Below, in pieces: positions 1-45,167 of a DNA stretch of 45,167 nt. Source of the stretch: Desulfocapsa sp. (lineage in GTDB: Bacteria > Desulfobacterota > Desulfobulbia > Desulfobulbales > Desulfocapsaceae); assembly GCA_030145625.1 (NCBI GenBank), contig JAQYVF010000033.1:1-45167 (forward strand), read 5' to 3'. The notes under the pieces were generated by a model, which saw only the letters and a program-made list of their open reading frames with translations, was not told where the DNA came from and did not search any database. The stretch's first letter is position 1, and every line of letters begins with the position of its first letter. Made by a program: the position numbers and the translations under genes.

Positions 1-152
1 ATGTCTTCGGCAACACCATGGCAACCGGTCTGCACAAGTTTCTGAGTGATCACTGAATATCCTGAAGAAGATAAACTCCGCGCCATAAGACCGGTGGCAA
101 CACTCTTGCCGATATCGGTGTCAATACCGCTGATGCAGGTCACCGGGCACAT
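1..152 (-). CDS. bioD: Dethiobiotin synthetase, 5' part only
   Basis: This is the amino-terminal fragment of the ATP-dependent enzyme that closes the ureido ring of dethiobiotin from 7,8-diaminopelargonic acid and CO2. Reading leftward from an ATG at 152, the protein begins [20 protein letters not shown]. The P-loop GIDTDIGKS corresponds to the family's GTDTDVGKT, followed by a lysine and threonine around residue 37 (QKLVQTG), where BioD has KPVQTG. The ATG overlaps the bioC stop codon as TGATG, so it is translationally coupled as the last visible gene of the bio operon. The rest lies outside the window, so the gene is cut by the window and not shown to be broken. Confidence 0.9.
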
Positions 153-922
153 CAGCGCCTCCTGGCCACAAAACAGGAACAGGAATAGCTGACAGGCAAT
201 CCTCTTGAGTCACCGAACTCCTGTCTGTAACGTGCTTCAAACCGGGCAAGCGCCTCCCTGCTCCAGCGATACTCACTAACCCCACCCACCCCTGTGGCAC
301 GAATATGGTACAGGATCTCACGGACCGAAGGGAAAAACAGTTGTTCATGAAAATTTCTCTGTTCTTCCAGGATGAAATCCTGCTCCAACAAGGCGCAGAC
401 ATCCTTATCCGAGCGATAGCCCAGCCCAACAGAAGTCAGCCGAGAAAATTCCTGCAAGGTACCGGGACCAAACAGAGAAAAAGCGAGATAACTCCCAGAA
501 GCCAGCTCCCGACCCAGACGAAGGAGAAAGGCCGGCAGATCATCCAGCCATTGAAAGGTGGCGCCGGAAATAATGAGGCGGATATCCGGAGGCAGAGTCA
601 GCGTCTCGATATCTCCAAAAAAAGACAGGATATGCAAAGACTCTCTTCTGGGAAGTCTGTTCAGTACCACCTCTTCAAACTCGGGCACCAGATCGTTGAG
701 GAAAAGGGTCTCCACCGGTTTAGTGTTGCAAAGCATTTCGGTCAACACTCCGGTACAACAGCCAATTTCAACAACTCGGCGAAAAGAGGCATCAGGGAGC
801 ATTTCAAGACATTGCAAAAGCCTTACAGCCAACTCTTTCTGCACCCGAGCAGCATCGTCATAAGTAGAAAGACTCCGGCGAAAACAGTGCGCTATCTTCT
901 CTTTATCAAGGTGCAAGACCAT
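152..922 (-). CDS. bioC: Malonyl-ACP O-methyltransferase BioC
   Basis: BioC methylates the free carboxyl of malonyl-ACP with S-adenosylmethionine so that the fatty acid synthase can elongate it to pimeloyl-ACP methyl ester, the first committed biotin step. The protein has 256 residues, the usual length. The SAM-binding motif I is at 51-58 (VEIGCCTG), with an acidic post-I position near NDLVPE, and [11 protein letters not shown] resembles the SNxxLQW segment of BioC proteins. It lies 33 bases after bioG and overlaps bioD by one base. The start has no strong ribosome binding site, but the amino-terminal motif with [12 protein letters not shown] aligns well with family starts (KxxIAxxFxxAxxxYDxxAxxQ). 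Its donor-side substrate is made by FabD, encoded upstream in the same direction. Confidence 0.92.
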
Positions 923-955
923 ATTTATCGTTCAAAATGTAGAATAAAAACACCT

Positions 956-1627
956 TCAGCCTTCAGCCTCTCGTACCAACTCATCCCAGCTCTGATAAGC
1001 ATAAAACAGAAAGTGGTATGCGTCGACCCGCTTGATCTTTTTTTCAGACCAGTAATTGAGTTGATTAGCGGTGGGCACGATAAAATCGTGCTCTGCAATC
1101 AGGGCTCGATCATAAATGGGCGTATTTTCCGGGTCACAGTGTGCTATCTCCAGCAAAGTTGCCAGTTCCCTCTTCTGGTCAACGAGACTGCGCTGGGGTT
1201 GTTTGGCCAGAAAAATGCGATAGAGTTCACGGTCGCGGCACATGCGATGGTAAAACTTGAGCCGACCTTTTTCATCAAAATTCTCAAGCGTTGAACGAAC
1301 CACATTTTCCGGAATACCAAACCGGTCATGGATGGGGCAAAGTGTGCCATTGATAGCCAGACTTGCACTGAGTTCAGCCTGGTGTGCAGCAAAAAGCTGT
1401 TGCCCTGCCCAGACCCCCATGGACCAGGCAATGAGAACAATATCCTCATAAGCTGTAAACAGTGCTTCCAGGTCAACATCCGGGACTAGATCAGCATAGT
1501 TACAAAACATGAGCACATCCCGCTCATGGCTGACAAGTGGCTTCACAGGCGTCTCGTCCATGCCCCATCCATTACAGAAGAGGATCAGCCCTTCTCTCCC
1601 CCTGTGATGCAGCCACTGGCTCCTCAT
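956..1627 (-). CDS. bioG: Pimeloyl-ACP methyl ester esterase BioG (DUF452 family)
   Basis: BioG is an alpha/beta-hydrolase that removes the methyl group added by BioC, freeing pimeloyl-ACP for BioF. The reading frame is open further upstream, but the start at 1627 was chosen because its ATG overlaps the bioF stop (ATGA) and gives a protein of 223 residues beginning MRSQWLHHRG, close to the family length. Family signs are FCNGWGMDE at 17-25 and the nucleophile elbow IAWSMGVW with Ser69; a late histidine near AYHFLFY could complete the triad. BioG is one of several unrelated-in-detail esterases (BioH, BioG, BioK, BioJ) that bacteria use at this step; the NGWGMD signature favours BioG. Confidence 0.88.
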   Translation of the reverse strand: MRSQWLHHRGREGLILFCNGWGMDETPVKPLVSHERDVLMFCNYADLVPDVDLEALFTAYEDIVLIAWSMGVWAGQQLFAAHQAELSASLAINGTLCPIHDRFGIPENVVRSTLENFDEKGRLKFYHRMCRDRELYRIFLAKQPQRSLVDQKRELATLLEIAHCDPENTPIYDRALIAEHDFIVPTANQLNYWSEKKIKRVDAYHFLFYAYQSWDELVREAEG

Positions 1628-2814
1628 AACTTTCTCTTTCCCCCACTGCCCCGCTTGACCAGCAGCTCTGGAAGCCCCTGTAGATCCTGCCACTGCATAT
1701 TTGCACAAAGAGAAAGGCGAAATCGGGCCGTGCCCTCTGGAACAGCCGGCGGCCGCACAGGAAAAATCAGATACCCCTGCTCCTGCATGGCCTGGGCCTG
1801 CTGCAGGGCCAAGCAGTCATCACCAATCAGGACCGGGACAATATTGGTGCTGCCTCCGGTGCTGATTCCCTTTTCTCTGATGGCCACGCGCAACTGCTCC
1901 GATATCTGCATAAGATGTTGCCGTGCTCCCTCCATTGCCTGCATGGTACGAAAAACAAAGCGATTCCAGTTCAGAACCACAGGCGGAAGGGCCGTGGTGA
2001 AGATAAAAGAACGGCTGTGATTGATCAGATAGTTGCGAATCTCCTCACTGCAACAGATAAAGGCACCAATGGAAGCCAACCCCTTGCCAAAGGTCCCCAC
2101 CAGGAGATCAACATCAGCCAGGACCCCCGCTTCTTCAGCCTTGCCCAGCCCCTGACTGCCATAGAGCCCTACGGCATGGGCTTCATCAAGATAGAGCATG
2201 GCACCAAATTCTTTTTTAAGTTTCACCAAGCACTGCAGGTCAGCCACATCTCCATCCATACTAAAGACCGACTCGCTGACAATCACAATCTGTTCATACT
2301 CTTTACGAAAATTCACAAGAAGAGAACGAAGCTGTTCATAATCCCGATGTCGAAAGCGTTTATGGTGAGCACGGGAGAGACGAAGCCCATCGTGAATGGA
2401 GGCGTGATTCAGTTTATCGGAGAGAATGAGATCATTCTTATTACACAGAGCTGGCAGGATACCGATATTAGCATGGTAGCCGGAGTTGAAAAGCAGAGCA
2501 GCCTCATGCCCATAGGCCCGGCTCAAATCCTCTTCCAGACCATGGGCGAGAAGAGAATCCCCTGTAAGAAGCCGTGATGAGGCAGCACCGAGAGAAAAAT
2601 CTCCGGTATCTTTATTCAGTCCCAATCCCTGATAAAAACGAAGTCGGAGTTCAGCATCTCCGGCAAGACCCAGATAGTCATTTGATGTTAAATTCAGGAG
2701 TCGGCGACCACCATACTCCACATAACATCCTTGACTTCGGTTTAATGGGTGAAGACTCCTCAGCCGTCCTCGTTCCTCAAGATCAACAAGTTTCTTTCCA
2801 TACTGAGAAGTCAT
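1624..2814 (-). CDS. bioF: 8-amino-7-oxononanoate synthase
   Basis: BioF is a PLP-dependent alpha-oxoamine synthase that condenses pimeloyl-ACP (or CoA) with L-alanine to give 8-amino-7-oxononanoate. It has 396 residues, typical of the family. Visible motifs are the substrate/PLP region SNDYLGL at 44-50, GAASSRLLTG at 76-85, the cofactor-ring stacking H139 in LNHASIHDG, the PLP pyridine-nitrogen aspartate in YLDEAHA (D210), and the Schiff-base lysine K244 in GTFGKGLAS. It overlaps bioA by four bases at its start and bioG by four bases at its end, which implies translational coupling through the operon. Confidence 0.96.
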   Translation of the reverse strand: MTSQYGKKLVDLEERGRLRSLHPLNRSQGCYVEYGGRRLLNLTSNDYLGLAGDAELRLRFYQGLGLNKDTGDFSLGAASSRLLTGDSLLAHGLEEDLSRAYGHEAALLFNSGYHANIGILPALCNKNDLILSDKLNHASIHDGLRLSRAHHKRFRHRDYEQLRSLLVNFRKEYEQIVIVSESVFSMDGDVADLQCLVKLKKEFGAMLYLDEAHAVGLYGSQGLGKAEEAGVLADVDLLVGTFGKGLASIGAFICCSEEIRNYLINHSRSFIFTTALPPVVLNWNRFVFRTMQAMEGARQHLMQISEQLRVAIREKGISTGGSTNIVPVLIGDDCLALQQAQAMQEQGYLIFPVRPPAVPEGTARFRLSLCANMQWQDLQGLPELLVKRGSGGKRKL

Positions 2815-4100
2815 CGCAACTGCCCCTCGGCAAGCACATCACAGATTGCCGTAGTCAGGATTTTGAGATCTTCAGTTTCTATACAGTATGGCGGCATAAC
2901 GTAAACCAGGCGTCCAAAGGGACGAACCCAGACCCCTTTCTCCACAAATCCTGCCTGAATCCATTCCATATCGACCGGTTCTTTCATCTCCACCACACCG
3001 ATACCACCTAACACTCGGACCTCTTCAACCGATGTGAATTCACGGCACGGAGCAAGGCCCTGTTCCAATCCCTGCTCCAGAGTATGAACTTGCGTCTGCC
3101 AGTCAGAGTCCAGAAGCAGCTGCACTGAGGAACAAGCCACGGCACAGGCCAGGGGATTAGCCATGAAGGTGGGACCGTGCATAAAAACCCCAGGCTCCCC
3201 TGCCGAGACCATCTCCCCTATCTCCTTACGGGCAATGACTGCAGCCAGGCTAAGATATCCTCCGGTCAAAGCCTTGCCCACACAGAGGAGGTCCGGGACC
3301 ACGTCGGCGTGGTTACAGGCAAAGAGCTTGCCGCTGCGACCGAAACCGGTAGCAATCTCATCGGCGATGAGGAGAACCCCATAATGGTCGCAGAGAGTAC
3401 GTACCCGGCGCAGATACTCGGGATGATAAAAACGCATTCCACCCGCCCCTTGGACAATGGGCTCAAGGATCACCCCGCAGAGTTCATCATGGTGCTCTTC
3501 CATGAGCTGAGAAAAAGAGGAGATATCTTCTTCCTGCCAAACATCTCCGAAACAACAGCGGGGCCTTTCGGCAAAATAGTATTGGGGCAGCACCCCGGCA
3601 AAGAGCTGATGCATCCCGTTTACCGGGTCACAAACCGACATGCAATGCAGGGTATCGCCATGGTAGCCGGAACGAATGGTAAGAAAACGTTTCTTCTCAG
3701 GCCGTCCTGCCCCATGAAAATATTGAATGGCCATCTTCATGGCCACCTCCACAGCAACAGAGCCGGAATCGGCAAAGAAGACCAGATCGAGGCCTTTGGG
3801 TGTAATATCCACCAGAGAACGGGCCAGTTGTACGGCTGGTTCGTGGGTCAGGCCTCCAAACATGACATGGGAGAGACGTGCTGCCTGCTCCTGCAGGGTC
3901 GCAGTGAGTAAAGGATGGTTATAGCCGTGAATCACGGACCACCAGGAGGCCATGCCATCAATCAGTTCTCGACCATCCTTAAGTCGAATACGAACACCGG
4001 CAGCAGATTCCACCGCATAGACCGAAAGGGGTTGGGTAATAGAAGTGTAGGGGTGCCAGATATGCTCACGGTCAAAGGCCAGAAGCTCATCATGGGTCAT
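2811..4100 (-). CDS. bioA: Adenosylmethionine-8-amino-7-oxononanoate aminotransferase
   Basis: BioA transfers the amino group of S-adenosylmethionine to 8-amino-7-oxononanoate, giving 7,8-diaminopelargonate. The 429 residues form a complete class III aminotransferase. Characteristic motifs are IWHPYTS at 14-20, DGMASWWSVIHGY at 48-60, the SGYHGDTLH cofactor loop near 144-152, the acidic IADEIATGFGRSG at 245-257 and the PLP lysine K276 in VGKALTGGY. The W-S-V-I-HGY signature separates BioA from other class III aminotransferases. It shares ATGA overlaps with bioB upstream and bioF downstream. Confidence 0.96.
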   Translation of the reverse strand: MTHDELLAFDREHIWHPYTSITQPLSVYAVESAAGVRIRLKDGRELIDGMASWWSVIHGYNHPLLTATLQEQAARLSHVMFGGLTHEPAVQLARSLVDITPKGLDLVFFADSGSVAVEVAMKMAIQYFHGAGRPEKKRFLTIRSGYHGDTLHCMSVCDPVNGMHQLFAGVLPQYYFAERPRCCFGDVWQEEDISSFSQLMEEHHDELCGVILEPIVQGAGGMRFYHPEYLRRVRTLCDHYGVLLIADEIATGFGRSGKLFACNHADVVPDLLCVGKALTGGYLSLAAVIARKEIGEMVSAGEPGVFMHGPTFMANPLACAVACSSVQLLLDSDWQTQVHTLEQGLEQGLAPCREFTSVEEVRVLGGIGVVEMKEPVDMEWIQAGFVEKGVWVRPFGRLVYVMPPYCIETEDLKILTTAICDVLAEGQLR

Positions 4101-5077
4101 GCGCCCTCTCCCTTCTTTTTGGGGGACAGGTCAAAACCCAACTTCGCAAATTCCGTTAGATCACGTTCCACACCACTGCCCATCGTAGTCAGATAATCCC
4201 CGACTATGGCTCCATTTGCCCCGGCTGCAAAGAACTTGTACTGCTTATTGCCAAAGCGACCACGACCACCGGCAATACGGATAATTGCTTTGGGATTGAT
4301 AAAACGAAAGAGGGCAACACTGCACAGAACCTCATCCAGGGAAATAGGTTCCATGGTGGCAAGCGGTGTACCTGGAATGGGACTGAGAATATTTATGGGA
4401 ATGGAAAGAACACCAAGCTCTCGCAGTTCAAAGGCCAGCTGCAGCCGATGCGCCAGTGTCTCACCCATGCCGATAATGCCGCCAGAACAGAGATCCATAC
4501 CTGCAGCCAAAGCAATTTTCAGGGTCTCCAACTTCTCCTGCCAGCTATGGCTGGTGCAGATGGAAGGGAAAAATTCCCGGCAACTCTCTAAATTACAATG
4601 GTAACGACGCACGCCGAATGCATAGAGTTGTCTGGCAGACTCTGGGGTAAGAAACCCCATGGAGGCACAAAAGAGAAGATCGGTCTCGCGGGCCATGCCA
4701 CGATACAATTCCCCCATGGCCTCCAGCTGCTCAAGCTTTTGAGAACGTCCGGCAGTAACCAGGGATAAGCGCCTGACCCCGTAGCTGTCATTTTCTCTGG
4801 CCTGGGCAAGAGCCGTCTCCTTATCTATCTGCTCGTAGCAGGAAATATCCACGTTGTACCGGGAAGACTGGGCACAGTAACGACAGTCTTCTGAGCATTT
4901 TCCGGAACGCGCATTAATGATAGAACAGAGATCAAAACTCTTCCCGTGAATATCACGGCAGAGCGTATCAGCAGCCCGGCAAAGCTCTTCGAGATCAGCC
5001 TGTTCAGCAAGGGCAAGGGCCTGATCAAAATCAAGCTGTCCTCCCCCTTTTACAATCTGCACACAACGCTCAATCAT
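4097..5077 (-). CDS. bioB: Biotin synthase (radical SAM)
   Basis: BioB inserts sulfur into dethiobiotin, the last step of biotin synthesis, using a radical-SAM [4Fe-4S] cluster and a sacrificial [2Fe-2S] cluster. The protein has 326 residues. The cluster cysteines C61, C65 and C68 are in SGKCSEDCRYCAQSS; further family motifs are YGVRRLSLVTAGR, LLFCASMGFLTPE, CNLES and the SGGIIGMGET segment, and a conserved arginine is in RIAGGRGRFG. It is the first gene of the bio operon. A GTGAGG ribosome binding site lies about nine bases before the ATG, immediately after the T-tract of the terminator that separates it from fabD. Confidence 0.96.
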   Translation of the reverse strand: MIERCVQIVKGGGQLDFDQALALAEQADLEELCRAADTLCRDIHGKSFDLCSIINARSGKCSEDCRYCAQSSRYNVDISCYEQIDKETALAQARENDSYGVRRLSLVTAGRSQKLEQLEAMGELYRGMARETDLLFCASMGFLTPESARQLYAFGVRRYHCNLESCREFFPSICTSHSWQEKLETLKIALAAGMDLCSGGIIGMGETLAHRLQLAFELRELGVLSIPINILSPIPGTPLATMEPISLDEVLCSVALFRFINPKAIIRIAGGRGRFGNKQYKFFAAGANGAIVGDYLTTMGSGVERDLTEFAKLGFDLSPKKKGEGA

Positions 5078-5093
5078 TTTTGTGCCTCACAAT

Positions 5094-5140
5094 AAAAAAA
5101 CCACAGGCAGGCAGCCACATACTCCGCCTCTCCGTGGTTT
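5094..5140 (-). terminator. Intrinsic terminator (possible attenuator) between fabD and bioB
   Basis: Read on the minus strand, AAACCAC (5140-5134) pairs with GTGGTTT (5104-5098), an inner AGGCGG pairs with CTGCCT allowing a G-U pair, and a run of seven T residues follows at 5100-5094. It sits 13 bases after the fabD stop and ends about 17 bases before the bioB start, with the bioB ribosome binding site directly behind the T-run. It should end fabD transcripts at least partly. I could not find a BirA-type operator or a separate bioB promoter in the short gap, so partial read-through is likely the way bio genes are expressed. Confidence 0.75.
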
Positions 5141-5152
5141 AATGGTTTGCAA

Positions 5153-6097
5153 TCAGCTCAGTTTATCCATACACTTGTTCAACCCTTCCGGAGTATCGAA
5201 TTGCAGGGCCTTGTATTGATACCCTTTGGGGGCGATCTTACGCATCATGCCCTTGAGCACGGTCTTCGGACCAACCTCGATAAAGGTATCCACACCCTCA
5301 TTGATCATTGCCGTAATAATCTCAAACCAACGCACTCGTGAAGCGATCTGACTGGCCATCATCTCTTTGATGTGGCCCGGCTCCTTTTCAGGAGAAGCAG
5401 AAACATTAAAATAGACCGGAGTAACAGGTGACTTAAACTCCACCTCACTCATAAAGGCAGAAAAATCAGGTACGGCATCGGCCACCAAAGGACTGTGGTT
5501 GGCCACACTCACGGCAAGGGGAATCACTCTGGCCCCTGCCTCAGAAGCTACTTTTTCCACGGCATCAAGCCCTGCGATGCTTCCGGAAATAACGATCTGC
5601 AGTTCCGTATTATGATTGGCGGCGGTGACTATGCCATCACCATCACAGTCAGCAATAATCTCTTCAATCTCCTGCATGGTTTTTCCAATAACAGCCCGCA
5701 TCCCACCGGGATTTTTCTGACCTTCCCGTTCCATCAGGGCTCCACGTTTGATCACCAGACGAATGGTATCTTCCACACTAAGTACACCTGCTGCACAAAG
5801 GGCCGAATATTCTCCCAGACTATGACCGGCAAAACAGGAGGCGGACAATTTGTCCCCCCAAGCCTTTTTCAATCCCTGATAACAGATTAAATTGGTCACG
5901 GTAATGGCCGGCTGAAGATGAATGGCTCGGGTCAATTCCTCCATGGGACCGTCCTGACAAAGAGTAGCCAGGGGAAAATCACAGACCGATGCGGCCATCT
6001 TCATGATGGCCGCGCAATCACTGTCGGAATCGATAAACTCCCGTCCCATCCCCAGGAACTGGGAACCTTGACCGGGAAAGAGTACTGCTATTTTCAT
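5153..6097 (-). CDS. fabD: Malonyl-CoA:ACP transacylase
   Basis: FabD moves the malonyl group from CoA to acyl carrier protein, feeding both fatty acid elongation and the BioC reaction of biotin synthesis. The 314-residue protein opens with FPGQGSQFLGMG (7-18). The nucleophile is S93 in AGHSLGEYSAL, the carboxylate-binding arginine is R118 in KRGALM, and the catalytic histidine is H201 in VANHSPLV. A ribosome binding site AAGG stands about eight bases before the ATG. It lies 43 bases after lspA and 13 bases before the terminator, so it appears to be the last gene of the ileS-lspA-fabD unit. Confidence 0.95.
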   Translation of the reverse strand: MKIAVLFPGQGSQFLGMGREFIDSDSDCAAIMKMAASVCDFPLATLCQDGPMEELTRAIHLQPAITVTNLICYQGLKKAWGDKLSASCFAGHSLGEYSALCAAGVLSVEDTIRLVIKRGALMEREGQKNPGGMRAVIGKTMQEIEEIIADCDGDGIVTAANHNTELQIVISGSIAGLDAVEKVASEAGARVIPLAVSVANHSPLVADAVPDFSAFMSEVEFKSPVTPVYFNVSASPEKEPGHIKEMMASQIASRVRWFEIITAMINEGVDTFIEVGPKTVLKGMMRKIAPKGYQYKALQFDTPEGLNKCMDKLS

Positions 6098-6140
6098 TAT
6101 TACACCTTTTATGCAGAAGTCAGATCACGGCTGTTCAGTT

Positions 6141-6623
6141 TCAAGCTGCCGCACGCTTCCTCTGTCTTTCTTCCAGAATATTTGCCACTAAAAAAAGGGC
6201 CACACCCACCGTAATGGCAGAGTCGGCCACGTTAAAGGCAGGCCAGTGGTGGCCTGCCACATAAAAATCGAGAAAATCAACGACGGCACCCAGCCGTATC
6301 CGATCAATAACATTGCCAATGGCTCCTCCTGCAATAAGGGCCAAGGCTGGGCCGTAGAACGGATGCTCTTTGCGCAATCGAAAATAGAACACAGTGAGGA
6401 GCACCAGGGCCACACTTGCCAGGCTCAAGAAAAAATAGTGGCGCCAGGCAGAAGTGACCCCTGCCAAAAAACCAAAGGCCGCTCCTTTATTGGTGAGATA
6501 AGTGAGATTGAACAGACCGGGAATAATCTCCCGAACCTCATAAAGAGAAAAAGTGTTCAGAACCCATATTTTGGTCAGCTGGTCCAGAGCAACAACCAGG
6601 AGCAGCAGGAAAAGAGAAAGCAC
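6141..6623 (-). CDS. lspA: Lipoprotein signal peptidase (signal peptidase II)
   Basis: LspA is the inner-membrane aspartyl protease that cleaves prolipoproteins before the lipidated cysteine. The 160-residue sequence has four hydrophobic segments. Family motifs are VVALDQLTKIWV (10-21), LTYLTNKGAAFGFLAG (43-58), the first catalytic aspartate in GGAIGNVIDRIRLGAVVDFLDFY and the second in FNVADSAITVG. It begins with GTG two bases after the ileS stop codon, so it is almost certainly coupled to ileS. An ileS-lspA arrangement is common in bacteria. Confidence 0.95.
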   Translation of the reverse strand: MLSLFLLLLVVALDQLTKIWVLNTFSLYEVREIIPGLFNLTYLTNKGAAFGFLAGVTSAWRHYFFLSLASVALVLLTVFYFRLRKEHPFYGPALALIAGGAIGNVIDRIRLGAVVDFLDFYVAGHHWPAFNVADSAITVGVALFLVANILEERQRKRAAA

Positions 6624-6625
6624 TG

Positions 6626-9454
6626 TTATTGCTGCTCCCCAAGATCCATCTCGACAACTACGCCCAGGCAGCGTTCACAGAGTTGCGGATGGTCTTCATT
6701 GCTGCCCACAAAGGTAGAGCGAGTCCAGCAGCGCTCACATTTATCTCCGGCAGCAGCCCGTACGGCCACCGCCAGACCGGAAAGTTCTTCACTGACCTGA
6801 AAACTCAGATCAGTAAAAGCACTTCTCTCCTCACAGCGAGTCATTTCAGAAATAATACACACCTCTTTTACCTGTTCCCACTCCTCTTCGATAAAGGAGG
6901 CCCATTCGCCGTTGATCTCAAGCAGGACCTCAGCCTCCAGGGGATGGCCGATGATCTTTTCCCGGCGTGCAACTTCCAGAGCCTTGGTGATCTCGGAACG
7001 CACCTGAATCAGTTTTCCCCAGCGCGCCTCCAGTTCCGGATCACGCCTCTCAGGTGCCGGCTTTGGAAATTCGGTAAAAAAGATAGACTCATCAAGAGGA
7101 CTGTTGTCAGTAAGACCTTGAAAATGTTCCCAGGCCTCAGTGGCTGTAAAGCTGAGGACAGGAGCCATCAGTTTCAGAAGCCCTCCCAGAATCTCATGCA
7201 GGACAGTCTGGGCTGAACGGCGCAAAATCGAATCAGTACCCGAACAGTAGAGTCTGTCTTTTAAGATATCGAGGTAAAAGGCACTCATGGTGGTGCCGCC
7301 AAAATAATTGAGGGCCTGATGAATAGAATGGAATTCGTAGCGTTCATAAGCAGCGGTCACCTTTTCCCGCAGCTCCTCAAAACGAGCCAGAGCCAAACGG
7401 TCAATCTCTTCCATCTGTTCAAAGGGAACACTATGAACAGCCGGATCAAAATCCGTGAGATTACCCAGCATGTAGCGAATGGTATTACGCATCTTCCGAT
7501 AGGCATCGGCCACCTGTTTGAGGATCTCATCTGAGACCTTGACGTCATCACGGTAGTCTTCGCTGGAGACCCAGAGACGCAGGATCTCTGCCCCGAATTT
7601 TTTAATCACCTCTTCAGGCGCCACCACATTACCGATGGACTTGGACATCTTCTTACCCTTGCCATCCACCACGTAACCGTGAGTCAGAACGCCCTTGAAA
7701 GGAGCCTGACCGCGGGTACCCACTGAGGTGAGCAGCGAGCTCTGGAACCAGCCACGATGCTGATCACTGCCCTCAAGGTAGAGATCTGCCGGTACCCGCA
7801 GCTCTTCACGAGCCTCGCAGACAGCAGCATGAGAGGTTCCGGAATCAAACCAGACATCGAGGATATCCTCCTCTTTTTCAAACTCACTCCCTCCGCAGGA
7901 AGGACAACTACAGCCATCCTCAAGGAAGTCGGAAAGTTCATGACGGAACCAGGCATCAGCCCCCTCTTTACGAAACAATTCATCTATGCGGGCTACCAGG
8001 GCCTCGCTTTTAAGAACTTCACCGCATGTTTTGCAGCTGACCACGGTAATGGGCACCCCCCAGGTGCGCTGCCGGGACAGACACCAGTCCGGTCGATTCT
8101 CCACCATGGAGTGGATACGCTGCATCCCCCAGGCCGGGGTCCACTGCACATTTTCTATCTCAGTAAGTGCCTTTTTCCGCAGATCGTTCACCTCCATGGA
8201 GATAAACCACTGGGGTGTGGCCCGATACATGACCGGCTTCTTACAGCGCCAGCAGTGGGGGTAACTATGATTAATGGCCTCTTCGTGAAGCAGTACACCG
8301 CTTGCAGCCATGTCTGCATTAATGGTCTTATTCACCTCTGGTACCTGAAGCCCGGCATACTGACCAGCCTCTTCTGTGTAGCGTCCTTCGCTATCCACGG
8401 GAGAAAGGATTTCCAAGTTATAGCGCAGACCGGTCAAATAATCATCGGCACCATGTCCGGGAGCTGTGTGTACACAGCCGGTTCCAGCCTCCAAAGTTAC
8501 ATAGTTGGCCAGGACCATCAGTGAATCACGATCAAGAAAGGGATGGCGGCACTTACGTTTTTCCAAACCCCTGGCAGAAAAGGTCCCGGTCACGGAGTAG
8601 TCGCTGATCTCCATGGTCGCCATCACCGACTCCACCAGTTCCTGAGCCAGAATCAAGGTCTCATCCCCAACCTTCACCGCCGCATAGACAAAATCGGGAT
8701 GAAAGGCCACAGCCAGGTTGGCAGGCAAGGTCCAGGGAGTGGTCGTCCAGATCACAACTGACACCTTTGTGTCTGCTAGGGCCGGATCGATATCTGAGAG
8801 ATCTTCCACGACCGGAAATTTGACAAAAATGGAAGGCGAGCGATGATCATAATATTCCACCTCTGCCTCGGCGAGCGCAGTTGTACAGGTGGAGCACCAG
8901 TATACCGGTTTCTTGTTACGAGTGACTGCACCGGAAAGGAGAAAGTTATTAAATTCCCTGGCGATACTGGCCTCATAGTCATAATTCATGGTGAGATAGG
9001 GACGCTCCCAGTCACCAAGTACTCCCAGACGTTTAAACTCATTCTTCTGAGTCTTGATCCATTTCTCGGCATACTTGCGACAGGCCCCACGTTTGGCCAG
9101 TTTAGGGATAGTGTTTTTTTTCTCTCCCAGTTCCTTGTCCACATTATGCTCAATGGGCAATCCGTGACAATCCCAGCCGGGAATATAGGGGGCCTGAAAA
9201 CCGGCCATCCGCCTGGACTTGAGAATAATGTCCTTGAGGATTTTATTAAAGGCAGTACCTAAATGAATATGACCGTTGGCGTATGGAGGACCATCGTGGA
9301 GAACATAGAGGGGCTTGCCCTGACCATGTTCCTGAATCTTGGCATAAAGGCCCTCTTTCTCCCAGCGTTTGAGGTACATGGGCTCTTTCTGGCCCAGATT
9401 GGCCTTCATCTTAAACTTGGTCTGCGGCAGATTCAGGGTGTCCCTGTAATCCAT
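6626..9454 (-). CDS. ileS: Isoleucyl-tRNA synthetase
   Basis: IleS charges tRNA-Ile in the cytoplasm. The 942-residue protein is full length for the zinc-containing bacterial type. The HIGH motif is PYANGHIHLG at 57-66, the KMSKS loop is at 602-606, the editing domain lies between them (TTTPWTLPANLAV), and the carboxy-terminal zinc finger shows CERCW followed by CERC. The ATG at 9454 has a good ribosome binding site (AAGGAG six bases upstream). Its leader is only part of a 246-base divergent region and shows no T-box-like structure that I could recognise. It heads the lspA-fabD group. Confidence 0.97.
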   Translation of the reverse strand: MDYRDTLNLPQTKFKMKANLGQKEPMYLKRWEKEGLYAKIQEHGQGKPLYVLHDGPPYANGHIHLGTAFNKILKDIILKSRRMAGFQAPYIPGWDCHGLPIEHNVDKELGEKKNTIPKLAKRGACRKYAEKWIKTQKNEFKRLGVLGDWERPYLTMNYDYEASIAREFNNFLLSGAVTRNKKPVYWCSTCTTALAEAEVEYYDHRSPSIFVKFPVVEDLSDIDPALADTKVSVVIWTTTPWTLPANLAVAFHPDFVYAAVKVGDETLILAQELVESVMATMEISDYSVTGTFSARGLEKRKCRHPFLDRDSLMVLANYVTLEAGTGCVHTAPGHGADDYLTGLRYNLEILSPVDSEGRYTEEAGQYAGLQVPEVNKTINADMAASGVLLHEEAINHSYPHCWRCKKPVMYRATPQWFISMEVNDLRKKALTEIENVQWTPAWGMQRIHSMVENRPDWCLSRQRTWGVPITVVSCKTCGEVLKSEALVARIDELFRKEGADAWFRHELSDFLEDGCSCPSCGGSEFEKEEDILDVWFDSGTSHAAVCEAREELRVPADLYLEGSDQHRGWFQSSLLTSVGTRGQAPFKGVLTHGYVVDGKGKKMSKSIGNVVAPEEVIKKFGAEILRLWVSSEDYRDDVKVSDEILKQVADAYRKMRNTIRYMLGNLTDFDPAVHSVPFEQMEEIDRLALARFEELREKVTAAYERYEFHSIHQALNYFGGTTMSAFYLDILKDRLYCSGTDSILRRSAQTVLHEILGGLLKLMAPVLSFTATEAWEHFQGLTDNSPLDESIFFTEFPKPAPERRDPELEARWGKLIQVRSEITKALEVARREKIIGHPLEAEVLLEINGEWASFIEEEWEQVKEVCIISEMTRCEERSAFTDLSFQVSEELSGLAVAVRAAAGDKCERCWTRSTFVGSNEDHPQLCERCLGVVVEMDLGEQQ

Positions 9455-9614
9455 ATCTATCTCCTTATATCTCCTGCAGCCGGCCTATTGGGGCATCTTC
9501 AGGTAGAATGGTTGTCAGATTCTTATTGATTTCTTTTGTAAAACTTTCAAAAATAACAACTGCGATTGAAGTTGCAAGAAGAAAGTGGCAAAAACGACCG
9601 AATCTCCTTTAAAT

Positions 9615-9643
9615 TTGACATAAGTTGTTGCCTTAATTAGAGT
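9615..9643 (+). promoter_or_regulatory. Putative sigma-70 promoter for the cooC-like/ftsEX genes
   Basis: A perfect -35 hexamer TTGACA (9615-9620), a 17-base spacer and TAGAGT (9638-9643) as a -10 with four of six consensus bases lie 57 bases before the start of the cooC-like gene. No competing signal of this quality was seen in the rest of the ileS/cooC intergenic stretch. Confidence 0.55.
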
Positions 9644-9700
9644 ATGGAGATATTTCTACAGTTAGTTACTCTTTTTACCCCTTTCATATAGAGATCAAGT

Positions 9701-10468
9701 ATGACTAAAGTAATCGCCATGGCCGGTAAAGGTGGGACCGGAAAGACTACCACTTCCGCCCTGCTCACCAGATACCTGCTGGCAAAAAAAGCAACCCCTT
9801 TTCTCTTAGTTGACGCCGACTCCAATGCAAACCTGAACGAACTCTTAGGTCTGGATGTTGGCCTGACGCTCGGTAAAATCCGTCAAGAGCTGAAGGGCGA
9901 ACTCCCTCCCAACATTACCCGCGACCAGTTCATGGAGATGAAAATCCATCAGGCTCTAATAGAAGAAACAGGCTTTGACCTTCTGGTAATGGGCCAACCC
10001 GATGGTCCCGGCTGTTACTGTGCTGCCAACCAGTACCTGGCCATGACCATGGATAAGCTGGCAGCAAACTACAAATACATCATCGTCGACAACGAGGCAG
10101 GCATGGAGCACCTGAGCCGCATGAACCTGCGCTCCATCGACTATCTCCTGGTGACCTCTGACCCATCCGCCCGAGGTATCCTCACCGCAAAACGCATCTC
10201 TGAGATTACTGCTCCCCTGGGCCTCCAGATCAAAAAACAGTTTCTTCTTGTTAATCGAGCACCCCAGCCGGTACCTCCGGCCCTGCAGGAAAAGATAGAT
10301 GAAGCGGTAAATGACAGTGGCATGGAACTGGGTGGCATCATTCCTTCCAGTGAGGCCCTCATCAACCAGGAACTCTCCGGTGAATCATATCTTAAACTTG
10401 ACGATTCAGCAGATGTGATACCCACCATCACTGCTATTTTTGACAACATTTTTGCTGATCAGGATTAA
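9701..10468 (+). CDS. cooC: CooC-family nickel-insertion ATPase
   Basis: This is a P-loop ATPase of the MinD/NifH/CooC superfamily, 255 residues. The deviant Walker A GKGGTGKTT is at 10-18, followed by LLVDADSNANLNELLG (35-50). The pair C105-Y-C107 in GPGCYCAAN matches the CXC metal-binding motif of CooC proteins that mature carbon monoxide dehydrogenase, and VDNEAGMEHLSR (129-140) is also CooC-like. No CODH gene is in the window. The gene is followed three bases later by ftsE in the same direction, so it is probably cotranscribed with the division genes, an arrangement not explained by CODH maturation. The family call is firm; the client protein is inferred. The start lacks a strong ribosome binding site. 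Confidence 0.82.
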   Translation: MTKVIAMAGKGGTGKTTTSALLTRYLLAKKATPFLLVDADSNANLNELLGLDVGLTLGKIRQELKGELPPNITRDQFMEMKIHQALIEETGFDLLVMGQPDGPGCYCAANQYLAMTMDKLAANYKYIIVDNEAGMEHLSRMNLRSIDYLLVTSDPSARGILTAKRISEITAPLGLQIKKQFLLVNRAPQPVPPALQEKIDEAVNDSGMELGGIIPSSEALINQELSGESYLKLDDSADVIPTITAIFDNIFADQD

Positions 10469-10471
10469 TCC

Positions 10472-11203
10472 TTGCCCAAACTCGTCCACAATCAAGATCC
10501 AATAGAACCCAAGGATATCCCGGGCAACACCATGATCGAAATGATCAAGGTCAGCCGCACCTATGCCCCCGACATCAAGGCCTTGTCCGACATCTCCTTT
10601 ACTGTGGATACCGGAGAGCTGTTTTTTCTCATAGGTAGGAGCGGAGCCGGAAAGACCACTCTGCTCAAGCTGATCTGCAACATGGATACTCCCAGCAATG
10701 GACTCATTGAAGTCGCCGGATACAACATCCACAACCTCAAGGGAAAAAAACTTGCCCACCTGCGTCAGAAGATCGGGGTAGCCTACCAGGATTTCAAACT
10801 CTTGAGCGATCGCACTGTTGCTGAGAATATCGCCATATCCATGGAAGTCTCCTATAAAAAACCCCGTGCCATCAAACAGCGGGTAAGGGACCTTCTTGAA
10901 CAGCTGCAGCTCACGGATAAACATGATGCCCTCACTGGAGATCTCTCCCGTGGAGAGCAGCAACGAATAACCCTCGCCCGCTCAGTGGCCAACTCGCCGC
11001 GCCTGATACTGGTGGATGAACCCACTGGCAATCTGGATGCCGCTACCACAGAACGGGTCATGGACCTTCTTACCCGCTGTAATAAGGCGGGTGCTACCAT
11101 CGTCATTGCCACCCATGACTCATCCATCTATAAAGATGGAAATCATCGAGTCATGGAACTGCGCAGCGGCAAGATTCACTCGCTTTCAAGGAACAATCGC
11201 TGA
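10472..11203 (+). CDS. ftsE: Cell-division ABC ATPase FtsE
   Basis: FtsE is the cytoplasmic ATPase that drives FtsX and so controls peptidoglycan hydrolases at the septum. Numbered from the TTG at 10472, Walker A GRSGAGKT is at 55-62, the Q-loop in GVAYQDFKLL, the ABC signature LSRGEQ at 158-163 and Walker B LILVDEPTGNLD at 178-189. Two starts are possible: TTG at 10472, with AGGA seven bases upstream, or ATG at 10532, which gives the family's usual beginning (MIEMIKVSRTY) but has no well-spaced ribosome binding site. The sequence favours TTG, which adds 20 residues. It overlaps ftsX by one base (TGATG). Confidence 0.93.
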   Translation: MPKLVHNQDPIEPKDIPGNTMIEMIKVSRTYAPDIKALSDISFTVDTGELFFLIGRSGAGKTTLLKLICNMDTPSNGLIEVAGYNIHNLKGKKLAHLRQKIGVAYQDFKLLSDRTVAENIAISMEVSYKKPRAIKQRVRDLLEQLQLTDKHDALTGDLSRGEQQRITLARSVANSPRLILVDEPTGNLDAATTERVMDLLTRCNKAGATIVIATHDSSIYKDGNHRVMELRSGKIHSLSRNNR

Positions 11204-12090
11204 TGAATTTCTGGTTCGCCGTCTTCAGACAGGCAGGCCGCAATCTGCGCCAGACCTGGACCTCTCAGCTCATGACCTTTCTTACGGTCAGCCTCTCTGT
11301 CCTGATCTTTGCCTTCTTCTATCTTATCTACACCAACATGATTGGTGCCGGTGACCGACTAAGCGACGACCTCCGCCTCATTGTCTATTTAGAAGATGAC
11401 CCAGGTCCCGAGATGCAGGAACAGCTGCGACGCAAGATAAATAACTTCGACAAGACCGAGTCTATTCAGTTTATCTCAAAATTTAAGGCCTATGAACGTT
11501 TTGCTGAGCAGCTTGGAGAGGATTCAGATGTCTTGACGGACATGCCTAAGGACTTTCTTCCTGCTTCCATCGAAGTCGTTCCCTTGAAAAGTCTCCGGGG
11601 CTATAACCAGATCAAACTCTTTTCCGAATATCTGGCAACACTACCCGGCAGTGAAAAGGTACAGTACGGCCAGGAATGGGTGGAACGATTTTACTATTTC
11701 ACCAGACTGATCACCATTGTCGTCTTACTCAGCGGCGCCCTGCTCATCCTCACCGCCACCTTCATGGTCGCCTACACCATTCGTCTCACCATCATGGGCC
11801 GACACGAGGAACTGGAACTATTGAAACTTGTTGGTGCCACGAACAATTATATCAGAACCCCCTTTCTCCTGGAAGGAATCATCCAGGGATTCATGGGATC
11901 CATCCTTGGTCTTTCTGCTCTCTATGTCCTTTTTCAATGGATCAGTCTCCACTTTGCAGGCCCGGGTCTACTTAATCTTTTCAACTTTACCTTTTTTCCA
12001 CCCATGGTCATTGTCTCTATTCTTCTTGGCTCCATCGGCCTCTGTACCATAGGCAGTTTCACCTCCATACAGAAGTTCTTAAAAATTTAG
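11203..12090 (+). CDS. ftsX: Cell-division permease-like protein FtsX
   Basis: FtsX is the inner-membrane partner of FtsE that transmits ATP-driven movement to periplasmic murein hydrolase activators. The 295 residues show a short cytoplasmic amino end, a first membrane helix around 25-45 (LMTFLTVSLSVLIFAFFYLI), a periplasmic domain of about 120 residues (LIVYLEDDPGPE, then the amphipathic region), and three further helices near 170-195, 218-240 and 265-285, the FtsX topology. It starts inside the ftsE stop codon and is followed 12 bases later by an EnvC-like protein, the expected functional partner. Confidence 0.93.
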   Translation: MNFWFAVFRQAGRNLRQTWTSQLMTFLTVSLSVLIFAFFYLIYTNMIGAGDRLSDDLRLIVYLEDDPGPEMQEQLRRKINNFDKTESIQFISKFKAYERFAEQLGEDSDVLTDMPKDFLPASIEVVPLKSLRGYNQIKLFSEYLATLPGSEKVQYGQEWVERFYYFTRLITIVVLLSGALLILTATFMVAYTIRLTIMGRHEELELLKLVGATNNYIRTPFLLEGIIQGFMGSILGLSALYVLFQWISLHFAGPGLLNLFNFTFFPPMVIVSILLGSIGLCTIGSFTSIQKFLKI

Positions 12091-12102
12091 TCCACTCTTG
12101 AC

Positions 12103-13353
12103 GTGATGACTCCTCACTATTTACGTGCCAAGATATTTCCCGGAAAACGATTTTCTAGAGTGGTGTGCATTCTTTTCATCCTCTCTTCTCAGCTTTTACC
12201 CACTGTATCATTTGCAGAAAGCCGCACCTCAGCCGACCGCAAAGCCCAAAAGCAGAGGATTGAGAAGGGAATAGAAGGATACCGCATCAATATCAGAAAA
12301 CTGCAGGAAGGGATCAAACAGCAGCAGAATCAGGTGCAATCTTCTGAACAGGACGCACGCAACCTTCTTCAGGAACTGGAACAGATTGATACCGAATTGC
12401 TGGAACAGCTGACCAAACTGCAAGGCCTGGAAAAGCAAATGGAGACCCAACAGGATCTAACAGCAATCAAAGAAAGTGAGCTACAACAGGCCATTGCCGA
12501 AAAACAAATAGTCCAGGACCATCTCCAAAGACGTATTAAGGCATATTACAAGATGGGAAAGATTGGATTTGCCAATGTTGCCTTTTCCACGGACAGCATG
12601 CCGAAACTGCTTAACTTTCGCGACTCGTTCGCCAATCTTATCGCCTACGACAAGGACCTCATTGATATCTACCGGGAGAGTATCTATGAACTCCAGCAAT
12701 CCCGAGCAATGCTCACCCTGGAAAAAGGCGTGCTCAATGATTTTATAAACATGGCCAAAGCCGAGCAGCAAGATATCAACAAAACCAAAAAAGAGAAAGA
12801 ATCACTGCTGAATCAGATCAAGACGCAAAAACAACTCTATGAGCAGGCTGTCAGGGAAATGGAGAAGGCAGCAGATCAGCTTTCCCAATCCCTGGAAGAC
12901 TTGAAAAAAGAGGACACACTCCTTGACCAGGGTTTCCTGGCCAACAAAGGAAAACATCCCACTCCGGTTCAGGGTGAAATTATTGCCCTGTTTGGCGAGA
13001 AACGGGAAAATCGCCTGGGCATCACGGGAAAATCGGCAGGAATCACAATCTCTGCACCAGGTACAAACAAAGTGCAAGCCATTTACGAAGGAACAATCGC
13101 CTACGCCTCTTATCTCCGCGGATATGGCAATACGATTATTATAGATCATGGCCACAACTACTTCTCTATCATCGCAAGGCTTGAAAAGCTCTTAAAACAT
13201 AAGGGAGAAAAAGTGGATCAGGGCCAACTCATTGGCCTCACCGGAGATACCGCAACCCTGATGGATGAAGGCGTCTATTTCGAAATCCGACACGGTTCTA
13301 CCACGGAAGACCCGCTCCTCTGGCTTGACAAAGCCAGCCTAACTCTGCCATGA
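12103..13353 (+). CDS. EnvC-like coiled-coil protein with degenerate LytM (M23) domain
   Basis: This exported 416-residue protein has a signal peptide (about 1-38, ending VSFAES), a long glutamine- and glutamate-rich coiled coil (about 45-270) and a carboxy-terminal LytM domain (about 290-405). The zinc ligands of active M23 peptidases are not retained: the first histidine/aspartate motif reads GEKRENRLGITGKSAG, and the two places where H-x-H would fall read SIIARL and GVYFEIRH. EnvC-type proteins have lost catalysis in the same way and activate amidases under FtsEX control. Position directly after ftsX supports that role. GTG at 12103 and ATG at 12106 are adjacent alternative starts; neither has a clear ribosome binding site. 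Confidence 0.85.
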   Translation: MMTPHYLRAKIFPGKRFSRVVCILFILSSQLLPTVSFAESRTSADRKAQKQRIEKGIEGYRINIRKLQEGIKQQQNQVQSSEQDARNLLQELEQIDTELLEQLTKLQGLEKQMETQQDLTAIKESELQQAIAEKQIVQDHLQRRIKAYYKMGKIGFANVAFSTDSMPKLLNFRDSFANLIAYDKDLIDIYRESIYELQQSRAMLTLEKGVLNDFINMAKAEQQDINKTKKEKESLLNQIKTQKQLYEQAVREMEKAADQLSQSLEDLKKEDTLLDQGFLANKGKHPTPVQGEIIALFGEKRENRLGITGKSAGITISAPGTNKVQAIYEGTIAYASYLRGYGNTIIIDHGHNYFSIIARLEKLLKHKGEKVDQGQLIGLTGDTATLMDEGVYFEIRHGSTTEDPLLWLDKASLTLP

Positions 13354-13509
13354 TGACAAAAGAGGTTTGGAATTTACGGTAAAAAGAGTAAAATCCTGAC
13401 AAACTATTTATCTATTTTACTTTCAGCCTGGTGCACTAGCTCCCTGAATAGTTCCGTGGACGGTTAGAAACCTATCCATACCAATTGATCATTATCTGAC
13501 GGAATACAC

Positions 13510-14886
13510 GTGAAAATATATCATTTCTCATCTTTACTTTTCCTCTCATTTCTCTTACTTTTTCCAGGTATTTCTACAGCTGCCATTTCTCAAGAAGAGA
13601 GGGAAGCCACTTACCGTCAACTCGAAATCTTTGCTAATGTTCTAAGCATCCTGCAGGAGAATTATGTAGAAGAGATTGACACCGACGAGACCCTTGAAGG
13701 GGCAATCAGCGGTATGCTCCTTTCCCTTGACCCCCACTCATCCTATCTGACCGCCAAAGACTTTGACGAGCTGCAGGATGAGACGCGCGGCAACTTTTCC
13801 GGAATTGGAATTGAGATAACGGTTCGTGATGGTATTCTCACCGTCATCTCCCCCATCGAAGGAACACCAGCTGACGAGGCCGGATTACAGGCAAAGGATC
13901 TCATTGTCAAAATCAACGGTGAATTGACCAAAAACATGCCTTCCATGGAGGCCGTCAAGAGACTGAGAGGTCCCAAAGGAAGTGAAGTAACTATCTCCAT
14001 TTACCGGGACGGATGGCAGGAATTAAAAGAGATCACCATTATTCGTAACACCATTCCTCTGCAGAGTATCACCGGCCTTTTTCTTGAACCCGGTTTTGCC
14101 TACATCAGAATCACTAATTTTCAGGGACAAACCACCAAAGACTTAAAAAACAAGTTGGGGGAACTGGAAACAAAAGGGCCGGTCAAAGGATTAATCCTCG
14201 ATCTCCGCAACAACCCTGGAGGACTGCTCGACCAGGCAATCTCTGTGGCAGACACCTTTCTTGAAGAAGGACTGATTGTCTACACCAAGGGTCGACTTCC
14301 TGAACAGAACATGACTTTTCAAGCCCACGCCAACAATGGGAAAAATCTCTACCCACTGGTCATTCTCGTCAATGAGGGTGCAGCCAGTGCATCTGAGATT
14401 GTTGCCGGGGCAATTCAGGATCACAAACGAGGAGTCATTGTCGGCACACAAACATTCGGCAAAGGATCAGTGCAGACGATTCTGCCCATGCCAGACGGGG
14501 CCGGTCTGCGCCTGACCACTGCCCGTTACTACACCCCAAACGGCAGATCCATACAGGCTACAGGCATTGTACCTGATGTAGAGGTACCACTCCTCCCCTA
14601 TACGGAGCAGGCGGAAGAGAAACGGGTCCTGCCCGATTTTGTCAGAGAAGCGGACCTTAAAAACCATATCCTCAACCGTGACGATCCAGCGAAAAAACAG
14701 GCAGGAGAGAAATCTTCCGCACCGGAAGCTGCTGACGACGACAGTAAAGAACAACAGGAAATCAACGAGAGGTTAAAAAAGGACAACCAGCTGCGAACTG
14801 GTCTCAATATTCTCAAAAGCCTTAACCTCTATACCGAATACAAAACCAGCTCTGAACTGGAAAACGATCAACAGAAACTCCGTTAG
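13510..14886 (+). CDS. ctpA: S41-family C-terminal processing protease
   Basis: This is a periplasmic carboxy-terminal processing protease of 458 residues. A signal peptide (about 1-27) is followed by the family's SLDPHSSYL motif, a PDZ domain (about 95-165) with GIGIEI, and the S41 domain. The Ser-Lys catalytic dyad is S293 in EGAASASEIV and K318 in TFGKGSVQ, 25 residues apart as in Prc and CtpB. LDLRNNPGGLL is the oxyanion-side motif. A charged tail (about 380-458) ends the protein. Proteins of this type cut or degrade peptidoglycan hydrolases, so the location after ftsEX and the EnvC-like gene fits cell-wall remodelling. The start is GTG with GGA six bases upstream. A 156-base gap separates it from the EnvC-like gene. 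Confidence 0.92.
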   Translation: MKIYHFSSLLFLSFLLLFPGISTAAISQEEREATYRQLEIFANVLSILQENYVEEIDTDETLEGAISGMLLSLDPHSSYLTAKDFDELQDETRGNFSGIGIEITVRDGILTVISPIEGTPADEAGLQAKDLIVKINGELTKNMPSMEAVKRLRGPKGSEVTISIYRDGWQELKEITIIRNTIPLQSITGLFLEPGFAYIRITNFQGQTTKDLKNKLGELETKGPVKGLILDLRNNPGGLLDQAISVADTFLEEGLIVYTKGRLPEQNMTFQAHANNGKNLYPLVILVNEGAASASEIVAGAIQDHKRGVIVGTQTFGKGSVQTILPMPDGAGLRLTTARYYTPNGRSIQATGIVPDVEVPLLPYTEQAEEKRVLPDFVREADLKNHILNRDDPAKKQAGEKSSAPEAADDDSKEQQEINERLKKDNQLRTGLNILKSLNLYTEYKTSSELENDQQKLR

Positions 14887-15027
14887 CCATCTAAACGGTT
14901 ATCGCTTCTCCAGATTTGACATTATTTCATGCCGAGCTGGTTAAAAAAGTCTCATACAAGCCATCCCCCTACAATTCGCCAGACTACAATTAATTGTGGC
15001 AATTGCTTAGAGATAAGGCCCCATACA

Positions 15028-15073
15028 AGACGATGCATCTAACTAATATCAGTATTAGTTAGATGCATCGTCT
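15028..15073. repeat. Perfect 20-bp inverted repeat upstream of the ZIP gene
   Basis: AGACGATGCATCTAACTAAT (15028-15047) is matched perfectly by its reverse complement at 15054-15073, with a six-base centre that can add one more A-T pair and leave a TCAG tetraloop. It ends 24 bases before the ZIP-family start codon and no T-run follows on the plus strand, so it is not a standard terminator for ctpA. It may form an RNA hairpin in the leader of the transporter mRNA or a large operator. The neighbouring stretch also has the palindrome ACAATTAATTGT near 14985-15000. Confidence 0.85.
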
Positions 15074-15097
15074 GTTAACAAAACCAATACCTCCGAT

Positions 15098-15913
15098 ATG
15101 ATCGACTTCATACTACAATTCAATCCCGTTACGCAGGCGCTTTTTGCTACACTCTTTACCTGGGGTGTGACTGCCGCAGGAGCAGCAATTGTTTTTTTTA
15201 CAAGAACCGTAAACATGAAGCTCATGGACTCAATGCTTGGATTTGCTGCCGGAGTAATGATAGCTGCCAGTTTCTGGTCTCTTCTTGCACCAGGCATAGA
15301 GATGGCCGAACATATGGGGCAGATCCCATGGCTTACTGCCGTCATAGGCTTTATGGGGGGCGGGGTTTTTATGCGCGTGATTGACAAATTCCTGCCACAC
15401 CTTCATCCTGGCCTCAGCATTGATAAGAGCGAAGGGATAAAAACTTCATGGCAACGAAGCACCCTTTTGGTACTTGCCATTACCCTGCACAATATCCCTG
15501 AAGGTCTAGCTGTCGGTGTTGCCTTTGGGGCTGTAGCAGCTGATCTTCCTTCTGCCACAATCGGGGGAGCAATTGCCTTGGCAATCGGTATTGGCATTCA
15601 AAATTTCCCAGAAGGTTCTGCTGTCTCAATGCCTCTGCGAAGAGAAGGAATGTCCAAAGGGAAAAGTTTTCTCATGGGACAAGCCTCAGGTATGGTGGAA
15701 CCCGTTGCCGGCGTACTCGGAGCACTGTTTGTTTTGAAGATGCAAAACATCCTTCCCTATGCGCTCTGTTTTGCAGCTGGAGCCATGATTTTTGTTGTGG
15801 TGGAGGAACTCATTCCGGAATCTCAGAGAGATTATAAAAACATTGACCTGGTGACAATGACGACAATGATCGGTTTTTCGGTGATGATGATGCTCGATGT
15901 CTCTTTGGGGTAA
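15098..15913 (+). CDS. ZIP-family divalent metal transporter
   Basis: The 271-residue protein has eight predicted hydrophobic segments and the two signature half-sites of ZIP transporters: [14 protein letters not shown] (about 131-144) in the fourth helix and [13 protein letters not shown] (about 168-180) in the fifth. Histidines and aspartates in the loop between helices three and four (LPHLHPG) fit a metal-binding loop. Such proteins import zinc and sometimes iron or manganese into the cytoplasm; the substrate cannot be read from sequence. It is close to the ZupT/GufA branch. A long perfect hairpin lies just upstream and there is no strong ribosome binding site. Confidence 0.92.
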
Positions 15914-15976
15914 GGGATCTCAACAGAAAGAGTATCATGACTGTGGAAAAGTATTATCCAGCATAAAGGCATACAG

Positions 15977-16768
15977 ATGAGATTAAAAATCCATCACATT
16001 GATGCATTCACAGACACTCTCTTCAGAGGAAATTATGCAGCGGTTATTATTACTGACGAGTGGTTACCTGACCACTTGATGCAATCAATCGCTACCGAGA
16101 ACAACCTTTCTGAAACAGCATTTGCTAAAACATGCGGAAGCAATACTTATGAAATTCGCTGGTTCTCTCCGGTCACAGAAATTGATTTCTGTGGCCATGC
16201 CACTCTAGCTGCGGCCTTTGTAATATTCAATCAAGACAGCTCAGTCAATGAGCTGACATTTTCAGCCAAGGCAGTTGGTACTCTCAACGTTCGGCAATCG
16301 GAAAAAGACCATATAGCAATGACATTTCCCAAACGGAGTCCAAAACAGATAGCTCATATCCCCAAGGCGCTAACAAACGCTTTATCAATACCATCCCGAG
16401 AAATCTTACTGAGTCAGCAGGCATATTTTGTCATTTATCCGCATGAGGAAGACGTACATTCCGTTTGCGTAAACTTCGAAGAACTCAAAAAACTTGCTCC
16501 CCTTGACGTCGTAGTCACAGCCCTGTCAAAAAAATATGACTTCATCTCAAGATACTTCTGGCCTGCAAATGGCAGCGATGAAGATCCTGTTACCGGTTCG
16601 ATTCATGCGGGATTGGCACCACTTTGGGCCGAAAAATTAGGCAAAAAGACCCTCACTGCTTACCAAGCCTCTCAGCGAGGTGGGGTTGTGCACTGTAGCG
16701 TATTGGAAAATCACGTCATCATATCTGGTCAGGCAGTTCAATATCTTGAGGGATATATCGATGTTTGA
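15977..16768 (+). CDS. PhzF-family isomerase-like protein
   Basis: This 263-residue protein belongs to the PhzF/diaminopimelate-epimerase fold family. Visible motifs are the opening HIDAFTDTLFRGNYAAV, the catalytic-type glutamate E46 in NLSETAF, SPVTEIDFCGHATLAAA (64-80) and DEDPVTGSIHAGLAPLW near 197-213. PhzF in phenazine producers isomerises dihydro-3-hydroxyanthranilate, but most members, found singly as here, have unknown substrates. No phenazine genes are present. It follows the ZIP gene by 63 bases in the same direction, which may be incidental. Confidence 0.88.
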   Translation: MRLKIHHIDAFTDTLFRGNYAAVIITDEWLPDHLMQSIATENNLSETAFAKTCGSNTYEIRWFSPVTEIDFCGHATLAAAFVIFNQDSSVNELTFSAKAVGTLNVRQSEKDHIAMTFPKRSPKQIAHIPKALTNALSIPSREILLSQQAYFVIYPHEEDVHSVCVNFEELKKLAPLDVVVTALSKKYDFISRYFWPANGSDEDPVTGSIHAGLAPLWAEKLGKKTLTAYQASQRGGVVHCSVLENHVIISGQAVQYLEGYIDV

Positions 16769-16881
16769 TTGCAAAAAGCTTTACTGACAATATATCAATA
16801 CAAACAGTCGCAAGCCAAGAGAGAGCATGAAATCCTTAATCATACAAATCATGCTTCACCAACTGAGACATCCACACAGCT

Positions 16882-17781
16882 CTATTCCTTGATCCTCCGA
16901 AACTCCACCCGCTGATTAAGTGACCAGTCTTCTGCAAACTTATCAGTTTCCAGTGCCTGGGAATCTCCATACCATCTGAGTTCAATGCGTTTGGGATCGA
17001 TCTGAAAATTCGTCACCAGCATATCTTTTACCATTTCAGCCCGCTTCTTAGACTCTTCCATGGCAACTGAAGAAGATTCGGATGAATCCATATGGGTGGA
17101 GACCTCAAAACGAACATTTTTTATGGCATCATTCTGCATGGCCTGACCAATGGCACCTAGCTGGTTTATCCCCTTAGATAACAGGAGATCACTGTCACCC
17201 ACAAAGGCGATCTGATACTGTAATACCGGCCCTGTGAGCAGAAGAGGGGTGGTATTAGAGATTTTCCCCCTATTATCCATGATCTTGATAAACTCGACCC
17301 CTGTAAGCACTTCACCACGAAGGGCCTTTCTTTTGATTTCCAGACGTGCCAGCCTGTTTCCGGCCCGCTCATCAGCCGGCATAAGTTTCACTGCCTGTCG
17401 GTATACCCCAATGGATTCGTCCAGTAATCCAAGATAAATATAGATATCTCCCATTCCGGCATAAGCCTTTCCCATTTTGGGATCAAGAAGAACAGCATTC
17501 TTATAATATCCAAGGGCCTTGTCATATTTTCTAAAACGCTCAAGACTGAGCCCGTATTTATAATTGAGCATGGGGTCATCTGGACACTGAACAATAGCGG
17601 CCGCCACTAATTTTCGTCTTTTGGCAAGATTTTTTTCCGCTTGAATTCCCTTTCTTATCGCCTGACAATCAGCCGCAAGTACTGGAGTGGCCAGGCTCAG
17701 GGAGATAAAGAGTGACAGAAAAATATACCAGCACCTTTTCTGCATTAGTTTCACTGCGCAGTTCGGCATGCTTTCAGCCAT
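16882..17781 (-). CDS. Exported TPR protein with OmpA-like C-terminal domain
   Basis: The start at 17781 was chosen because AAGGAG stands seven bases upstream; the frame is open 57 bases further. The 299-residue product has a signal sequence (hydrophobic about 17-34, cleavage near VLAADC), two or three tetratricopeptide repeats (about 70-145, for example MGKAYAGMGDIYIYLG and SIGVYRQAVKLMP), then a domain ending in RIELRWYGDSQALETD and NQRVEFRRI, the pattern of OmpA-type peptidoglycan-binding domains. A likely role is a periplasmic or outer-membrane-associated scaffold, but the function is unknown. It is 103 bases downstream of era and could share its transcript. Confidence 0.8.
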   Translation of the reverse strand: MAESMPNCAVKLMQKRCWYIFLSLFISLSLATPVLAADCQAIRKGIQAEKNLAKRRKLVAAAIVQCPDDPMLNYKYGLSLERFRKYDKALGYYKNAVLLDPKMGKAYAGMGDIYIYLGLLDESIGVYRQAVKLMPADERAGNRLARLEIKRKALRGEVLTGVEFIKIMDNRGKISNTTPLLLTGPVLQYQIAFVGDSDLLLSKGINQLGAIGQAMQNDAIKNVRFEVSTHMDSSESSSVAMEESKKRAEMVKDMLVTNFQIDPKRIELRWYGDSQALETDKFAEDWSLNQRVEFRRIKE

Positions 17782-17884
17782 ATCTGTTCTCCTTAAACTT
17801 TTTCTACACTCTAAAAAACAATCCACTTTCACACCCATCCATTATTTTCAACAAGCAACTAACCAAAAGAATGCCATAATCCCT

Positions 17885-18808
17885 TTAAAACCCAAGTTCT
17901 TTCAAAAACCGTTCATCCTTGGACCAATTTTTTTTGACCTTCACCCACAACTTCAAAAGGACTTTCTGCCCTAGCATTTTTTCAATATCTTTTCGTGCAG
18001 CCATGCCGATACTCTTCAACTTACTGCCACCCTTTCCAATCACAATACCCTTTTGCGAACCTCTTTCCAGGACAATAGTTGCATGGATGGTTGTCATTTG
18101 TTTGATAGTATCTTCCTGAAACGACTCAACTGTTACCGCACAAGAATAAGGAATCTCCTGCCCGGTAAGAAGAAAGACCTTTTCTCTAACAATCTCAGTT
18201 ACCAGAAATCGTTCACTGACATCAGTGGGCATATCTTCAGGAAAGTACCGAGGTCCCATGGGAAGAAGACCCAGCAATTCTTGTAGAAGGTGATCGGCCC
18301 CCTCACCAGTTAATGCAGAGACCGGAAGCACTCCATGAAAAGGATAAAGTTCAGAGTAGCGTTTCATCATTGGCAGGAGCTTCTCTTTTTCCAAGAGATC
18401 AACCTTATTCAAAAGCAAGATAACAGGTGCCTGCACCCCATTCATCTGCTCTAGCATCTCCTGCCCCTCTTTCTTTTTCTGTTTTTCCGGAAGGGGCAGG
18501 GAAACGTCAATCATATAGAGAACCGCATCAACCTCACTCAGACTCTCCATGGCTATACGTACCATCTCCCGGTTCAACGGCTGACGAGCCTTGTGCAGGC
18601 CCGGGGTGTCGAGCAGAACGATTTGATAATCATCTCCATTGACAATGCCGAGGATACGATTCCTGGTTGTCTGAGGCTTATGACTGACAATGGAGATCTT
18701 CTGCCCAAGGAGATGGTTCATCAAAGTCGATTTACCGGCGTTTGGAGGGCCTACAATGGCGACCATTCCGGAACGCACGCTTTCTTTTAAAAAATCCATC
18801 TCATTCAA
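17885..18808 (-). CDS. era: GTPase Era
   Basis: Era is an essential GTPase that binds 16S rRNA near its 3' end and helps 30S ribosome assembly. The 307 residues contain G1 GPPNAGKS (20-27), the switch region SHKPQTTRNR, G3 DTPGLHK, G4 NKVD and the SALTGEGADHL G5, then a KH RNA-binding domain (about 205-290) with VIGKGGSKLKSIG. The TTG start at 18808 has an AGGAG seven bases upstream, whereas the internal ATG at 18799 is 16 bases away, so TTG is the likely start. It is followed on the same strand by the TPR/OmpA-like gene. Confidence 0.95.
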   Translation of the reverse strand: MNEMDFLKESVRSGMVAIVGPPNAGKSTLMNHLLGQKISIVSHKPQTTRNRILGIVNGDDYQIVLLDTPGLHKARQPLNREMVRIAMESLSEVDAVLYMIDVSLPLPEKQKKKEGQEMLEQMNGVQAPVILLLNKVDLLEKEKLLPMMKRYSELYPFHGVLPVSALTGEGADHLLQELLGLLPMGPRYFPEDMPTDVSERFLVTEIVREKVFLLTGQEIPYSCAVTVESFQEDTIKQMTTIHATIVLERGSQKGIVIGKGGSKLKSIGMAARKDIEKMLGQKVLLKLWVKVKKNWSKDERFLKELGF

Positions 18809-19038
18809 TCTGTTGCTCCTCTTTTTATTAAAAATACTAAATTGGTGAAAATTAATGACTTCATATTTATGCCCTTCCGGGTGAAAGCACCTCAGTTACC
18901 TGGTTGTGGCGAATTTGACTTTTTACGACTTTATCAAAAAATACATGTGCTCAAAATAGAAAAGCACACTATAGTATATAGTTTATGCCTTCTTTATGAC
19001 TATAGCAAAATTATATAAAGAACGGCACCATTTTCACA

Positions 19039-19254
19039 AAAGGAGCAGGTATGCGGCCACTCACCAGGCTGCACAAGATTGCCAATGACAGCACCAGGGA
19101 AACTCATAGAATATTTGGATGGAGGAAAATTTCTCTGTGCCTATGTCACCAGCGGACAAGCCAAACGGCTCCATCTGTTAAACCAGAACGGCAGGGAAAT
19201 GAACCTGCCCCTTTCCCGGATGATCCACTGCTCCGAACGAACACATCCCATTGA
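19039..19254 (+). other. Strong ribosome binding site and out-of-frame ORF before the RNase gene
   Basis: AAGGAG at 19039-19044 stands six bases before an ATG at 19051, the best initiation signal in the region, but the ORF it opens (67 codons to 19254) is in a different frame from the RNase gene, whose frame has no start codon until TTG 19079 or ATG 19085. The short frame overlaps the first 170 bases of the RNase gene. It could be a coupling leader peptide, evidence of a frameshift or sequence error near 19051-19085, or a fortuitous signal. The ORF's protein is not recognisable. Confidence 0.3.
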
Positions 19255-21085
19255 TCTTCCACGTGAAATACTAGTCCAACAACTCCAGGAAACAGCAGAA
19301 ACACGAAGCAGGCTCATGGAGAAAATTAACCTCCAGGAAATCTGGGAGCTTACGGCAGACGAACCTGTTACCAGCTTTTTGCCAAGCTTTCTTGCCGAAC
19401 TGAGTTTTGGCAAAGATTCCGATGACGATATAGTTTCCGCCTTTCTTCGTTCTGTTTTTGTGGACCGCCTTTTTTTCAAATACAAAGAGAATAAGGTCCT
19501 GGCCCATTCTCCGGAACAGGTCGAACAAATTCGCGGACAACGGGAAAAAGAAGAACAAACCCAATCCCTCATCAAAAATGGTGCACGTTTTCTCCAAGAG
19601 ATCGACAAGCAAGAAAAGAAAGATGCTCTTGACGAGGCTCACCAAGAAGAATGCCTGAGTATCATCCGTGGCTTCTACCTCTTTGGCACAGATTCTCCCC
19701 AGGCGGACATTGCCAGACAAATCCTGAAGACGGCAGGCTTTAACAGACCCCACGACCCCTTCCACCTCCTGGTTAAGGCGGGGATCTGGGATACCAACGA
19801 AAACATCCCTCTGCTCCGGAATGAGCAGCCGGTGGTTTTTCCTCTGCTGGCTATCCAGCAAGCGGAAATGCTCCTCCAGCAGGGTGCCGACAAACTCTTC
19901 CAGGATCCAGCCCGAAAAGATCTTTCCCACCTGCGTCCCATAACCATTGACGGGGCCTCCACTTTAGACTTTGACGATGCCATTTCCATAGAGGAACAGG
20001 ACGGAAATTACCTGGTAGGGGTGCATATCTCTGACGTGGCTCATTATGTCCAGCCTGAAGATCCTCTTTTTCGAGAAGCTCTCCAGCGAGGCACTTCCAT
20101 CTATTTCCCGGAAGGACAGATCCCCATGCTGCCGAGGCATCTTTCCCAGGGGATATGTAGTCTCATCCAGGGCGAGCTGCGGGCAGCACTCAGTTTTATG
20201 ATTCTGCTGTCAAAAGAGGCTGAGGTCCTGCGAGTTCGTATCTATCCCTCAGTCATCAAAGTAGCCAGACGGCTCACCTATGATCAGGCAGACTCCATAA
20301 TCACAAAAGATCCGGAACTGGCCATCCTCAATGATCTGCGCATCAAACTGCGCAACAAACGGGTGGAGGCCGGTGCTTTGCTCCTCCCATTCCCTGATGT
20401 CAATATTCATATCAACAACGGAGGCCGGGTACAGGTCAACCTCTCTGATACCGACACCCCGGCGCGCACCTTAGTATCGGAAATGATGATCCTCACCAAT
20501 ACCGAGGCAGCCCGATACGTGGCAGACAGGATGGCTCCCGGACTCTTTCGTTCCCAGAAGCCCCCTAAGAAAAGGGTCGTTTATGGCCTGGACAACGATT
20601 TATTCCTCAACAGCAAACAGAGAAAGCTGCTGTCAAGGGGGGAGCTGCTTATCCAGGCAAAGGCTCACAGTGGTCTCGGAGTGGAACAATACACCACGGT
20701 AACATCGCCCATCCGTCGTCTTTTAGACCTTGTCATGCAGCATCAAATCCATTCCCTAGTTCGCAGAGAAGAGCTCCGCTTTACCGAAGAGATGTGTAAA
20801 GATTTCACTGCCGTTATCAGCAGAACTCTGGCACGGGCAAACAATATCCGCCAGCAACGCCAGCGCTACTGGCTGCTCAAATTTCTCGACACCAGGAAGG
20901 GACAGCCCCTCAAAGCACTGGTCATAGACTCCGGCCCTAAGCGAGTCTTCCTCCTCCTTACCGATATCCTCATGACTATAGATCTCCCTGCTCCTGCAAT
21001 GAACCAGCCGAAACCCGGAAACCGGGTAACAGTCAAAGTAGAGCGGGTGAATGCGCTGGACAATACAATCCGTTTTGACTGGTGA
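19085..21085 (+). CDS. RNase II-family 3'-5' exoribonuclease
   Basis: This is an RNB-domain exoribonuclease of 666 residues from ATG 19085 (TTG at 19079 adds two). The amino part (about 1-250) begins MTAPGKLIEYLDGGKFLCAYV. The RNB domain carries the catalytic acidic cluster ITIDGASTLDFDDAISIEE, then VGVHISDVAHYVQP and YFPEGQIPMLPRHLSQGICSL, TYDQAD, and TSPIRRLLDLVMQHQ. The end (KPGNRVTVKVERVN) resembles a short S1 domain. Size and layout are nearer to RNase II than RNase R. The only good ribosome binding site in front of it (19039) points to an ATG in another frame, so the true start is uncertain. Confidence 0.9.
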   Translation: MTAPGKLIEYLDGGKFLCAYVTSGQAKRLHLLNQNGREMNLPLSRMIHCSERTHPIDLPREILVQQLQETAETRSRLMEKINLQEIWELTADEPVTSFLPSFLAELSFGKDSDDDIVSAFLRSVFVDRLFFKYKENKVLAHSPEQVEQIRGQREKEEQTQSLIKNGARFLQEIDKQEKKDALDEAHQEECLSIIRGFYLFGTDSPQADIARQILKTAGFNRPHDPFHLLVKAGIWDTNENIPLLRNEQPVVFPLLAIQQAEMLLQQGADKLFQDPARKDLSHLRPITIDGASTLDFDDAISIEEQDGNYLVGVHISDVAHYVQPEDPLFREALQRGTSIYFPEGQIPMLPRHLSQGICSLIQGELRAALSFMILLSKEAEVLRVRIYPSVIKVARRLTYDQADSIITKDPELAILNDLRIKLRNKRVEAGALLLPFPDVNIHINNGGRVQVNLSDTDTPARTLVSEMMILTNTEAARYVADRMAPGLFRSQKPPKKRVVYGLDNDLFLNSKQRKLLSRGELLIQAKAHSGLGVEQYTTVTSPIRRLLDLVMQHQIHSLVRREELRFTEEMCKDFTAVISRTLARANNIRQQRQRYWLLKFLDTRKGQPLKALVIDSGPKRVFLLLTDILMTIDLPAPAMNQPKPGNRVTVKVERVNALDNTIRFDW

Positions 21086-21124
21086 GAAATCAATATTGTT
21101 ACGTCAACAACTTATAGCCACCTT

Positions 21125-21340
21125 ATGGCAGAATCAAAGGCGATGATAAATACGAATGATCTCTGGGAAGCAATAGGTGACCTTGAAGAAGAAGATGTCC
21201 CCCATGTGCTGACCAAACTCTTCACCCTTTATGAGGAACGGCTGAGTCGTCACCCTGATGACGAGGCAACACTACTCTTTTTCCAGCACCTGTCCCAGGC
21301 AATGGCTCAGACCAGCGAATGCAACCTGAACAGAAGATAG
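21125..21340 (+). CDS. Small acidic hypothetical protein
   Basis: A 71-residue protein beginning MAESKAMINTNDLWEAIG, rich in acidic residues and leucine (DLEEEDVPHVLTKLFTLYEERL), probably mostly helical and cytoplasmic with no signal or membrane segment. I do not recognise the family. It lies 39 bases after the RNase gene on the same strand, so it may be cotranscribed with it. No clear ribosome binding site precedes either ATG (residue 1 or 7). Regular amino acid composition and the position favour a real gene, but this is not certain. Confidence 0.6.
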   Translation: MAESKAMINTNDLWEAIGDLEEEDVPHVLTKLFTLYEERLSRHPDDEATLLFFQHLSQAMAQTSECNLNRR

Positions 21341-21359
21341 CTCGCAAGAACATCCTAAA

Positions 21360-21550
21360 GGCCACCTTGCAAAATTGCCTTTTCGCCAAAACTCTTCGTT
21401 ATAAAAAAAATTTTATCCTCGAAATATCAAATACATGCACCCCAAGGGCACTTGTACCCGTAGTTTGGGTGATTCTTGCAGGGCACCTGCAGTAAAATTT
21501 TCTTCATGCCTCGATTTTGAACGAAAATTCTAATTTTTCAATGTACCCTA
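21360..21550 (+). repeat. Dispersed intergenic repeat, long copy A
   Basis: The stretch from GGCCACCTTGCAAAATTGCC to TTCAATGTACCCTA matches, with few mismatches, the reverse complement of 37056-37198. This copy carries about 48 additional bases (roughly 21437-21484) absent from the other; the addition has internal dyads, for example TGCAGG-GCA-CCTGCA and CACCC...GGGTG. It fills most of the gap between the small acidic gene and gdhA. Parts of it read as an open frame (LQNCLFAKTLRY...), but the shared nucleotide sequence and the different ends argue for a repeat, not a gene. Confidence 0.85.
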
Positions 21551-21587
21551 AAGCTGCTTCCTTTTACGTCCAGCGCGCTACTCAATA

Positions 21588-22874
21588 TTACTCATTTTGA
21601 AAATATTCATGTGTACCTTGCTGGGTAATGGCCCCTGCAATACGTTTGACTCCTTGCAGGTAAGCAGCAGTACGTAGAGATATTTTTTTATCATGTGACA
21701 GATCAAAAACACTCTTTGCCTCTCTGACCATAGTCTTTTCAAGACGCGAGTTCACCTTGTTTGCATCCCAATAAAACCCTGCGATGTTTTGCACCCATTC
21801 AAAATAACTGACAGTCACCCCGCCGGCATTAGCCAAAACATCGGGTAACACCGTAACCCCTCTTTTCTCCAGAAGCACGTCGGCCTCCGACGTCACCGGC
21901 CCATTTGCTATTTCAAGAATATGTCGTGCCTTGATATGGTCAACATTGTCTTTATCAACCTGATTTTCCAAAGCTGCCAGAACAAGAACATCCACATCCA
22001 GCCCCAACAATTCATGGCCAGTGAGCTTTTTATAACGCTGCAAATCGCAGACGGAGCCATCGCAGTAAAGCATGGTTCGCAGATCCTTATGCTTCTCCTT
22101 GTGGTTCATAACTTTTTGCGGGTCCAAACCCTCTTCTGAAAAAATCGCCCCCTGAGAATCAGAAACGGCCATTACCTTAAAGCCCGCTGCATGGGCTAAT
22201 CTTGAAAAATGATATCCGGCATTACCGAAGCCCTGTACGGCAAGAGTCATCTTGTCAGCACGAAGATCATTTCGTTCAACCCACTGCTGCAAAACATGCA
22301 ACGCTCCTCTGCCGGTGGCAGTATCCCTTCCCAGTGACCCATTGAGATGGACAGGTTTCCCGGTAATAACTCCTGGTAACTGTTGTCGTTTAATCTGGGC
22401 ATATTCATCCGCCATCCAGCCCATAACCGTAGCATTGGTGTACACATCTGGCGCTGGGATATCTCGTTTCGGACCAATAATATCTGCAATTTCTCGTATA
22501 TACCCTCGAGAAAGCCTTTCCAACTCAAGACGGGATAATTCCTTGGGATTGACGCTGACGCCCCCTTTGGCACCACCAAAGGGAAGATTCATAACCGCAC
22601 ATTTTATTGTCATCCAGAAACTGAGGGATGTCACCTCATCCAGTGAAACGTCCGGATGATATCGGATACCGCCTTTTGTAGGTCCCCGAGTATCATCAAA
22701 CTGAACCCGATAGCCGGTAAATACTTTGAGACGGCCATTATCCATTCGTAGCGGAATAGACACACAAAGTGATAGTTTCGGGTGCTTTAATTTTTCCCGT
22801 ACGTCATCAGTCAATTCAATATGTTTAAAAACTTCCACCAGCCTCTTTTGGGCATCTTCAAAAATAGAGTTCAT
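21588..22874 (-). CDS. gdhA: Glutamate dehydrogenase (Glu/Leu/Phe/Val dehydrogenase family)
   Basis: This NAD(P)-dependent enzyme interconverts glutamate and 2-oxoglutarate plus ammonia. The 428 residues show GPTKGGIRYHP (64-74), K91 in WMTIKCAVMNLP, the catalytic lysine K103 in FGGAKGG, the catalytic aspartate D143 in PAPDVYT, and the nucleotide-binding GFGNAG (215-220) of the carboxy-terminal Rossmann domain; DVLANAGGVTVSYFEW is the late signature. The length fits hexameric small-type enzymes. Cofactor preference cannot be fixed; an aspartate-rather than serine-type residue after the glycine motif was not resolved. It stands alone, flanked by copy A of the repeat and the MITE-like element. 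A purine-rich AGGAAGGT precedes the ATG. Confidence 0.92.
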   Translation of the reverse strand: MNSIFEDAQKRLVEVFKHIELTDDVREKLKHPKLSLCVSIPLRMDNGRLKVFTGYRVQFDDTRGPTKGGIRYHPDVSLDEVTSLSFWMTIKCAVMNLPFGGAKGGVSVNPKELSRLELERLSRGYIREIADIIGPKRDIPAPDVYTNATVMGWMADEYAQIKRQQLPGVITGKPVHLNGSLGRDTATGRGALHVLQQWVERNDLRADKMTLAVQGFGNAGYHFSRLAHAAGFKVMAVSDSQGAIFSEEGLDPQKVMNHKEKHKDLRTMLYCDGSVCDLQRYKKLTGHELLGLDVDVLVLAALENQVDKDNVDHIKARHILEIANGPVTSEADVLLEKRGVTVLPDVLANAGGVTVSYFEWVQNIAGFYWDANKVNSRLEKTMVREAKSVFDLSHDKKISLRTAAYLQGVKRIAGAITQQGTHEYFQNE

Positions 22875-23072
22875 ACCTTCCTATTCTCCACGATATTATT
22901 AGGAACAAAGCATCTCACTTCCTTTTCCTGATAGGCTCTGTTCAGTATAGCACTTCAAACAATTTAAAACAGAAGAGGTGAAGATTTCTTTACAATAACA
23001 AATTGGGGGACTCATAATCAGAAAAGAACCTGGCCACAATTCAAGTTACAGACAGGAATAGTGGCCAGGTCT

Positions 23073-23337
23073 ACTCAAAGTTAGTTGTGTCCGGTTAGAT
23101 TCTTGCAGGAGCGAAAATGTGTTGTTTGCGGAGTGTCGTCCAGGAAATTTCGTAGCATTTTCTTACTCTTTCTTTGTGCAGCATGTATAAATCTTTGCGA
23201 GAAGCTCGCATGATACATGCTGCACGAAGAATGGGTTGAAAATCAAGGAATTTACTGTAACAACGGAGAAAAGAACACATTTTCCCGGGACGATACAAAC
23301 TATGCAGTTTTCTAACCGGACAGTGTTGACTCAAAGT
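23073..23337. mobile_element. MITE-like non-autonomous element between gdhA and rfbC
   Basis: A 9-bp direct repeat ACTCAAAGT (23073-23081 and 23329-23337) flanks a segment whose ends carry the inverted repeat TGTCCGGTTAGA (23088-23099) and TCTAACCGGACA (23311-23322). Further in, GAAAATGTGTT (23113-23123) is repeated inverted at 23274-23284, and the centre holds a perfect 13-bp hairpin GTGCAGCATGTAT (23176-23188) with 23213-23225, enclosing a second one, TGCGAG-AAG-CTCGCA. No transposase is encoded; an open frame crossing it on the minus strand is not recognisable. The outermost bases of the two ends differ, so exact boundaries are uncertain. It accounts for about half of the 574-base gene-free gap 22875-23448; the rest shows nothing I recognise beyond likely gdhA promoter sequence. 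Confidence 0.75.
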
Positions 23338-23448
23338 AGATGATACGAAAAAAATAGGAAACAGGACAATATCCTGGATCAGGAGGGGGGAGGATAGCCG
23401 CACCCATAAGTGCTTCTTTTCACCGAAAGAAACACCTGGAAAGAACGG

Positions 23449-23994
23449 CTATCCATAGAGTTCTGACTCACACAGCAACGTCCCGCTGGAGTCTTTTTCA
23501 GAGAGAATCGGCTGTCCGGCAAGGGGCCACTGAATGTTGATGTCGGGATCGTTCCAGATAATACAACGTTCATGTTCCGGCGCCCAGAAATCAGTAGTTC
23601 GATACAGAAACTCAGCAACTTCAGAGAGGACAAGAAAGCCATGCCCAAACCCTTCCGGAACCCATAGACATTTTTTATTCTGAGCACTGAGCCTCTCCCC
23701 CACCCACTTTCCACAGGTCGGTGAACTACGACGCAGATCAACTGCCACATCAAAGACCTCACCGCTTACCACCCGCACCATCTTTCCCTGTGGCTGTTTG
23801 ATCTGGTAATGAATACCCCGCAAGACTCCGGCAACAGAACGGGAGTGATTATCCTGAACAAACCTGGTCTGCAGGCCGGTCATTTCTTCCCAGACCTTCT
23901 CGTTATAACTTTCAAAAAAGAATCCCCGATCATCGCCGAATACGGTGGGTTCTATGAGTAGGACATCCGAAATTGCAGTTGGAGTAATTTTCAT
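23449..23994 (-). CDS. rfbC: dTDP-4-dehydrorhamnose 3,5-epimerase
   Basis: RfbC (RmlC) epimerises dTDP-4-keto-6-deoxyglucose at C3 and C5 on the way to dTDP-L-rhamnose for surface polysaccharide. The 181-residue cupin protein shows DDRGFFFESYN (21-31), FVQDNHSRS, the catalytic-type H62 and K71 in RGIHYQIKQPQGK, VFDVAVDLRRSSPT, and Y131 in FLYRTTDFW, with IWNDPDINIQWP near the end. It follows rfbB by 36 bases on the same strand and is presumably cotranscribed. The remaining rhamnose genes rfbA and rfbD are not in the window; downstream lies the MITE-like element. Confidence 0.95.
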   Translation of the reverse strand: MKITPTAISDVLLIEPTVFGDDRGFFFESYNEKVWEEMTGLQTRFVQDNHSRSVAGVLRGIHYQIKQPQGKMVRVVSGEVFDVAVDLRRSSPTCGKWVGERLSAQNKKCLWVPEGFGHGFLVLSEVAEFLYRTTDFWAPEHERCIIWNDPDINIQWPLAGQPILSEKDSSGTLLCESELYG

Positions 23995-24030
23995 GCGTAC
24001 ACTGTAGTTAAAATCATAAAGCGGACTAGA

Positions 24031-25101
24031 TTATCCGTACATCTTTTCATAATATTCACGATACGACCCGTCAATAACCGACTCCACCCATTCCTGATGA
24101 GCCAGATACCAGTCAACGGTCTTTTCGATTCCCTGCTCAAAAGTGACCTTGGGTTCCCAGCCCAGCTGTTCCTTGATGTAGGAAGCATCGATGGCATAAC
24201 GCCGGTCATGCCCCAGTCTATCCTTAACAAAAGTGATCAAAGAGCGTCTGGGGTCACCTGATGCGGGCAGTCCGAGTTTTTGATCCAGGATATCGCAGAT
24301 CAAGGTAACCACCTCCAGGTTTTGTTTCTCATTATTACCGCCGATATTGTACGACTGACCTGGCTTTCCCTTTTCCAGGACTTCGACAATGGCCTCGCAA
24401 TGGTCCTTGACGTAGAGCCAGTCCCGGACATATTTCCCGTCTCCGTAAATGGGTAGCGGTTTCCCGGTCATACTGTTATGAAAAACAAGGGGAATAAGTT
24501 TCTCAGGGAATTGGTAGGGACCATAATTATTAGAGCAGTTGGTGATCAGAACAGGCAGATCATAGGTGTGAAAGTACGCGTTGACCAGGTGGTCTGAAGA
24601 GGCCTTCGATGCTGAATAGGGAGAGCGGGGATCAAAAGGCGTGTTTTCGGTAAACATGCCTTTCTCTCCCAGTGAACCATACACCTCATCAGTGCTGACA
24701 TGAAGGAAACAGGGCTCCTGCCCCTTCCATGAACCATCCAGCCAGCTTTTTCTGGCAGCTTCAAGCAGGCTGAAAGTACCAACAATATTCGTCTGGATAA
24801 AGGCAGCCGGTCCGACAATGGAGCGGTCAACATGGGACTCGGCAGCAAAATGGACTACCGAATCAATCCGTTCTTCAACAAAAAGTTCTTCCATCTTCTG
24901 AGAATCACAGATATCAGCCTTGACGAAACGATAATTTTCTCCAGCCTCTATCCCTACCAGATTACGAAGATTACCGGCATAGGTAAGGTTATCCACATTA
25001 ATTATCCGCCACTGCGGATGATCTTTTAAAAGGAGGCGCACAAAGTTCGCCCCAATAAACCCACACCCACCGGTAACGAGAATTCTACGACTTGTTTCCA
25101 T
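24031..25101 (-). CDS. rfbB: dTDP-glucose 4,6-dehydratase
   Basis: RfbB (RmlB) is an NAD-dependent short-chain dehydrogenase that turns dTDP-glucose into dTDP-4-keto-6-deoxyglucose. The 356-residue protein has the nucleotide-binding GGCGFIG (11-17), AAESHVDRS (86-94), STDEVYG (136-142) with the acid/base aspartate and glutamate, and the Y162-xxx-K166 pair in PYSASKASSD. NCSNNYGPYQFPEKLIP is also diagnostic. It heads a two-gene unit with rfbC. The start ATG is preceded only by a weak GAG. The 207-base divergent gap to prfC should hold promoters for both directions; none stands out. Confidence 0.95.
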   Translation of the reverse strand: METSRRILVTGGCGFIGANFVRLLLKDHPQWRIINVDNLTYAGNLRNLVGIEAGENYRFVKADICDSQKMEELFVEERIDSVVHFAAESHVDRSIVGPAAFIQTNIVGTFSLLEAARKSWLDGSWKGQEPCFLHVSTDEVYGSLGEKGMFTENTPFDPRSPYSASKASSDHLVNAYFHTYDLPVLITNCSNNYGPYQFPEKLIPLVFHNSMTGKPLPIYGDGKYVRDWLYVKDHCEAIVEVLEKGKPGQSYNIGGNNEKQNLEVVTLICDILDQKLGLPASGDPRRSLITFVKDRLGHDRRYAIDASYIKEQLGWEPKVTFEQGIEKTVDWYLAHQEWVESVIDGSYREYYEKMYG

Positions 25102-25308
25102 TAATCACTCTTTTTTTGGTTTTCTTTCTCAGCAAAAGCGCCTATGATGCACAGTTTTTCCTATGGTAATTTCATAACAATTCACCAGCACCTTAGGTAC
25201 ACCCATACAAATGTAGAGGAACTCCATAGTTTCCCCTCCTGACATATTATTACAGAATATTGTCTATACTACATACACTTAGAAATTAAAGTAGATTCTT
25301 CCCATATT

Positions 25309-26898
25309 ATGAGTAAACAGCTTGAACAAGAAATCGCCAAGAGGCGAACATTCGGTATTATCAGCCATCCCGACGCAGGCAAGACAACCCTCACCGAGAA
25401 ACTTCTCCTCTACGGCGGTGCCATCAATATGGCCGGTGCCGTCAAATCACGCAAGGTGGAACGTAAAGCGACCAGCGACTGGATGGCCATTGAGCAGGAA
25501 CGCGGCATTTCGGTTACGACGTCTGTGATGAAATTCACCTACCGGGACTACGAGGTCAATCTGCTGGATACCCCCGGCCATAAGGATTTTTCAGAAGATA
25601 CCTACCGGGTTCTAACTGCCGTGGACTCTGCCATCATGGTCATCGACTCTGCCAAAGGTGTGGAAGCACAGACCGAAAAACTGATGGAAGTCTGCCGCAT
25701 GCGCAACACTCCACTCATCACCTTCATCAACAAGCTTGACCGAGAAGGTATGGATCCCCTGGATATCCTGGCCGAAATCGAAGACAAACTACAAATTGAG
25801 TGCACCCCTATGTCCTGGCCCATCGGCATGGGAAAAACCTTCAAAGGGGTCTACAATCTCTACAAGAAACAGATTCACCTCTTTACACCGGGTCAAGGAA
25901 CACGAGACCAGGAAGGCATCACCATTGATTCCTTAGATGATCCACGTCTGGATGAAATCCTTACCAGTCATGATGCCCAACTCTTACGTGATGACATCGA
26001 GCTCCTGGAAGGAGCAGCAAACCCTTTTGAATACGAGCACTACCTCAGTGCCGGTCAAACTCCGGTTTTTTTCGGCTCAGCCATCAACAACTTTGGTGTC
26101 CGCGAACTCCTTAACGGCTTTGTCGAAATGGCCCCCCCTCCAGGAATACGTGCGGCTCAGAATCGGGATGTTTCACCCACTGAAGAAACTTTCTCAGGAT
26201 TTGTCTTTAAAATCCAGGCCAACATGAACCCGGCTCACCGGGACCGTATAGCGTTTTTCCGCATCTGCTCAGGGAAATTTACCCGAGGGATGAAGGTAAA
26301 ACACCACCGAATCGGTAAAGATATTACTCTGTCCAATGCCACCATTTTCATGGCCCAGGATCGGGCCAATGTGGAAGAGGCCTGGCCGGGAGACATTATT
26401 GGCCTCCATAATCATGGAACCATCAAGATAGGAGATACTTTTACTCAAAAAGAAGAACTGAAATTTACAGGAATCCCTAACTTTGCCCCAGAACACTTCC
26501 GTCGGGTTCTCATCAAGAATCCCATGAAGATGAAGCAACTGCAGAAAGGTATGCAGCAGCTGGCTGAAGAAGGGGCAATCCAGGTCTTTCGCCCCATGAT
26601 TGGCTCTTCTTATGTTATGGGGGCCGTGGGTGTTCTTCAGTTTGAAGTCACAGTTGCCAGATTAAAAAATGAGTACGGAGTAGAAGCAGTCTATGAACCC
26701 ATCGACTTTCAGGCAGCACGATGGGTTCACTGCAAGGACAAAAAGAGACTGGCCGAATTTGAACAGAAGAATCAGGCTGCCCTTGCCACTGATGCAGAAG
26801 GCTTCCTTACCTACCTGGCCCAAAACGAGTGGATGCTCAATTTTTTCATGGAAAAGTGGCCGGATATCGAATTTCAAAAGACCAGAGAGAATATATAA
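25309..26898 (+). CDS. prfC: Peptide chain release factor 3
   Basis: RF3 is the GTPase that recycles RF1 and RF2 from the ribosome after termination. The 529-residue length is exactly typical. The G1 motif HPDAGKTT is at 20-27, the switch II motif is [15 protein letters not shown]4 is NKLDRE, and later blocks include [25 protein letters not shown] with [10 protein letters not shown] and FAPEHFRRV, which separate RF3 from EF-G. It is a monocistronic gene, convergent with the DUF134 gene and followed by two hairpins. Confidence 0.97.
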
Positions 26899-26918
26899 AC
26901 GGACATATCCATCTCAAA

Positions 26919-26951
26919 CCTTAAGTTTCTGCAACAGTAAGAAACTTAAGG
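26919..26951 (+). terminator. Hairpin after prfC, probable terminator without T-run
   Basis: CCTTAAGTTTCT (26919-26930) and AGAAACTTAAGG (26940-26951) form a perfect 12-bp stem with a nine-base loop, beginning 21 bases after the prfC stop. There is no T-run on either side, so termination is inferred only from position and may instead reflect an RNA-stabilising hairpin. Confidence 0.45.
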
Positions 26952-27008
26952 CCACCCTTAAAGTGACTCAATTACCGGCTAGAAGACAATGCACTTCGAG
27001 TTGACAAT

Positions 27009-27060
27009 AAGAACTCTTTTCAGTGTGTTGCTCGTTTGGTGAACGCTGAAAATAGCTCTT
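27009..27060. repeat. Imperfect 15-bp inverted repeat in the prfC/DUF134 convergent gap
   Basis: AAGAACTCTTTTCAG (27009-27023) pairs with CTGAAAATAGCTCTT (27046-27060) with two mismatches; the 22-base loop itself contains a small CGTT...AACG hairpin. A perfect 15-base palindrome TGCCTAATTTAGGCA follows at 27071-27085 and overlaps the stop codon of the DUF134 gene. Together these could act as a two-way transcription barrier between the convergent genes. Confidence 0.55.
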
Positions 27061-27078
27061 GACTGTTCACTGCCTAAT

Positions 27079-27363
27079 TTAGGCATCCTCGACAAAGACA
27101 AGGGCTCGCCCCTCAGTCAAGGCCTCGGCTGTCTTTCTCCTGGCAATGGTAATAATACGCTGGACAGTCCCTCGGGACACCCCCATTTTCAGCCCAGCCT
27201 CTTCCTGGGTCAAGCCATCCATGTCACAGAGTCGCAGAGCTTCCATCTCATCACGAAAGAGCTCAATCTGTTCCAATTTTGTCAATGGCGTTCCTGTGGG
27301 CTTAAAGGCCCGTCCGCAAAAGTTACCTTCACAATTCCTGAGTTTTTTTGGTCTCGGTGACAT
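27079..27363 (-). CDS. DUF134 (UPF0251) putative DNA-binding regulator
   Basis: This 94-residue protein begins MSPRPKKLRNCEGN, the usual opening of DUF134 proteins, with the following FKPTGTPLTKLEQIELFRDEMEALRL and a sigma-70-region-4-like helix-turn-helix (LTQEEAGLKMGVSRGTVQRIITIARRK, about 50-75). Two cysteines in NCEGNFCGR could bind a metal or cluster. A TTG nine bases earlier is an alternative start. DUF134 genes are often found next to NifX/dinitrogenase-cofactor-type proteins, as here (141 bases apart, same strand), so it may regulate that gene. The DNA target is unknown. Confidence 0.85.
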   Translation of the reverse strand: MSPRPKKLRNCEGNFCGRAFKPTGTPLTKLEQIELFRDEMEALRLCDMDGLTQEEAGLKMGVSRGTVQRIITIARRKTAEALTEGRALVFVEDA

Positions 27364-27503
27364 AGTACCCAATGTTTAAGGAGAAAATTCTGGATAAATG
27401 GTGAAAAAGATAACGACGGCCCGACACTTTTACAACAGTCGTTCCGCCGTCATCAAAAAAAACGGTTCCCTTATACCTTCATCATCTACAAAAAGAAAAT
27501 ATC

Positions 27504-27893
27504 TTACTGATGGCAGTTACTTCCGCCACTACATGCCTGATCAACATTCATTTTAGGCAGCATCCCATCACTAAATTTCTCCACTGCGGTAACGGCATCC
27601 AAAATGGAATTACGATCTGCCCAGTAGACATCAATGCCGACTTCAGCAAAGCCCTGCATGGGGCGGGCTCCGATACCTCCAACAACAATGGCATCGACAT
27701 TGGCGTCATTTAAAACCTGTACCGGCACCATGCAGCCCCCTGCGCCATGATCGGGAGGCGGCAGAGTCTCCACGGAACTGATTTTGTTATCGGAATCCAG
27801 TTCAACCAGTGTAAAAACATCACAATGGCCAAAATGTTCAGAGCGAGAAGCTTCCAGGCCTCCAGGACTATTTGTTGGTATGCAAATACGCAT
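27504..27893 (-). CDS. NifX/dinitrogenase iron-molybdenum cofactor family protein
   Basis: The 129-residue protein matches the small NifX/NifB-carboxy-terminal domain family: MRICIPTNSPGG, SEHFGHCDVFTLVELD (19-34), DHGAGGCMVPVQVL and AIVVGGIGARPMQGFAEVGIDVYWA. Members bind iron-sulfur or FeMo-cofactor precursors; stand-alone relatives in anaerobes without nitrogenase neighbours have unknown roles. A cysteine-containing tail (ACSGGSNCHQ) is an added feature. The ATG has AAGGAG about nine bases upstream. No nif gene is present, so a role in nitrogen fixation should not be assumed. The 375-base stretch upstream (27894-28268) holds no gene or convincing signal that I can see. Confidence 0.85.
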   Translation of the reverse strand: MRICIPTNSPGGLEASRSEHFGHCDVFTLVELDSDNKISSVETLPPPDHGAGGCMVPVQVLNDANVDAIVVGGIGARPMQGFAEVGIDVYWADRNSILDAVTAVEKFSDGMLPKMNVDQACSGGSNCHQ

Positions 27894-28268
27894 CTTAGCA
27901 GTCTCCTTATAATGACCGGTATCTCCGGCCCTTCTGTTATGAAATTTAAAAAAACGAAAATCCTATTCTCGGTAACTCGTTAGAGTTCCTTTACTACTAT
28001 TATTCTTTGAGCCGAACAGTCAAGACCGGCATAGAACATTTTCCCCCCTCCGGACCACACTGCCATCAATGATATTGCTTGGTATATTGTGGCCATCAGC
28101 TAAATAAATCCTTAGATCATATCCATTCTCTGTTACCATTTTCACTCCCTGTTCCACAGAATGATCGACCTTCCCCATCTTCTACAGCATCCCACCCCTT
28201 TCCGCAATATGTCCCACGCTGTGACATCTTTTTTTTCAGAAAGTTGAGGCCTTCTCTTTCTTATTTTA
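27894..28268. other. Gene-free stretch before the NifX-like gene
   Basis: It contains the NifX-like ribosome binding site at its left end, many C/T-rich runs and no credible ORF, tRNA or strong hairpin. A plus-strand frame from 28079 runs into the transporter gene antisense and is rejected. It should contain the promoter for the NifX-like gene and the end of the transporter transcript. Confidence 0.5.
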
Positions 28269-29267
28269 TCAGCTTGCCGCCATCTCTTTTTCGACTGGTC
28301 CAAATATCTTTGAAGTCAGCTTCACATACCAGGCCGCAGACTGCACTTGTATGATATACGACACGGCAATAACCAGTGCCGCATCGGCACCCTGATCACC
28401 GAAGGCATTTATAGCAATTGCCAGGGCAATAGAAAGATTTCGCATCACTGTTCCGTAGACTAAAGCAATAGCATCGTCCCTTTGAAACAGAAATCTACCA
28501 ACAATGGTCCCCAAAGTGTAATTGACAAAATATATAATGAGTAGCGGTTTGAATATCATCCAAAGAATGATGGGATCCTGAGACAATTTTTCAGCCTTAA
28601 GGGCTATGGCAACAAAGACAATGCCCAAAACACCAATTGTTGAAAGCGAGGGAAATCGGGGAGCCCATCTCTTTTTAAAATCTTTGGGGCCATACTTCTT
28701 CATAAAATATGATCGCGTTATATAACCAAGTAGCATAGGAATAAAAACAATATAGACGATCTGTTTGATAACCAGAAGAATATCCATATCCACCTTGGCC
28801 CCCATGAGTGTTTTAACATACACAGGGGTTAGCAGAGAACCGAGGGTCAAGCCGATGACAGTCATGTTAATTGCGGCTCCCATGTTCCCCTTGGCAAAAC
28901 CGGTCCATGAAATCGTCATCCCACTGGTTGGCAACAACGAAGCCAAAAGGAGGCCAAGCGCCATATAATGATTGTCAGGGAAAAACCACAGCCCAAGGCC
29001 ATAGGCAAGAAATGGAATAATCAGAAAATTGATAAACTGGGTCAAAACCTGCAATTTGACATTTCTGATACCATCCCTCAGATGCTTGATATTCAATGTA
29101 ACCATCATCGGATAAACCATAAGAAAGGTCAAGGGCACAATCAGATTCTTCAACTGCTTAACAAGCTGTCCATCAACGGAATTGCCAAAAAGGAACCCAA
29201 GAGCTATCATGAGCGGAATAGCGTAAACAAGCTTTTTATTTATTGTACTCAACAAGCTCCAAATCAT
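28269..29267 (-). CDS. BASS/ACR3-type membrane transporter
   Basis: A 332-residue integral membrane protein with about ten hydrophobic segments. LIVPLTFLMVYPMMVTLNIKHL, LLLASLLPTSGMTISWTGFAKGNMGAAINMTVIG and the late VMRNLSIALAIAINAFG block match the bile acid:sodium symporter superfamily, nearer to the arsenite efflux (ACR3) side. ACR3 proteins have a conserved cysteine in the fourth helix (P-C-T); here the equivalent motif reads LPTSGMT, with no cysteine, so arsenite specificity is doubtful. It starts inside the stop codon of the DUF302 gene (TGATG), which implies the two are made together. Substrate unknown. Confidence 0.8.
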   Translation of the reverse strand: MIWSLLSTINKKLVYAIPLMIALGFLFGNSVDGQLVKQLKNLIVPLTFLMVYPMMVTLNIKHLRDGIRNVKLQVLTQFINFLIIPFLAYGLGLWFFPDNHYMALGLLLASLLPTSGMTISWTGFAKGNMGAAINMTVIGLTLGSLLTPVYVKTLMGAKVDMDILLVIKQIVYIVFIPMLLGYITRSYFMKKYGPKDFKKRWAPRFPSLSTIGVLGIVFVAIALKAEKLSQDPIILWMIFKPLLIIYFVNYTLGTIVGRFLFQRDDAIALVYGTVMRNLSIALAIAINAFGDQGADAALVIAVSYIIQVQSAAWYVKLTSKIFGPVEKEMAAS

Positions 29268-29683
29268 CAGCTCGCCTCATCAATCATGGAACGAATTTTG
29301 ACAAATGTTTGTGCAAGAGATTTCGGAAAGTTAGGATCACCGGGAACCAATGCAGTGATATCAGCAGTACTGTAGCTCAAGTAGCGGATCTGAGTCTTAC
29401 CATCTTTGGAAAAAACCATTACAAATTTAGGCATAAGGATGGCACGCTCAGGATTTGCAGCCAGACTCTTGTCAGCTTTGGTGGGCTTACAAATCTGTAT
29501 CATATGCAAGTCAAATTCATCCGGTACCGTACCACCATGCTCAACAAAGGTCTTTTTCATGTCCATCGTCTCAGAATTATTGACAACAAAATCATTTTTT
29601 TTCACAATATCGGTAAAATCTGCAGCAAAATGTTTAACACTCTTTTCACTTTCAGCAATGTACAGATCTTCACTACGATTCAT
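29267..29683 (-). CDS. DUF302-domain protein
   Basis: This 138-residue soluble protein carries the DUF302 core: a helix (SEKSVKHFAADFTDIVKKNDFVV), then HMIQICKPTKADKSLAANPERAILMPKFVMVFSKDGKTQIRYLSY. DUF302 folds resemble small alpha/beta ligand-binding domains; the biochemical role is not known. No signal peptide is seen. It overlaps the downstream transporter by one base, so coupling is nearly certain and a joint function is likely. Only a weak GAAGAG precedes the ATG. Confidence 0.8.
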   Translation of the reverse strand: MNRSEDLYIAESEKSVKHFAADFTDIVKKNDFVVNNSETMDMKKTFVEHGGTVPDEFDLHMIQICKPTKADKSLAANPERAILMPKFVMVFSKDGKTQIRYLSYSTADITALVPGDPNFPKSLAQTFVKIRSMIDEAS

Positions 29684-30077
29684 ACTCTTCTCTTGTCCAG
29701 ATTTTATTATCTCTGTTTTTCCGGCACCAATTTTAGCTCCAGTATTTTACTCAGCATAGACGCTCAGTGAACATATACACATCATAGTGATGCATTTTGT
29801 CACTGTCAAGAGAAAATAACTACCTTTACCAGTGCTTTGTTTTTTATAACTCAAACGAGTTTCAGGGAAGCAAAGGTGAATTGGCAGTCTGGATAGAGAA
29901 GACAGATAAATCCTTACATAAATATCCCATTCGGGGTATTATCTCCGAATTGTACAGAAAAGAGAAAACACCTCCAACTTCAGTGCTGTGTTAAAAAGGT
30001 ATTTCCCGTTGCCATAACAGGAAATCGACCTATAATCTTTACCATAATGGCATCAGTTTTTAAAAAAAGGCTTTTCG
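29684..30077. other. Divergent intergenic stretch, no gene seen
   Basis: This separates the DUF302 gene from the DUF4390 gene. It includes a small dyad around 29782-29805 (AGTGA...TCACT) and a 65-codon frame from TTG 29797 that lacks a ribosome binding site and similarity to any family I know. It should contain both promoters, but none is strong enough to name. Confidence 0.45.
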
Positions 30078-30659
30078 TTGATTATGCGCCACCCATTTCT
30101 AATCATACTTCTTTTCCTTATCCAGTTTGCGTTCCTTTCAGGATCCACTGCGCTTGCTGCCACAAAACAAGAAGTACAGTTCAAAGACATTACCATCACC
30201 ACCTCCAACACACATCTCCTTCTTTTCGGGATAGTAAAAAATGATAAAAACAACGATATGGAACAGGCCCTGCACAGCGGTATTCCCATGCGATTTTCCT
30301 TTTTCATTGAACTCTTCCGAACCAGAGAAAACTGGCCAGACGAGGAGTTGATCTCCATGGAATTCAGCCATACCCTCAAATATGACACGCTGAAAGAACA
30401 TTACCAGGTGGAGCTGGAAGAACAGAAAAAAAGCATATCCACCTACCACACTTTCCAGGAGGCTATGCAGGTAATGAATGAAATAAATGGCCTCCGGGTC
30501 ATTGAACTAAGCCAACTTCTTCCTGACAGCTCTTACGAACTGCGCATGAAAGCGGAGTTGTACAAAAAAACTCTCCCCATGAACCTCCACTACGTGGTTC
30601 CCTTTGTCTCTCTGTGGGACGTGGAGACAGACTGGCATACCATTGAATTCACTTATTAG
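30078..30659 (+). CDS. DUF4390 exported protein
   Basis: A 193-residue protein with an amino-terminal signal sequence (hydrophobic about 6-20, cleavage near STALAAT) followed by a beta-rich DUF4390 domain: VQFKDITITTSNTHLLLFGIVKND, FSFFIELFRTRENWPDE and DTLKEHYQVELEE. Its biochemical function is unknown, but DUF4390 genes commonly precede NtrY-type kinases, as here. TTG at 30078 has AAGG seven bases upstream, whereas ATG 30084 is 13 bases away; either start gives an intact signal peptide. A periplasmic ligand-sensing or accessory role for the kinase is possible but not shown. Confidence 0.83.
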   Translation: MIMRHPFLIILLFLIQFAFLSGSTALAATKQEVQFKDITITTSNTHLLLFGIVKNDKNNDMEQALHSGIPMRFSFFIELFRTRENWPDEELISMEFSHTLKYDTLKEHYQVELEEQKKSISTYHTFQEAMQVMNEINGLRVIELSQLLPDSSYELRMKAELYKKTLPMNLHYVVPFVSLWDVETDWHTIEFTY

Positions 30660-30838
30660 TCTCTTTGCGACCTAACTACTCTAAAGTGCATACAAAAAAA
30701 ATTATCAAACCACATCATTTAACTATGCAGCAGTTCTCTAGGTGTTATAAATCAAACCATTCGCCTAAACATCAGTATAGCAGGCGATCTGACCACAGAC
30801 AGATACCATACCGCTAACTTGTTACTTTGCGGCCAACC

Positions 30839-33142
30839 ATGGACGATTCAACGCAAAAACAAATACAGTTGCCTGCACCTCAAAGTCTGAGTAAACCTCA
30901 ACTCAGCGATGAGCAGCGACAACAAAAAAAACGCCTGGTCAGAAAGGTTATTGTCACCTGTCTCTGTCTTATCCCTCTTTTCGTCTGGCTGGAGAGTTCA
31001 CTGGTCAATGTCGACATTAGCCTGCCGGTCTCCAGTGACATCCTGATTTTTGCACTGATTAATCTCAATGTTCTTCTTGTCCTTCTCATGCTCTACCTGG
31101 TTCTTCGCAACCTGGCAGAGTTGTTTTTTGAAAGTCGCCAGAACATTCTTGGCTCAAAACTGAAGAGTAAACTGGTCATCTCTTTTATCTCACTTTCTCT
31201 GATTCCCACGATCCTTCTTTTCTTTATCTCTCTCCAGTTTGTTTCCACCAGTATGGACTACTGGTTCAATTCCAACATCGAACTTTCCCTGCAAAAATCA
31301 CTGGACCTTGCCCAATCGATACTCCAGGAAACCAAAGAAGAGGTTGACCTCCTGGGAGAGAATATTGAACAGAACCTTCTCCTGATATACGAAAAAAAAC
31401 CTGGGACCGATGATTTAAAAAAGAGTCTCAACACCATCCTCACAACCAACAATATTCTGGGTCCTGACAGTCTCACCCTTATCATTGACCAGCGCAACAA
31501 GGTAATCACCGCATCCGCACCCCTGTTGGCCAGTCAAAAACTGCCCAGGATTACACTGGCAACACTTGATTCGGTACGAAAAAACCAGGAACCAGAGATT
31601 GTCATTCAGCAATCAAACGCAGGAGATTTAATTCGCCGTGTCAGCAAAATCCACCTGCCCTGGGATCCAGCAGAAGAAGCCTTCCTCGTCACTACCCTGC
31701 TCATCAAAAATGATCAACTTGATCGGCTGAATTTCATCTCAAAGGGTATTGAAGATTACCAGCAATTAAAATACCTGAAGAAACCCTTCAAGTTCTGGCT
31801 TCTCATTATTCTCCTCATTGTCACTCTGCTGATCATTTTCTCAGCCATCTGGTTCGGTCTCTATATTGCCAGGAGCATTACCGGGCCTCTGGACAAGATG
31901 GCCGCTGCCACCATACGTGTTGCCGATGGTGATCTCAGCTTTGTCCTGGAAAAAGAATCCAACGATGAGATGGGACTGCTGGTAGACTCCTTTAACACCA
32001 TGACTTCCAACCTCAGTTCCAGCAACGCTAAACTGGCTGAGGCCTTACAGGCCCTGCAACAGAGTTCCAGGGAGTCTGAAGATCGCAGGCGCTATACTGA
32101 AATTATCCTCCAGAACGTTGAGGCCGGAGTCATCTCCCTGGATGATAATGGCCAGATCACCACCATCAACCGTTTTGCCGAGAAACTGCTCAATATCAAC
32201 AAAAAATTTTTCCTGGGTCGCAAATACACGCAAGTCCTACCAAGAGAACAAGTTGGCACCATCGACGATTTCATCAAAGAATTGAATATCACCGGCAAGA
32301 GTTCTGTACGCCAGCATCTTAAAATTTCCATCCTCAAGGAAAACTTTTCCCTGCTCATCACCTTCACCCGCCTTGAAAACGAAGAAGGTGAACCCTTGGG
32401 ATTTGTCCTGGTCTTTGACAATCTGACCCAATTGGAAAAGATGCAACGGATGGCGGCTTGGCGTGAGGTGGCCCGCCGCATTGCCCATGAAATCAAAAAT
32501 CCACTGACCCCCATTCAGCTCTCTGCCCAACGTCTGCGCAGACGCTACCCTGAAATTCTTGAAGAAGATAATTCCATCTTCGATCAATGTACCGGTACCA
32601 TCATTAAACAGGTTGATGAGCTCAAACAGCTGGTCAGTGAATTTTCTCAATTTGCTCGAATGCCTAAGATTAATCAGGCTCCGGCAGATATCCTCAAAAT
32701 GATAGACGAGACGCTGGTTCTCTATCAACAGGCGCACGGACAAATTGTATTCACGATCACGGCAGAAAATGACATTCCCATATTTAGTTTTGACGTGGAA
32801 CAGATAAAACGCTGCCTTATCAATCTCCTCGACAATGCGGTTGCAGTTTTGCCTGATGGCGGTACAATAGACATTATTCTTTCTTTAAACGAAGAAGAAA
32901 ACAATATCTTCATACAGGTCTGTGACTCTGGTCCGGGTATAGTCGAGGAGGACAAACTGCGACTTTTTGAGCCCTACTTTTCCACCAAAAAGACTGGCAC
33001 CGGTCTCGGCCTGGCCATCGTTTCCACCATCATCTCCGACCACAACGGCTATATCAGAATTCAGGACAACAGGCCCCACGGCACCATATTCACCATTGAA
33101 CTGCCCCTGCTTGCCAAACGCGGGAAACAAGCAGGCAACTGA
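30839..33142 (+). CDS. ntrY: NtrY-type sensor histidine kinase
   Basis: A membrane-bound histidine kinase of 767 residues from ATG 30839 (TTG 30827 gives 771). Three hydrophobic segments are near 30-50, 60-85 and 105-130, then an extracytoplasmic region, a further helix near 315-340, a HAMP domain (SITGPLDKMAAATIRVADGDLS), a PAS domain (about 415-520), and a HisKA H-box with H550 in RRIAHEIKNPLTPIQLSAQR. The ATPase domain shows LINLLDNAV, DSGPGI and TGTGLGLAIV. It sits directly upstream of an NtrX-type regulator, separated by 10 bases. NtrYX systems respond to nitrogen, redox or envelope signals; the signal here is unknown. Confidence 0.93.
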   Translation: MDDSTQKQIQLPAPQSLSKPQLSDEQRQQKKRLVRKVIVTCLCLIPLFVWLESSLVNVDISLPVSSDILIFALINLNVLLVLLMLYLVLRNLAELFFESRQNILGSKLKSKLVISFISLSLIPTILLFFISLQFVSTSMDYWFNSNIELSLQKSLDLAQSILQETKEEVDLLGENIEQNLLLIYEKKPGTDDLKKSLNTILTTNNILGPDSLTLIIDQRNKVITASAPLLASQKLPRITLATLDSVRKNQEPEIVIQQSNAGDLIRRVSKIHLPWDPAEEAFLVTTLLIKNDQLDRLNFISKGIEDYQQLKYLKKPFKFWLLIILLIVTLLIIFSAIWFGLYIARSITGPLDKMAAATIRVADGDLSFVLEKESNDEMGLLVDSFNTMTSNLSSSNAKLAEALQALQQSSRESEDRRRYTEIILQNVEAGVISLDDNGQITTINRFAEKLLNINKKFFLGRKYTQVLPREQVGTIDDFIKELNITGKSSVRQHLKISILKENFSLLITFTRLENEEGEPLGFVLVFDNLTQLEKMQRMAAWREVARRIAHEIKNPLTPIQLSAQRLRRRYPEILEEDNSIFDQCTGTIIKQVDELKQLVSEFSQFARMPKINQAPADILKMIDETLVLYQQAHGQIVFTITAENDIPIFSFDVEQIKRCLINLLDNAVAVLPDGGTIDIILSLNEEENNIFIQVCDSGPGIVEEDKLRLFEPYFSTKKTGTGLGLAIVSTIISDHNGYIRIQDNRPHGTIFTIELPLLAKRGKQAGN

Positions 33143-33152
33143 GACATCTTTT

Positions 33153-34523
33153 ATGAGAAAACAGATACTCATCATAGATGACGAGATTTCCATCCAGCAG
33201 ACCCTCTCCGCCATTCTTGAGGATGAAGGATTCAGTCCCCTCTGCGCCTCATCGGCCGAAGAGGGCATGGAGATTCTTGAAGAAAAAAATGTTGACCTTA
33301 TCCTTCTGGATATCTGGCTTGGGGATAACATGGACGGCATGACCGCTCTGGAAAAAATCAAAGAGCGCCACTCACTGCCCGTGATCATGATTTCCGGTCA
33401 CGGCACCATTGAAACAGCAGTTCAGGCCACACGAAAGGGAGCATTTGATTTCATAGAAAAACCGCTTTCCTATGACAAGATCATCCTGGCCATCAGCAAC
33501 GGCCTCCGCTTTGCTCAGCTGGAACAAGAAAACAAAATCCTGCGCTCCAAGACCAAAAAGCCTACCCAACTCACCGGGGATTCCCCTGTCATCTGCGAAC
33601 TACGGGCCCAGATCGAACGAGTGGCCCCAACAGAAGCCTGGGTCCTGATCCGAGGCGATCATGGTACCGGCAAAGAGCTGGTGGCACAATCCATCCATCA
33701 TCAATCACTCGCCAGTAACAAACCCATGGTTGAGGTCAACTGTGCGGCAATCCCTGAAGAACTCATCGAATCAGAACTTTTCGGACATGAGAAGGGCTCC
33801 TTTACCGGGGCGCACAGCTCCAAACGTGGAAAATTTGATCAGGCAGACGGCGGCATACTCTTTCTTGACGAAATCGGTGATATGAGCCTGAAGACCCAGG
33901 CCAAGATCCTCAGGATTCTCCAGGAGCAGAAATTTGAACGAGTGGGCGGCCATAAAACCATTTCAGTCAATGTCCGGGTCCTTGCCGCCACCAATAAGAA
34001 CCTGGAAGAAGAAATCGAAAAAGGAAATTTCCGCGCCGATCTCTTCTGGCGACTCAACGTGGTTCCCATTCATGTTCCCAGCTTAATGGAACGCCTGGAG
34101 GACATCCCCGTTCTGGTGGAAGATCTCATGGCCGGTCTCAGTAGTAAAGGCTTAAGAAACAAAAAGTTTTTCAAGGGCGCTCTGGATGTAATGCTCCGCC
34201 ATCCTTGGCCGGGTAATGTCCGTGAACTGAAAAATTTTGTCGAACGAATGGCCATCATGTGCCCAGCAGATACCATCACCGGCGAGGAAGTCTCGCTCTT
34301 TCTCAGTCCAACGACTGGTGTCAGTCCATTGACCGAGCGTTCCGACACCCGGCAAGCTTATCAGGCAAGAAGTTTCAAAGAGGCAAAAAGATGCTTCGAG
34401 CAGGAGTATCTGCAACAAAAACTCAATGAAAATAACGGCAACATTTCACAAACGGCCGAACAGGTCGGCATGGAACGAAGCCACCTGCATAAAAAACTCA
34501 AAACCCTGGAGATTGTGAACTAA
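33153..34523 (+). CDS. ntrX: NtrX-type sigma-54 response regulator
   Basis: The start ATG at 33153 gives 456 residues; the frame is open upstream but that part overlaps the kinase gene. A receiver domain has acidic D9/D10 and the phosphoacceptor D53, K103 in FIEKPLS; the AAA+ domain has Walker A GDHGTGKE (168-175) and the sigma-54 contact loop GSFTGA (215-220), plus FLDEIGDM; a Fis-type helix-turn-helix closes the protein ([21 protein letters not shown]). The intact GxFTGA loop indicates a true sigma-54 activator. It is cotranscribed with ntrY. No clear -24/-12 promoter was found near its neighbours. Confidence 0.94.
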
Positions 34524-34590
34524 GGAACTCATCACTTCTCATAACAAATTTTTAAAATATTCAAAATTGCTACCCTTAAAGGAGTATCCC

Positions 34591-35565
34591 ATGGTCTTCC
34601 CCGAATATCGTCCCCGTCGACTTCGTAAGAATGAATCTCTCCGTGCCCTGATCCGCGAGACCCACCTGTCACCATCACAGTTTGTCTATCCCCTCTTTAT
34701 TATGCCCGGTAAAAAGAAACGAGAAGAAATCTCGTCCATGCCGGGAGTCTTTCGCTTCAGTGTGGATCAGTTGGCAAAAGAAGCAAAAGAGTGCATGAAA
34801 CTAGGAGTGAATTCCGTTATCCTTTTTGGCCTGCCTGAAAAGAAAGACGCCATGGGCACCGGTGCCCACGCCAAAGACGGCATCATCCAGAGAGGGATTA
34901 AGGAACTAAAAAACAAGGTTCCCGAACTCACCGTCATCACCGATGTCTGCCTCTGCGAATACACCGATCACGGGCATTGCGGCTGTCTGATCGGCGACAC
35001 CGTTGATAATGACGCCACCCTGGAGATCCTGGCCAAGACGGCCCTCTCCCATGCTCAGGCCGGCGCCGACATGGTTGCCCCCTCAGATATGATGGACGGC
35101 CGGGTAGCAGAAATACGGGCAGTCCTTGATGAAAACAACTTTGACATGATTCCTATCATGTCCTACGCCGTAAAATACGCCTCTGCCTTCTACGGACCAT
35201 TTCGGGATGCAGCTGACTGCGCCCCCCAGTTCGGAGACAGACGAAGTTACCAGATGGACCCGGCAAACTCCCGGGAAGCGATGCGTGAGGCCACCCTTGA
35301 TGTGGAGGAAGGAGCAGACATCCTCATGGTCAAACCGGCGGTTGCCTACCTTGACATCATCAGTCGCCTCAAGGATGAATTCGACCTCCCCATTGCCGCC
35401 TATCACGTGAGTGGTGAGTACGCCATGATAAAAGCTGCTGCAGAAAAAGGATGGATAGACGGTGACCGGGCCATGGCCGAGACCCTGCTCTCCATTAAAC
35501 GTGCCGGAGCAGATATTATCATCACCTACTTTGCCAAGGATATGGCCAGGCTGCTACAGAAGTAA
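34591..35565 (+). CDS. hemB: Delta-aminolevulinic acid dehydratase (porphobilinogen synthase)
   Basis: HemB condenses two 5-aminolevulinate molecules to porphobilinogen for heme, siroheme and cobalamin. ATG 34591 was chosen because AAAGGAG lies six bases upstream; the open frame begins eight codons earlier. The 324-residue protein has the zinc cysteines C120, C122 and C130 in [14 protein letters not shown], lysine K195 in [14 protein letters not shown] and the Schiff-base lysine K248 in MVKPA. It lies 67 bases after ntrX and may partly share that transcript. Cobalamin supply links it logically to the B12-dependent nrdJ downstream. Confidence 0.97.
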
Positions 35566-35599
35566 CGTTGTCAACATTTTAATTGAAAATATACCACTA

Positions 35600-35753
35600 A
35601 CACTCAGTTTCAACTCATGTTAGAGGCTTAAGACATGGACTGATTTTATTTTTCCTTCAATTAGCCGGGAGACAGAATGTCTTTTCACAAAAAACGCGAA
35701 AAAAATTCAATCTGTCTCCCGGCTCGCAACATCAGTTGAAACCGGCTGAGTTA
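35600..35753. repeat. Large nested inverted repeat between hemB and yqeY
   Basis: An inner perfect 14-bp pair, AGCCGGGAGACAGA (35663-35676) with TCTGTCTCCCGGCT (35711-35724), is nested inside an outer pair: CTCAGTTTCAACT (35603-35615) with AGTTGAAAC-CGG-CTGAG (35734-35750), the latter carrying a three-base bulge. The outer arm can be lengthened by TAA/TTA. The 34-base loop of the inner stem has a small TTTTC/GAAAA dyad. No T-run follows, so it is not a standard terminator. It fills most of the gap after hemB. It may be a MITE-like element or a structured RNA. Confidence 0.7.
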
Positions 35754-35787
35754 CAATGGTAATCAGAAAAAATATGGTGCTCGAAAT

Positions 35788-36201
35788 ATGAATGTAAAAG
35801 AACTACGCAAGACCATGATGCTGTCAAAGAAGACAGACATGGAAAAATCTACAATATTAGCCATGCTCCTGGACGCTGCCCAGAAACTCGCCAAGACGGA
35901 TGGAAATAGAGAAGTCGAAGAAAAAGATATCCTCGCTGCGGCAAAAAGAGAACTGAAGATGGCTCACCAGTCACAGGAGGCTGGGATTGATATAGGTAAT
36001 TCCATAGAAATCCTGGAAGTATTTCTGCCAAAGACCAAAAGTCCGGAAGAAACTAAGGCCATAGTTGAAGCCCTGGTAGCGACCCTGCCGGAAAAAAATC
36101 CCAAGCTCATGGGCATGGTCATGGGGAATCTGAAAAAGGAATATGGCGATCAGATAGATATGGGAATTGCTTCGCAGATGGTCAAGGAGGCACTCATTTA
36201 A
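35788..36201 (+). CDS. YqeY/GatB-domain protein
   Basis: A 137-residue helical protein of the YqeY family, related to the tRNA-binding tail domain of GatB/GatE amidotransferases. The visible pattern is a helical amino part, EEKDILAAAKRELKMAHQSQEAG, IEILEVFLPKTKSPEETKAIVEAL and LMGMVMGNLKKEYGDQIDMGIASQMVKEAL. The stand-alone proteins have no firmly established role. No strong ribosome binding site is visible. The gene is followed by a strong terminator, so it ends the hemB-side transcript. Confidence 0.82.
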   Translation: MNVKELRKTMMLSKKTDMEKSTILAMLLDAAQKLAKTDGNREVEEKDILAAAKRELKMAHQSQEAGIDIGNSIEILEVFLPKTKSPEETKAIVEALVATLPEKNPKLMGMVMGNLKKEYGDQIDMGIASQMVKEALI

Positions 36202-36226
36202 GGCCACCTGAAAAGAATTTCTCTAC

Positions 36227-36267
36227 AAACAGAAAAAGGAGCCCTGACTGGACTCCTTTTTCTGTTT
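36227..36267. terminator. Strong bidirectional intrinsic terminator
   Basis: AAACAGAAAAAGGAG (36227-36241) and CTCCTTTTTCTGTTT (36253-36267) form a perfect 15-bp stem around an 11-base loop; A- and T-rich lower arms supply a U-rich transcript end in both directions. It lies between the convergent yqeY gene and the small gene at 36304. Confidence 0.85.
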
Positions 36268-36303
36268 GATACTCTTATGACCACCTTATGTTATAAAATT
36301 ACT

Positions 36304-36585
36304 TCAAGCCATGATATTGATCTTCCCGGACGGGAGAAAGGAATCCCTGTTCTCGCCGTCTGCAGGTGATGTCCCATTGGCCTCCGCTTCGCTGCCAACA
36401 GGTGAAACATTTTTCGCCAGGGCCAATGACTGCGGGGAAAGCGAAGTGACATCACTGGAAAAAGAGCTGCTCTGTTGACTAACCTCCGACCTATCTTCCT
36501 GCCGGTCTGCAGCACTGTTTTCATAGCTCTGCCGTACCTGATTAGCTACTGCCGCTGCCCCTTGAGCTGCTACTTGTCCTATCAT
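36304..36585 (-). CDS. Small serine-rich hypothetical protein
   Basis: A 93-residue protein starting MIGQVAAQGAAAVANQVRQ, with a serine- and glutamate-rich middle (SEVSQQSSSFSSDVTSLSPQSLALAKN) and no signal peptide or membrane segment. GAGG lies seven bases before the ATG, and a GTG one codon earlier is an alternative. The phrase SLSPQSLALAKN recalls short motifs in small flagellar or motility-related proteins, but this similarity is weak and I do not assign a function. It is convergent with yqeY. Confidence 0.55.
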   Translation of the reverse strand: MIGQVAAQGAAAVANQVRQSYENSAADRQEDRSEVSQQSSSFSSDVTSLSPQSLALAKNVSPVGSEAEANGTSPADGENRDSFLPSGKINIMA

Positions 36586-36630
36586 CACTCCACCTCAATA
36601 CTACATCTGCCGTTTAGTTGAGAACTATTT

Positions 36631-37053
36631 TCATTTACCGTAAAGCAGATTCAATCGAATGGCAAGACGTTGCTGAAAATTGATTATTTTCCTGCGCAAA
36701 GTCGAACTACCGAGCCAAAGCAAGATTACACAGAAGGCTCCTGCCGTATCAGCTAGGAGATCCAGGCCACTCACAGAACGGAGTGGAATAAAGGATTGAT
36801 GATATTCATCACTTAGCCCGTAGAAAAGGCAGAACACTATTGTTTGTACAGCAACACGTCGAGGGTTCTGTAGTCCGTCTTGAGCAAAACACCAAAGAAC
36901 ACTCAGGGCCAGAGCCCCGTATGCTAACATGTGCGCAATCTTGTCCGCACCCGGAAAGGAGGGAAGAGAGAGGCTGTCTCCACTTTGATGAGAGAACAAA
37001 AAAATAGTCCCCATGACCAGAGTCATAGGGACTATTCGTAACAATAAACTCAC
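36631..37053 (-). CDS. VanZ-family membrane protein
   Basis: A 140-residue protein with VanZ features: a first helix ending MTLVMGTIFLFSHQSGDSL, then GADKIAHMLAYGALALSVLW, a third helix (VFCLFYGLSDEYHQSFIPLRSVSGLDLLADTAGAF) with the conserved DExHQ-type segment, and a fourth helix. The function of VanZ-like proteins in non-resistant bacteria is unknown; vancomycin resistance should not be inferred. GTG 37053 was chosen because AAGG lies nine bases upstream. The frame is open for 49 more codons to 37200, but that part lies in the dispersed repeat copy B. Confidence 0.75.
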   Translation of the reverse strand: MSLLLRIVPMTLVMGTIFLFSHQSGDSLSLPSFPGADKIAHMLAYGALALSVLWCFAQDGLQNPRRVAVQTIVFCLFYGLSDEYHQSFIPLRSVSGLDLLADTAGAFCVILLWLGSSTLRRKIINFQQRLAIRLNLLYGK

Positions 37054-37055
37054 AA

Positions 37056-37198
37056 TAGGGTACCTTGAAAAATTAGAATTTTCGTTCAAAATCGAGGCAT
37101 GAGAAAAATTTAACCGCAGGCATAAATTTGATATTCCGAGGATAAAACTTTTATCATAACGAAGAGTTTGGGCGAAAAGGCAATTTTGCAAGGTGGCC
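37056..37198 (-). repeat. Dispersed intergenic repeat, short copy B
   Basis: Read on the minus strand, it runs from GGCCACCTTGCAAAATTGCC through a hairpin GATAAAAGTTTTATC to AATTTTTCAAGGTACCCTA and matches copy A at 21360-21550 (opposite orientation in the window) apart from scattered substitutions and copy A's 48-base addition. Its last bases, AAGG, serve as the probable ribosome binding site of the VanZ gene. It fills nearly all of the space between the SEC-C and VanZ genes. Confidence 0.85.
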
Positions 37199-37205
37199 AA
37201 TAAAA

Positions 37206-37730
37206 TCAGACAGCCTGCTCCTCTGTTTCCGGATTCACATGAACTCGATTGAGAAGTTCACTGGAAAATCTCTTTTTGATCCGTTTGATAGATGCACTGA
37301 TCTCCTTACTGGGATAGCTCTCCATTACAACCTTGGACTTATCACTATAGCCGGTAAGCTCAAACTGCTTATTGCTCAAATCAAAGGTATGGCTCCAGTT
37401 GATCTCAATGGTCTCGGGATTCTCATCAATGGGAATTTCCAGAGCTTCACCTTCCCGGGAAAGCTGAACTGCGTCGGACTCGGTGATCTCCAACAGCCAG
37501 GAATCGCCCTCCTCAGTTGCCATGAGAATAAAGACCCCAAGCTCTTTAATCTTCTGTCTTTTTTCCTTTGCTGTCTGCTGAATGGCTTCAATTTCACTGA
37601 GCAGAGAGAGCTTAAATGTGGCTTCAGGGCTGGTTGGAGTTATTCCTGCCTGCTCTTTCAGCAGACAGCAATGTTTAAATTTTCTCCCGGAGCCGCAAGG
37701 ACACTGCTCATTTCTTCCTATCTTTCCCAT
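37206..37730 (-). CDS. SEC-C motif protein
   Basis: The 174-residue protein opens with a SEC-C zinc-binding motif, [13 protein letters not shown] (10-22), similar to that at the end of SecA, followed by a coiled-coil-like region ([27 protein letters not shown]) and a mixed alpha/beta domain. In SecA, this motif contacts SecB and lipid; stand-alone SEC-C proteins have no settled role but probably bind zinc. The carboxy-terminal [19 protein letters not shown] looks basic. It lies 45 bases after nrdJ on the same strand. Confidence 0.8.
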
Positions 37731-37775
37731 AACTTCATCTCAACCTATATATCACGCCTTTTGCGTGTTTTCACA

Positions 37776-39950
37776 TTACGAGCACTTACTGTATCCACAG
37801 TCATGACACGTCTCACACCCCTCTTCAAAGACCAGGGTGCCGGAACACTCTGGACAGGAGGAAGCAAAGCCATGCTGGGTTCCTGCCATAAAAGATTTGA
37901 ACAATTTACTCAATTGAGCGGGAAGGTCAAGCATATGTCCACTGGAACGATCAAGTTGTTTAATAATTTCCGATGCCGGTATGTTAAAACGCAGGGCAAG
38001 GGAGACCAGACGACAGGTGGTGGTCCACATGGTTGACTTATCTTTAAGATCCACTCGGTTATCAAAGGGAAATTTCGCAAAGACCTCCATGGGTTGCTCA
38101 TTCTCGTCGAAACATACAATGATATAAACCGACTTCTGATCCTGATCTTTCACCCGATAGCGCTTGGCACTGAGAGTATCCGGCAGATTTCTTTTCACCA
38201 CCCCGGCAGTGGAAACCGTGGCGGTCTGTTCTTCCTTCTCCGAGCTTTCCTTCGTGTTCAGAACCTGTGAATCTCTGGACCCATCGCGGTACACGGTGAG
38301 TCCCTTGCATCCCAGTTTGTACCCAAGGAGATAGGAAAGCTTCACCTCATCACGGCCGGCATTGTTGGGCAGATTGATGGTTTTGGAGATGGAGGAATCC
38401 ACCCCGTTCTGCTGCAGGATGCCCTGCATCCGGATATGATCTTCGGGTTGCACATCCTGAGCCGTACGAAACACCTCCTGCCATTCCTCTGGAATCTCCT
38501 CATGGCCAATGACCGTACCGCTGTCCGCCACCTTAGTCATGAGCTCCTCTGAATAAAAACCTTCGGTCCTGGCTATCTGTTCAAAATGCTTATTGACCAG
38601 AATAAGACGGTCTCCATCCATCACATTTTTGACCATGACAATGGAAAAATAAGGCTCACAACCTGAGGCGCAGTCGGCAATCATGGACACCGTTCCCGTG
38701 GGCTGGATGGAAGTCAAGGCCGCATTTCTCCGAGCAGGATACTCGTTGACAGTAGAGTCGTATGCAGGAAAAGCCCCCTTTTCCTCTGCCAGTTCAATCG
38801 ATCGTTCTTCAGCTTTATCACGAACAAAACGCATAACCTCTGCAGCCTGATTGCGCCCCTCTTCACTCCCGTAAGGCAGGCCAAGCTGAATAAGCATATC
38901 ATGCATCCCCATGATCCCCATTCCTATCTTCCTGGTCTTCAAGGTCATCTCTTTGATTTCAGGGATGGGAAAACGATTACAGTCAATCACATTATCAAGA
39001 AAGGCGGTAGCCACACGGACAACCCCTTCCATTCGCTCATAGTCCACTGCCCCATCTTTGACAAAATTACCAAGATTCAGTGATCCCAGGTTGCAGCTCT
39101 CATAGGGAAGCAGCCACTGCTCGCCACATGGGTTGGTGGCCTCAAAATCACCAAGCTGAGGAGTCATATTATCTTTGTTGGCGGTGTCGATAAAAAGGAC
39201 CCCGGGTTCTCCATTGTGCCAGGCCAGATCAATAATCTTTTCAAAGACGGAGCGGGCATCAAGACTATCGATCTCCTCTCCGGTAGATGGCTCAATCAAC
39301 AAGTACTCACTGCCCTCCTCCACTGCCTGCATGAAGGCATCCGTCATAGCCACACTGAAATTGAAATTATTAAATTTCTCCTGGTCTTCTTTGGCACTGA
39401 TAAAATCCATGATATCGGGATGATCAATCCTCAGCACACCCATGTTAGCACCCCGCCGTTTGCCACCCTGCTTGATGGTCTCGGTGGCGGCATCAAAAAC
39501 CGCGGCAAAAGAGAGGGGGCCCGAGGCCACTCCCTGAGTGGAACGAACAGATGCATTTTTAGAGCGAAGCCGAGAAAAGGAATAACCGGTACCGCCTCCG
39601 GTTTTATGCACCAGAGCGCCGTTACGAATGGCCGTGAAAATTCCGTCCATAGAGTCTTCCACCGGCAGGACAAAACAGGCAGACAGCTGCCCAAGATCTG
39701 TCCCTGCATTCATCAAGCAGGGAGAATTGGGTAAAAAATCCAAATGATATATCATCCGAAAAAAAGACTCCCGTAGGGCCTCATACTGGTCACTGTCCCG
39801 ATCCACCTCAGCCACAGCATTACTGACCCGACGACAGAGAGACTCCCAAGTCTCAACAGTTTCACCATTATCATCTTTTAGGTAGTAGCGCCTGGCAAGT
39901 ACTGTTTCGGCAGTCTGGGTCAATACCTGTTTGGTCAAATTGGGAGTCAT
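37776..39950 (-). CDS. nrdJ: Adenosylcobalamin-dependent (class II) ribonucleotide reductase
   Basis: NrdJ reduces ribonucleotides to deoxyribonucleotides using adenosylcobalamin to form the thiyl radical, so it needs no oxygen. The ATG at 39950 is preceded by GAGG nine bases upstream; an ATG at 39965 has none. From that start (724 residues), C92 is in LSACFVLPV, the radical-site C275 and E277 are in NPCGEQWLLPYESCNLG (273-289), and IQPTGTVSMIADCASGCEP is a class II block. The carboxy end has a TSCPD-type region and a zinc ribbon (CPECSG, CETCHDCGYSKCS), which reduces the active site in this subclass. Two NrdR-like boxes control its promoter. Confidence 0.95.
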   Translation of the reverse strand: MTPNLTKQVLTQTAETVLARRYYLKDDNGETVETWESLCRRVSNAVAEVDRDSDQYEALRESFFRMIYHLDFLPNSPCLMNAGTDLGQLSACFVLPVEDSMDGIFTAIRNGALVHKTGGGTGYSFSRLRSKNASVRSTQGVASGPLSFAAVFDAATETIKQGGKRRGANMGVLRIDHPDIMDFISAKEDQEKFNNFNFSVAMTDAFMQAVEEGSEYLLIEPSTGEEIDSLDARSVFEKIIDLAWHNGEPGVLFIDTANKDNMTPQLGDFEATNPCGEQWLLPYESCNLGSLNLGNFVKDGAVDYERMEGVVRVATAFLDNVIDCNRFPIPEIKEMTLKTRKIGMGIMGMHDMLIQLGLPYGSEEGRNQAAEVMRFVRDKAEERSIELAEEKGAFPAYDSTVNEYPARRNAALTSIQPTGTVSMIADCASGCEPYFSIVMVKNVMDGDRLILVNKHFEQIARTEGFYSEELMTKVADSGTVIGHEEIPEEWQEVFRTAQDVQPEDHIRMQGILQQNGVDSSISKTINLPNNAGRDEVKLSYLLGYKLGCKGLTVYRDGSRDSQVLNTKESSEKEEQTATVSTAGVVKRNLPDTLSAKRYRVKDQDQKSVYIIVCFDENEQPMEVFAKFPFDNRVDLKDKSTMWTTTCRLVSLALRFNIPASEIIKQLDRSSGHMLDLPAQLSKLFKSFMAGTQHGFASSCPECSGTLVFEEGCETCHDCGYSKCS

Positions 39951-40080
39951 ATAGTTTTTCCTCATGGGATATGTTGTGGATAGGGGGTTAAATCAGCTAA
40001 TGATCGACAAGAAAAACGGGCTTTCAATAGGATAGAAAAGCATACAAAACGCCCTTTTCCCGCTTTCGTCAGTTAACATG

Positions 40081-40110
40081 CTTATACACCATACTTATGG
40101 TGCAAAACAA
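40081..40110 (-). promoter_or_regulatory. Putative nrdJ promoter
   Basis: On the minus strand, TTGTTT (40110-40105) as -35, an 18-base spacer and TATAAG (40086-40081) as -10 form a sigma-70-like promoter about 120 bases before the nrdJ start codon. One NrdR-like box fills the spacer almost exactly, and the other lies just upstream of the -35, as expected for a repressor that blocks RNA polymerase. Confidence 0.6.
40086..40102. promoter_or_regulatory. NrdR-like box 1
   Basis: The perfect dyad CACCATA-CT-TATGGTG (40087-40102, preceded by A) resembles the NrdR box consensus ACACWATATATWGWGT, agreeing at about 11 of 16 positions from 40086. It lies in the spacer of the likely nrdJ promoter. NrdR is the ATP/dATP-sensing repressor of ribonucleotide reductase genes. 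Confidence 0.6.
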
Positions 40111-40117
40111 GAACTAT

Positions 40118-40133
40118 CTACAATATATGGTAC
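40118..40133. promoter_or_regulatory. NrdR-like box 2
   Basis: CTACAATATATGGTAC agrees with the NrdR box consensus at about 11 of 16 positions, including the AATATAT core. Its centre is 31 bases (three helical turns) from that of box 1, the spacing typical of paired NrdR boxes, which are bound together on one face of the DNA. Confidence 0.65.
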
Positions 40134-40382
40134 AAAATCACCAAAAAGAAATTTAGAAAATTCTTTAACTCAGGGAAAGATCGTTTGATACAAAGGACTT
40201 CAGGTTTTGGCTTCTTTGATTTTTTTTATTACTCCACAATATACCCCTTCCAGACATCCCTTTTCCCACACGAAACAGACCCAAAATATGACAATAGTTC
40301 TTGACTACTTCCCTGCCGGTGTACAAAGTATAACTTTTCTCTGTCCACTATCACAGCAATCGTCTGAGGAGATACCCCATCA

Positions 40383-41195
40383 ATGAAAACAGTTGAACAA
40401 CGCCTGGAAGAGCATCTTATTACTGCAGAACCTTATTATCTTGTCTCCGGCACAGAAATAGAAATTGCATTATCCGCATACAAAAACGGACTCCCCCTCC
40501 TGTTAAAAGGTCCAACCGGTTGCGGAAAGACGCGTTTCATGCAGTACCTGGCCTGGAAACTACAGCGACCGCTCATCACGGTCTCCTGCCATGACGATCT
40601 CTCCACCAGCGACCTTGTGGGCCGTTACCTAATCCGCTCAGGAGAGGCAGTATGGATTGACGGCCCTCTCACCCTGGCAGTTCGTGCAGGCGCCATCTGC
40701 TACCTCGACGAAATTGTAGAAGCCCGGAAGGATACGACAGTGGTTATTCACCCCCTGGCCGATGACCGCAGAGAACTCCCTGTGGAAAAACTGGGTGAGT
40801 TGCTGACGGCCCCGCCCGAATTCATGATCAGTGTTTCCTACAACCCGGGTTATCAAAGCGTATTAAAGGACCTCAAGCCCTCAACTCGCCAGCGCTTTGT
40901 GGCCATCTCTTTTGACTATCCCCTTCCCGATCAGGAAGTCGAGATTGTATGCCAAGAAGGCGGAGTAGAAAAAGAGCTGGCCCACTCTCTGGTAAAATTG
41001 GCCGGGATGACCCGCAGCCTGAAGGAATCAGGGCTTGCAGAAGGGGCCTCCACCCGTCTCCTCATCCAGGCCGGAAAATTGACACAAGACGGGATCGACA
41101 TCCATACAGCCTGTCGGGTAGCCATCATCGAACCACTGAGTGATGACCCTGAACTCCTGGCAGCCTTACAAGAAATGGTCAGCTCCATATTCTGA
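40383..41195 (+). CDS. MoxR-type AAA+ ATPase, CbbQ/NirQ/NorQ family
   Basis: A 270-residue AAA+ ATPase with Walker A GPTGCGKT (43-50), Walker B ICYLDE (105-110), a sensor region MISVSYNPGYQ and an arginine finger region STRQRF. The composition and carboxy-terminal domain match CbbQ, NirQ and NorQ, which remodel metalloenzymes (Rubisco, nitrite or nitric oxide reductase) together with a VWA-domain partner. The partner follows 22 bases downstream. None of those client enzymes is encoded in the window. A GAGGAG lies about 11 bases before the ATG. Confidence 0.88.
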   Translation: MKTVEQRLEEHLITAEPYYLVSGTEIEIALSAYKNGLPLLLKGPTGCGKTRFMQYLAWKLQRPLITVSCHDDLSTSDLVGRYLIRSGEAVWIDGPLTLAVRAGAICYLDEIVEARKDTTVVIHPLADDRRELPVEKLGELLTAPPEFMISVSYNPGYQSVLKDLKPSTRQRFVAISFDYPLPDQEVEIVCQEGGVEKELAHSLVKLAGMTRSLKESGLAEGASTRLLIQAGKLTQDGIDIHTACRVAIIEPLSDDPELLAALQEMVSSIF

Positions 41196-41217
41196 AACGT
41201 ACAGGATATCAATACCC

Positions 41218-43515
41218 ATGAAGTTAGCCGCCCTGTCAGAGCAATTTTACAGCCTGGTCTCTCCCGACATTCCCAACGAGTGGGATGTGGAGGAGGTCAT
41301 GGAGCCCTTTATCGAGACAAACGACAAGGTCTGCGAGGTCATTCTCGAGCATATCCCGGTAATCTGGCCGGTTTCCCACTCTCTCTGCTATGATTTCCTA
41401 CGACAGGCCCCTGAAGCTTTGAAACACCTCAGCCTGGAGCAGCTTCCGCACTGGGTAGGGGTAGCTCTTGACATTTACGAAAATGACGGTCTGCGTACAG
41501 CCCAGCGATTCATGCAGGATGGGGTCGAAAATCACCTCTCCAGATTGAAAGGAAGTGGAGGGCTTGCTCTCGCCTCTGTTGAAAAACGACTTCTTCCCTA
41601 TATCCGTGGTATTGCAAGAGATGAATTACAGATCGTCCCGGCAAGAGAAACCTATACCGACACCTCCACACTCTATGCCCCTGAGGAAATCAATCTATTT
41701 CACAACAACGAGCAAAATTTCCTCCTCTACAAACTGATTTTCACCTACCAATGGGGCTATATCGCCTGTGGAAGTTTTTTGGCCAGAGCACCAGAGGGAT
41801 TCCCCCTGTTTTCCAACAGGGAAGACAGCCTCTGGCTCCGGGCATTTCTAGACAGTTTTACCAATCCACCACTGGCCCGCGACATTTATCACCTCCTGGA
41901 ATCCATACGGGTCAAGATCTTTCTCCACAAAGAATTACCGGGCCTTATGCGAGCGGTATCGAAACTCCCATTTCCCCTCGACTTACCACTCCCCATGAAA
42001 AATAAGGCGAATCTATTTTTCGCCTCAATACAACAAGGACTCACAGGAGACAAGACAGACCTCTACACCCTGTTGCAGCCCCACCTCACGCCATCTGAGT
42101 GTCAACGTTTCCTGCATGGCGAGGCCACACCTCAGGACAGTGCAAGGCTTGTCCCCAGGCTCTACTCCACCCTTCATAACAAGGATCAGGACTACATCCC
42201 CTTCCCCCCTCTCCCCTTCCAGGGACGACTGAAATTACGGTCCGTGGAAACTGCCCGCAAGGTGCAAAAAGAAAAGATGGGTGAGCAGTTTGTCGATCTG
42301 ATGGCCGCCCACTTCCTTACTCTGTCCCAGGAAAAGTTAAAGAACATCCTCAAGGATGAAGAGAGAGACAGCGGCGGCAGTGGGTTAGCCGAATCGGATG
42401 TCAGCATGATCATGGATAGTGAATTCGCTCAGACCGCTGATCAGGACAAGGCAGCTCCCCTCCTTGTCACCATCAACAATGAAGAACTGGAATTCCCCCC
42501 GGAACTGGAGAGTTTCACCCGTAAATTTCTTGATGAATTCGGCCAACTCCCCACAAGATTTATTACAAGTGCCGCTGGCAAGGCAGGAGAAGGAATGCTC
42601 CGGGGTGATGTCGGTGGGCAGGAGGAAGGTGAACAACAGAGCACAGGTACAGTGGTCTATGACGAATGGGATTATCGCCGACAGGGCTATCGCAAGAACT
42701 GGTGCTCGCTGCAGCTCAAAGAATTGCCACAAGTGCATTCCCCATTTATCCGCAACACCCTGGATAAATACCACGGCCTTACCCTGCGCCTGCGCCACCA
42801 GTTCGAGATGATGCGCAGCCAGGAACGGTTCGTCAAACGTCAGCGAGAAGGCGACGATATTGATTTCGATGCCCTGGTAGAGTCCCTATCCGATACCCAG
42901 GCAGGACTCCCGTCATCAGACCGTCTTTTTATCCGCCTCAAACAGGATGAACGGGATATAGCCGTGCTTTTCCTGGTGGATATGTCCAACTCCACCTCGG
43001 GCTGGGTCAACACCGCCCTTAAAGAATCCCTGGTGCTCATGTCGGAAGCCATGGAAGTACTTGGTGACCGCTATGGAATCTACGGTTTTTCAGGCATGCG
43101 CCGCTCCCGCTGTGAACTCTTCCACGTCAAGCATCTGACAGAGTCATATGGCGAACGGGTCAAAGAACGGATCAGTTCCATCGGCCCCAGCGAATATACC
43201 CGGATGGGCCCGCCCATCCGCCATGCCACCCGCCTTCTTCAGGAGGTAGACGCCAAGGTCCGCCTCATCATCACCCTTACCGATGGCAAACCCGAAGACT
43301 ATGATGATTACAAGGGTGACTATGCCATCGAAGATACCCGCCATGCCCTGCTTGAGGCCAAGGTTGCAGGTATCCATCCCTTCTGCATCACCATTGATCA
43401 CCAGGCCCACGACTATATGGAACATATGTATGGTCCGGCCAACTACATCTTTGTTGACAATGTACGCAAACTCCCTCTACGTATGCCGGAAATATACCGA
43501 ACACTGACCAGCTGA
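41218..43515 (+). CDS. CbbO/NorD-type protein with von Willebrand A domain
   Basis: The 765-residue protein (start ATG 41218, MKLAALSEQFYSLV; the open frame begins upstream inside the ATPase gene) has a long helical amino part that resembles CbbO/NorD proteins, then a central linker (about 360-480) and a carboxy-terminal VWA domain. The MIDAS metal site D588-M-S-N-S is in FLVDMSNSTSG, and the second threonine and aspartate motifs are near SEYTRMGPPI and ITLTDGKPEDYDDY. VWA partners deliver the AAA+ ring to its client. The combination with the upstream gene is a two-component chaperone, with client unknown. Not fused, and no sign of damage. Confidence 0.87.
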   Translation: MKLAALSEQFYSLVSPDIPNEWDVEEVMEPFIETNDKVCEVILEHIPVIWPVSHSLCYDFLRQAPEALKHLSLEQLPHWVGVALDIYENDGLRTAQRFMQDGVENHLSRLKGSGGLALASVEKRLLPYIRGIARDELQIVPARETYTDTSTLYAPEEINLFHNNEQNFLLYKLIFTYQWGYIACGSFLARAPEGFPLFSNREDSLWLRAFLDSFTNPPLARDIYHLLESIRVKIFLHKELPGLMRAVSKLPFPLDLPLPMKNKANLFFASIQQGLTGDKTDLYTLLQPHLTPSECQRFLHGEATPQDSARLVPRLYSTLHNKDQDYIPFPPLPFQGRLKLRSVETARKVQKEKMGEQFVDLMAAHFLTLSQEKLKNILKDEERDSGGSGLAESDVSMIMDSEFAQTADQDKAAPLLVTINNEELEFPPELESFTRKFLDEFGQLPTRFITSAAGKAGEGMLRGDVGGQEEGEQQSTGTVVYDEWDYRRQGYRKNWCSLQLKELPQVHSPFIRNTLDKYHGLTLRLRHQFEMMRSQERFVKRQREGDDIDFDALVESLSDTQAGLPSSDRLFIRLKQDERDIAVLFLVDMSNSTSGWVNTALKESLVLMSEAMEVLGDRYGIYGFSGMRRSRCELFHVKHLTESYGERVKERISSIGPSEYTRMGPPIRHATRLLQEVDAKVRLIITLTDGKPEDYDDYKGDYAIEDTRHALLEAKVAGIHPFCITIDHQAHDYMEHMYGPANYIFVDNVRKLPLRMPEIYRTLTS

Positions 43516-43565
43516 ACTATCGATTGAAAAGGTATCAGAAAATATAATGAAACCTTGGCATCAAA

Positions 43566-45167
43566 TTACATCCGGCCATGCCGGATAATTGAAACCAACA
43601 GCCAGAAGCCCATAATTCCAGCTACAAGAAACCCTGCCAGACCAATAACAGGTATCCCATTCCATCTTGGCGGAATATCAGAGAGAATAATCAAAGATGA
43701 ACCAATAATCTGAGCAGCCAGCACAATGGCAAAAGCAATACGGTTAGATACTCGATCAAGTGCAATTGAGAGTTTTCCCACACCAAGATGTTCAAATTCT
43801 ATCTTCATCCTGCCATCACGGAGCTGCCTCAAAATACCCCGGACTTCTTCTGGAACCTCCTGAATAAATCGTAGATACTCACCGCTTGTCTCACCAACTT
43901 CTTCAGCAAGTCGCCCAAGTCGCATTCGCTCTGCCTTCACCTTTTTTATGTAAGGTTCCGCAAGCGTAATGAGTTCAAGATCAGGATTGAGCATTAAACC
44001 AACACCTTCAATCGTAGAAAGTGCCTTAATCATCAAATAAAGATTCGGTTTAATACTGAGCTGATGACGTTGAACGAGATCCAGGAGCTCCTGCAGTATT
44101 TTCCCTGCCTGCAACTCCTTGAGAGGTAAATACATATAGCGATCTAACAGGTCTCCAAGATCACGACTGAGTGCATCATGGTCAACTTTACCGAATTGAG
44201 TGGTTATACTGAGAACCCCATCTGTTATCTTCCGATCATTTTTCATGACAATGGAGAGCATCAGATCGGTAAAATCTTCCCGATCCTGACGTGTGAGCCG
44301 CCCCATCATTCCAAAATCAATAAAACAGATCACATTACCCGGTAGAATAAAAATATTACCGGGGTGAGGATCTCCATGGAAAAAGCCATAAACGAAAATT
44401 TGCTCCATTACCAGGTTTGCACCACTTTCAGCAATCAACTGAAGGTCATAGCCCTGACGGCGTAAAACATCTACCTTGGAAGTTTTGATTCCATCAACAT
44501 ATTCCATGGTCAGGATACGTTCGGTACTTAAGTCTGCATAAACGAGAGGAACGTAAACAGTTTTGTTGCCCTTGAATTGACGTGAAAAACGCTGGAGATT
44601 GGCTAATTCAACCATGTAGTCAATCTCCAGTGACAAGCTGCGGGCAAACTCATCGACAACAGCGGATGGCCGATGGCCCTGCAACTCCTCCAGATATTGC
44701 TCCATGAGTGACGCAAGATGCGCCAAAATCTCAAGATCAACGGCAATAATATTTTCAATATTTGGACGCTGAACCTTGACCACCACTGCCTTGCCGTCCT
44801 GCAGACGGCCCCGATGGACTTGGCCTATGGATGCTGCGGCCATAGGCTCTTTGTCAAACTCCTTAAACAGGTCGCCAGGTTTTTTGCCGGTCTCAGCAAG
44901 AAAAATTTCTTCCACTTCAGCAAAAGTGAAAGGCGGTACATTATCTTGTAGCTTGGCAAACTCGTATACATACCTGGGTGCAATAAGATCAGGACGGGTG
45001 GAGAGCACCTGACCCAGCTTGATAAAGGTTGGCCCCAGCTCTTCCAGGGCCATACGAAACCTTTCTGGCCGCGAATGTTTTTCAATTTCCTCACGCGGTT
45101 TTCTGTTGATCATCTTCAGTCCTGTTTCCAGGTACTGATCAATACGCAACCCTTCGACAAGGTCATC
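43566..45167 (-). CDS. ubiB: UbiB/ABC1 (AarF) kinase-like protein, 5' end beyond window
   Basis: At least 533 residues are visible. The frame continues to the right edge (DDLVEGLRIDQYLETGL), matching the usual start region of UbiB proteins, so a TTG at 45149 is probably not the true start. Atypical-kinase motifs are KLGQ in PTFIKLGQVLSTRPDL, the alanine-rich loop AAASIGQVHRG, the lysine in VVVKVQRP, the catalytic region FHGDPHPGN and DFGMMG. Two carboxy-terminal membrane helices follow (FAIVLAAQIIGSSLIIL and IGLAGFLVAGIMGFWLLV). UbiB proteins support quinone synthesis or lipid transport. Convergent with the CbbO-like gene across a 50-base gap without a recognisable terminator. Confidence 0.92.
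   Translation of the reverse strand, partial: DDLVEGLRIDQYLETGLKMINRKPREEIEKHSRPERFRMALEELGPTFIKLGQVLSTRPDLIAPRYVYEFAKLQDNVPPFTFAEVEEIFLAETGKKPGDLFKEFDKEPMAAASIGQVHRGRLQDGKAVVVKVQRPNIENIIAVDLEILAHLASLMEQYLEELQGHRPSAVVDEFARSLSLEIDYMVELANLQRFSRQFKGNKTVYVPLVYADLSTERILTMEYVDGIKTSKVDVLRRQGYDLQLIAESGANLVMEQIFVYGFFHGDPHPGNIFILPGNVICFIDFGMMGRLTRQDREDFTDLMLSIVMKNDRKITDGVLSITTQFGKVDHDALSRDLGDLLDRYMYLPLKELQAGKILQELLDLVQRHQLSIKPNLYLMIKALSTIEGVGLMLNPDLELITLAEPYIKKVKAERMRLGRLAEEVGETSGEYLRFIQEVPEEVRGILRQLRDGRMKIEFEHLGVGKLSIALDRVSNRIAFAIVLAAQIIGSSLIILSDIPPRWNGIPVIGLAGFLVAGIMGFWLLVSIIRHGRM

Follow-up and report, generated by a model that had tools for sequence, protein, structure and literature searches.

In the available portions of five reports (PMC13036017, PMC9976466, PMC4660213, PMC9312934 and PMC13108547), only three clients are named for pairs of a MoxR-type ATPase and a VWA protein: the cytochrome c nitric oxide reductase (cNOR), RuBisCO and fumarate reductase. 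The nearest solved relatives of the two proteins described here, CbbQ, NorQ and NorD, belong to NorQ/NorD, which acts in cNOR maturation (Paracoccus, Jhaorihella), and to the RuBisCO activase CbbQ/CbbO. A search of the open literature found no papers on MoxR in Desulfobulbales or on NorQ in Desulfocapsa sulfexigens, and no title dealing with the present clade. RavA/ViaA and CobS/CobT have the AAA+/VWA principle in common with our pair; RavA belongs to another AAA+ subfamily than our ATPase, as does CobS, which matches it only at E 5.5e-5.

The pair lies in a 45,167-nucleotide stretch of a Desulfocapsa sp. contig (JAQYVF010000033.1), the whole of which we call the window, and consists of an ATPase gene, Q, and a VWA gene, D (Table 1). 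A preliminary description had proposed a CbbQ/O-type AAA+/VWA pair at 40383–43515, flanked by a ribonucleotide reductase and a UbiB-type gene and with no client gene beside it. Domains, residues and adjacency agree with such a pair, profile matches identify both neighbours as claimed, and comparison of the window with relatives' loci upholds the orphan status. The end at 43515 was right, and the start of D had to be moved from 41140: the mechanical reading frame opens there with GTG, within Q, and most relatives' D proteins start at an internal ATG (MKLAALSEQFY...), so the gene was taken as 41218–43515, with a gap of 22 bases between Q and D.

Table 1. Features of the Q–D locus and its flanks (nucleotide positions refer to the window, residue numbers to the protein)
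Feature	Position	Strand	Remarks
nrdJ	37776..39965	-	class II ribonucleotide reductase; divergent neighbour of Q
Motif pair between nrdJ and Q	40086..40131	.	inverted repeat 40086-40103 and ACAATATATGGT 40120-40131
Q	40383..41195	+	MoxR-type AAA+ ATPase, CbbQ/NorQ group; 270 aa
Q residues			Walker A C47/K49; C69; Walker B D109/E110; arginines 169/171; sensor-2 R225
Q H2-insert motif			GRYLI, residues 80-84
D	41218..43515	+	VWA protein of NorD/CbbO type; 765 aa; start moved from 41140
D N-terminal domain	41218..42327	+	residues 1-370, mostly helical (predicted)
D finger and VWA domain	42646..43512	+	residues 477-765 (finger predicted)
D MIDAS residues			D588, S590, S592, T661, D689, all intact
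UbiB/ABC1-type gene	43566..45149	-	convergent neighbour

The AAA+ ATPase and its VWA partner

Q gave Pfam matches to AAA_5 (E 6.8e-31) and CbbQ_C (E 1.4e-30), both over the cut-off, and matched four solved CbbQ/NorQ chains over near full length in phmmer searches (E 6.1e-98 to 3.4e-90). All catalytic and interface residues tested, those of Walker A, Walker B, sensor 1, sensor 2, the arginines and the H2-insert, are kept. With these domains and the Walker, sensor and arginine residues in place, Q is a member of the CbbQ/NorQ group of MoxR AAA+ ATPases; it is 52–59% identical to the NOR rows and 51–55% identical to the CBB rows of our comparison set. The gas vesicle ATPase GvpN was rejected as an identity for Q, which scored 78.5 bits for TIGR02640 against a cut-off of 266.8.

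One position sets Q apart from NorQ. The H2-insert motif is the part of NorQ that holds the finger (PMC13036017). At residue 89 Q has Ala in place of the H2-insert Thr of other groups, as do most Desulfobulbales rows at this finger-contact position (28/33, the Q of the window counted), whereas Thr is kept in 14/14 NOR, 4/4 CBB, 4/4 AMI, 9/9 B2 and 16/19 ORPH rows. The published contact between Q and the finger is therefore not identical here. Apart from this clade-typical change, the catalytic, pore-contact and MIDAS residues of the pair are intact. Two cysteines of Q are also widely conserved, C69 in 33/33 and C47 in 30/33 Desulfobulbales rows; they match the two whose disulfide blocks PdNorQ, as described in PMC13036017.

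D is present in a single copy in the genome (4,983,826 bases, 229 contigs). It matches Pfam VWA at E 6.6e-6, and its last 300 residues match two solved NorD chains (E 2.4e-43 and 1e-38). The five MIDAS residues occur in 32/32 Desulfobulbales D rows, and a model of residues 477–765 superposes on the finger/VWA part of NorD structures (Z 28.9, and 28.1 for 9qhd), which points to a NorD-like pore finger and VWA fold. The locus thus has what marks a MoxR/VWA pair, an adjacent VWA gene, a MIDAS and, as modelled, a pore finger; intact MIDAS, predicted fold and Q–D gene order are all as in NorQ/NorD. In length D is similar to CbbO, given as about 770 residues in PMC4660213, yet its C-terminal part is only about 30% identical. 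The N-part of D is longer than that of NorD: 444–546 residues precede the C-terminal part used in the comparison, and only 296–395 do so in the NOR rows.

This N-part is also only remotely related to that of NorD. Profile comparison gave E 2e-62 against the B2 set, E 3e-28 to 1e-21 against the larger orphan groups, E 9e-13 against the NOR set and E 2e-7 against the CbbO/amidase set, and the N-domain of D appears to be a remote profile relative of the NorD and CbbO N-domains. From these values we take it to be an old, fast-changing part. A scan of 30 members gave no Pfam family beyond chance-level rows. Modelled alone from 30 rows, the domain is predicted to be mostly helical (pLDDT 88), and the model found no PDB match at E 0.001. 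Several of the structures aligned to residues ~108–335 belong to zinc peptidases, the best of them being 4jiu (Z 5.3, rmsd 3.7, 94 aligned), while HExxH is absent from 30/30 N-domain rows; with Z below 8, a pseudo-peptidase nature is only a hint. The top structural matches also include phage CobT-like and VWFA proteins, though with weak scores (E 5e-3 to 0.2). According to PMC9976466, target specificity of NorD has been suggested to be mediated by this domain.

Phylogenetic position and gene neighbourhood

The nor references for the trees were seven plasmid loci with nor-cluster gene order (L149, L151, L152, L154, L155, L156 and L228); the pair of L153, with no annotated large subunit beside it, was grouped with them by our choice. 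Only in L149 does the annotation call the large subunit a nitric oxide reductase; in the other six it reads cbb3-type subunit I. Eight NorB-like proteins, including four of the phylum and leaving out L155 and L228, are 50–88% identical to that of L149, and CcoN-like proteins 22–25%. Plasmid RuBisCO/carboxysome loci, plasmid amidase/urea/urease loci and four solved Qs served as further references, and four same-phylum pairs beside NorB-like genes (L200–L202, L205) were also placed in the trees. The set B2 consists of nine rows that come from further families of this phylum.

In the Q tree (84 rows), Desulfobulbales and B2 share one branch (99/95), and NOR (98/88), CBB (100/96) and the amidase-linked rows (100/96) each fall elsewhere; a second tree (65 rows) agrees (97/90 for Desulfobulbales with B2). 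The phylogeny that the preliminary description called for thus indicates that Q sits on a supported branch of its own, outside both the NorB-linked NorQ and the RuBisCO-linked CbbQ branches. The outcome named there as speaking against an orphan was a pair that falls within the branch of NorQD or of CbbQO in a genome with norB or cbb genes elsewhere; what we found is a separate branch, a genome without any COX1 match and a RuBisCO search in which nothing exceeded the cut-off. The C-terminal tree of D (76 rows) likewise puts Desulfobulbales with B2 (98/95) and NOR (81/96) each on its own side. It places the VWA part nearest NorD (81/98 for NOR, Desulfobulbales and B2 together), which is not decisive, and a cNOR link lost in an ancestor is accordingly possible. 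Plasmid CbbQ-like pairs beside an aliphatic amidase and urea transport genes, or urease (L251–L254), have the same architecture as the window pair but differ in being the sister of CbbQ in the Q tree and in the enzyme set linked to them. They suggest clients beyond cNOR and RuBisCO.

We compared 82 loci, namely the window, L043 and 80 of 272 relatives' loci. In 75 of them Q and D sit next to each other in the same orientation, so their pairing is not chance; several of the other seven are at contig ends or have no called Q or D. The gene downstream of the pair is co-directional in 36/69 loci and the upstream gene in 31/67, about half, as expected for unlinked neighbours. The genes that most often follow in the same direction encode a Sel1-repeat protein (11) and a thioredoxin (5). 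Neighbours vary by genus, and none returns throughout the group or as a client. Apart from the window, the UbiB/ABC1-type gene adjoins the pair in just two relatives, the closest ones. In Desulfobulbus and its kin a PHP-domain gene (profile-checked), a sigma-54-type regulator, proC, NAD kinase and lpxC, named by reading, are often adjacent, and at L188 the pair adjoins genes that we read as a nif cluster. Q and D thus make up a two-gene unit that stands alone, with no constant neighbour.

Function of the pair and candidate clients

We consider it likely that Q and D form a dedicated ATP-driven remodeller like NorQD and CbbQO, acting on an unlinked client other than cNOR and RuBisCO and, most likely, other than NrdJ as well. 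Family and motifs of the pair are observed; complex, hexamer and motion are inferred from work on NorQD (PMC13036017, PMC9976466) and CbbQO (PMC4660213). By this analogy, six Q would form a hexamer with one D, whose finger would sit in the Q pore. The MIDAS of D would grip the client at an acidic patch, and the N-domain would act as a second grip. ATP hydrolysis by Q would then rotate the VWA part relative to the N-domain and open the client, perhaps allowing metal insertion or the freeing of a blocked site. The client gene would be elsewhere in the genome.

Eight candidate client families were sought: COX1, RuBisCO, DUF166, NifD, NrdJ, AcsB, CODH and cytochrome bd. All except RuBisCO were tabulated against the presence of D, from which pair presence was scored; with seven tables tested, p values near 0.03–0.05 are not surprising. 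Of 159 Desulfobulbales genomes, each at least 90% complete, 110 gave a D match, and two genomes of the window's own genus with D fragments were counted as D-bearing, giving a split of 112 and 47. The own genus is that containing Desulfocapsa MAGs, in the order Desulfobulbales. Presence of CODH, NifD and CydA was scored by E-value lines of our own instead of curated cut-offs. We chose 80 of the 159 genomes (48 with D, 32 without) for a quickly built NrdJ tree, on which D presence changes 22 times by parsimony, which makes D patchy and dispensable, an accessory gene. Once kinship is counted, none of NifD (80/112 genomes with D, 31/47 without), CODH/ACS, cytochrome bd and DUF166 is supported as a client. 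The pair is therefore an orphan in a clade of its own, its obvious clients excluded or unsupported, and its client is possibly new to such machines. The wide spread in Desulfobulbales of this clade, for which there is no known client, indicates that an enzyme of these bacteria probably has to be activated by a motor. The function of orphan MoxR/VWA pairs becomes testable in cultivated strains, and a NorQ/NorD label on a gene pair does not imply NO reduction.

Going further, we tentatively propose that the pair may belong to a separate MoxR/VWA subfamily, present in Desulfobulbales and in a few more families of the phylum. Its role might be to activate or repair some anaerobic enzyme that is not known to require a remodelling motor, perhaps a metalloenzyme damaged by oxygen; the two cysteines of Q, joined in some lineages by a linked thioredoxin, would provide redox control. 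A stress remodeller with many clients, repairing or re-metallating several oxygen-sensitive enzymes, perhaps under thioredoxin control, is an unlikely alternative. The lack of a constant neighbour and the kept cysteines fit it, as does a thioredoxin-like gene with a zinc-ribbon start, which comes directly after D in six loci of Desulfobulbaceae and three of Desulfocapsaceae (one profile-checked), but among the 69 scorable loci only 5 have thioredoxin as the next downstream gene, and the characterised NorQD and CbbQO pairs are each client-specific. Cytochrome bd, the only candidate with a strong raw association to D (105/112 genomes with D vs 27/47 without, p 1.6e-7), also speaks for this alternative; within-family shuffling gave 0/20,000 and genus states p 0.029. 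Within genera this association is unsupported (p 0.25), as it is on the tree, where the 13 independent contrasts on supported branches (22 on all branches) gave 3.0 with and 1.2 against (median p 0.625).

A link to CODH/ACS, corrinoid activation or DUF166 is very unlikely. What suggested it were three loci of one genus in another family (L189, L192, L193; profiles on L193) in which D is followed directly by DUF166 and then by 2-oxoacid:ferredoxin oxidoreductase, four loci with RACo near more distant orphan pairs (profile on L206), and DUF166 in 31/36 relatives with D against 12/20 without (56 relatives). Outside the own genus, the DUF166 association is not supported (p 0.28). AcsB is in fact rather rarer with D (87/112 vs 45/47), CODH occurs in 96/112 genomes with D and 44/47 without, and the Desulfobulbus genus g27 has D in 14 of 15 genomes with AcsB absent and CODH absent bar one strong exception.

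That the pair is a NorQD in disguise, maturing nitric oxide reductase or another heme-copper oxidase, is highly improbable. Its kinship to solved NorQ and NorD favours this reading, as does COX1 outside the own genus (11/19 with D vs 4/17 without, p 0.049, kinship and repeated testing uncorrected); the separate branch of Q stands against it. This genome (G000; 229 contigs, completeness 100) has no COX1 match, and hence no NorB, with 8/14 control genomes positive in the same search. COX1 is over the cut-off in 12/36 relatives with D and 4/20 without (56 relatives); the 24 of 36 D-bearing relatives that are not over it, this genome included and G041 with a match below it, already contradict the reading. 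In the own genus, 19/20 genomes lack a COX1 match, and that of G017 scores as CcoN. Six COX1 loci of 22 match rows were profiled, of which four score as cbb3 (ccoN 526–562 bits, cut-off 583), one as aa3-like (below cut-off) and one as bo3 (over); four control NorBs reach at most 50 bits for ccoN. Long COX1-matching frames in G020 and G024, outside these six, could be quinol NORs. RuBisCO gave a single match in this genome, at 24.4 bits against a cut-off of 30.1, in a frame that we read as a CysK-CysS fusion.

The divergent nrdJ gene and the intergenic motif

The preliminary description took the divergent nrdJ as a hint to the client. In the own genus the pair adjoins nrdJ, at times with metY, metX and metW-like genes in between. 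That the pair activates this class II ribonucleotide reductase is the least credible reading of all and should be dropped, since its adjacency is seen in that genus only and NrdJ occurs about as often in genomes that have D as in those that lack it (over the cut-off in 94/112 vs 38/47 genomes, p 0.65), the 18 D-bearing genomes below the cut-off comprising 10 with weak matches (E ~1e-34 to 1e-54), five with none and three with broken fragments.

The region between nrdJ and Q holds a motif pair (Table 1). It was given no name, since the strict NrdR-box consensus has no match there; the window has no Rfam family, and promoter and terminator scans of this region were near chance level. The inverted repeat, its first half, is degenerate in three of the six genomes in which nrdJ lies directly beside Q, and the second motif is kept in all six as ACAA[TG]ATAT[AG]GT. 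With any base allowed at the varied place, the second motif also lies close to nrdJ at L042 and L045, two of the five loci with met genes between nrdJ and the pair (the others being L043, L047 and L049), and is absent from 13/13 loci without nrdJ. As far as it could be followed, the motif appears to go with nrdJ rather than with Q.

Genes near Q–D pairs, and DUF166 genes

A thioredoxin-like gene with a zinc-ribbon start lies directly downstream of D, the VWA partner gene of the MoxR-type ATPase gene Q, at nine of the loci compared, in two families (L085, L086, L088, L094–L096, L057, L064 and L067), and stands slightly further from D at L097, L110 and L120. At L222, the Q–D pair is followed by an XdhC/CoxI-family gene, with a molybdopterin dehydrogenase FAD subunit gene close by, and looks like a molybdenum-hydroxylase-linked pair. 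On plasmids, pairs sister to CbbQ adjoin aliphatic amidase and urea transport genes (L252–L254) or urease genes (L251).

Genes of RACo, the corrinoid reductive activator family, were observed near more distant orphan Q–D pairs in two families (L199, L206, L207 and L215), an assignment checked by profile for L206 only. The DUF166 genes of L231, L233–L236 and L242 carry an in-frame TGA where the CCG motif has a Cys; a published table of prokaryotic selenoproteins already includes DUF166 (PMC9312934).

Further pairs within and beyond Desulfobulbales

Two families of Desulfobulbales carry a further Q–D pair, distinct from the window type and possibly representing a separate client group. At both loci, L266 and L267, it has a gene for URO-D (corrinoid methyltransferase-like) on one side and DUF2284 on the other, and at L267 a Prismane-family (Hcp-like) gene comes after this set.

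An actinobacterium also carries orphan Q and VWA genes, on a Miltoncostaea oceani plasmid (L148). The single ORF found there is overlapped by two annotated genes, D and a hypothetical one preceding it, so D at this locus may be split or wrongly annotated.

Long NrdJ reading frames

NrdJ reading frames of 1141–1553 aa were found in genomes G375 (L257), G373, G378 and G379. In all four, the family match falls in two pieces with approximately 1.1–1.4 kb between them, a pattern suggestive of an in-frame insertion, for example an intein.

Loci with recorded coordinates
Locus	Genome	Positions	Feature
L222	G224	6603-15879	Q–D pair and neighbours
L266	G394	1-4594	Second Q–D pair
L267	G347	3641-10630	Second Q–D pair
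L257	G375	1-12000	Long NrdJ frame
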